From assembly GCA_004377245.1 (NCBI GenBank), contig SOIK01000187.1, forward strand, positions 1 to 29,786: a DNA stretch of 29,786 bases, given 5' to 3'. This document shows positions 1 to 29,786 of this stretch, piece by piece. Both the position numbers and the translations under genes were made by a program. The DNA is from Sulfurovum sp. Lineage in GTDB: Bacteria > Campylobacterota > Campylobacteria > Campylobacterales > Sulfurovaceae. Every line of letters starts with the position of its first letter. Position 1 is the stretch's first letter. The notes beneath the pieces are model-generated. The model was not told where the DNA came from. It saw nothing but the letters and a program-made list of their open reading frames with translations, and did no database searches.

Positions 1-500
1 TGGGCGATGTCATGAAAGAGTCTGCACGTATCGCACACTCTGTTGTCAAGATACTCATAGATCAAGGAAAGTTACCTATCTCTTCTTCTGTGATACCACA
101 TAATGCTAAAGAAAGGGAAGAACGTATTACGGTAGATGCCAGTGAAGTCTATAAACGTTATGATCTTCATATCCATGTTCCTGAAGGTGCGACACCTAAA
201 GATGGACCAAGCGCGGGGATTGCTATGGTAAGTGCTATAGCTTCCATTTTAAGTAATCAGAAGATAGACAATAGAGTGGCTATGACAGGAGAGGTAACTT
301 TGACAGGGAAAGTGCTTCCTATTGGTGGATTAAAAGAGAAACTCATCGCTGCCTATAAAGCAGGTGTGAGCAAAGCACTTATTCCTATGAAGAATTATGA
401 ACGAGATTTAGATGATATACCAGTCGAAGTTAAAAACAATATCGAGATTATCGGTGTATCTCATGTAGATGAGGTTTTAAAAGAGGTATTTGTAAAATAA
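1..500 (+). CDS. lon: Lon protease, C-terminal part (5' end outside window)
   Basis: ATP-dependent cytosolic protease that degrades misfolded and regulatory proteins. The window opens inside the gene; the frame is open from the first complete codon at position 3 (Gly-Asp-Val-Met-Lys-Glu-Ser), so the ATG at 12 is internal and not a start. What is visible is most of the proteolytic domain: the serine motif DGPSAGIAM with the catalytic Ser, then TGEVTLTGKVLPIGGLKEK with the catalytic Lys just after GG. The AAA+ and N-terminal domains lie upstream of the window. The stop TAA at 498-500 is followed by a perfect 24-bp palindrome and then a heptamer repeat. The gene converges on the response regulator gene. 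Identification is secure from the serine/lysine dyad motifs. Confidence 0.96.
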   Translation, partial: GDVMKESARIAHSVVKILIDQGKLPISSSVIPHNAKEREERITVDASEVYKRYDLHIHVPEGATPKDGPSAGIAMVSAIASILSNQKIDNRVAMTGEVTLTGKVLPIGGLKEKLIAAYKAGVSKALIPMKNYERDLDDIPVEVKNNIEIIGVSHVDEVLKEVFVK

Positions 501-516
501 GAAAGGGAGTGAGCAT

Positions 517-540
517 TGACAAAGTTTTAAAACTTTGTCA
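517..540. terminator. 24-bp perfect palindrome between lon and the response regulator gene
   Basis: A perfect 24-bp inverted repeat with 12-bp half sites (TGACAAAGTTTT and its complement) starts 16 bases after the lon stop. It has no spacer and no following T-run, so as RNA it would need to open a few central A-T pairs to form a loop. It could end transcription from both convergent genes, or be a protein-binding palindrome. The palindrome is directly visible; its function is inferred. Confidence 0.5.
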
Positions 541-541
541 A

Positions 542-593
542 ACTTAGCACTTAGCACTTAGCACTTAGCACTTAGCACTTAGCACTTAGCACT
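542..593. repeat. Heptanucleotide tandem repeat (ACTTAGC)n
   Basis: Seven perfect head-to-tail copies of ACTTAGC (542-590) are followed by a partial ACT (591-593). The last bases overlap the TAG stop (592-594) of the minus-strand response regulator gene. Perfect identity of the copies suggests recent or ongoing slippage. Because the array lies outside the reading frame except for the stop codon, copy number changes would alter only the 3' untranslated region between the two convergent genes. Confidence 0.9.
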
Positions 594-960
594 ATTGCGA
601 CCATTGTGTAATTTTAGCAAAGAGCACATCTTCCTTAACAGGCTTTCTTAAGAAGTCATTTGCACCGTTATCAAATACTTCAGTTTTTCTTGTATCATCT
701 GTTGAGAGTACAATAACAGGAATATGAGCATTTGCCATATCTGATCTAAAGATCTTTAGAAACTCTATCCCATCAACGATCGGCATCATGATGTCTAATA
801 AAATAAGATTGATGTCAGGATCTTTTTTCAACTTATCCAAAGCATCTGAACCATTTTCTGCTTCAACCATATCTGTTACGTTAGAATTCTTCTTTAAAAG
901 AGTCTGTAATAGTTTTCGGTTGATGAAGTCATCATCAACCATTAATACTTTCAATGCCAT
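592..960 (-). CDS. CheY-like single-domain response regulator
   Basis: A stand-alone receiver domain of 122 residues with no output domain. The acidic pocket is Asp9-Asp10-Asp11, the phosphoacceptor is Asp56 in LLLDIMMP, the switch Ser is in VLSTDD (about 86), and the conserved Lys106 is in LRKPV. The ATG lies only 4 bases after the stop of the hybrid histidine kinase upstream, so it is the last gene of a four-gene operon. It is likely the terminal phosphoacceptor of the relay kinase, kinase receiver, Hpt protein, this protein. With no output domain it should act by protein contact, as CheY and SpoIIR-type regulators do; the target cannot be told from the sequence. The TAG stop touches the heptamer repeat. 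Confidence 0.9.
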   Translation of the reverse strand: MALKVLMVDDDFINRKLLQTLLKKNSNVTDMVEAENGSDALDKLKKDPDINLILLDIMMPIVDGIEFLKIFRSDMANAHIPVIVLSTDDTRKTEVFDNGANDFLRKPVKEDVLFAKITQWSQ

Positions 961-964
961 CTGC

Positions 965-3900
965 TTATCCCCTATTCTTGTTAATTATAGTTTCAATCTC
1001 TTCTTTTGAATTTCCAGTTGTGATTATAGCTAGATTACTATTAGATTGACTGATATTGTCTGTTATAAGATCTGCATCAGCAAATAGTATGTCATATTTA
1101 CCTGATGAGAGTTCATTTTCCAGTGAATCTATAGCATCTAATGTCTCATAACGGTATCCTAGGTTTTCAATCACTTTGGTTAAGACCCTACCTTCTAAAA
1201 GAAACTTTTTAGCGATTAAAATCTTTTTCTCTGTAGATGTATCTATTATAGGTTCATCAAGATGAATCTCTACTTTATCTTCATCCTCCAAGAGGATTGG
1301 TTCATCTTTTACTAAATCAACTTCAAATGTAGGCTCTTCTTTAACATCTTTAATCTCTTCAGAGACTTCACTTTTTTCTTCTACGGATACTATTTTTACT
1401 TTATCTGATAAAAACTTGTTCAATACATAAAGTAATTCAGTTGTTTCAATAGGCTTGGTAATATACTCATCCATTCCCTCTCCAAGGAATCTCTCTCTAT
1501 CACCTTTGAGTGCATTTGCTGTCAAGGCAACGATAGGAATATGTGGCACTTCTTCATCTTCTTCATAGTCAAGTATTTCATGTGTAGCTTCTATACCATC
1601 CATGACTGGCATTTGAATATCCATAAAAAGAAGATCATAGTTCTTGTTTCTACGTTTTTCAAAACATTCAAGACCATTATTTGCCAAATCAACAGTAATA
1701 CCATGTTCTTCTAAAATACGTTTAATGAGTTTTTGGTTAATCATGTTGTCTTCAGTGACTAAGACTTTTGCATCAAATTTTGTTGTATAAGACGGTTGAG
1801 ATTCTTTGATGAGTTGAGGTGTTGTATTTGCACTTTTTGTAAGTATGTTTTTTAATTTAGTAAGGGTAACAGGTTTGAAAATTACATTATCCTGATTAAT
1901 ACCCATCTCTTCGATCTTATTACGACTAGTCACATTTGCCATAACGATAAGTTTTGATTTATCGATATTGGCAACAGCATCTATGATGTTTTGTTTTGCC
2001 TTATCTATATCAATCCAATAACTCTTACATACATCATTGTCATTTAACTCTTTGAGATCACCTACAGATTCAAAATGTTTTACTGTAGGACCAAAGTACT
2101 CAAAGTACGTTTCTAAGTAGTTGTCTAGTTTTGTTGGAATCTCTTGTTCATATTTACCGATAGTCATATCAGTGAATGCCTGTGTATAGTTTGTTTCAGT
2201 AGATGTGACTTCTTCAAGCAGTATGCTGAAATAGAATGTTGTACCATGGTCTTTTACACTTTCAAGCTCAAGTTGACCACCCATAAGTTCAACAAATTGA
2301 CTAGAGATAGTCAGTCCAAGACCTGTACCACCATATTTTCTGGTAACAGAAACATCTGCTTGTGAAAATGCATCAAAAATACGTGATTGTTGGTCTTTTG
2401 TCATACCAATACCATTATCTTGAACAGAAAACTTGATTCTAGGATTTAAATCATCTTCAGCTTGTATTTTTTGAATATCAAGATTAATTGTTCCACCATA
2501 ACTTGTGAACTTAATAGCATTACTAAGAAGATTAATAATAATCTCTTTAATCTTAGTTGGATCACCTTTAAGTTTGTTACTGATAGTTGGATCCATATAG
2601 AAGTTAAGATCAATATTTTTCTCAGCTGCACCAACAGCATAAGTTTCAACAGCACTTTCAAACTCTTCAGCTGCATCAAATACGATATTTTCAATTTCAA
2701 TTTTATTACTCTCAATTTTTGAAAGGTCAAGAATGTTGTTGATAATACTTAGAAGGTTTTCTGAACTTTTATCAATGATAGAAAGGAACTCTTTTTGTTC
2801 TGAATCAAGGTCGGTACTTTTTAATATTTCTGTAAATCCAACAATACCGTTGAGTGGAGTACGAATTTCATGTGACATGTTTGCCAAAAATAGTGACTTC
2901 GCTTCATTGGCTTGAAGTGCTATCAGTTTATCTTCTTTTGCTGTGTCTACCAGTGTTTCAAGGAATTTATAGGCTTCTTTTGTTCCTTCATGTGTGTCTA
3001 GTTCAATGTTTTCAATATGAGCAGTGTCTGAAGTAAGGTACTGATCACTGCTTTTCATATCATCTACGGCTTTGTTTAGTACATCTTCAAGTTCTTTAAT
3101 ATTTCGTGTAATATCTCGTGTAGTTGTGTATCCTAGATATGCCAAGATAAAACTCAACAACCAAATAGCTGTAGCAATTGCAAGAAGAATAAGTTGTTTT
3201 TGGAGGAAGGCATCACTTTTTTTCCACAAAGCATTTGAAGCTACAAGTTCTGCTTTAGCGAATAGTGATATTTTTTGTGTTTGAAGTGCAAACCAGTCCA
3301 TAGCCTCTTCTGCGTAGTCACCATTATCAACATCGGTTTGAATAGCAGATGAAGTTTCTGCTAGTTCTGTTAATGTCTCTTGAGCTTTAGGGTTAGTAAG
3401 AATTTGTTCTAATTCTTGGCGTAGTTGTGTATTTGTAACTTGTTTTATATCAAAAACATTTGCTTTTGTTTTAAATTCATCCCAGAGTGCAATTTCATCA
3501 AATGACATAGACGCTTTTTTTGTCATATAGTATGAGATAAACCCTCTTTCTAAACCAGCATTCTCTTTTACAGTATAGAGTTGAGAGAGTGTTGATACAA
3601 GTGAAGATATCTCTGTGTCAAGTGCAAAGTTGTTAACTTGTAAAAGGTTATCAAGAATTGGGGTAGATAGCTTTTTTGTATATCCATCAAAAAATATCTT
3701 TTTGAAATCTTCATCAGGTGTATCCGCACCTTTTCTAATAGTTGAAAGTGTCCCAATATTTGTTAAGAGTGTTTGATATTTACTTTTATCCAGATGAGCA
3801 CTCTCTCCTAGTACTTTACGAAGAAAAGGGATATAACTTGTATCTTTAGTAACCAAATTTGTTTTCAGCGTCTGTAAGGCTTTATCTGTACTTTTTCTCT

Positions 3901-4141
3901 GTTTAATCAGTGAATCTGAAAACTCTTTCTGATCACTTCCCATGTAGAGAGCTGATAAACCACGCTCTTTACCAATTTGTGTAAGAGAATGGCCAAGATT
4001 GGCATTGTTGCTTAGTAAAGTTTTTAATGCATTTGCTTTTTCAAAGTTTAAATATGAAGTTATAAAGAAATAACTTGATAGTAAAATAAGAAGTAAAATT
4101 GGTACCAGTCCAATCAGTTTAAGTCTATTACGTATAGTCAT
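965..4141 (-). CDS. NIT-domain hybrid sensor histidine kinase with receiver domains
   Basis: A 1058-residue membrane kinase. In order: TM helix about 8-27; a periplasmic region to about 315 that resembles the nitrate/nitrite-sensing NIT domain (KERGLSALYMGS followed by QRKSTDKAL, and a second ERGFISYYM); TM helix about 316-338; HisKA with phosphoacceptor His424 in HEIRTPLNG; HATPase with N box NLLSNAIKF near 537-545, DNGIG 575-579 and GGTGLGL 604-610. A degenerate receiver-like stretch (about 655-770, ending FKPVTLTKL) follows, then an intact receiver with Asp841 in LFMDIQMPVMDG and Lys in ITKPI, an acidic linker, and a second degraded receiver near the C-terminus (ILFADADLI). It sits 13 bases downstream of the Hpt gene and 4 bases upstream of the CheY-like gene. 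The NIT call is by motif and moderately sure; the kinase call is certain. Confidence 0.92.
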   Translation of the reverse strand: MTIRNRLKLIGLVPILLLILLSSYFFITSYLNFEKANALKTLLSNNANLGHSLTQIGKERGLSALYMGSDQKEFSDSLIKQRKSTDKALQTLKTNLVTKDTSYIPFLRKVLGESAHLDKSKYQTLLTNIGTLSTIRKGADTPDEDFKKIFFDGYTKKLSTPILDNLLQVNNFALDTEISSLVSTLSQLYTVKENAGLERGFISYYMTKKASMSFDEIALWDEFKTKANVFDIKQVTNTQLRQELEQILTNPKAQETLTELAETSSAIQTDVDNGDYAEEAMDWFALQTQKISLFAKAELVASNALWKKSDAFLQKQLILLAIATAIWLLSFILAYLGYTTTRDITRNIKELEDVLNKAVDDMKSSDQYLTSDTAHIENIELDTHEGTKEAYKFLETLVDTAKEDKLIALQANEAKSLFLANMSHEIRTPLNGIVGFTEILKSTDLDSEQKEFLSIIDKSSENLLSIINNILDLSKIESNKIEIENIVFDAAEEFESAVETYAVGAAEKNIDLNFYMDPTISNKLKGDPTKIKEIIINLLSNAIKFTSYGGTINLDIQKIQAEDDLNPRIKFSVQDNGIGMTKDQQSRIFDAFSQADVSVTRKYGGTGLGLTISSQFVELMGGQLELESVKDHGTTFYFSILLEEVTSTETNYTQAFTDMTIGKYEQEIPTKLDNYLETYFEYFGPTVKHFESVGDLKELNDNDVCKSYWIDIDKAKQNIIDAVANIDKSKLIVMANVTSRNKIEEMGINQDNVIFKPVTLTKLKNILTKSANTTPQLIKESQPSYTTKFDAKVLVTEDNMINQKLIKRILEEHGITVDLANNGLECFEKRRNKNYDLLFMDIQMPVMDGIEATHEILDYEEDEEVPHIPIVALTANALKGDRERFLGEGMDEYITKPIETTELLYVLNKFLSDKVKIVSVEEKSEVSEEIKDVKEEPTFEVDLVKDEPILLEDEDKVEIHLDEPIIDTSTEKKILIAKKFLLEGRVLTKVIENLGYRYETLDAIDSLENELSSGKYDILFADADLITDNISQSNSNLAIITTGNSKEEIETIINKNRG

Positions 4142-4154
4142 CGTTTATTTCCTT

Positions 4155-5663
4155 TTATTTTGATATAAGATTAATTTGAGTTTCCAAAGACAAAAAATGT
4201 GCCCAGTAGTGCCTGATCATACCTTCTAGCTTACTGCTATCTTCACAAAACTGTATCTCGTAAAGTGTATCAGAGAGTGGATTTATGCGAAGGTTGCTTG
4301 ATGTACCTTTGAGTAGATGGCCTATCTTTTGGATAGTGTCTAAATCACCTTTCTCATAGGCCTCTAATATTTTTTCTGTTTCTACGTGTGCTTGCCCTAT
4401 AAAGTCATGAACAAACTCTTCGATAAGTTCCACCGGTAGACTTAAGTCTTTTGCAGATTGTTCTAATTGGAAGTCAAAGTGTATAGGTTGAACATCATTG
4501 AGGTTGATGGTACCGAAGCTTTCAGTTGTTGTCGTAACAGATTCAGCTTCTGGTACAGATAGAGGTTCTTCTTCATGAAGATCTATACTATCGATAACTA
4601 CAGAATCAACTGCTTCAACTTTTATTTCAGAGTCTATTCCTAATATAGATGAAGTCTCTTCTTTAGCTGTTTCTAACTGGGAAGTTGTTAGTCTGGCAAG
4701 TGTAGTATAAAAAGATTCTATATGTGTATTTTGATTATCTGCTGTAGCATTTTCCATTTGTGTTACAATTTCACTAACAACAGGGAGATGCAAAACATTT
4801 GAGAGGTGAGAGAGAGTGCCAATAGCATGAGAGCGTTTCTCCTCTTGGGTACTCTGAAGATCTTTTTCTAAAGAGAGTGCTGTATCGATATATTCAGTTA
4901 AGAAAGTATTGTAATCTTCAGTTGAAATACCTATGCTTTGACTGATGTTTTTTACATCAATAACGATAGGAGCTTGATTGTCATCAGCTGTTTCTACTTG
5001 TTCCTTTCCTGTTATAGTTATAGCTATTTTATCTATAGTCTCTTCAGGTGCATTAGGTAGGACAAGATCAAAAAGTGCATCATCATTTTCTTCTGTAGCA
5101 CTGCTCTCTCTAGTCTCTTCATTATCCATAGAGTCATCAGTTAAAAGTGATATCTCTTGCTCGTCACCACTTTGCTCTTTAGCTTCTTCTTCAGAATCAT
5201 CTAAAATAGATGTATCGTTTTCTAATAAATCATCAGTACCTTTGATAGAAATTAGATCATCATGAAGAAGTGATATTTCCTCCTCTGTACTTACATCTAA
5301 TTTCAGAATCTTCTCAACTAACTCATTTTCATCTTTTGTTATAGATGACTCTTCATCATTTTCTGCCAATGTAAATGTTGAGATATCATCATCTATAAGC
5401 ATTGATTCTTCAGGGAATGTTTGGACTTGAACTAAAGTAATGTTTCCTAACATACCTGAGAGATTATTATTCTTTACATCATATGTTTCTTCATTTTGAG
5501 CTGTTGTGATAGTGACTTTTCCATCTTCTGCTGATGAGGAAAATTTAATATCTCCTAATGCAATTTCTCTATAAAGTTCATCTATATTTTCTACTTCGAG
5601 TAAGGCTAATAGACTAGGATCAATAGCGATAATTTGATTGTTTTGATTGGTGATATAGTACAT
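4155..5663 (-). CDS. Hpt (histidine phosphotransfer) domain protein with acidic linker
   Basis: A 502-residue soluble protein. The last ~110 residues form an Hpt domain: His449 in IGHLLKGTSSNLRINPL matches the HxLKG(S/T)xxN consensus. A second Hpt-like helical block lies near residues 235-335 (HAIGTLSHLSNVLHL) but lacks the Lys-Gly after its His and is probably inactive. Residues about 90-230 are highly acidic and low in complexity (many Glu, Asp and Ser), probably a disordered linker. The first ~80 residues begin YYITNQNNQIIAIDPSLLAL, which looks like a small PAS-like sensor fold, tentatively. It lies between the PAS gene (17 bases upstream) and the hybrid kinase gene (13 bases downstream). 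It is the natural shuttle between the kinase receiver and the CheY-like protein. Confidence 0.85.
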   Translation of the reverse strand: MYYITNQNNQIIAIDPSLLALLEVENIDELYREIALGDIKFSSSAEDGKVTITTAQNEETYDVKNNNLSGMLGNITLVQVQTFPEESMLIDDDISTFTLAENDEESSITKDENELVEKILKLDVSTEEEISLLHDDLISIKGTDDLLENDTSILDDSEEEAKEQSGDEQEISLLTDDSMDNEETRESSATEENDDALFDLVLPNAPEETIDKIAITITGKEQVETADDNQAPIVIDVKNISQSIGISTEDYNTFLTEYIDTALSLEKDLQSTQEEKRSHAIGTLSHLSNVLHLPVVSEIVTQMENATADNQNTHIESFYTTLARLTTSQLETAKEETSSILGIDSEIKVEAVDSVVIDSIDLHEEEPLSVPEAESVTTTTESFGTINLNDVQPIHFDFQLEQSAKDLSLPVELIEEFVHDFIGQAHVETEKILEAYEKGDLDTIQKIGHLLKGTSSNLRINPLSDTLYEIQFCEDSSKLEGMIRHYWAHFLSLETQINLISK

Positions 5664-5680
5664 GTATGAACAAATCCTTT

Positions 5681-6094
5681 TTAATTATTTTCTTTTTGTA
5701 GCAAATCTCTATAGATATGAATGCTCTCTTCTACTTCGTTTTCTGAAGCAGGTCTTCTTGCTGCTGTGTACCCGGTGATGTCTCCATCAGTTACAATAGG
5801 AGTGATATGTGAATAAACCCAGTAATACTTACCATCTTTTCGAAGATTTTTAACAATCCCTGTCCACTCTTTCCCTGCTTGTATGGTGTCCCATACCTCT
5901 TGGAAAGCAGCTTTTGGCATATCAGGATGCCTGACAATGTTGTGATTTTTTCCTGTAAGTTCATCTTTTGTGTAGCCCGTAATTTCACAGAATTTTCTGT
6001 TGGCATACGTAATGATGCCGTTTAAATCTGTAGAGCTTACGATTAACCCCTTTTCAAAGGTATGCTCTTCGTTGATTGGATCAGGTCTATTCAT
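5681..6094 (-). CDS. Aer/CetB-type stand-alone PAS sensor protein
   Basis: A 137-residue protein that is a single PAS domain. The segment NHNIVRHPDMPKAAFQEVW (residues 50-68) followed by GKEWTGIVKNLRKDGKYYWV is nearly the signature of the FAD-binding PAS of the aerotaxis receptor Aer, including Arg55, His56 and Asp58. In Campylobacter a similar PAS-only protein, CetB, passes a redox signal to a separate membrane partner. It is the first gene of the signalling operon, so it may feed redox or energy status to the hybrid kinase or its Hpt protein. The start ATG at 6094 follows a purine-rich GGGTAAG. FAD binding is inferred from family motifs, not shown. Confidence 0.88.
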   Translation of the reverse strand: MNRPDPINEEHTFEKGLIVSSTDLNGIITYANRKFCEITGYTKDELTGKNHNIVRHPDMPKAAFQEVWDTIQAGKEWTGIVKNLRKDGKYYWVYSHITPIVTDGDITGYTAARRPASENEVEESIHIYRDLLQKENN

Positions 6095-6173
6095 AGTATT
6101 TTCTTACCCTTTTTTTGTTGTATCAAGAAGAAGTGTAGTACGTAGTAAACCTAAAGTAATAAAATTTACTATT

Positions 6174-6236
6174 AGCAACCTGGCAATCTACATGAGACCC
6201 ATGGTTTTCTGTCCTCACTTCACAATGAGTTTAGCT
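6174..6236 (-). promoter_or_regulatory. Candidate c-di-GMP-I (GEMM) riboswitch, divergent, in the operon leader
   Basis: Read on the minus strand, this stretch follows the GEMM layout. AGCTAAAC (compare GGCAAAC) is followed by a 6-bp hairpin with a GNRA loop (CTCATT, GTGA, AGTGAG; plus positions 6214-6229), then GGACAGAAAACC (compare GGGACGCAAAGCC), CATGGGTCT (compare CAYGGGYCTAA) and GATTGCCAGGTTGCT (compare GATAGCCGGGTTGCC). The two ends pair (AGC with GCT), as in the family. Several usually fixed bases differ, so ligand preference may be altered or lost. It lies 80 bases before the PAS gene start and just after a TATAAT box, in the expected place. The downstream leader has a TAGTAAA/TTTACTA hairpin (6143-6171) but no clear terminator T-run, so control of translation is as likely as control of termination. 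Confidence 0.62.
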
Positions 6237-6261
6237 TTTTAAGTGTAAATATGAGTTATAT

Positions 6262-6267
6262 ATTATA
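6262..6267 (-). promoter_or_regulatory. -10 box of the PAS/Hpt/kinase/regulator operon
   Basis: Minus-strand TATAAT about 26 bases before the riboswitch. No good -35 is visible, as is common in this phylum. The region where a -35 would sit falls at the edge of the long-hairpin element at 6280-6449. Confidence 0.55.
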
Positions 6268-6279
6268 TTCACTATTATG

Positions 6280-6449
6280 TTAAACCCGAAATATGCAATA
6301 GAATCATAAAACTATCATTTATCATTGAGCCTAGGGCATTCACAAGAAAATCATCGATTAACCTTTGGGTTAACCTCAAATTTTTTGCAAACACCCTAAA
6401 CTCAAGCATAAACGCTATTTTCATAATTCTATTGCATAATTCAGGTTAA
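6280..6449 (-). repeat. Long-hairpin intergenic element, copy 1
   Basis: A 170-bp inverted repeat. The two ~72-base arms align without gaps for 66 bases, from the outer TTAAACCCGAA to the inner AAAAT. The core holds CATCGA (6352-6357), a hairpin TTAACC/TTTG/GGTTAA (6358-6373), CCTCAA (6374-6379) and ATTTTTTG (6380-6387). All ten transition-type differences between arms would be G-U pairs on the minus strand and A-C mismatches on the plus strand, so the minus strand is given. It lies between uvrC and the PAS operon, both on the minus strand. Copies 2 and 3 are at 14271-14445 and 18925-19026. Confidence 0.85.
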
Positions 6450-6567
6450 ATAAATTAAGTAAAAGAAAATTTAAATAAAAACCCCACTTCTAAAACTTTA
6501 TAACAATTAAACTAAAAATAGAATGAATTAAGAAGTTTTTTAGTAAAAAATATCAAATAATGTACGA

Positions 6568-8358
6568 TTATTGATTATTAATTTTAATAATATTTGAAAT
6601 TTTCTTATTTGTAACTCTCTCAATATCTTCCCTCGAAGCACTCTCGATGGCTTCAAATGTCCCAAAGTAATTAATCAACTTTTTCACAGTAGCTTTACCT
6701 ATACCCTTTTTATTCAGTAGGGAGATTTGAGTATCTTCTTTACGCTTTTTGTTTTGATGGTAGGTGATAGCATAACGATGTGCTTCATCTCTTTGGCGTT
6801 GAACCCAGTGTAAACGTTTGTCATTTGGCTTGAGTTCTATGAGTCCATTGATAGTGTAAATGAGATCTTTCGCGGCACCTTTGGCACGGTGGGCTTTGGC
6901 ATCAAGTTTCTCTTTGGCTATGGCGATAACATCGAGGTTTACATTTTCCTCTTGAAGAAGTTGTCGAGCAAGATTTAGGTTTGCCTGACCTCCATCGAGT
7001 ATCCAGAGGTCTGGTGCAGGATGTTCTTTAAAGTCTGCTATGCGACGAGAGAGCATCTCTTTCATCTGCCCATACTCATCTCGTTCGTGCAGCGTGTAGC
7101 GTCTATAAGAACTTTTATCCCATTTGGCTTCATTCCAAACGACCATGCCTCCTACTGTGGCAACACCCATAAGATGCGAGTTGTCAAAAGTCTCTATGCG
7201 ATAAGGGATGACGGTGAGGTCAAAGAGGTCTGCTATCTTTTGCTCCATCACTGTATCACTCTGTTTTGTACGTAATAACTCCTTACAGTTTTGCAGTGCT
7301 AGAGCGATGAGTTTGGCCTTAGAGCCACGTTGTGGAGTTAGTACTTCTATTTTTTTATCAAAACGAGTTGTGAGTGTTTGGGCTACCTGTTGGCTGTCTT
7401 CAAAGGCATGAGCAGTAAGAATTTGTTTACTCACATTGGGTGTGTCGATGGTATAAAACTCTAACAAAGCTTGCTTATAGGCTTCATTTTCATCAAAGAT
7501 ATGGGTGTGCCTGAAGTAAGAGTATGCAGAGGAGATGATCTTTCCCTCACGCATAAAAAGTTTGACGATGACCCCTCTCTCATCTCCACTTTGTATGGCA
7601 AAGATATCAAGGTTCATTTGGTTGGCCAGGTCAATGTTGGAGCTAATCGTGAGTGAAGAGATCGCTTGAATGGTATCTCTCATGCTACCTGCTTCCTCGT
7701 AACGTTCCTGCATTGCAAGTGATGTCATCTTCTCTTCTAAAGTTGTGATAAGCTTTTTACGTTTTACTATGGAAGTTTTTGCTTGAGTAACTATCTCCCC
7801 ATACTCCTCAGGAGTGACTTTCCCTTCACAAGGTGCTAAACATTTTTTGATTTGGTAAAAAAGACAGGCTTTTCCTTCTCTAAGACAAGACTTTTTTTGT
7901 ACAAGTGGATAGACTTCATAGAGTGCATCAAGCAGTGCCTTTCCTCCTGTAGGAAAAGGACCATAATAGGTGATATCTTTTCCTTTTACGACTTTACGTG
8001 TAATTTCAAAACGGGGATACTCCTGCGACTCGTCTATATAGATATAAGGATAGGTCTTGTCATCACGCAAAAGGATGTTATATTTGGGTTTAAGCTGTTT
8101 AATGAGAGAGTTTTCGAGTATAAGTGCATCTTCTTCGGTTCCCACAACGATATATTCTAGTTTGTATGCTTCAAGTAGCATCTTGATGATACGTGGACTC
8201 TGCGTTGGGTTGGGTGTAAACTCCGGTGTAAAACGCCAATAGCTTTTGACACGATTTTTAAGGTTTTTTGCTTTTCCTACATAAAGCAACTTTCCTGTAG
8301 CATCAAAATACTGGTACACCCCCGCAGATGAGGGGAGGTTTTGAACTATTGATTGCAT
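6568..8358 (-). CDS. uvrC: UvrABC system protein C (excinuclease subunit)
   Basis: Nucleotide excision repair endonuclease that makes both incisions around a UvrB-bound lesion. At 596 residues it has the usual length. The N-terminal GIY-YIG nuclease is clear (SAGVYQYFDATGKLLYVGKAKNLK, about 11-34). It is followed by a cysteine-containing block (CLREGKACLFYQIKKCLAPC), a UVR motif for UvrB contact near residues 200-235, the RNase H-like second nuclease (ETFDNSHLMG, WILDGGQANL), and C-terminal helix-hairpin-helix DNA-binding repeats (LLNKKGIGKATVKKLINYFG). The start ATG (8356-8358) overlaps the end of the upstream DUF721-like gene by 13 bases, so the two are probably translationally coupled. No obvious Shine-Dalgarno is seen at the start. 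Downstream, 6451-6567 is plain AT-rich sequence. Confidence 0.97.
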   Translation of the reverse strand: MQSIVQNLPSSAGVYQYFDATGKLLYVGKAKNLKNRVKSYWRFTPEFTPNPTQSPRIIKMLLEAYKLEYIVVGTEEDALILENSLIKQLKPKYNILLRDDKTYPYIYIDESQEYPRFEITRKVVKGKDITYYGPFPTGGKALLDALYEVYPLVQKKSCLREGKACLFYQIKKCLAPCEGKVTPEEYGEIVTQAKTSIVKRKKLITTLEEKMTSLAMQERYEEAGSMRDTIQAISSLTISSNIDLANQMNLDIFAIQSGDERGVIVKLFMREGKIISSAYSYFRHTHIFDENEAYKQALLEFYTIDTPNVSKQILTAHAFEDSQQVAQTLTTRFDKKIEVLTPQRGSKAKLIALALQNCKELLRTKQSDTVMEQKIADLFDLTVIPYRIETFDNSHLMGVATVGGMVVWNEAKWDKSSYRRYTLHERDEYGQMKEMLSRRIADFKEHPAPDLWILDGGQANLNLARQLLQEENVNLDVIAIAKEKLDAKAHRAKGAAKDLIYTINGLIELKPNDKRLHWVQRQRDEAHRYAITYHQNKKRKEDTQISLLNKKGIGKATVKKLINYFGTFEAIESASREDIERVTNKKISNIIKINNQ

Positions 8359-8792
8359 TTGATCTGTTCTTTGATCTGTTCAAACTTTTCTATAAGTTCT
8401 TCATCTTCACTCTCTATCACAAAGTCACTGCTTGCCAGTTCATTGTAGTAGGGAACGGTTGTGATGTCCTCTTCAACTTTTGCTACAGGATGATACTTGC
8501 TATGAAAGACGACTACCTTATCGGCTTTCATCATCGTACACTCATTATCATGTGAAGTGAGCTGTGTTAATACACTTTTTAATAAATCTCTATTATAATT
8601 AAGTTCCATTTTAAAGCCAGGGTGTGTGACTGCTACAAAAAGCGTCTCGTTTTTGATATAGACAAACGCGATAGCCTTTTGGTACTTACTTCCCAGAAGT
8701 TTGATATACTTCTGGTAGCATGCCTGCTGCTTTAGAAATCTAAATTGAGGTTGATTGGTAAGATGAGACAAAATCATATGCGCTTTTTTCAT
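8346..8792 (-). CDS. DUF721 (DciA-like) family protein, tentative
   Basis: A 148-residue soluble protein of uncertain function. The pattern KAIAFVYIKNETLFVAVTHP followed by GFKMELNYN resembles the small DUF721 proteins of Campylobacterota, a family that includes DciA, an ancestral DnaB helicase loader. I do not recognise catalytic motifs. The open frame extends upstream to 8918, but the ATG at 8790-8792 (MKKAHMILSHL) is preferred: the extra 42 residues are cysteine-rich, unlike a protein start, and run antisense to the lipoprotein gene. A TATAAT box (8799-8804, minus) ends 6 bases before this ATG, which would make the message leaderless. The 3' end overlaps uvrC by 13 bases. Function is inferred by family resemblance only. 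Confidence 0.7.
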   Translation of the reverse strand: MKKAHMILSHLTNQPQFRFLKQQACYQKYIKLLGSKYQKAIAFVYIKNETLFVAVTHPGFKMELNYNRDLLKSVLTQLTSHDNECTMMKADKVVVFHSKYHPVAKVEEDITTVPYYNELASSDFVIESEDEELIEKFEQIKEQIKCNQ

Positions 8793-8912
8793 ACATTTAT
8801 TATAACATCTGTTTGCTGTATCATTATGGCTGGTTGTGGACATAAGACAAACCCTGTTTATGTTGCAGAGAGTGTTGATAAAAACAGTACAGTAACCAAA
8901 CAAGGATTGTAA
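8778..8912 (+). CDS. Small LptM-like lipoprotein
   Basis: A 44-residue lipoprotein. A basic N-terminus (MRFFH) and hydrophobic stretch lead to the lipobox Met-Ala-Gly-Cys with lipid-attached Cys20, followed by GHKTNPVYVAES. The pattern Cys-Gly-x-Lys-x-x-Pro-x-Tyr is that of the LptM (YifL) family, tiny outer-membrane lipoproteins that help mature the LPS translocon LptD/LptE. An in-frame ATG at 8763 would add five residues (MRQNH), but the 8778 start gives the more typical signal peptide. The stop TAA (8910-8912) is directly followed by the GTG of nadB, and an AAGGA near 8902-8906 inside this gene serves nadB. Its 5' end overlaps the start of the divergent DUF721-like gene. LptM identity is inferred from one short motif. 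Confidence 0.72.
   Translation: MRFFHTFIITSVCCIIMAGCGHKTNPVYVAESVDKNSTVTKQGL
8799..8804 (-). promoter_or_regulatory. -10 box directly before the DUF721-like start
   Basis: Minus-strand TATAAT with six bases (AAATGT) between it and the ATG at 8792. A normal start site 6-7 bases after the box would coincide with the ATG, giving a leaderless mRNA. The box lies inside the divergent lipoprotein coding sequence. Confidence 0.5.
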
Positions 8913-10370
8913 GTGCAAAAATATGACGTTTTAATTATTGGTGCTGGTATCGCTGGGCTCTATGCAGCGATGAATATCCCCAAAAGTAAAAAAGTATTAG
9001 TGCTATGTAAAGATATCCCTTGGGAGTGTAACACTTTTTATGCCCAGGGAGGTATGTCTACGGCTTTGAATGAAGCAGATATCCCACTACATGTTGAAGA
9101 TACAATGGCAGCAGGTGCTTATCATAACGATAAAGAAGCTGTAGAGATACTCTCTCGTACCTCACTTGAAACCACGCCTGATATCATTAACAAAGGGATG
9201 GAGTTTGATACGGACGAAGAGGGGAACATCCTCTACACGAAAGAAGCAGCACACTCCGTAGAGCGTATCGTTCATGCAGGGGGAGATGCTACAGGACGTT
9301 ATATGCACTACTTTATGATGGTACAAAATATGCATCAACTTCAAAAAAATACACTGGTGTATGACCTGCTTATCGAAAATGGTAGATGTTATGGCGTCAA
9401 GGCAACAGTTAATTATCAGCCAACGACTATTTACGCTGATGATGTGATTATCGCATCTGGAGGTATAGGTTCTCTTTATGCGTACAATACTAATTCTCGA
9501 ACGGTGAGTGCTGATATTCACGGTATCTGTGTTGAAAAAGGCATAGAACTTTCCGATATGGAATTTATGCAGTTTCACCCAACGGTTTTTGTCGATACAC
9601 CTTATGCCAGAAAGCTATTGCTTACTGAAGCACTTAGAGGTGAGGGTGCACATATAGTGGACGATGACGGCAATCGTTTCTTGTTTGAGTATGATAAACG
9701 AGGGGAACTTGCAAGTCGTGACATCGTAGCACGTGGTATTTTTGACTATAAACGTAAAACAGGTAAAAATGCCTATTTGGACTTTTCGATGTTTGAGGAG
9801 AAATGGTTTGAACATCGTTTTCCAAATATCACACGTACATTTGGTGCATTGGGTTATCATTTTCCTAAAGACAGGGTCTCTATCTCTCCAGCCTTTCATT
9901 ATGCCAATGGAGGTATAAAATGTGATACTTATGGTTGTATAGAAGGGATGGAAGGTCTTTATGTCATCGGTGAAGCTGCCAGAACAGGTGTGCATGGAGC
10001 CAATCGTCTGGCATCCAATTCTTTGCTTGAGGGAATGGTCTTTGCAAAGCGGGCGGTTGATCATCTTTTAAGTAAAGAAAAAATAGTGCTCAAAACACCT
10101 AAATTTGAGAAAGATTACGGTAATATTCTGCACAAAGATAATGACAAAACCTATAAACACAAACTACGTCAAGTAATGTGGGATGATATAGGTATTATCC
10201 GTACCACCAAAGGGTTGCATGAAGCGAAAAATCTCATTTATGATATGAAAAATAGAGAGATTGGACGATTGTTAGAGTTGAGACTTAATACAGCTTCCGC
10301 CATCGTAGATGCAGCACTTGCCAGAAAAGAGTCTTTGGGCTCACATTATATGGAAGCTGATAAAGCATAA
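8913..10370 (+). CDS. nadB: L-aspartate oxidase
   Basis: FAD enzyme that oxidises L-aspartate to iminoaspartate, the first step of de novo NAD synthesis with NadA; in anaerobes fumarate can be the electron acceptor. The 485-residue sequence has the N-terminal dinucleotide fold GAGIAGLYAAMN (10-21), FYAQGGMSTAL, the HAGGDATGR substrate region, MEFMQFHPT, ALRGEGAHIVDDDGNRF, and GEAARTGVHGANRLASNSLLEG, all typical of NadB rather than succinate dehydrogenase SdhA; it also ends near the NadB length. The start is GTG at 8913, six bases after AAGGA and immediately after the lipoprotein stop, so the two genes form one transcript. Stacked inverted repeats follow the stop (10377-10489). Confidence 0.93.
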   Translation: MQKYDVLIIGAGIAGLYAAMNIPKSKKVLVLCKDIPWECNTFYAQGGMSTALNEADIPLHVEDTMAAGAYHNDKEAVEILSRTSLETTPDIINKGMEFDTDEEGNILYTKEAAHSVERIVHAGGDATGRYMHYFMMVQNMHQLQKNTLVYDLLIENGRCYGVKATVNYQPTTIYADDVIIASGGIGSLYAYNTNSRTVSADIHGICVEKGIELSDMEFMQFHPTVFVDTPYARKLLLTEALRGEGAHIVDDDGNRFLFEYDKRGELASRDIVARGIFDYKRKTGKNAYLDFSMFEEKWFEHRFPNITRTFGALGYHFPKDRVSISPAFHYANGGIKCDTYGCIEGMEGLYVIGEAARTGVHGANRLASNSLLEGMVFAKRAVDHLLSKEKIVLKTPKFEKDYGNILHKDNDKTYKHKLRQVMWDDIGIIRTTKGLHEAKNLIYDMKNREIGRLLELRLNTASAIVDAALARKESLGSHYMEADKA

Positions 10371-10376
10371 GAAGCG

Positions 10377-10419
10377 GCTAGTCACTTGAGCTTCCTGCTG
10401 AAGGAAACTAAGCGTTAGC
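10377..10419. repeat. Inverted repeat after nadB
   Basis: An imperfect palindrome with outer GCTA/TAGC, middle strands CTTGAG and CTAAGCG pairing imperfectly, and an inner TTCC/GGAA hairpin. It lies 6 bases after the nadB stop. A second inverted repeat follows (10422-10466: TCAAAG/CTTTGA enclosing GTGC/GCAC). It shares the words GTCACTT and TAAGC with the inverted repeat at 13541-13615, so the two may be related. Confidence 0.45.
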
Positions 10420-10468
10420 AATCAAAGAGGATAAAGGTGCTAAAATGCACGTTTATAAACTTTGACAT

Positions 10469-10489
10469 AAAAGGGGCTTTGCTCCTTTT
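10469..10489 (+). terminator. Intrinsic terminator after nadB
   Basis: A 9-bp stem (AAAAGGGGC, loop TTT, GCTCCTTTT, with one G-T pair) whose 3' arm ends in four T. It is well placed to end the lipoprotein-nadB transcript before nhaD. Confidence 0.6.
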
Positions 10490-10525
10490 GCGTATGGAAT
10501 TAATAAAAATGAAGGATACTAAAAA

Positions 10526-11860
10526 ATGCACGGATTAGATTTAACTACAACATGGGTGGGGATACTCTCTCTAGCTATTTTTGTCATCGGATACTATTTT
10601 ATCGCTACAGAAGATAAATACCATATAAACAAAGCTAAACCAGCACTTTTTTCAGGAACACTTATCTTTATGCTTATCGGTATTTACTATGCTATAAATG
10701 GTTTGGATGTCAAGCATTTACACCACGAAGTAGAGATCCTGATCATTGAAATTGCAGGAATATTCTTCTTCCTCTTTGTTGCCATGACCTATATTGAAGC
10801 GATGATCGATAGAAATGTTTTCTCTACCTTACGTTATAACCTTGTCTCAAAAGGCTATGACTATAAAAAACTCTTCTGGATCACTGGATTCTTAGCATTT
10901 TTTCTCTCCCCTATCGCAGATAACTTAACAACGGCGCTTATCCTTTCCACAGTATTGATTACTATTGACAAAGAGAACAAAGCTTTTATCGTCCCTGCGG
11001 CAGTAAACATCGTTGTTTCAGCCAATGCCGGTGGTGCATGGAGTCCATTTGGAGATATTACAACACTAATGGTATGGGTTGATGGGAAAGGGGCTTTTGT
11101 TGATTTCTTATATCTTTTCCCTGCTTCTATCTTAGGGTGGCTTATCACCGCATTCCTTCTGAGCCGTTTTATACCAAATGGTAACCCTCCATTTGCAGAA
11201 GATGAAAAAGAAGTACACATTTCAGCAGGTGGTAAGATCATTATGGGACTGTTCGCCTTAACGATCGCATCAGCTGTTATTTCACACCAAGTACTGCACT
11301 TGCCTGCAATGTGGGGAATGATGTTTGGTTTAGCTCTTTTAAAACTCTATGTGTACAAGATGAGTAAAGAAGTAAGATATGATAGTGAGGGTGTTTTATG
11401 TCCTACTGTAAATGTTTTCTCATTCATCGCTAAAATCGAAAACGACACACTTCTTTTCTTCTTTGGTATTTTGGCTGCAGTTGGCGGTCTTCATTTCTTA
11501 GGTTTCCTGGAGTATTTTACCGCACTCTATACACAGTTTGGTGCAACTACAGTGAACATCGGAGTAGGGTTTCTTTCTGCTATCGTAGATAACGTGCCAG
11601 TGATGTCGGCAGTACTTAAATCAAGTCCAGATATGGGTATAGATGCACACTCTCAATGGATGCTGGTAACACTCACAGCAGGGGTTGGTGGTTCACTTAT
11701 CTCATTTGGTTCTGCAGCAGGTGTTGGGGTTATGGGTAAACTGCACGGTATTTATACGTTTGCATCACATATGAAATTGGCATGGACTGTCCTTATAGGG
11801 TATGTTGTCTCTGTGGCTGTATGGTATCTACAGTTTCAGATACTTGGAATTGGGGCGTAA
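10526..11860 (+). CDS. nhaD: NhaD-family sodium:proton antiporter
   Basis: Inner-membrane Na+/H+ antiporter of 444 residues, nearly all hydrophobic with about eleven to thirteen predicted helices. Family motifs are visible: FLSPIADNLTTALILSTVL, NAGGAWSPFGDITTLMVW, AIVDNVPVMSAVLKS and GVGGSLISFGSAAGVGVMG, with the acidic residues inside membrane segments expected of ion transport. The role is sodium and pH homeostasis, consistent with a marine or saline habitat. The start ATG at 10526 follows GAAGGA by nine bases. It is a single-gene transcript, separated from nadB by a terminator and from guaA by a palindrome at 11891-11921. No regulator is adjacent. Identification is strong at the family level. 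Confidence 0.93.
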   Translation: MHGLDLTTTWVGILSLAIFVIGYYFIATEDKYHINKAKPALFSGTLIFMLIGIYYAINGLDVKHLHHEVEILIIEIAGIFFFLFVAMTYIEAMIDRNVFSTLRYNLVSKGYDYKKLFWITGFLAFFLSPIADNLTTALILSTVLITIDKENKAFIVPAAVNIVVSANAGGAWSPFGDITTLMVWVDGKGAFVDFLYLFPASILGWLITAFLLSRFIPNGNPPFAEDEKEVHISAGGKIIMGLFALTIASAVISHQVLHLPAMWGMMFGLALLKLYVYKMSKEVRYDSEGVLCPTVNVFSFIAKIENDTLLFFFGILAAVGGLHFLGFLEYFTALYTQFGATTVNIGVGFLSAIVDNVPVMSAVLKSSPDMGIDAHSQWMLVTLTAGVGGSLISFGSAAGVGVMGKLHGIYTFASHMKLAWTVLIGYVVSVAVWYLQFQILGIGA

Positions 11861-11890
11861 TTCTTCTTACCCTTGTTCACACATGCATCC

Positions 11891-11921
11891 CGTCATCCTC
11901 GCACTTGATACGGGGATGACG
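11891..11921 (+). terminator. Inverted repeat/terminator after nhaD
   Basis: CGTCATCC and GGATGACG (8 bp, perfect) enclose a 15-base loop in which a further CGxxxTxxxCG pairing is possible. It lies 31 bases after the nhaD stop and has no long T-run. Similar GTCATCC palindromes are widespread dispersed repeats in bacteria, so it may be a mobile palindrome reused as a terminator. Confidence 0.5.
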
Positions 11922-11985
11922 AACATTTATTTCTATAGTTAAGTTTTTACACAAAGATTTAACCATACAAATATAAGGAAATATC

Positions 11986-13524
11986 ATGAAACAAGTACCT
12001 ATCCTCGTACTGGATTTTGGTTCACAATACACACAACTCATCGCTAGAAAACTAAGAGAGAGTGGTGTTTACACGGAAGTAGTTCCATACCGTGAAAGTA
12101 TCGAAGACATTAAAGCAAGAAAGCCACAAGGGATCATCCTCTCTGGTGGACCAGCTTCTGTCTATGCTGAAGATGCGTACAAGCCAGATGAAGGTGTTTG
12201 GGATTTAGGTTTACCGATACTAGGTATCTGTTATGGGATGCAGCTCATCACTCAACATTTTGGTGGAGAAGTAGTGGCGGCTGACCATCATGAGTATGGA
12301 AAAGCAAAACTCAAGGTAGAGGATAACTCTTCTATCTTCAAAGGTATCTCAGATGATTCTATCGTATGGATGAGTCATGGTGACAGGGCAGAAAAACTTC
12401 CTGAAGGGTTTGACATCATCGGTACAAGTGAAAACTCACCTTATGCTGCTATAGCAGATGATAACCGAAAAGTATATGCCTTCCAATTTCACCCAGAAGT
12501 ACACCACTCTGTAGAGGGTACAGCAATGCTTAAAAACTTTGCTAAAAATATCTGTGGGTGTGACAGCACTTGGAATATGGGAAGCTTTGCAAAAGAGAAG
12601 ATAGAGGGGATTAGAGCACAAGTAGGTGACAAAAAAGTTCTTTGTGGTGTAAGTGGTGGAGTAGATAGCTCAGTGGTAGCTGCGATGCTGCATGAAGCAC
12701 TACCTAAAGAGCAACTCATCTGTGTATTTGTGGATCAGGGACTTCTTCGTAAAGATGAAGCTGAACAAGTACAGGCGATGTTTAAAATGTTAGATATGCC
12801 TTTGATTACGATTGATGCGAAGAAAGAGTTTATGGAAGCACTTGCAGGGGTAACCGACCCAGAGACAAAAAGAAAAGCCATCGGTGAAAAGTTCATCGAA
12901 GTCTTTGCCACAGAAGCGAAAAAACATACAGACGTGAGTTTCCTTGCACAAGGTACACTTTACACTGATGTCATCGAGTCAGTTTCTGTAAAAGGTCCTT
13001 CAAAAACCATCAAGTCTCACCACAACGTAGGTGGACTACCAGACTGGATGACTTTTGAACTTGTAGAACCATTAAGAGAGATCTTCAAAGATGAGGTAAG
13101 AAAACTGGGTCTTGAGCTAGGCTTACCAAAAGCGATGATAGGCAGACACCCATTCCCTGGACCTGGTCTTGCTATTCGTGTGATGGGTGATGTAAATGAA
13201 GAAGCGCTCAGACTACTTCGTGAGTCAGATGCCATCATGCAAGAAGAACTCAAAGCCACAGGCTACTACGACAAAGTATGGCAAGCATTTACTGTACTTC
13301 TCAATGTGCAGTCTGTTGGTGTTATGGGTGACAACCGTACCTATGACAATACCGTATGTATCCGTATGGTAGAGTCTGTAGATGGTATGACTGCTACATT
13401 TGCGCATGTGCCACATGATGTTTTAGAGGGCATGAGTCGTAGGATTATTAATGAGATCGATGGGATAAATAGAGTGGTATATGATATATCATCAAAGCCA
13501 CCAGCAACCATCGAGTGGGAATAA
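11986..13524 (+). CDS. guaA: GMP synthase (glutamine-hydrolysing)
   Basis: Converts XMP to GMP using ATP and glutamine in purine synthesis. The 512-residue protein has the class I glutamine amidotransferase domain first, with nucleophile Cys82 in GICYGMQ and the His/Glu partners in FHPEVHHS. Next is the ATP pyrophosphatase domain with the P-loop [14 protein letters not shown]. The C-terminal dimerisation domain follows, with [17 protein letters not shown] and the end KPPATIEWE, the usual GuaA terminus. Length is normal and the gene is intact. An AAGGA lies about eight bases before the ATG. It is alone on its transcript; a purine partner, purD, is 5.6 kb away on the same strand. Confidence 0.98.
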
Positions 13525-13540
13525 GCTTATCTCTTATTTC

Positions 13541-13615
13541 ATGTCATCTTTGGATGAGTTGGTTCAGTCACTTACTAAACGTAAGCTCCTTCTCAACAAC
13601 ATCCAAATCTGACAT
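13541..13615. repeat. 75-bp inverted repeat after guaA
   Basis: Arms 13541-13561 and 13594-13615 are nearly complementary (ATGTCA, TTTGGATG and TTG paired, two small mismatched patches). They enclose an inner hairpin CTTAC/TAAAC/GTAAG (13571-13585). It lies 16 bases after the guaA stop. It is probably a dispersed palindromic element that also works as a terminator. Confidence 0.6.
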
Positions 13616-13665
13616 AAACTAAGAGCAAGCTAGATTTCACAATTGATTTTTTCTTTACTGCTAAA

Positions 13666-14265
13666 ATGAAACATAAAACAACTAAAAACTTCTCCCTTCT
13701 TATTATCACTATAAGTCTCATAGCTTTTATCTACATCTCTGTCAAAGCTTTCGCCATTGTTCAAAAAACACAGATAAGTACCAGTGACGGTATCTATACA
13801 AATCGTGTGACGACTTCTGAAGAGATAAAAGCAAAAGCATTTGAATTAACGAAAGGGTGTCAGAGTGAGCTTTGTGAGATACAAAGAGTGCTTGATTATG
13901 TGACTAAGATTCCCTATAAGACAAACCATTTTCAAGCCCACTCCCCACAGCGTACGATTCAACTTAATTTTGGTGATTGTGACGATAAAAGTAATCTGCT
14001 TATCTCTATGCTGCATACTTTGGATAAGGAGGCTTATTTTGTGTTGGTACCTAAACACATTTTTGTGATTACCCCCATTAAAGATAAAAGATTAGGAGAG
14101 ACAAAAGGACTTTGGATTGATGGAAAGAAGTATTTTATCTTGGAGAGTACAGCGAAGGGATCAGCTGTGGGATTTCCTTTGCATTACAAACTTGATGAGG
14201 TCAATGTCATTGTAGATCCTTTTACTAATGAAAAACACTCTTTTAAGCAGATAGCGTGGAGATAG
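13666..14265 (+). CDS. Membrane-anchored transglutaminase-like cysteine protein
   Basis: A 199-residue protein with one N-terminal hydrophobic helix (about residues 10-30), so it is either anchored in the inner membrane facing the periplasm or secreted. The remainder shows the transglutaminase/BTLCP-like triad: Cys in NFGDCDDKSNLL, His in VPKHIFVI, and Asp in LWIDGKKYFILE. Members of this fold act as proteases, amidases or acyl transferases; the substrate cannot be told. Two further Cys (KGCQSELCEI) precede the catalytic region and may form a disulfide. No clear Shine-Dalgarno precedes the ATG. A long-hairpin element begins six bases after the stop. The gene is flanked by guaA and the converging sixA, with no functional partner evident. 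Confidence 0.75.
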   Translation: MKHKTTKNFSLLIITISLIAFIYISVKAFAIVQKTQISTSDGIYTNRVTTSEEIKAKAFELTKGCQSELCEIQRVLDYVTKIPYKTNHFQAHSPQRTIQLNFGDCDDKSNLLISMLHTLDKEAYFVLVPKHIFVITPIKDKRLGETKGLWIDGKKYFILESTAKGSAVGFPLHYKLDEVNVIVDPFTNEKHSFKQIAWR

Positions 14266-14270
14266 TTACT

Positions 14271-14445
14271 GTTTAAACCCGAAATATGCAATAGGAATCA
14301 TAAAACTAGCATTCATCATTGAATCTATAGCATTTACAAGAAAATCATCGATTAACCTTTGGGTTAACCTCAAATTTTTTGTAAACACCATAAATCCAAG
14401 CATGAACGTTATTTTCGTAATCCTATTGCATATTTCGGGTTAAAC
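14271..14445 (-). repeat. Long-hairpin intergenic element, copy 2
   Basis: Copy 2 of the family seen at 6280-6449, 175 bp, with near-identical ends (GTTTAAACCCGAAATATGCA against its complement) and an identical core: CATCGA 14346-14351, TTAACC/TTTG/GGTTAA 14352-14367, CCTCAA 14368-14373, ATTTTTTG 14374-14381. It differs from copy 1 at scattered arm positions, several of which are compensated in the opposite arm. Its right arm runs into the sixA reading frame and supplies that gene's stop codon. Confidence 0.85.
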
Positions 14446-14927
14446 ATTTTAGGATAGATGAAAAACTGCATTTTTCCTTTCCCCATTTTAAACTTTTTCC
14501 AATGATCAATGGGTAGTTTGAGGGCTACTATACCTAAGGTTGGGACGTTGTCAATGTAGTCATTGATCATCATATTGCTAAGTTCTGTTGTCTCTGGATT
14601 GTGTCCAACTACAAAAAGAGTATCATACATGTCATCTACATCTTTGATGAGTCTGTGTATAGTTTCTGGTTCTGCCATATAGAGCGCATCTATGTATTTT
14701 ATTTTTCCACTGTAACCTATCTCTTTGGCTAAACCTTTGGCTGTGAGTTTAGCTCTTTTGGCTGAACTGGAGAGTATGAGATCTGGCATAACCTTTTTCT
14801 CTTTGAGTGCATTTGCCATTATTAAGATAGCTTTTTCCCCTCTTTTATTGAGAGCCCTGTCAAAGTCACTTTTGCTTTCATCGCTCCAGTCTGATTTGGC
14901 ATGTCTGATAAGATATAAATTTTTCAT
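14409..14927 (-). CDS. sixA: SixA-type phosphohistidine phosphatase, C-terminus supplied by a repeat
   Basis: A 172-residue histidine phosphatase of the SixA branch, which removes phosphate from histidine of Hpt or PTS proteins. The signature LYLIRHAKSDW holds the RHG-type catalytic His9; VVGHNPETTEL carries the second conserved His. The frame is open upstream to 14978, but the ATG at 14925-14927 gives the family start MKNLYLIRHAKSDW. A TATAAT (14934-14939, minus) ends 6 bases before it, suggesting a leaderless message. The last residues, FNPKYAIGLRK and the TAA stop at 14409-14411, are encoded by the arm of the long-hairpin element, so the native C-terminus was replaced or extended. The catalytic core is complete. 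A partner could be the Hpt protein of this window, by inference only. Confidence 0.88.
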   Translation of the reverse strand: MKNLYLIRHAKSDWSDESKSDFDRALNKRGEKAILIMANALKEKKVMPDLILSSSAKRAKLTAKGLAKEIGYSGKIKYIDALYMAEPETIHRLIKDVDDMYDTLFVVGHNPETTELSNMMINDYIDNVPTLGIVALKLPIDHWKKFKMGKGKMQFFIYPKMFNPKYAIGLRK

Positions 14928-14933
14928 AAGTAA

Positions 14934-14939
14934 ATTATA
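14934..14939 (-). promoter_or_regulatory. -10 box directly before sixA
   Basis: Minus-strand TATAAT with six bases (TTACTT) before the ATG at 14927. The spacing equals that at the DUF721-like gene and would place transcription start at the initiation codon. Confidence 0.5.
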
Positions 14940-15011
14940 GCAAGAATAGTAGCGTTTATATACTTTAGTCACCATCACTAAACAAACTTAAAACAATTCT
15001 TGCAAAAAAAC

Positions 15012-15040
15012 TTGAAATATTTAGCAAAATATATTATAAT
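15012..15040 (+). promoter_or_regulatory. htpG promoter
   Basis: TTGAAA (15012-15017), 17-base spacer, TATAAT (15035-15040): a textbook housekeeping promoter, with transcription start expected near 15047. A Shine-Dalgarno AGGAGA (15061-15066) precedes the ATG. No CIRCE or HAIR operator of the heat-shock repressors HrcA or HspR is visible. Confidence 0.75.
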
Positions 15041-15072
15041 CCCCCAAAATATTAATATTCAGGAGAAATACG

Positions 15073-16935
15073 ATGGCAAAACATCAGTTTCAAACAGAAA
15101 TCGGGCAACTTTTAAAGCTTATGACACACTCACTCTACTCAAACAAAGAGATATTTATCAGAGAGTTGGTATCAAACTCCAGTGATGCACTCGATAAATT
15201 TAACTACCTTTCACTTACAGATGAAAAGTTTAAAAATGACAACTGGTCAGGTAAGATCTTCATTAAATTAGATGAGGCAGATGGCAGTCTTACTATTGGT
15301 GATAACGGTATAGGTATGAATGAAGCAGATCTCATGGATCATCTTGGAACTATCGCAAAGTCTGGTACCAAAGCATTTATGGAGAACCTTACAGGAGATG
15401 CAAAAAAAGACTCTAATCTCATCGGTCAATTTGGGGTAGGGTTCTACTCGGTGTTTATGGTGGCAGAGCATGTGGATGTTATCTCTAAAAAAGCGGGTGA
15501 AGAGCAAGCTTATATGTTCAGTACGGATGGATCAGGTGAGTATGAAGTAAAACCAGTCACGAAAGAGTCTCATGGTACGATCGTCTACATCAAACTCAAA
15601 GAGGAAGAGAAAGAGTTTTTGAGTAAATGGAGAACGCAAGAGGTTGTTAAAAAGTACTCTAACCACATTGCATACCCTATCATGTTGAATTACTCCGAAG
15701 AAGAGACAATAGGTGAGGGTGATGAAAAAGAGACAAAAACAGTTCAAAAATCAGAGCAGATAAATGCTGCAACAGCACTTTGGACACTTTCAAAGTCTGA
15801 GCTTAAAAAAGAGGACTATGTAGAATTCTATAAAACCATCTCTCATGGTGATGATGAACCACTTACTTACTTACATAACAAAGTAGAGGGTGCACAAGAG
15901 TTTACAACACTCTTTTACATTCCTAAAACAGCTCCGATGGATATGTATAGAGCGGACTATCAATCAGGGGTAAAACTCTATGTTAAACGTGTGTTTATCA
16001 CTGATGATGAAAAAGAACTCTTACCTCCGTATCTTAGATTTGTGAAAGGGATCATAGACAGTGAAGATCTGCCTCTAAATGTAAGCCGTGAGATACTTCA
16101 AGAAAATAGGATTTTGGCAAACATCAAACAAAACGCAGTCAAGAAGATCTTAGGAGCGATTAAAAAACTGGGAGGTGAAGATGCAGAGACATTCACTGCG
16201 CAGTATAACAAAGTGATCAAAGAGGGTATCTATATCGATCATACGAACAAAGAGACGTTACTAGAGATCGTGCGTTATAAAAGTTCAAGCGAAGAAGGAC
16301 TCATCTCTCTAGATGATTATATCTCTCGTGGAGACAGTGAGAAAAAAGAGATCTATTACATCACAGGTGAAGATGAAAATGTGCTGAGAAACTCGCCACT
16401 ACTCGAAGCGTACAAAAAAGCAAATATCGAAGTACTTATCATGGATGACAAAGAGGTAGACAGCATTGTTACTCCTATGATAGGTAGCTATAAAGAGTGG
16501 AGTCTTAAGGACATCACAACTGTCGATGCACCAGACAGTAAGACAGAAGAAGAGAAAGAAGAGATCTCAAAAGAGTTCAAATCTCTCACAGATAAGATCA
16601 AAGAGGTTTTGGGTGAAGAGGTTAAAGAGGTTAAAACTTCTACAAGACTCACTTCAAGTCCATCATGTGTACTTAAAGACAGTTCTGATCCTATGGCTGG
16701 TATGGCTCAAATGTTTGCCCAAATGGGACAAGAGATGCCAGAGATACCACTCATCCTGGAGATAAACCCTGATCATGAGATGATCAAAAAGCTTGATGGT
16801 TTAAGTGATGAGGCTCTTTTTGAAGACATTTCATGGATACTTTTAGATTCAGCAAAACTTTCTGAAGGATTGGAACCAAAAGATAAAGGTGCATTTGCCC
16901 AGAGAGTGGCAAGTTTAGCTACGAAAGCGATATAA
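15073..16935 (+). CDS. htpG: Chaperone HtpG (Hsp90 family)
   Basis: Cytosolic ATP-dependent chaperone, 620 residues, normal for the family. The N-terminal GHKL ATPase domain shows the Glu/Asn motif IRELVSNSSDALDKFNYL, the Asp motif DNGIGMN, GTIAKSGTKAF and the lid region GQFGVGFYSVFMVAE. The middle domain follows with the conserved Arg in NVSREILQENR, then the C-terminal dimerisation domain (SSPSCVLKDS). The start is set by AGGAGA six bases before the ATG. It has its own strong promoter and is followed by a pair of REP hairpins. The final MEEVD tail of eukaryotic Hsp90 is absent, as expected in bacteria. Confidence 0.98.
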   Translation: MAKHQFQTEIGQLLKLMTHSLYSNKEIFIRELVSNSSDALDKFNYLSLTDEKFKNDNWSGKIFIKLDEADGSLTIGDNGIGMNEADLMDHLGTIAKSGTKAFMENLTGDAKKDSNLIGQFGVGFYSVFMVAEHVDVISKKAGEEQAYMFSTDGSGEYEVKPVTKESHGTIVYIKLKEEEKEFLSKWRTQEVVKKYSNHIAYPIMLNYSEEETIGEGDEKETKTVQKSEQINAATALWTLSKSELKKEDYVEFYKTISHGDDEPLTYLHNKVEGAQEFTTLFYIPKTAPMDMYRADYQSGVKLYVKRVFITDDEKELLPPYLRFVKGIIDSEDLPLNVSREILQENRILANIKQNAVKKILGAIKKLGGEDAETFTAQYNKVIKEGIYIDHTNKETLLEIVRYKSSSEEGLISLDDYISRGDSEKKEIYYITGEDENVLRNSPLLEAYKKANIEVLIMDDKEVDSIVTPMIGSYKEWSLKDITTVDAPDSKTEEEKEEISKEFKSLTDKIKEVLGEEVKEVKTSTRLTSSPSCVLKDSSDPMAGMAQMFAQMGQEMPEIPLILEINPDHEMIKKLDGLSDEALFEDISWILLDSAKLSEGLEPKDKGAFAQRVASLATKAI

Positions 16936-16941
16936 TTCTTC

Positions 16942-16967
16942 GTAGATCGGGGTGTCCCCGCCCCGAC
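16942..16967 (+). repeat. GTAG-type REP sequence, plus orientation
   Basis: A GTAG tetranucleotide followed by an imperfect palindrome (TCGGGG ... CCCCGA, with alternative CGGGG/CCCCG pairing) and ending CGAC, 26 bases in all, seven bases after the htpG stop. GTAG plus hairpin is the layout of REP elements mobilised by RAYT (TnpA-REP) tyrosine transposases. It pairs with the inverted REP at 17022-17047. Confidence 0.75.
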
Positions 16968-17021
16968 ATTAACCTTAAATTTTATCTTGTTTGTTTTGAT
17001 CTATAAATATACATGGTTTTT

Positions 17022-17047
17022 GTCGTAGTCAGGAGACTACGACCTAC
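17022..17047 (-). repeat. GTAG-type REP sequence, minus orientation
   Basis: On the minus strand: GTAG, G, then a perfect 8-bp stem TCGTAGTC/GACTACGA around TCCT, then C. It has the same length and outer bases as the REP at 16942-16967, with a different stem, in inverted orientation 54 bases away: a BIME/REPIN-like pair with the GTAG ends pointing outward. An ATG at 17013 just before it opens a false extension of the downstream gene. Confidence 0.75.
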
Positions 17048-17069
17048 GGGGTTTTTAACTAGAAAAAGA

Positions 17070-17084
17070 TATAATCAATATAAT
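17070..17084 (+). promoter_or_regulatory. Tandem -10 boxes for the cation-efflux gene
   Basis: Two TATAAT boxes (17070-17075 and 17079-17084) lie just before the TTG start at 17103, with AGGA at 17093-17096. They place transcription start downstream of 17013 and therefore argue against the upstream ATG. Confidence 0.6.
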
Positions 17085-17102
17085 AAACCTATAGGATTTT
17101 TC

Positions 17103-18038
17103 TTGAAAACACACATATCACCACAAAAAAAAGCAACTCTCGTTTCAAGTTCTGTAGCCACAGTACTTGTATTGGTGAAACTAGTCCTTGGTATCGCCAG
17201 TGGTTCAGTTGCTGTACTTGCCTCAGCTATAGACTCACTGCTTGATATGGCAGTCTCTATTTTTAACTTTTTTGCTATTAAGAAATCAGAAGAAGATGCA
17301 GATGCGGAGTATCAGTATGGTAAGGGAAAAATACAAGCTATTGCTGCGGTGATAGAAGGTACGGTTATTACTATTTCCGGAATTTATATCATCTATGTGG
17401 CACTTAAAAAATTGGATGAAGGTACAGTGACCACCTTACTTACCCCTTCTATATTTGCGATGCTGTTTTCTATTGTTGTCACTTACTTTTTAGTGCAGTA
17501 TCTACTCAAAGTGGCAAAAGAAACGGATAATCTTGTCATTAAAGCAGATGCTTTGCATTATAAGACAGACCTTTGGAGTAATGCAGCCGTACTGATAGCT
17601 TTGGGACTTGTTTCTTTCACAGGACTTGACAGCATAGACGCGATTTTTGGTTTGGGTATCGGGGTTTATATCATTTACTCTGCATATGAGATCATCGTGG
17701 AAGGTATAGAGATACTTCTCGATAAATCCTTAGATGGGAATGTGGTGGCAAAAATTGGAGAGATCATCTCTAATCACCCTGAGGTTACGAGTTATCACTG
17801 GCTTAAAACACGTACAGATGGCACGACCAACTTTGTTGAATTTCATATGGTATTGCGTCCCAATATGCTTCTGCTTGAAGCACACCGTATAGCAGATGAA
17901 GTAGAAGATAAAATGATGGTATTAGACAGAAAAAGACGGTGGATCATTACCCCGCATTTCGATCCATATGATGATGAAGATGTTAATGTAGCGATGCTGA
18001 ATGGGAAATCTTTAGTAGAAGCAAACAAAGTAAGTTAA
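17103..18038 (+). CDS. Cation diffusion facilitator (FieF-like metal efflux)
   Basis: Inner-membrane divalent metal/proton antiporter of the CDF family, 311 residues. Six helices are apparent. The transport site has Asp44 and Asp48 (SAIDSLLDMAV) and His152 and Asp156 (LHYKTDLWSNAAVL), the D-D/H-D arrangement typical of Zn/Fe/Cd exporters such as FieF. The C-terminal cytosolic domain has VTSYHWLKTRTDGTTNFVEFH and a carboxy-terminal HFDPYDDEDV. I choose TTG 17103 (LKTHISPQKKATL) rather than ATG 17013: the first 30 residues of the longer frame are translated REP hairpin and promoter sequence (VVVRRLRPTGF), whereas AGGA lies six bases before the TTG. The stop overlaps the hemD start (TAATG). The exact metal is not determined. 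Confidence 0.9.
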   Translation: MKTHISPQKKATLVSSSVATVLVLVKLVLGIASGSVAVLASAIDSLLDMAVSIFNFFAIKKSEEDADAEYQYGKGKIQAIAAVIEGTVITISGIYIIYVALKKLDEGTVTTLLTPSIFAMLFSIVVTYFLVQYLLKVAKETDNLVIKADALHYKTDLWSNAAVLIALGLVSFTGLDSIDAIFGLGIGVYIIYSAYEIIVEGIEILLDKSLDGNVVAKIGEIISNHPEVTSYHWLKTRTDGTTNFVEFHMVLRPNMLLLEAHRIADEVEDKMMVLDRKRRWIITPHFDPYDDEDVNVAMLNGKSLVEANKVS

Positions 18039-18688
18039 TGCCAAGAGTCATCTATCTTTTATCGCCTACACCTAAAACGGGTACGATAGCTCTACCTATG
18101 ATCGACTTCAGTATCACTGCAAAATCTATAGATTTTTCTCATAGTGATACCTTGATATTTACTTCTAAACAAGCTGTTATTACAGCTGATAAGATAGATC
18201 TCTCTTGGAAAAATTATCCTTGCATAGCTATAGGTGCTGCGACTAAAAAACAGATAGAGGATCTAGGGGGTGAGGTTATTTACCACCCAAAATCTTTTTA
18301 TGGTGAAGCATTAAGCCATGATATAGCACAGTTTTTTAGAGACAAAAAACTGCTTTATCTCCGTCCTAAAGAAGTCTCCTTTGACTCTAAAGGTTTTTTG
18401 GAAAAAGAGGGGATAACACTTCAAGAGCAAATCATTTATGAAACATCTTGTATCCTATACTCCTCTGAAGAGAAGCCCTCAAAAAATTCGGTTATTATCT
18501 TTACTTCTCCTTCAACCATTTATTGTTTTTTAAAGAATTTTGAGTGGGATGAGAGCTATACCGCTGTGGTTATAGGTAAAGCTACTAAAGTACATTTACC
18601 TGTACATGCAGAGTATGTAGTAGCAGATGAACCATTGATAAATGCATGTATCGTAAAAGCAAAAGAGATAGCAAATTCTTCATTTTAG
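18038..18688 (+). CDS. hemD: Uroporphyrinogen-III synthase
   Basis: Closes hydroxymethylbilane to uroporphyrinogen III in tetrapyrrole synthesis. The 216-residue protein is poorly conserved, as is usual for HemD, but shows the two-lobed pattern: DTLIFTSKQAV near residue 40, the interlobe AIGAATKKQIEDLGGEVIYHP, LLYLRPKEVSFD, the EQIIYET segment, and VIIFTSPSTIYCFLKNF. Those FTS(K/P) motifs mark equivalent positions of the two lobes. The ATG overlaps the stop of the cation-efflux gene by one base, so translation is likely coupled. Downstream is the 6S RNA gene. Identification is by pattern; confidence is good but less than for the larger enzymes. Confidence 0.86.
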   Translation: MPRVIYLLSPTPKTGTIALPMIDFSITAKSIDFSHSDTLIFTSKQAVITADKIDLSWKNYPCIAIGAATKKQIEDLGGEVIYHPKSFYGEALSHDIAQFFRDKKLLYLRPKEVSFDSKGFLEKEGITLQEQIIYETSCILYSSEEKPSKNSVIIFTSPSTIYCFLKNFEWDESYTAVVIGKATKVHLPVHAEYVVADEPLINACIVKAKEIANSSF

Positions 18689-18722
18689 AGTCTATTTTAC
18701 TGACTTCTAACTCCAAATAGGC

Positions 18723-18728
18723 TATAAT
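18723..18728 (+). promoter_or_regulatory. -10 box of 6S RNA
   Basis: A perfect TATAAT places the start of transcription near 18735, where the 6S-like sequence and its closing stem begin. Confidence 0.65.
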
Positions 18729-18734
18729 GGATTT

Positions 18735-18920
18735 AACCTAAGTGGTTCGACTACTGTATATGGGGTCCAACATTAATCTTGGTGGGACATGTAGTCTTTT
18801 GGTGTGTGGAAGTTTTCGTTTGAACTGGCCTGGTCAGTGAGAAATCATCCCCTAAAGAGAGACTCTCTCCTGCATTGTTAGCTATTAGGGCCGACTTTTA
18901 AACAGAACGGCCACTCGGGG
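18735..18920 (+). ncRNA. ssrS: 6S RNA
   Basis: A roughly 185-nt stable RNA that binds the housekeeping RNA polymerase holoenzyme as a promoter mimic in stationary phase. Its ends match the closing stem of 6S: CTAAGTGGTTCG at the 5' side and GAACGGCCACTCGGGG at the 3' side, comparable with CTGAGATGTTCG and CGGCATCTCGGAG of E. coli, including the extra CGG on the 3' strand. Inside are a GACTAC/GTAGTC stem (18749-18754 with 18791-18796), GTCC/GGAC, an apical AGTT/AACT, and CCCTAA/TTAGGG (18850-18855 with 18885-18890). Length, promoter, and place upstream of purD (which I recall for 6S in this phylum) agree. A long-hairpin element starts 5 bases downstream and may help terminate it. A covariance-model search was not possible. 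Confidence 0.78.
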
Positions 18921-18924
18921 AAAT

Positions 18925-19026
18925 TAGTGATGATTCTTGCACGCATAGGCTTTCCAAAAAATCATCGACGAACCAAAGTTCGCCTCAAATTTTTTGAAAA
19001 TTCTCTACGCACAATTATCATCACTA
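18925..19026 (-). repeat. Long-hairpin intergenic element, copy 3 (short, different arms)
   Basis: A 102-bp inverted repeat with 38-base arms that align without gaps, outer ends TAGTGATGAT on both sides. The core equals that of copies 1 and 2 (CATCGA 18963-18968, CCTCAA 18983-18988, ATTTTTTG 18989-18996), but the capping hairpin is CGAAC/CAAA/GTTCG (18969-18982), a fully compensated replacement. The outer arms are unrelated to those of the other two copies. It lies between 6S RNA and the purD promoter. Confidence 0.85.
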
Positions 19027-19050
19027 CTGACATAAATAATAAATAGTGAA

Positions 19051-19056
19051 TATAAT
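19051..19056 (+). promoter_or_regulatory. -10 box of purD
   Basis: TATAAT 25 bases after the hairpin element; start expected near 19063, giving a ~30-base leader with TGGAGAA before the ATG. purD and the genes after it therefore do not depend on the 6S promoter. Confidence 0.6.
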
Positions 19057-19092
19057 TGTATTTAGTTTTGATTATTCTAATGGAGAAAATAA

Positions 19093-20361
19093 ATGAACGT
19101 ATTGATGATAGGTGCGGGTGGTAGAGAGTACTCTATTGGTTTGGCACTTAGTAAAGATGAGAATGTTGAGAAGATTTATTTTGCACCGGGTAATGGGGCT
19201 ACAGATGAGTTGGGTGAGAATTTAAGCATTAGTGATTTTAATGAGTTGGCTGATTTTGTAGAAGCCAATGCCATCGAATTAACGATCGTTGGACCTGAAG
19301 CACCACTGGTTGATGGTATCGTTGATGTCTTTGAAAAAAGAGGATTGACTATCTTTGGCCCTACAGCAGAGGCTGCACAGTTAGAAGGTTCTAAGATTTT
19401 TATGAAGAACTTTCTTGCACGTCACAATGTCCCAACGGCTAAATATATCGAAACAGATTCTTTGGAAGATGCCTATAGATTTATCAATACCCTTGAAGCA
19501 CCTATCGTAGTAAAAGCAGATGGGCTTTGTGGTGGTAAGGGTGTCATTATAGCTCAGAGTCATGATGAAGCAAAAAAAGCTGCAGGAGAGATGCTTTCTG
19601 GTAACTCATTTGGTGATGCAGGGACATCTATTGTCGTTGAAGAGTTTTTGGATGGTTATGAGCTTTCAGTGTTTGCTATCTGTGACGGGAAAGACTATGT
19701 AGTTCTACCTGCTGCGCAAGACCACAAAAGATTACTAAACAACGATGAGGGTCCAAATACTGGTGGTATGGGAGCATATGCACCAACACCACTTGTCAAT
19801 GATGAAATCTATCGTAAGTTAGATGAGAGAGTGATAGAGCCAACCCTTAAAGGGATGGAAGAAGAGGGGATGCCGTTTACAGGTGTGCTTTTTATCGGTG
19901 TGATGGTTGTTAAAGGTGAGCCTATTATCCTTGAGTATAATGTTCGTTTTGGTGATCCTGAATGCGAAGAGTTAATGCCGTTGCTTAAATCACCTGCAAG
20001 TGAGTTGTTTTATAAAGCAGCGACAGGTGACTTGAAAAATGCCAAGATAGAGTTTCATGATAAGTATGCAGTAGGTGTAGTGATGGCAAGTAAGGATTAC
20101 CCTTATAAAAGTACAGCTCCTGCTGAGATCATTGTAGATGATATTTACCATGAAGAACTCAATGAAAATGCACATATCTCTTATGCCGGTGTGAGCCGTG
20201 GTGATGATGGTAAACTCTACGCAACAGGCGGTAGAGTACTCGTCTGTGTAGGCGTGGGTGACAGCATTAAAGAAGCACAAAAACGTGCGTATATGTTAGT
20301 AGGTCAAGTACATTTTGCAGGGAAGCAGTGTCGTACTGACATCGCTTATCAGGCACTCTAG
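19093..20361 (+). CDS. purD: Phosphoribosylamine-glycine ligase (GARS)
   Basis: ATP-grasp enzyme of purine synthesis joining glycine to phosphoribosylamine. The 422-residue protein is full length. The N-terminal domain has MIGAGGREYSIGLAL, where most bacteria have GGREHAL; the His to Tyr change looks like a lineage feature and not damage. The ATP-grasp domain shows IVVKADGLCGGKGVIIA, VVEEFLDGYELSVFA, the AAQDHKR loop, GPNTGGMGAYAPTP and ILEYNVRFGDPECEELMPLL with the metal-binding Glu and Asn. The C-terminus has YATGGRVLVCVGVG. It starts the conserved purD, RDD, lptD, J-protein, PRTase run; the RDD gene begins 8 bases after its stop. Confidence 0.97.
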   Translation: MNVLMIGAGGREYSIGLALSKDENVEKIYFAPGNGATDELGENLSISDFNELADFVEANAIELTIVGPEAPLVDGIVDVFEKRGLTIFGPTAEAAQLEGSKIFMKNFLARHNVPTAKYIETDSLEDAYRFINTLEAPIVVKADGLCGGKGVIIAQSHDEAKKAAGEMLSGNSFGDAGTSIVVEEFLDGYELSVFAICDGKDYVVLPAAQDHKRLLNNDEGPNTGGMGAYAPTPLVNDEIYRKLDERVIEPTLKGMEEEGMPFTGVLFIGVMVVKGEPIILEYNVRFGDPECEELMPLLKSPASELFYKAATGDLKNAKIEFHDKYAVGVVMASKDYPYKSTAPAEIIVDDIYHEELNENAHISYAGVSRGDDGKLYATGGRVLVCVGVGDSIKEAQKRAYMLVGQVHFAGKQCRTDIAYQAL

Positions 20362-20369
20362 GAGTCTTG

Positions 20370-20840
20370 ATGGCTGAGTCAATTTCTCTGCCTATAACAA
20401 ATGTACAAAAGAGAATTAGTGCATTTGTCATAGATGACCTTATGATAGCTCTTTTTTTTCTGATTATTTTTTATGATCAACTGCTTGTCATTGCTTCTCA
20501 CACGTCTGGTATGATGTCAGCTGAAGAGATCACGCTTATTCAAGCTGAATTAAGACAATTTAGCGTCGATAATCTTCTTGTTATGCTCTCGATAAAAATC
20601 CTTTATCATACGGTGCCAGTCTGGCAAAATGGAACGACTTTAGGAAAATATATCATGAAGATAAGAGTGATCGATCTTAAGACGGGAACTAGACCTTCAT
20701 TGGTTCAAGCATTTTTACGTGCGCTACTGCGGATCGGAAGTGAGATTTTTTTCTACTTAGGTTTCATTATGGCATTTATGATGCCTCTGAGACAAACCTT
20801 TCATGATAAACTTTCAAATTGTGTAGTTGTTGATGCGTAA
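20370..20840 (+). CDS. RDD family membrane protein
   Basis: A 156-residue inner-membrane protein with an RDD domain: FVIDDLMIALFFLIIFYDQL, an amphipathic middle, then a helix pair with the conserved GKYIMKIRVID and the last helix FFYLGFIMAFMMPL followed by FHDKLSNCVVV. RDD proteins have no agreed function; some act in ion transport. The ATG at 20370 is chosen over the TTG one codon earlier because AGGAG (20360-20364), which overlaps the purD stop, stands five bases before it. The 3' end overlaps the lptD start by 8 bases, so purD, this gene and lptD are probably co-translated. A homologue occupies the same place in H. pylori, as I recall. Confidence 0.85.
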   Translation: MAESISLPITNVQKRISAFVIDDLMIALFFLIIFYDQLLVIASHTSGMMSAEEITLIQAELRQFSVDNLLVMLSIKILYHTVPVWQNGTTLGKYIMKIRVIDLKTGTRPSLVQAFLRALLRIGSEIFFYLGFIMAFMMPLRQTFHDKLSNCVVVDA

Positions 20841-22908
20841 AATTTTATTTTTTCTCTTTTTTTTGTTGAGTATACAAATACTGCATGCCGCAGAAGAAAA
20901 GAGTAAAATAGAAGTAACCGCAAAACATTTAGAGACAACTGAAACAACTGTTAAAGCTACAGATGGTGTTGTGGTATATTATCAAGATTCTGTGATCAAA
21001 GCTTCTTCAGCTTTTTATGACAAAAAAACCAAACTGCTTGTGTTGGACGGTAATGTTGAGATGATAGGGTACCAAGGTACCAAAGAGCATACAAAACATT
21101 TGGAGATACAGACAGAGAGTAAAGAGGTCACTTTTGAAGAACTTTTCTTTGTAAGTGAAAATGATGTTTGGCTTTTTACAGATAAAGCAAATCGTAGTGA
21201 GAGTAATTATACTTTTGGAATGAGTATGCTTTCTAGTTGTGATCTGAATGATCCTTTATGGAAGATGGTTTTTTCTCGTTCTCTGTATGACAGTGAAGCA
21301 AAGTACATGAAAGTCTATGATGCAAAGGTTTATTTTTGGGATATACCTATTTTTTATTCTCCTTATTTGGCATTTTCAACACATAAAGAGAGAAGTTCTG
21401 GTCTATTATTCCCTCTTTTTGGTTATACTGAAGAAGAAGGTTTTATCTATGAACAACCTATTTTTTGGGCGATTTCAGACAATATGGATATGGAATTCAA
21501 TCTACAAGTCCGTACAGAACGTAGCGTAGGGTTTTATACTACTTTCCGTTTTGTTGACAGTGACCACTCTTCTGGAAAGTTAAGAGTAGGGTATTTTAGA
21601 GATAGTACAGCATATCAGGTAAGAGAAAATACAACAGACTTAGACCACTATGGGTTGGAGTTCAACTATGATTCTTCCAATGTTTTTAGGGATTCTCTTC
21701 CTAAAGGTTTTAAAGATGGTTTATATATCAATAGCACTTTTTTAAGTGATATCGATTACCTTAACCTGCAAAAGACCCAACTTCAACATTTTGGATTAGT
21801 ACCACTGCAAGAATCACGATTAAATTATTTTTTATATAATGATGATTATTATGCAGGTATTAATGCAAAATATTTTATAGATACACGAAAAGAAAACAAC
21901 GATGACACACTACAGATACTTCCCTCTGTACAATTGCATAAATACTTAGATCATTTTTTATGGAATAATCTTACCTATAATGTTGATTTTCAACTTAAAA
22001 ATTTTGATAGAAAGGAAGGTGCTACGCTTAAGCAGGCAGAAATGAAAGTACCTTTAGAGTTCAGTACTTCCTTTTTTGATGATTTCCTAAATGTTTCATT
22101 GGGTGAAGAACTCTACTATAGTAAGTTCTTTTTTGGTAATGGAAATTATGTTTACGATGATTTTCAATACTATAGCAATATTCATAAAGTAAAATTGTTT
22201 ACAGATCTGACAAAGAACTATGATCGTTTTGTGCATGTATTGCAACCTTCATTAGAATATGTAAAGCCTGGTAATGAAAGTGAAAAGCCGGTCAATTTTG
22301 ATATGCTTACTGATGAGCAGAAAGAGCTTTTTACAGTAGGATTACCTGAAGAACATTATGCTTTTTCTTTGAGTCACTATTTTTATGATAAAAATATGAA
22401 TTTAACATTTTATCAACGTCTTTCTCAAAAATATTATATGAACAGAGAGTATAAGTTTGCAGACATAGGTAATGAAATGCAGTACAATTGGAAACAGTGG
22501 CGATTTTATAATGACTTAGTTTATGCTCCTGAGTTTGATAAAGTGCGTGAATCATCAAGCCGTATTTCATTGCGTGAAAAAGAGTATCATTTTACTTTAG
22601 GGCACTCCTATAAACAAGTATTGTCAGATCAACCCAATGTAATACCTGCAAATGACTTTAATTTTAATTTTGGGTATACGTTAGATGAAAGGATTAAGTT
22701 TAATGGTGGCTTCACTTATAATATAGATAATGCTTCTAGTAAACAGTGGAGATTTGGGGGAAGTTATAAGCGTGACTGTTGGAGTATGGCTGCTTCCGTA
22801 AGACAAGATATTACGCCAAGACCTACAGGATATACAAGAGACAATAGTTTTTATGTTCAATTTAACTTCATCCCTTTTGGCGGTGTAGGAACAGGTGATG
22901 TCAAGTAA
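20833..22908 (+). CDS. lptD: LPS-assembly protein LptD (OstA/Imp)
   Basis: Outer-membrane beta-barrel that inserts lipopolysaccharide in the outer leaflet together with LptE. The 691-residue sequence has a signal peptide (MRKILFFLFFLL..., cleaved near HA-AEE at about residue 19) and an N-terminal OstA jellyroll (about 25-135) with KIEVTAKHLETTE and ASSAFYDKKTKLLVLDGNVEM. The barrel begins after MLSSCDLNDPLWKM and has the typical IPIFYSPYLAFSTHKERSSGLLFP. Two cysteines, one in SSCD and one in KRDCWSM near the C-terminus, fit the disulfides that close LptD in E. coli. The real start is ATG 20833 (two TTG codons precede it), overlapping the RDD stop. The J-protein start overlaps the stop by one base. 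Confidence 0.94.
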   Translation: MRKILFFLFFLLSIQILHAAEEKSKIEVTAKHLETTETTVKATDGVVVYYQDSVIKASSAFYDKKTKLLVLDGNVEMIGYQGTKEHTKHLEIQTESKEVTFEELFFVSENDVWLFTDKANRSESNYTFGMSMLSSCDLNDPLWKMVFSRSLYDSEAKYMKVYDAKVYFWDIPIFYSPYLAFSTHKERSSGLLFPLFGYTEEEGFIYEQPIFWAISDNMDMEFNLQVRTERSVGFYTTFRFVDSDHSSGKLRVGYFRDSTAYQVRENTTDLDHYGLEFNYDSSNVFRDSLPKGFKDGLYINSTFLSDIDYLNLQKTQLQHFGLVPLQESRLNYFLYNDDYYAGINAKYFIDTRKENNDDTLQILPSVQLHKYLDHFLWNNLTYNVDFQLKNFDRKEGATLKQAEMKVPLEFSTSFFDDFLNVSLGEELYYSKFFFGNGNYVYDDFQYYSNIHKVKLFTDLTKNYDRFVHVLQPSLEYVKPGNESEKPVNFDMLTDEQKELFTVGLPEEHYAFSLSHYFYDKNMNLTFYQRLSQKYYMNREYKFADIGNEMQYNWKQWRFYNDLVYAPEFDKVRESSSRISLREKEYHFTLGHSYKQVLSDQPNVIPANDFNFNFGYTLDERIKFNGGFTYNIDNASSKQWRFGGSYKRDCWSMAASVRQDITPRPTGYTRDNSFYVQFNFIPFGGVGTGDVK

Positions 22909-23177
22909 TGCATAGTCCTATGGAAGAGATCGATAAAGCTTTAGATGTTTTGGGTTTACCTAAATTGATCAGTAAAACAGATATTAAAAAACAGTATCAC
23001 TTTTTTGCAAAAAAGTACCATCCTGATCTGGGAGGAGATGTCCAAAAAATGGAACAAATTAACCATGCCTATAAACTCTTGATGAAGTATATAGAAGAGT
23101 TTCGTTATACTTTTGATGAAGAAGAGATTTCTAAACAATTTCCAGGAGCAAATCATGCACAGCGATTCAGACCTTAA
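22908..23177 (+). CDS. Small J-domain (DnaJ-like) protein
   Basis: An 89-residue protein consisting almost only of a J domain: helix I ALDVLGLPKLISKTDIKKQY, then the invariant His-Pro-Asp at 38-40 in KKYHPDLGG, and helix III EQINHAYKLLMKYIEEF. It should stimulate a DnaK-type Hsp70. There is no Gly/Phe region, zinc finger or client-binding domain, so it is a type III J protein needing another partner for specificity. The ATG shares a base with the lptD stop (TAATG) and the PRTase gene starts 23 bases before its own stop, so it is locked in a coupled operon. Its place beside lptD hints at a role in envelope protein handling, which is only inference. Confidence 0.9.
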   Translation: MHSPMEEIDKALDVLGLPKLISKTDIKKQYHFFAKKYHPDLGGDVQKMEQINHAYKLLMKYIEEFRYTFDEEEISKQFPGANHAQRFRP

Positions 23178-23844
23178 CACTTATTTTGAAAATAAAGAGG
23201 ATGCAGCAGTTAAACTGATAGAGACACTGCCTCTTGAATTATTACGAAATAATGAAACCGTTGTGATAGGTGTGAGTAAAGGAGGAGTCTATTTTGCAGA
23301 CCAGATCGCTAAAGCAACAGATGCACAAATGGATATCCTTCTTACTGAACCTATTTTAGCACCAAATAATCCTGAATTGGCTATTGCGATGGTTTCTGAG
23401 ACAGAAGAGGTCGTGATGCATAAGGCATTGATAGACTCTTTTGGTATCAATGAAGATTATGTTTACAATGAAGCACAGCGCAAGTATGATGAAGAGGTGT
23501 TGGCTTATGTCTATAAGTACCGTAAAGGTAAAGATTTGATTTCTCTTAAAGGGAAGTATGTTGTACTTGCAGATGAGTGTATAGAGACAGGACTTACTAT
23601 GATGGTAGCACTCAAGTCGGTGATCGCAAGAGAAGCTAAAAATATTTATATTGCAACACCTATTTTAGATAAAACAGTGTATGAAAATCTACTCTCTGTA
23701 TGTGATGGTGTATTTTGCCCTCATAAGATACAAGACTATATTTCGATAGAATACTACTATAAAGAGTTTGAACCATTAAATTTTGAAGAAATATCAAAGA
23801 TCGTAAAATCTCAAGAAGAAAAAACTGAAACCCTAAAAGGATAA
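23155..23844 (+). CDS. Phosphoribosyltransferase-fold protein
   Basis: A 229-residue cytosolic protein of the type I PRTase fold. The early segment NETVVIGVSKGGVYFADQIA is the usual hood/first strand, and KYVVLADECIETGLTMMVAL corresponds to the PRPP-binding loop, normally VVLVDDGIATGxTM; the second acidic residue pair is D-E-C-I-E-T-G, so PRPP binding is plausible but the substrate unknown. ATG 23155 is selected over 23113 because AGGAG (23145-23149) is five bases before it; the longer frame adds only a basic stretch overlapping the J-protein gene. Homologues occupy this slot between lptD and pnp in H. pylori, by memory. It may link to nucleotide metabolism or RNA turnover through pnp. Confidence 0.82.
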   Translation: MHSDSDLNTYFENKEDAAVKLIETLPLELLRNNETVVIGVSKGGVYFADQIAKATDAQMDILLTEPILAPNNPELAIAMVSETEEVVMHKALIDSFGINEDYVYNEAQRKYDEEVLAYVYKYRKGKDLISLKGKYVVLADECIETGLTMMVALKSVIAREAKNIYIATPILDKTVYENLLSVCDGVFCPHKIQDYISIEYYYKEFEPLNFEEISKIVKSQEEKTETLKG

Positions 23845-23852
23845 AAGAAAGC

Positions 23853-25985
23853 ATGCAAGAACAAATAATAGAGATAAATGTAAATAGTCTCGAAGAAAAA
23901 TATGAATTTAACAAAGTAGCTAAACAAGCAAGTGGTGCAGTAATGTACAGACAAGGTAAAGCAGTAATGATAGCCGCAGTTGCTATAGATGAAAAAGCAG
24001 TAGATGAGGACTTTCTTCCTTTAACTGTACAGTATATGGAGAAGTCTTACGCAGCCGCTAAGATCCCTGGAGGGTTTATCAAAAGAGAGACAAAACCAGG
24101 AGACTTTGAGACTTTGACCTCTCGTATCGTTGATCGTTCATTGAGACCTCTGTTTCCCAAAGGCTTTCATTTTCCTGTAACGATCAGTATCATGGTTGTA
24201 AGTTCAGATGAAGAGGTAGATATGCAAGTCGCTGCTCTTCATGCAGCCAATGCAGCGTTGTTCATCTCAGATATTCCTTTTGCAACAAGCATTGCCGCAG
24301 TAAGAATAGGAACCGTCGATGATGATATCGTTATCAACCCAACACTCTCTCAGCAAGCTAACAGTGAACTTGACCTTCTTGTTGTGGGTTCAGGAAAAGA
24401 TGTAGTGATGATAGAGATGCGTACACTTGCATCTGAAAATGAATCTGTACAGAATGCAAATGAGTTTCATGAAGCAGCACTTGTAGATGTTATTGCAACT
24501 GCAGGTGAAGCTATAGAGAAAGCAACATCTGTTTACGTAGAGGCATTTAAACCTTTAGTAAGAGAGCCTTTAGAACTTACTTTGGCTAAAGATAAAGTAA
24601 ATGAGTCACTCTATGCTTACATTGAAAACAACTATGCGGAAGATGTAGAAAAAGCTATCTCTCATATGGCAAAAAGTGAGCGTTCTACAGAGCTTAAAAA
24701 AGTACGTACTAAAATCATGGAGACTTTAGAGTCTGCAGGTAAAGAAGCAGATAAAGAGTTGGTTTCCAAAGTACTTGAACGTTATAAGAAAACGGTTGTA
24801 AGAGCGATGATACTAGATAAAAATATCAGAGCAGATGGTAGAGCACTGGATGAGGTAAGACCTATTAGTATAGAGACCAACCTATTACCTTCTGTACATG
24901 GTTCATGTCTCTTTACACGTGGACAGACACAAGCATTGGTTACAGTCACACTTGGTGACAAAAAAGATGCACAAATGTATGAGCTCATCACTGAGAAAAA
25001 TTCTCAGTCAGAGAACTTTATGGTACATTATAATTTCCCGGGATACTCTGTAGGTGAAGCCAAATATATAGGTGCACCAGGCCGAAGAGAGTTAGGACAT
25101 GGTAAGCTTGGAAAAAGAGCTTTGGAGCCAGTGATTGATCTTAATTATGATGGAACTATCCGTTTGGTATCTGAGATCTTAGAGAGCAATGGTTCTTCCT
25201 CTATGGCAACTATCAGCGGTGGAGCACTTGCACTTCGTGGGGCAGAAGTGGAGATGGTAGAACTTGTAGCAGGTATCGCTATGGGGCTTGTTGCAGAAGG
25301 CGATAAGTATGCTGTGCTTACAGATATCATGGGACTTGAAGACCATGATGGAGATATGGACCTTAAAGTAGCAGGAACAAGACATGGTATCACGGCACTT
25401 CAGATGGATATTAAATTAGGCGGGATCGACCTCAATGTGTTAAAAGATGCACTTGAAAAAGCAAGTAAAGGTAAAAACCATATACTAGAACTGATGGAAG
25501 AGGCTGAACAAAATATTGTAGCAAGTCAAGCACTTCCAAGTACAGAACATTTTACCGTACATCCTAGTAAGATAGTAGATATCATCGGTAAAGCAGGTGC
25601 TACGATTCGTGAAATTATCGAAAAATTTGAAGTAAGTATAGACCTTGACCGTGATGTCGGAGGTGTTAAAGTAGCAGGCGGTGATAAGGCAAAAGTAGAA
25701 GCAGCAAAAGCACACATCGAAAGTATTGCCTCCGCACCAGTTAAAAAGCAGATGGTCTATAAAGTAGGTGAAAGCTACCAAGGTAAAGTCAAGAAGATAG
25801 TAGACTTTGGACTCTTTGTTGAAATGCCAGACGGGTTTGATGCCTTATTGCACATCTCTAAGGTAGCAAAAGAGAGAGTAAATAACCTTCCGGAGAGATA
25901 TAGTGAAGGTGATGAGATTACTGTAGTTGTAATGGAACAAAAAGGTAAAAAAGTAGAGTTGGCAACACCTGAGTTTTTAGCATAG
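23853..25985 (+). CDS. pnp: Polyribonucleotide nucleotidyltransferase (PNPase)
   Basis: Phosphorolytic 3'-5' exoribonuclease central to mRNA decay. The 710-residue protein has the two RNase PH domains: the first with MYRQGKAVMIAAVA and GGFIKRETKPGDFETLTSRI, the second with IRADGRALDEVRPISIE, SCLFTRGQTQALVT, HYNFPGYSVGE and EILESNGSSSMATISGGALAL, holding the catalytic Asp in LTDIMGLEDHDGDMDLKVAGT. A KH domain (about 567-620; IIGKAGATIREII) and an S1 domain (about 635-705; GKVKKIVDFGLFVEM, DALLHISKVA) follow. It ends soon after S1, without the long tail of some species. The gap from the PRTase gene is 8 bases, making it the last member of the purD-pnp run. Confidence 0.98.
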   Translation: MQEQIIEINVNSLEEKYEFNKVAKQASGAVMYRQGKAVMIAAVAIDEKAVDEDFLPLTVQYMEKSYAAAKIPGGFIKRETKPGDFETLTSRIVDRSLRPLFPKGFHFPVTISIMVVSSDEEVDMQVAALHAANAALFISDIPFATSIAAVRIGTVDDDIVINPTLSQQANSELDLLVVGSGKDVVMIEMRTLASENESVQNANEFHEAALVDVIATAGEAIEKATSVYVEAFKPLVREPLELTLAKDKVNESLYAYIENNYAEDVEKAISHMAKSERSTELKKVRTKIMETLESAGKEADKELVSKVLERYKKTVVRAMILDKNIRADGRALDEVRPISIETNLLPSVHGSCLFTRGQTQALVTVTLGDKKDAQMYELITEKNSQSENFMVHYNFPGYSVGEAKYIGAPGRRELGHGKLGKRALEPVIDLNYDGTIRLVSEILESNGSSSMATISGGALALRGAEVEMVELVAGIAMGLVAEGDKYAVLTDIMGLEDHDGDMDLKVAGTRHGITALQMDIKLGGIDLNVLKDALEKASKGKNHILELMEEAEQNIVASQALPSTEHFTVHPSKIVDIIGKAGATIREIIEKFEVSIDLDRDVGGVKVAGGDKAKVEAAKAHIESIASAPVKKQMVYKVGESYQGKVKKIVDFGLFVEMPDGFDALLHISKVAKERVNNLPERYSEGDEITVVVMEQKGKKVELATPEFLA

Positions 25986-26002
25986 ATTAAATCTATTTTA
26001 GT

Positions 26003-26008
26003 TATAAT
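26003..26008 (+). promoter_or_regulatory. -10 box of atpE
   Basis: TATAAT beginning 18 bases after the pnp stop; transcription start is expected near 26015. This gives atpE an unusually long ~137-base leader that contains a 33-codon open frame. Confidence 0.55.
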
Positions 26009-26053
26009 TTCGGCGTTTATATAAAGTGATTAAGTAGGGAAATATAGGCATTT

Positions 26054-26155
26054 ATGTTTATGTTGGCGACAGTAAGTCGTTTACGCTATCCGAACAGACT
26101 TTTGAAGACAGTCAACGGGGACTTAAAACCCATAAATTTAAAGGATATAAAATGA
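26054..26155 (+). CDS. Possible leader ORF overlapping the atpE start
   Basis: A 33-codon open frame in the atpE leader, beginning ATG TTT ATG TTG and reading MFMLATVSRLRYPNRLLK and on, ending in a TGA that overlaps the atpE ATG (ATGA). The AGG at 26046-26048 lies five bases upstream. Local base composition is richer in G and C than the surrounding leader. It could be a leader peptide coupling translation to atpE, or simply a structured leader that happens to be open; an AAGTC/GACTT pairing is also visible. No family is recognised. Confidence is low. Confidence 0.3.
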   Translation: MFMLATVSRLRYPNRLLKTVNGDLKPINLKDIK

Positions 26156-26463
26156 AAAAGTTTTTCTTACTTTTCTTAGCACTTGGTGCTGTTGCATTTG
26201 CTGGTGAAGCAGATGGTGAATCTATGATTAAAGCATACTCAGTGATTGCTGCTGGCGTTGGTCTTGGTATTGCTGCTGCTGGTGGTGGGTTGGGTATGGG
26301 TCATACTGCTGCTGCAACTATTGCTGGTACAGCTAGAAACCCAGGTCTTGGTGGTAAATTGATGACAACAATGTTCATCGCACTAGCAATGATCGAAGCA
26401 CAAGTTATCTATACACTTGTTATTGCTCTTATCGCTCTTTACGCTAACCCATTCCTTGGATAA
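26152..26463 (+). CDS. atpE: F1Fo ATP synthase subunit c
   Basis: The proton-translocating ring subunit of the F-type ATP synthase. The 103-residue protein has two transmembrane hairpin helices: the first with the glycine-rich GVGLGIAAAGGGLGMG (35-50), a polar loop TARNPGLGGKL, and the second with the ion-binding carboxylate Glu82 in ALAMIEAQVIYTLVIAL. The N-terminus (MKKFFLLFLALGAVAFAGEA) is an extra hydrophobic leader, as seen in other Campylobacterota subunits c, perhaps a cleaved signal. The gene stands alone, away from the other atp genes, next to pnp as I recall for H. pylori. AAAGGA before the ATG is the ribosome site. It has its own promoter and strong terminator, fitting the high stoichiometry needed. 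Confidence 0.96.
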   Translation: MKKFFLLFLALGAVAFAGEADGESMIKAYSVIAAGVGLGIAAAGGGLGMGHTAAATIAGTARNPGLGGKLMTTMFIALAMIEAQVIYTLVIALIALYANPFLG

Positions 26464-26477
26464 GCAAAAGAGATATT

Positions 26478-26512
26478 AAGTTATTGGCGGTATAATACCG
26501 CCATAACTTTTT
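26478..26512 (+). terminator. Strong intrinsic terminator of atpE
   Basis: Stem AAGTTAT-GGCGGTA with TACCGCC-ATAACTT (14 bp, one bulged T), loop TAA, then a run of five T (26508-26512). A textbook Rho-independent terminator 14 bases after the atpE stop. Confidence 0.9.
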
Positions 26513-26572
26513 ATGTTATAACCTCATATTGTTAAAGTTTCGATAGTACTTTTAAACTATCCAGTCTACAGT

Positions 26573-26657
26573 GCGTCAGTGGTGGAACGGTAGACACGCT
26601 ACCTTGAGGGGGTAGTGCCCTACGGGTGTGGAGGTTCAAATCCTCTCTGACGCACCA
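26573..26657 (+). tRNA. tRNA-Leu (anticodon GAG)
   Basis: An 85-base class II tRNA. Acceptor GCGTCAG pairs with CTGACGC, discriminator A, and the CCA end is encoded. The D arm has TGGTGGAACGGTAGAC, the anticodon stem CTACC/GGTAG encloses TTGAGGG with anticodon GAG at 34-36, the long variable arm is TGCCC/GGGTG, and the T arm is GGAGGTTCAAATCCTCT. It reads CTC and CTT leucine codons. Confidence 0.96.
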
Positions 26658-26761
26658 TAATCTTATATAAATCTCAAATAATCAATACACTAACCATATA
26701 AATTACTTATCAAGTACATAAATAATTTTTATATAATTTTTCGCTATATTTCTATAAAAGT

Positions 26762-26781
26762 AGCGTTAGATAACGCTTTTT
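26762..26781 (+). terminator. Intrinsic terminator downstream of the tRNA
   Basis: Hairpin AGCGTT/AGAT/AACGCT followed by five T. It lies about 100 bases after the tRNA and before the HU promoter, and probably ends the tRNA precursor. Confidence 0.65.
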
Positions 26782-26826
26782 AGGGCTTTTTAGGCCATTT
26801 TATGTTTTTTTAAGATTAAGTTGTGT

Positions 26827-26832
26827 TATAAT
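26827..26832 (+). promoter_or_regulatory. -10 box of the HU gene
   Basis: TATAAT with start expected near 26839 and AGGAAG just before the ATG at 26860. Because the box lies inside the longer frame that begins at 26821, that upstream start cannot be used from this promoter. Confidence 0.65.
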
Positions 26833-26859
26833 GACTGCATCTTAAAAAAAGGAAGAAGA

Positions 26860-27141
26860 ATGACAAAAGCAGATTTTGTAGAATTAGTACAGAAAAACGG
26901 TGAGTTTGAAAGTAAAGCAGCAGCAGAGAGAGCAGTAAAAGCGTTTATCTCATCAGTAACAGAGGCACTTGTTAAAAAAGAATCAGTATCTCTAGTAGGT
27001 TTCGGAACATTCTCTACAGTAGAAGTAGCAGAGAAAAGTGGTAAAGTTCCAGGAACTGACAAAACTTATACAAAAGCAGCACACACTGCTCCTAAATTTA
27101 AAATGGGTAAAACACTTAAAGACGCAGTAGCGGGTAACTAA
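26860..27141 (+). CDS. HU-family DNA-binding protein
   Basis: Nucleoid protein that bends and compacts DNA as a dimer. The 93-residue protein starts MTKADFVELVQKNGEFESKAAAERAVKAFI, has the beta-arm region SVSLVGFGTFSTVEVAEKSGKVPGT and ends APKFKMGKTLKDAV, all typical of HU/IHF. The hallmark GRNPxTGE arm is replaced by KSGKVPGTDKTYTKAA, a variant I associate with other Campylobacterota HU proteins. The frame is open from 26821, but the promoter and AGGAAG place the start at ATG 26860. It is a single-gene transcript with its own terminator hairpin (27155-27178). Confidence 0.93.
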   Translation: MTKADFVELVQKNGEFESKAAAERAVKAFISSVTEALVKKESVSLVGFGTFSTVEVAEKSGKVPGTDKTYTKAAHTAPKFKMGKTLKDAVAGN

Positions 27142-27154
27142 GTTTAACCTTTCT

Positions 27155-27178
27155 ATCTACTATCTTCGGATAGTAGAT
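27155..27178 (+). terminator. UUCG-capped hairpin after the HU gene
   Basis: A perfect 10-bp stem ATCTACTATC/GATAGTAGAT closed by the very stable TTCG tetraloop, 13 bases after the stop. It is followed by TATTATTATT instead of a pure T-run, so it is a likely terminator or 3' end protecting hairpin. Confidence 0.7.
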
Positions 27179-27196
27179 GTATTATTATTCGGACGC

Positions 27197-27263
27197 CTTT
27201 AAAGCAAAGCTCTAAAGTGTCAAATATTAAAAACATGCATTAAAGCATCTTTTTAATATTTGA
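27197..27263. repeat. Two adjacent inverted repeats after the HU gene
   Basis: The first hairpin (27197-27217) is CTTTA-A-AGC/AAA/GCT-C-TAAAG with one A-C mismatch that becomes G-U on the minus strand. The second (27220-27263) has a perfect 14-bp stem TCAAATATTAAAAA and, after a C-C mismatch, ATGC/GCAT around ATTAAA. A 12-bp perfect palindrome GCGACTAGTCGC follows at 27323-27334. The first hairpin resembles one at 28922-28948. Positions 27264-27378 otherwise show no gene. Confidence 0.6.
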
Positions 27264-27378
27264 TTGTTAACACTAGGTTCTGCTAAAGCTATACACTTCG
27301 ATAACTTCAACAGTGGGTTCACGCGACTAGTCGCTTTCAATCATATTTTTATCTCATCTAATACTTTCCAAAACACAT

Positions 27379-27384
27379 TATAAT
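27379..27384 (+). promoter_or_regulatory. -10 box of the DUF5718-like gene
   Basis: TATAAT with transcription start near 27391 and a ~40-base leader containing AAGGAA before the ATG at 27432. Confidence 0.5.
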
Positions 27385-27431
27385 CATCACTAAGATATAC
27401 TACGTTTAATATTATTCTCATAAGGAACTTT

Positions 27432-28229
27432 ATGGAACTCAAAAATGTTATCGGACTAGGTGTTGCAGGAAACTTTGCTCATCATTTGGAACAAGCTGGT
27501 GAACTTAAAGATTTTGAAAATGTTGTTACATCTGAACCTGATGCCCCTAAAGGTATATTTCCTTTTTATTTACCAGGATCTGACTCTTTTTTAGGGCTTT
27601 ACTCTATAGGCACGGATGAACTTAACCTTCCAGAGTATGAAGCCAATGCACAAGTTGAACCGGAGATAGCTGTACTTTTTGATATCATTTATGATGAAGA
27701 TAAAAACGTTATTGACTTAGTAGCACAACAATTTACTACATTCAATGACTGTACCATTCGTAAAGAGGGAGCTAAAAAGATCTCAGAGAAAAAGAGTTGG
27801 GGGATCAACTCTAAAGGTATCGGTGATAAATGGATAGCTATAGATAAGTTTGAAGAGGGTGGGGTGATGGATAACTATCATCTTTGCTCTTTTGTCCAGC
27901 GTGATGGTGTACTTCATCCCTATGGTGTAGATGCACCACTCCTTGGATACAGTTATTTTTATACTAAGCTAAAAACGTGGCTTATAGATAAAATGAATAC
28001 ACAAGAAGATTTTGGACCACTAGAAGACATAGCTTCACATCTTAAAGCATGTAATTACCCAACACAGGCACTCATCTCCATCGGGGCAACTGCTTATGCT
28101 GAGTTTGGTGAGAATAACTATCTGCAAAGTGGTGATGACGTCTATGTAGTTGTTTATGATACACGTATGGAGAGTCCTGATTTTGAAGCATCTGAAACTA
28201 AAGTCATTCTGCACCAAAAGGTGCAGTAG
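27432..28229 (+). CDS. DUF5718-like protein, possibly of the FAH fold
   Basis: A 265-residue soluble protein of unknown function that I associate with the DUF5718 family of Campylobacterota. Motifs resemble the fumarylacetoacetate hydrolase fold: VEPEIAVLFDIIYDE (about 76-90) is like the FAH acidic strand EPEIAVVIG, and FNDCTIRKEGA followed by KSWGINSKGIGDKWIAIDKF matches the FAH pattern of a metal/active site loop then KSFDTxxxIGPWIV. If right, it would be a hydrolase or decarboxylase on a carboxylate substrate with a divalent metal. The C-terminal half (YFYTKLKTWLIDKMN onward) is unfamiliar. The stop abuts the stop of the converging desulforubrerythrin gene with no gap; a CTGCACC/GGTGCAG hairpin lies in its last codons. 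Family assignment is tentative. Confidence 0.6.
   Translation: MELKNVIGLGVAGNFAHHLEQAGELKDFENVVTSEPDAPKGIFPFYLPGSDSFLGLYSIGTDELNLPEYEANAQVEPEIAVLFDIIYDEDKNVIDLVAQQFTTFNDCTIRKEGAKKISEKKSWGINSKGIGDKWIAIDKFEEGGVMDNYHLCSFVQRDGVLHPYGVDAPLLGYSYFYTKLKTWLIDKMNTQEDFGPLEDIASHLKACNYPTQALISIGATAYAEFGENNYLQSGDDVYVVVYDTRMESPDFEASETKVILHQKVQ
28209..28226. terminator. Hairpin within the last codons of the DUF5718-like gene
   Basis: A perfect 7-bp stem CTGCACC/AAAA/GGTGCAG coding for Leu-His-Gln-Lys-Val-Gln. The converging gene stops directly beyond, so this may be a shared two-way transcription end built into coding sequence. There is no T-run on either side. Confidence 0.4.
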
Positions 28230-28889
28230 TTATCCCGCTGTTACGTCATTGCATTTCTTTTTGAAATACTCTTGACCTACTTTACAAAGAGGACAGGCTT
28301 TTGGTGCCTTTTTACCTCGGTGTACATGCCCACACACTTCACATATCCACTCTTCATTGTTCTCACTGTCAAAGAACCCTTCAGCTTCAAGTGCAGCTTT
28401 GAGTGCTAAGTACTCTGCTTCATGCTCTACTTCTACTTTACCAATGGCTCTAAAGAGTCTAGCTATGTCTTTAAGTCCCTCTTCTTTAGCAATAGCTTCA
28501 AAGTTAGGATACATCTCTTCATGTTCGTAACGTTCACCATCTGCTGCGTAAGCAAGGTTTTTCTTTGTTGTGTCTAACTCAATGTTATTTACAAGTTGGT
28601 TGTACGCTTTATACTCTGCCATAGCATGGTACTTTTCATTGTTCGCTGCCTCTTGGAAGTGTCTAGCGATACGATGAAGTCCTTCTTCCATAGCCACGTC
28701 AGCAAAAAACTCATATTTATTTCTGGCTTGTGACTCACCTGCAAATGCTTTCATAAGATTCACAGCAGTAAGGTTTTGAGTGATACATTCCATATCTTCA
28801 CCACAACAAACAAGTGTCCCTCCACCTACCTCTTGTACTTCTATTTCGTTACCACATTTGTTGCATTTGTATGTCTCGTATTGTCTCAT
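28230..28889 (-). CDS. Desulforubrerythrin (Dx + rubrerythrin + rubredoxin)
   Basis: A non-haem iron peroxidase of 219 residues in three parts. An N-terminal desulforedoxin-like domain has Cys9, Cys12 and the adjacent pair Cys28-Cys29 (YKCNKCG ... LVCCG). A four-helix di-iron domain (about 42-175) has [27 protein letters not shown] and [13 protein letters not shown] carrying the Glu and His ligands. A C-terminal rubredoxin has Cys183, 186, 199 and 202 (CEVCG, CPLC). This architecture is that of Campylobacter jejuni desulforubrerythrin (Rrc), which reduces peroxide with electrons from the Fe-Cys4 sites. AAGGA precedes the start. It follows the DPSL gene on the same strand, about 140 bases downstream, with hairpins between. 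Confidence 0.93.
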
Positions 28890-28921
28890 TCTGTTTGTCC
28901 TTGTTATTATTTAATTTCTTC

Positions 28922-29023
28922 TTGATATAAAGCAAAGCTTCATATCAATTCATCTCACTTTTGGCTAAAGCCTTATGCAGGAAACCACTAAATGGTTTCT
29001 CGTAGAAGCTTCGCCTTTGGCGA
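28922..29023 (-). terminator. Cluster of hairpins between the DPSL and desulforubrerythrin genes
   Basis: Three hairpins are packed between the two minus-strand genes: TCGCC/TTT/GGCGA (29011-29023), 3 bases after the DPSL stop and a likely terminator; GAAACCA/CTAAA/TGGTTTC (28981-28999); and TTGATAT..ATATCAA with AAGC/GCTT inside (28922-28948), which on the minus strand pairs throughout with one G-U. A small GGC/GCC stem (28963-28972) lies among them. The last hairpin has the same core as the one at 27197-27217. Confidence 0.55.
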
Positions 29024-29026
29024 GAG

Positions 29027-29539
29027 TTATATTTTTTTCTTGATATCTTGTATAAAGTCAGTGATATCATCATGTAGTGCTTGCAAATCCTCTTCATGTT
29101 CTACTTCATCTGCGAGAATCTCTGAAACGATATCATAAGTGACGATATCTTTATCTCGTGTCATCTCAGCTAAGTTAGAGTATGCAGATATAGCACACTG
29201 CTCACCCTTGATAGAGTCTTCTAATATACTTACAACATCAAAATCTTTCGGCTCTTCATAGCCACAGTTTGTATGTGTAAACCAATCTTTAGGATTGAGT
29301 AGAGGTGTCCCACCTAATTGTAGTATTCTGTCTGCTACCATATTAGCATGTCTTAGTTCATCCGTTGCATGCTGAGTGAGTTCAGCAATAGCAGCATCTT
29401 TCATAATACCTTTGATCACTTTTGCTTCAATGAAGTATTGGTAGTAAGCCAACCACTCATCTGCATAGGCTTTGTTTAGCATGGTAATGATCTCATTGAT
29501 CTCAATACCTTTGATAATTGAATTTCCTCTTCGTGCCAT
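29027..29539 (-). CDS. DPSL-type ferritin-like protein (thioferritin)
   Basis: A 170-residue four-helix ferritin-like protein that probably oxidises iron with peroxide and stores it in a cage. Ferroxidase ligands fit: Glu28 (YADEWLAYYQYF), Glu61 and His64 (TDELRHANM), Glu113 (KGEQCAI), Glu145 and His148 (ADEVEHEEDL). Two cysteines near the site, Cys92 in HTNCGYEEP and Cys115 in GEQCAISAY, match what I recall of the thioferritin motif of Dps-like (DPSL) proteins of archaea and anaerobic bacteria, distinguishing it from classical Dps or bacterioferritin. ATG 29539 follows GAAAGGATACATC. A -10 TATACT lies at 29587-29592 (minus). With the desulforubrerythrin downstream it forms a peroxide/iron defence pair. 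Confidence 0.85.
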   Translation of the reverse strand: MARRGNSIIKGIEINEIITMLNKAYADEWLAYYQYFIEAKVIKGIMKDAAIAELTQHATDELRHANMVADRILQLGGTPLLNPKDWFTHTNCGYEEPKDFDVVSILEDSIKGEQCAISAYSNLAEMTRDKDIVTYDIVSEILADEVEHEEDLQALHDDITDFIQDIKKKI

Positions 29540-29586
29540 GATGTATCCTTTCTAGTGAGATGAAGAAAATTATTTTTCTTTATTCA

Positions 29587-29592
29587 AGTATA
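29587..29592 (-). promoter_or_regulatory. Probable -10 box of the DPSL gene with AT-rich operator-like sequence upstream
   Basis: TATACT on the minus strand about 45 bases before the ATG. Just upstream on that strand is GATAATTATTTTCC, which recalls half of a Fur/PerR-type box. The box is weak and the operator is only a suggestion. Positions 29540-29712 contain no gene. Confidence 0.35.
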
Positions 29593-29712
29593 GTCTTATT
29601 AACTTAAAGGAAAATAATTATCGTTAAGAAAGAGATAGGGAAAATATATGAAGTATAAATAGAATGATAAATGAGAGGGGTAGTGTGGGCAAAGCTCACG
29701 AAGGAAAAGGTG

Positions 29713-29786
29713 TTAGTTTTTAAACCAACCCTTTACTCTGTCAAATGCAGAATCGAAAGTACTTTTATGAGGACGACTCTCTACAC
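29713..29786 (-). CDS. C-terminal end of an unidentified gene (5' end outside window)
   Basis: On the minus strand the last bases of the window read in one frame as VESRPHKSTFDSAFDRVKGW then FKN and a TAA stop at 29713-29715. The amphipathic, basic and aromatic ending looks like a real protein C-terminus, and it precedes the DPSL gene on the same strand. Only 23 codons are visible, so neither family nor function can be given. The frame could be chance. Confidence 0.4.
   Translation of the reverse strand, partial: VESRPHKSTFDSAFDRVKGWFKN

Follow-up and report, generated by a model that had tools for sequence, protein, structure and literature searches.

One structural family, read on the minus strand, takes in three hairpins of a 29,786-nt stretch of Sulfurovum sp. 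DNA (the window). Two of these, copies 1 and 2, are IS1380-type miniature transposons, with ends that resemble CCC and a target duplication of 5 bp (Table 1). We consider it probable that the family represents a mobile module of structured RNA for which miniature transposons serve as vehicles. Copies 1 and 2 would be built in two layers. The outermost ~27 bp on either side would act as double-stranded transposon ends, presumably mobilized in trans by a transposase of the IS1380 kind with formation of the 5-bp duplication, and selection would act on the ~105-nt module between them in its folded, single-stranded form. The same module makes up the whole of copy 3. Bacterial miniature transposons are usually taken as passive DNA; here a part that evolves as double-stranded transposon ends adjoins, across a sharp border, a part that evolves as a folded single strand.

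Table 1. Features of the three hairpin elements (window coordinates)
Feature	Position	Strand	Evidence
Target duplication TTAAA, left flank of copy 1	6280..6284		sequence; permutation-tested family duplication
Copy 1, IS1380-type miniature element, 161 bp	6285..6445	- (sense)	ends, fold, duplication
Copy 1 inner hairpin module	6311..6419	-	R1 102.8 bits, E 1.4e-23
Copy 1 loop core and cap; plus-strand CATCGA...CCTCAA is sense UUGAGG...UCGAUG	6352..6379	-	sequence
TAGAAT, -10-like hexamer in sense-side terminal repeat of copy 1	6426..6431	-	promoter role presumed
Target duplication TTAAA, right flank of copy 1	6446..6450		sequence
Target duplication TTAAA, left flank of copy 2	14273..14277		sequence
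Copy 2, IS1380-type miniature element, 162 bp	14278..14439	-	ends, fold, duplication
Copy 2 inner hairpin module	14305..14413	-	R1 98.5 bits, E 1.6e-22
Copy 2 loop core and cap	14346..14373	-	sequence
TAGGAT, -10-like hexamer in sense-side terminal repeat of copy 2	14420..14425	-	promoter role presumed
Target duplication TTAAA, right flank of copy 2	14440..14444		sequence
Copy 3, inner hairpin module without outer layer	18923..19028	-	R1 95.6 bits, E 9.2e-22
Copy 3 loop core and cap	18963..18988	-	sequence

An earlier, sequence-only reading of this DNA had placed three minus-strand hairpins in the window. Their locations and common sense strand hold, although the intervals given for copies 1 and 2 took in most of the TTAAA duplications. 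Sequence comparison likewise bears out that CATCGA and CCTCAA are common to all three copies and that the cap differs between them. As that reading proposed, the minus strand folds far more strongly than the plus strand in each copy (-84.0 versus -47.4, -83.9 versus -58.7 and -49.6 versus -28.6 kcal/mol for copies 1, 2 and 3), and plus-strand scores with the covariance model R1 are only 32.8, 37.0 and 48.7 bits. A search of the window with R1 at E<=10, of the kind that the reading had suggested, matches the three hairpin places and nothing else. The genome from which the window comes, which is 58% complete, holds nine R1 places at E<=0.01 (16 rows, as seven places also match weakly on the antisense strand). 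Two of its copies, and a third judged by match length, carry an insert of ~34 nt in the loop.

The sense strand of the module forms one long hairpin interrupted by a UGA/GAU internal loop, which is adjoined by a wobble pair, and by a second internal loop ~27 bp further down. In kink-turns the bases opposed across the loop are U·U, G·A and A·G. The UGA/GAU loop, like kink-turn and box C/D loops, can form the same U·U plus tandem G·A; a standard k-turn is ruled out, because in the folds of the window copies the loop is a symmetric 3x3 loop and the 3-nt bulge beside the tandem G·A is absent. No Rfam family reaches its gathering threshold over the elements, and matches at E<=10 fall far below it, which leaves no known RNA family as their identity.

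Mobility, raised previously as a possibility, is strongly supported. Among the 30 elements in which both CCC-type ends were found, 21 have a perfect 5-bp target duplication and 29 agree in at least four of five letters; permutation gives means of 1.5 (maximum 7) and 6.6 (maximum 14), respectively. One element is nested inside another, with TTCAA doubled at the filled site, and 18 uninterrupted copies represent the empty site. A relative (genome G023) carries full-length insertion sequences with ends CCCAAATCCGTAAATAG and duplications TTAAA and TTTAT (two of three full-length copies compared), and the gene between such ends encodes a transposase that matches NF033539 (IS1380) with 335 bits against a cut-off of 180. 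The G023 ends are identical to those of elements L111 and L128, and the ends of copies 1 and 2, CCTGAATTATGCAATAG and CCCGAAATATGCAATAG, are related variants of them but not identical. The IS1380 family makes target duplications of 4-5 bp. In having ends related to those of an IS1380 element, copies 1 and 2 fit a miniature element derived from that family, and TTAAA flanks each on both sides. For copy 3, CCC-type ends were sought and not found; its pairing stops at the module edge, and it lacks the terminal repeats and duplication of such an element.

The transposase domain PF13701 is present in full copies in G023 and in degraded form in G050. It has no match in the 58% complete genome of the window, nor in G098, though the latter contains 33 end pairs of 50-348 bp. 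An autonomous copy on contig C7, sought from a half element at 6285, was rejected for want of a fitting second end, and the ORFs listed beside the half element include no recognizable transposase. Plasmids gave no match to copy 2, and 13 viral stretches that match the core pattern include none that pairs as a hairpin (0 of 13), so that a viral link was set aside. Duplications or near duplications also flank miniature derivatives that lack the loop core (50, 84 and 122 bp); the core is therefore not strictly required for insertion, unless it was lost later.

That structure is selected on one strand is also strongly supported. From 56 core hits, eight (L074, L104, L106, L109, L114, L122, L147 and L153) were dropped as poorly folding or coding-like, and 40 of the remaining 48 are in register and were counted without gaps. 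The eight out of register (L001, L002, L029, L033, L051, L057, L072 and L148) include window copies 1 and 2 (L001 and L002), which hence do not contribute to the count. On the sense strand, G·T exceeds A·C by 225:12 inside the element (positions 2-41), whereas the outer arms (positions 49-68) give 40:41. Fourteen family representatives give 75:2 inside and 20:16 outside. Fisher tests of inside versus outside return 1e-18 for the 40 elements and 7e-8 for the 14 representatives, values that are overstated because the elements are related.

The alignment shows the pair-preserving covariation expected of a structured RNA: both sides have changed in 32 of 41 pairs, with a score of 0.621 versus 0.233 when shuffled, alignment and structure being drawn from the same 25 sequences. 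None of 500 shuffles scores as high, and versions slid out of register reach at most 0.119. A further alignment (A3) was left out, since it mixed sense and antisense hits. The alternative offered by the sequence-only reading, strand-biased C to T change, is ruled out, because private transitions are symmetric between strands (20:20 across 25 copies from a single genome, and 14:14 within the module) and the outer arms show 40:41.

Quasi-palindrome correction can restore pairing without selection, and the pairing could thus be that of any palindrome kept by hairpin-templated repair in ordinary IS1380 miniature elements, the loop being invariant in the 48 counted elements only as an artefact of selecting them by it. 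Repair would, however, tend to erase internal loops, and elements that the model picked up in different surrounding sequence and with different ends retain UGA/GAU or a close variant. It also leaves unexplained why G·T exceeds A·C inside but not outside. Miniature elements that are palindromic and whose transcripts fold are common, as far as the accessible parts of the sources tell (PMC10969869, PMC2229807), but we regard this explanation as very improbable.

We infer RNA, and not single-stranded DNA, as the nature of the folded strand; of the structured RNA proposed earlier, it is the one-strand structure that the counts and covariation strongly support. In DNA too, G·T is better tolerated than A·C and tandem G·A pairs are stable, so a single-stranded intermediate of transposition, replication or uptake, recognized by a protein as in IS200/IS605 or attC, would account for the pairing bias. 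Such an intermediate would also fit selection on propagation instead of on resident copies, and the scarcity of elements between convergent genes described below. The 5-bp duplications and the IS1380 partner nevertheless indicate double-stranded DNA, the outer ends, which the transposase necessarily reads, have no strand preference, and copy 3 lacks such ends. Elements of the IS200/IS605 or REP type have no target duplication and show a replication-strand bias. In G098 we found no such bias, the G-rich strand having 10 of 26 elements (p 0.33), and lagging-strand transposition as single-stranded DNA was rejected on this ground. The single-stranded DNA reading as a whole therefore seems unlikely.

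On the RNA reading, the module is most likely a small RNA, whose transcription may begin at a promoter within the terminal repeat on the sense side. Of 30 elements, 21 have a promoter-like T in the sense repeat alone, two have it in both repeats, seven in neither and none in the antisense repeat alone. Copy 1 has the -10-like hexamer in its antisense-side repeat as well, and in copy 2 the antisense side reads TAGGAA at this place. The tract after the module contains 8.39 T per 15 nt on the sense strand versus 6.86 on the antisense strand (36 elements), but as to the longest T runs the sense strand has no clear advantage, and a terminator was dismissed as weak, with sense barely above antisense. 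Of 70 placed copies, 67 are intergenic. After removal of four duplicate places, 63 distinct copies lie between 4 convergent, 33 co-directional and 26 divergent gene pairs, against a background by length of 0.216, 0.578 and 0.205; with so few in convergent intervals, an RNA made by read-through is not favoured.

Orientation relative to neighbours is mixed, with both genes antisense in 21 of the 63 copies and both sense in 12. This bears on whether the hairpin serves the host locally, for example as a regulatory RNA or a processing site of neighbouring genes. Copy 1 shares its strand with uvrC and a c-di-GMP-I riboswitch, and Correia and ERIC RNAs influence adjacent transcripts, according to the portions of that literature available. 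Copy 3, however, sits between a purD RNA motif and purD, antisense to both, and private changes in the 25 copies give no sign of structural constraint. A local host function is very improbable and is the least likely of these explanations. Because resident copies drift freely, selection would act on the propagating lineage, and the hairpin would help the element and not the gene beside the insertion. We might guess that the tandem G·A loop lets the RNA bind an RNase or RNA-binding protein of the host, and that such binding could favour the establishment of new copies.

Whether a functional RNA can be borne by a non-coding parasite is a question for which the elements offer a clean natural test, and cultivated strains of Campylobacterota could settle the RNA question directly. 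The IS1380-derived miniature elements known otherwise are similarly small, non-coding and mostly intergenic, with terminal inverted repeats and 5-bp duplication as in the G023 element; those described here differ in holding a ~105-nt hairpin selected on one strand, which is also found between other ends. We know of no UGA/GAU loop in Correia/NEMIS, ERIC or YPAL. In the parts of their descriptions available, these are palindromic mobile elements of 100-200 bp with long-hairpin transcripts, processed by RNase III in the case of Correia and carrying an RNase E site in that of ERIC, but they have other ends (TA termini in Correia), and symmetric outer arms as against a strand-selected core are not mentioned there. 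Judged by their ends and duplication, which are of the CCC type and 5 bp, the present elements are not of the Correia/NEMIS kind, which has TA termini and a terminal repeat of its own.

The CIR repeats of Caulobacter, in the accessible account, form a two-armed predicted RNA with conserved features, as do the Y-shaped elements below, but the conserved feature is an exposed GANTC motif. The available part of a 50-genome RNA survey describes mobile/repeat sequence candidates (MRSC) as multi-copy structured motifs, thought to be selfish and leaving open the RNA or DNA form, but its example has a UYCCGG repeat; the main text nowhere names Campylobacter, Arcobacter or Nautilia (PMC11109978). GTAG and CGTC REPs are palindromic repeats of which both kinds are reported in Sulfurovum (PMC3733652); they and REPINs differ from our elements, in the portions available, in measuring 20-40 bp, with GTAG tied to tyrosine transposases and CGTC to none. 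No description of a UGA/GAU hairpin element was found in open-licence papers.

Besides the IS1380 type, no fewer than four further kinds of ends enclose the core or a close variant of it, which is also present outside Campylobacterota. Across all kinds, ends CCCAAATC have duplications of 5 bp, GACTTCTT and TTACCGCACC of TA, GGGCACCTC of 4 bp and GGAACTGTCAC perhaps of 3 bp (two cases). Elements of genus g20 have ends TAGACTTCTT, and at positions 2-27 of 13 of them G·T occurs 58 times and A·C never; a partner insertion sequence sought in g20 at TAGACTTCTTGCAAAACT places yielded no recognizable transposase in four stretches. The Y-shaped elements have ends GGGCACCTC or TTACCGCACC, and their hairpin B, which at first resembled a sense-strand RNA, is not taken as part of it, since the antisense strand folds better in 11 of 12. 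We tentatively raise the possibility, short of an expectation, of a selfish small-RNA gene, whose folded RNA would persist as the unit while the surrounding transposon ends are exchanged, the core having travelled with at least five kinds of ends, as one hairpin or two, in Campylobacterota and beyond. Should the RNA prove real and common to elements with different transposases, it would be a mobile RNA gene aiding its own spread, and would point to a host factor exploited by several transposon systems.

In G466, all eight loci read match R1, yet they are palindromes without the UGA/GAU core, with ends CCTGAATCC or close, and were not accepted as members. These palindromes also favour G·U on one strand, so the bias alone is not special to the UGA/GAU core.

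Three hairpins in one orientation, with the minus strand as the strand that folds, had been proposed for the window by the sequence-only reading, and both the fold energies and the covariance scores bear this out. The covariance model, R1, was built from 25 relatives, including copy 3 (locus L021) and excluding copies 1 and 2; its only matches in the window are at the three hairpin places.

The three hairpins of the window, with fold energies and R1 scores for the minus and plus strands
Feature	Position	Fold	Energy, minus vs plus (kcal/mol)	R1 bits, minus	R1 bits, plus
Copy 1 long hairpin	6285-6445	minus folds well	-84.0 vs -47.4	102.8	32.8
Copy 2 long hairpin	14278-14439	minus folds well	-83.9 vs -58.7	98.5	37.0
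Copy 3 long hairpin	18923-19028	minus folds well	-49.6 vs -28.6	95.6	48.7

Two of the copies adjoin known RNA motifs. Copy 1 is located immediately 5′ of a c-di-GMP-I riboswitch on the same strand (6171-6245, minus, 58.2 bits), which resides upstream of a PAS-like ORF (5681-6094); a c-di-GMP-I type match (56 bits, under the cut-off of 59) is also near the element at locus L004. The hairpin module of copy 3 starts 3 bases past a purD RNA motif (18791-18920, plus strand, 73.4 bits), on the opposite strand.

The collected loci contain 146 distinct matches to the UGA/GAU core pattern, 56 of them with the core paired in the predicted fold; 48 elements were retained after eight had been removed as poorly folding or coding-like. 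Arm pairing was counted gap-free outward from the loop anchor, with 40 of the 48 elements in register, and in many elements it continues to about position 68. On the sense strand of these 40 elements (minus in the window), the ratio of G·T to A·C is 225:12 at positions 2-41 (36:4 at 2-13, 119:4 at 14-27 and 70:4 at 30-41), 35:22 at positions 42-48, and 40:41 at positions 49-68. Because the ratio is so different inside and outside, only the inner part is maintained as a folded strand. Among 14 family representatives, inner positions give 75:2 and outer positions 20:16; G·T exceeds A·C inside in every one of the 14. The excess of G-U over A-C pairs noticed earlier in the window copies holds across the family, limited to the inner part, and the border near position 41 is where pairing ends in copy 3. 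What is new here is the division of the element into a double-stranded outer part and an inner part selected as a single strand.

Pairing is also kept while sequence varies, as had been claimed. In the R1 alignment, 94.8% of cells are paired and both sides have changed in 32 of 41 pairs; the covariation score is 0.621 vs 0.233 for shuffled alignments (none of 500 shuffles as high), and slid versions reach at most 0.119. The alternative of strand-biased C to T change would skew private transitions. These are symmetric in 25 copies from the genome G098 (C>T 9 and A>G 11 vs G>A 11 and T>C 9), as they are within the module (14 vs 14), and therefore indicate neither a strand-specific mutation bias nor strong selection on each resident copy. 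Most simply, the structure is selected in the propagating lineage. When all differing cells of the G098 copies are tallied, private or not, the counts are asymmetric (44 vs 98 inside, 28 vs 12 outside), and as this tally is scored against the consensus and is unpolarised, we draw nothing from it.

The wobble-rich pairing and sharp border would fit an RNA. Campylobacterota promoters require little beyond a -10 box, and in the family with CCC-type ends a TAG hexamer ends about 7 nt ahead of the module. Its final T is present on the sense-side repeat only in 21 of 30 elements, on the antisense side only in none, on both sides in two and on neither in seven. As these rows are related, the asymmetry is only suggestive of a putative promoter. 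Against an RNA reading count the lack of a clear terminator after the module and a scarcity between convergent genes: such gaps hold 4 of 63 distinct intergenic copies, duplicate places removed (background by length 0.216), and divergent-gene gaps hold 26 (background 0.205). The elements of the genome G098 have no preference for one replication strand (10 of 26), a result that argues against transfer by a lagging-strand DNA route.

The sense-strand loop, UUUGAG ... YGAUGA, is a 3x3 loop (U·U, G·A, A·G) adjoining a U·G pair. Its invariance among the 48 elements is by construction, because the core was the selection criterion. R1 provides independent support by detecting elements in which the surrounding letters differ, for example AAAATTGAG..CGATGTTTTT in the genus g20, whose elements retain the U·G neighbour in 9 of 10 arm strings compared. 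The loop is not strictly invariant: many G098 copies have UGA/GAC, and locus L199 has UAA/GAU. A second internal loop lies about 27 bp below the core, at positions 28-29, where 75 of 80 cells form no Watson-Crick, G·T or A·C pair. Two loci of the window's own genome (L004 and L005, on contigs C196 and C223) carry an extra small hairpin of about 34 nt within the loop, on its GAG side, as probably does C219:13418-13559; these copies apparently spread together with the insert.

That the element is mobile, as suspected, is strongly supported by its flanks and by a nested insertion. Both CCC-type ends were recognised in 30 of the 48 elements, and 21 of these 30 have a perfect 5-bp duplication (1.5 by permutation), while 29 agree in four or more of the five letters (6.6 by permutation). 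TTAAA flanks copy 1 on both sides, and likewise copy 2. In G098, a 164-bp element is nested in another with TTCAA doubled at the insertion, and the empty site is seen in the 18 uninterrupted copies compared. Neighbouring end pairs in this genome measure 162-164 bp in 28 of 34 cases; one pair 6.8 kb apart is probably due to chance. The genome G023 has three full-length IS copies, two of which were compared (ends CCCAAATCCGTAAATAG...CTATTTACGGATTTGGG, duplications TTAAA and TTTAT), and their transposase matches NF033539 (IS1380 family) with 335 bits at a cut-off of 180. R1 finds no module in the G023 IS locus at E<=1. PF13701 is present in 5 of 20 genomes searched, with no match in element-rich G098. 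The element works like a MITE in its manner of movement. Shortened forms that retain the ends also occur in G098 (L181, L180 and L179; 50, 84 and 122 bp), the first within a TAAAA duplication, and at L177 (G098:363916-364263) a CCC element harbours a palindromic element of another kind, which has ends CTGACCTTGCGCAAAATCTG. One contig of the window's own genome (L168, C7) carries a half element (6281-6310) and a core-less 65-bp palindrome (8176-8240) with the same ends.

One core common to several different ends is likewise new here. In g20 the elements that contain it are mostly 166-168 bp long and have the ends TAGACTTCTT...AAGAAGTCTA; the flanks of eight elements compared have no duplication apart from a TA that may belong to the terminal repeat. 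Thirteen g20 elements have 58 G·T and no A·C at positions 2-27, beyond which the arms are out of register. Genomes G205 and G123 have ends GGGCACCTC, with a perfect 4-bp duplication in 9 of 11 elements by eye, and most full G205 elements are 266 bp. In G416, G323 and G400 the ends are TTACCGCACC or near, with TA on the left in 6/6 and on the right in 5/6, again by eye. Elements with either of these ends are Y-shaped, comprising an outer stem, a hairpin A that carries either the core itself or something close to it, and a hairpin B for which the opposite strand gives the better fold in 11 of 12. Loci L160 and L075 have ends GGAACTGTCAC. A partner transposase was found only for the CCC family; judged by ends and duplications, the other ends would be served by other transposases.

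Earlier reports describe comparable elements, namely palindromic MITEs with folding transcripts (PMC10969869, PMC2229807) and structured motifs in multiple copies that may be selfish (PMC11109978). Searches of the open-licence literature listed no account of the UGA/GAU core or of IS1380 MITEs like these.

The window's own genome (58% complete) has nine R1 places at E<=0.01. The core pattern AAAWTTTGAG..GATGATTTT is present in 19 of 100 genomes, this one included; at least one match folds as a hairpin in 13, and those in the remaining six look like chance. At E<=1e-4, 35 of 397 Campylobacterota genomes have an R1 match. These genomes represent 14 of 68 genera, and some of the genomes had contributed sequences to R1; at most nine candidates were scored per genome, so copy numbers are lower bounds. 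Outside this phylum, where MAG contigs may be mis-binned, R1 gives 18 rows (E<=0.01) in G463, a Thiotrichales MAG whose inspected loci have the core. The unclassified MAG G465 has 14 rows, covering 13 places, and the Thiotrichaceae MAG G466 has 21 rows, covering 19 places. Two rows in Hyunsoonleella (G464; E 0.001 and 0.005), together with the fold, point weakly to a possible occurrence in Bacteroidota. All eight loci inspected in G466 (L267, L273, L276, L279, L282, L285, L288 and L291) are a different palindrome with ends CCTGAATCCGTGACTTC or close and no UGA/GAU core; L057, from the same MAG, does have the core. Several G466 elements (L057, L273, L276, L279 and L291) have a separate palindromic repeat, containing the motifs CCACCCCCCC and TTTTTCGATG, no more than a few hundred bases away. 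The eight core-less palindromes also show a one-strand preference for G·U (5-10 vs 0-3 pairs); the strand effect may be broader than the UGA/GAU core.
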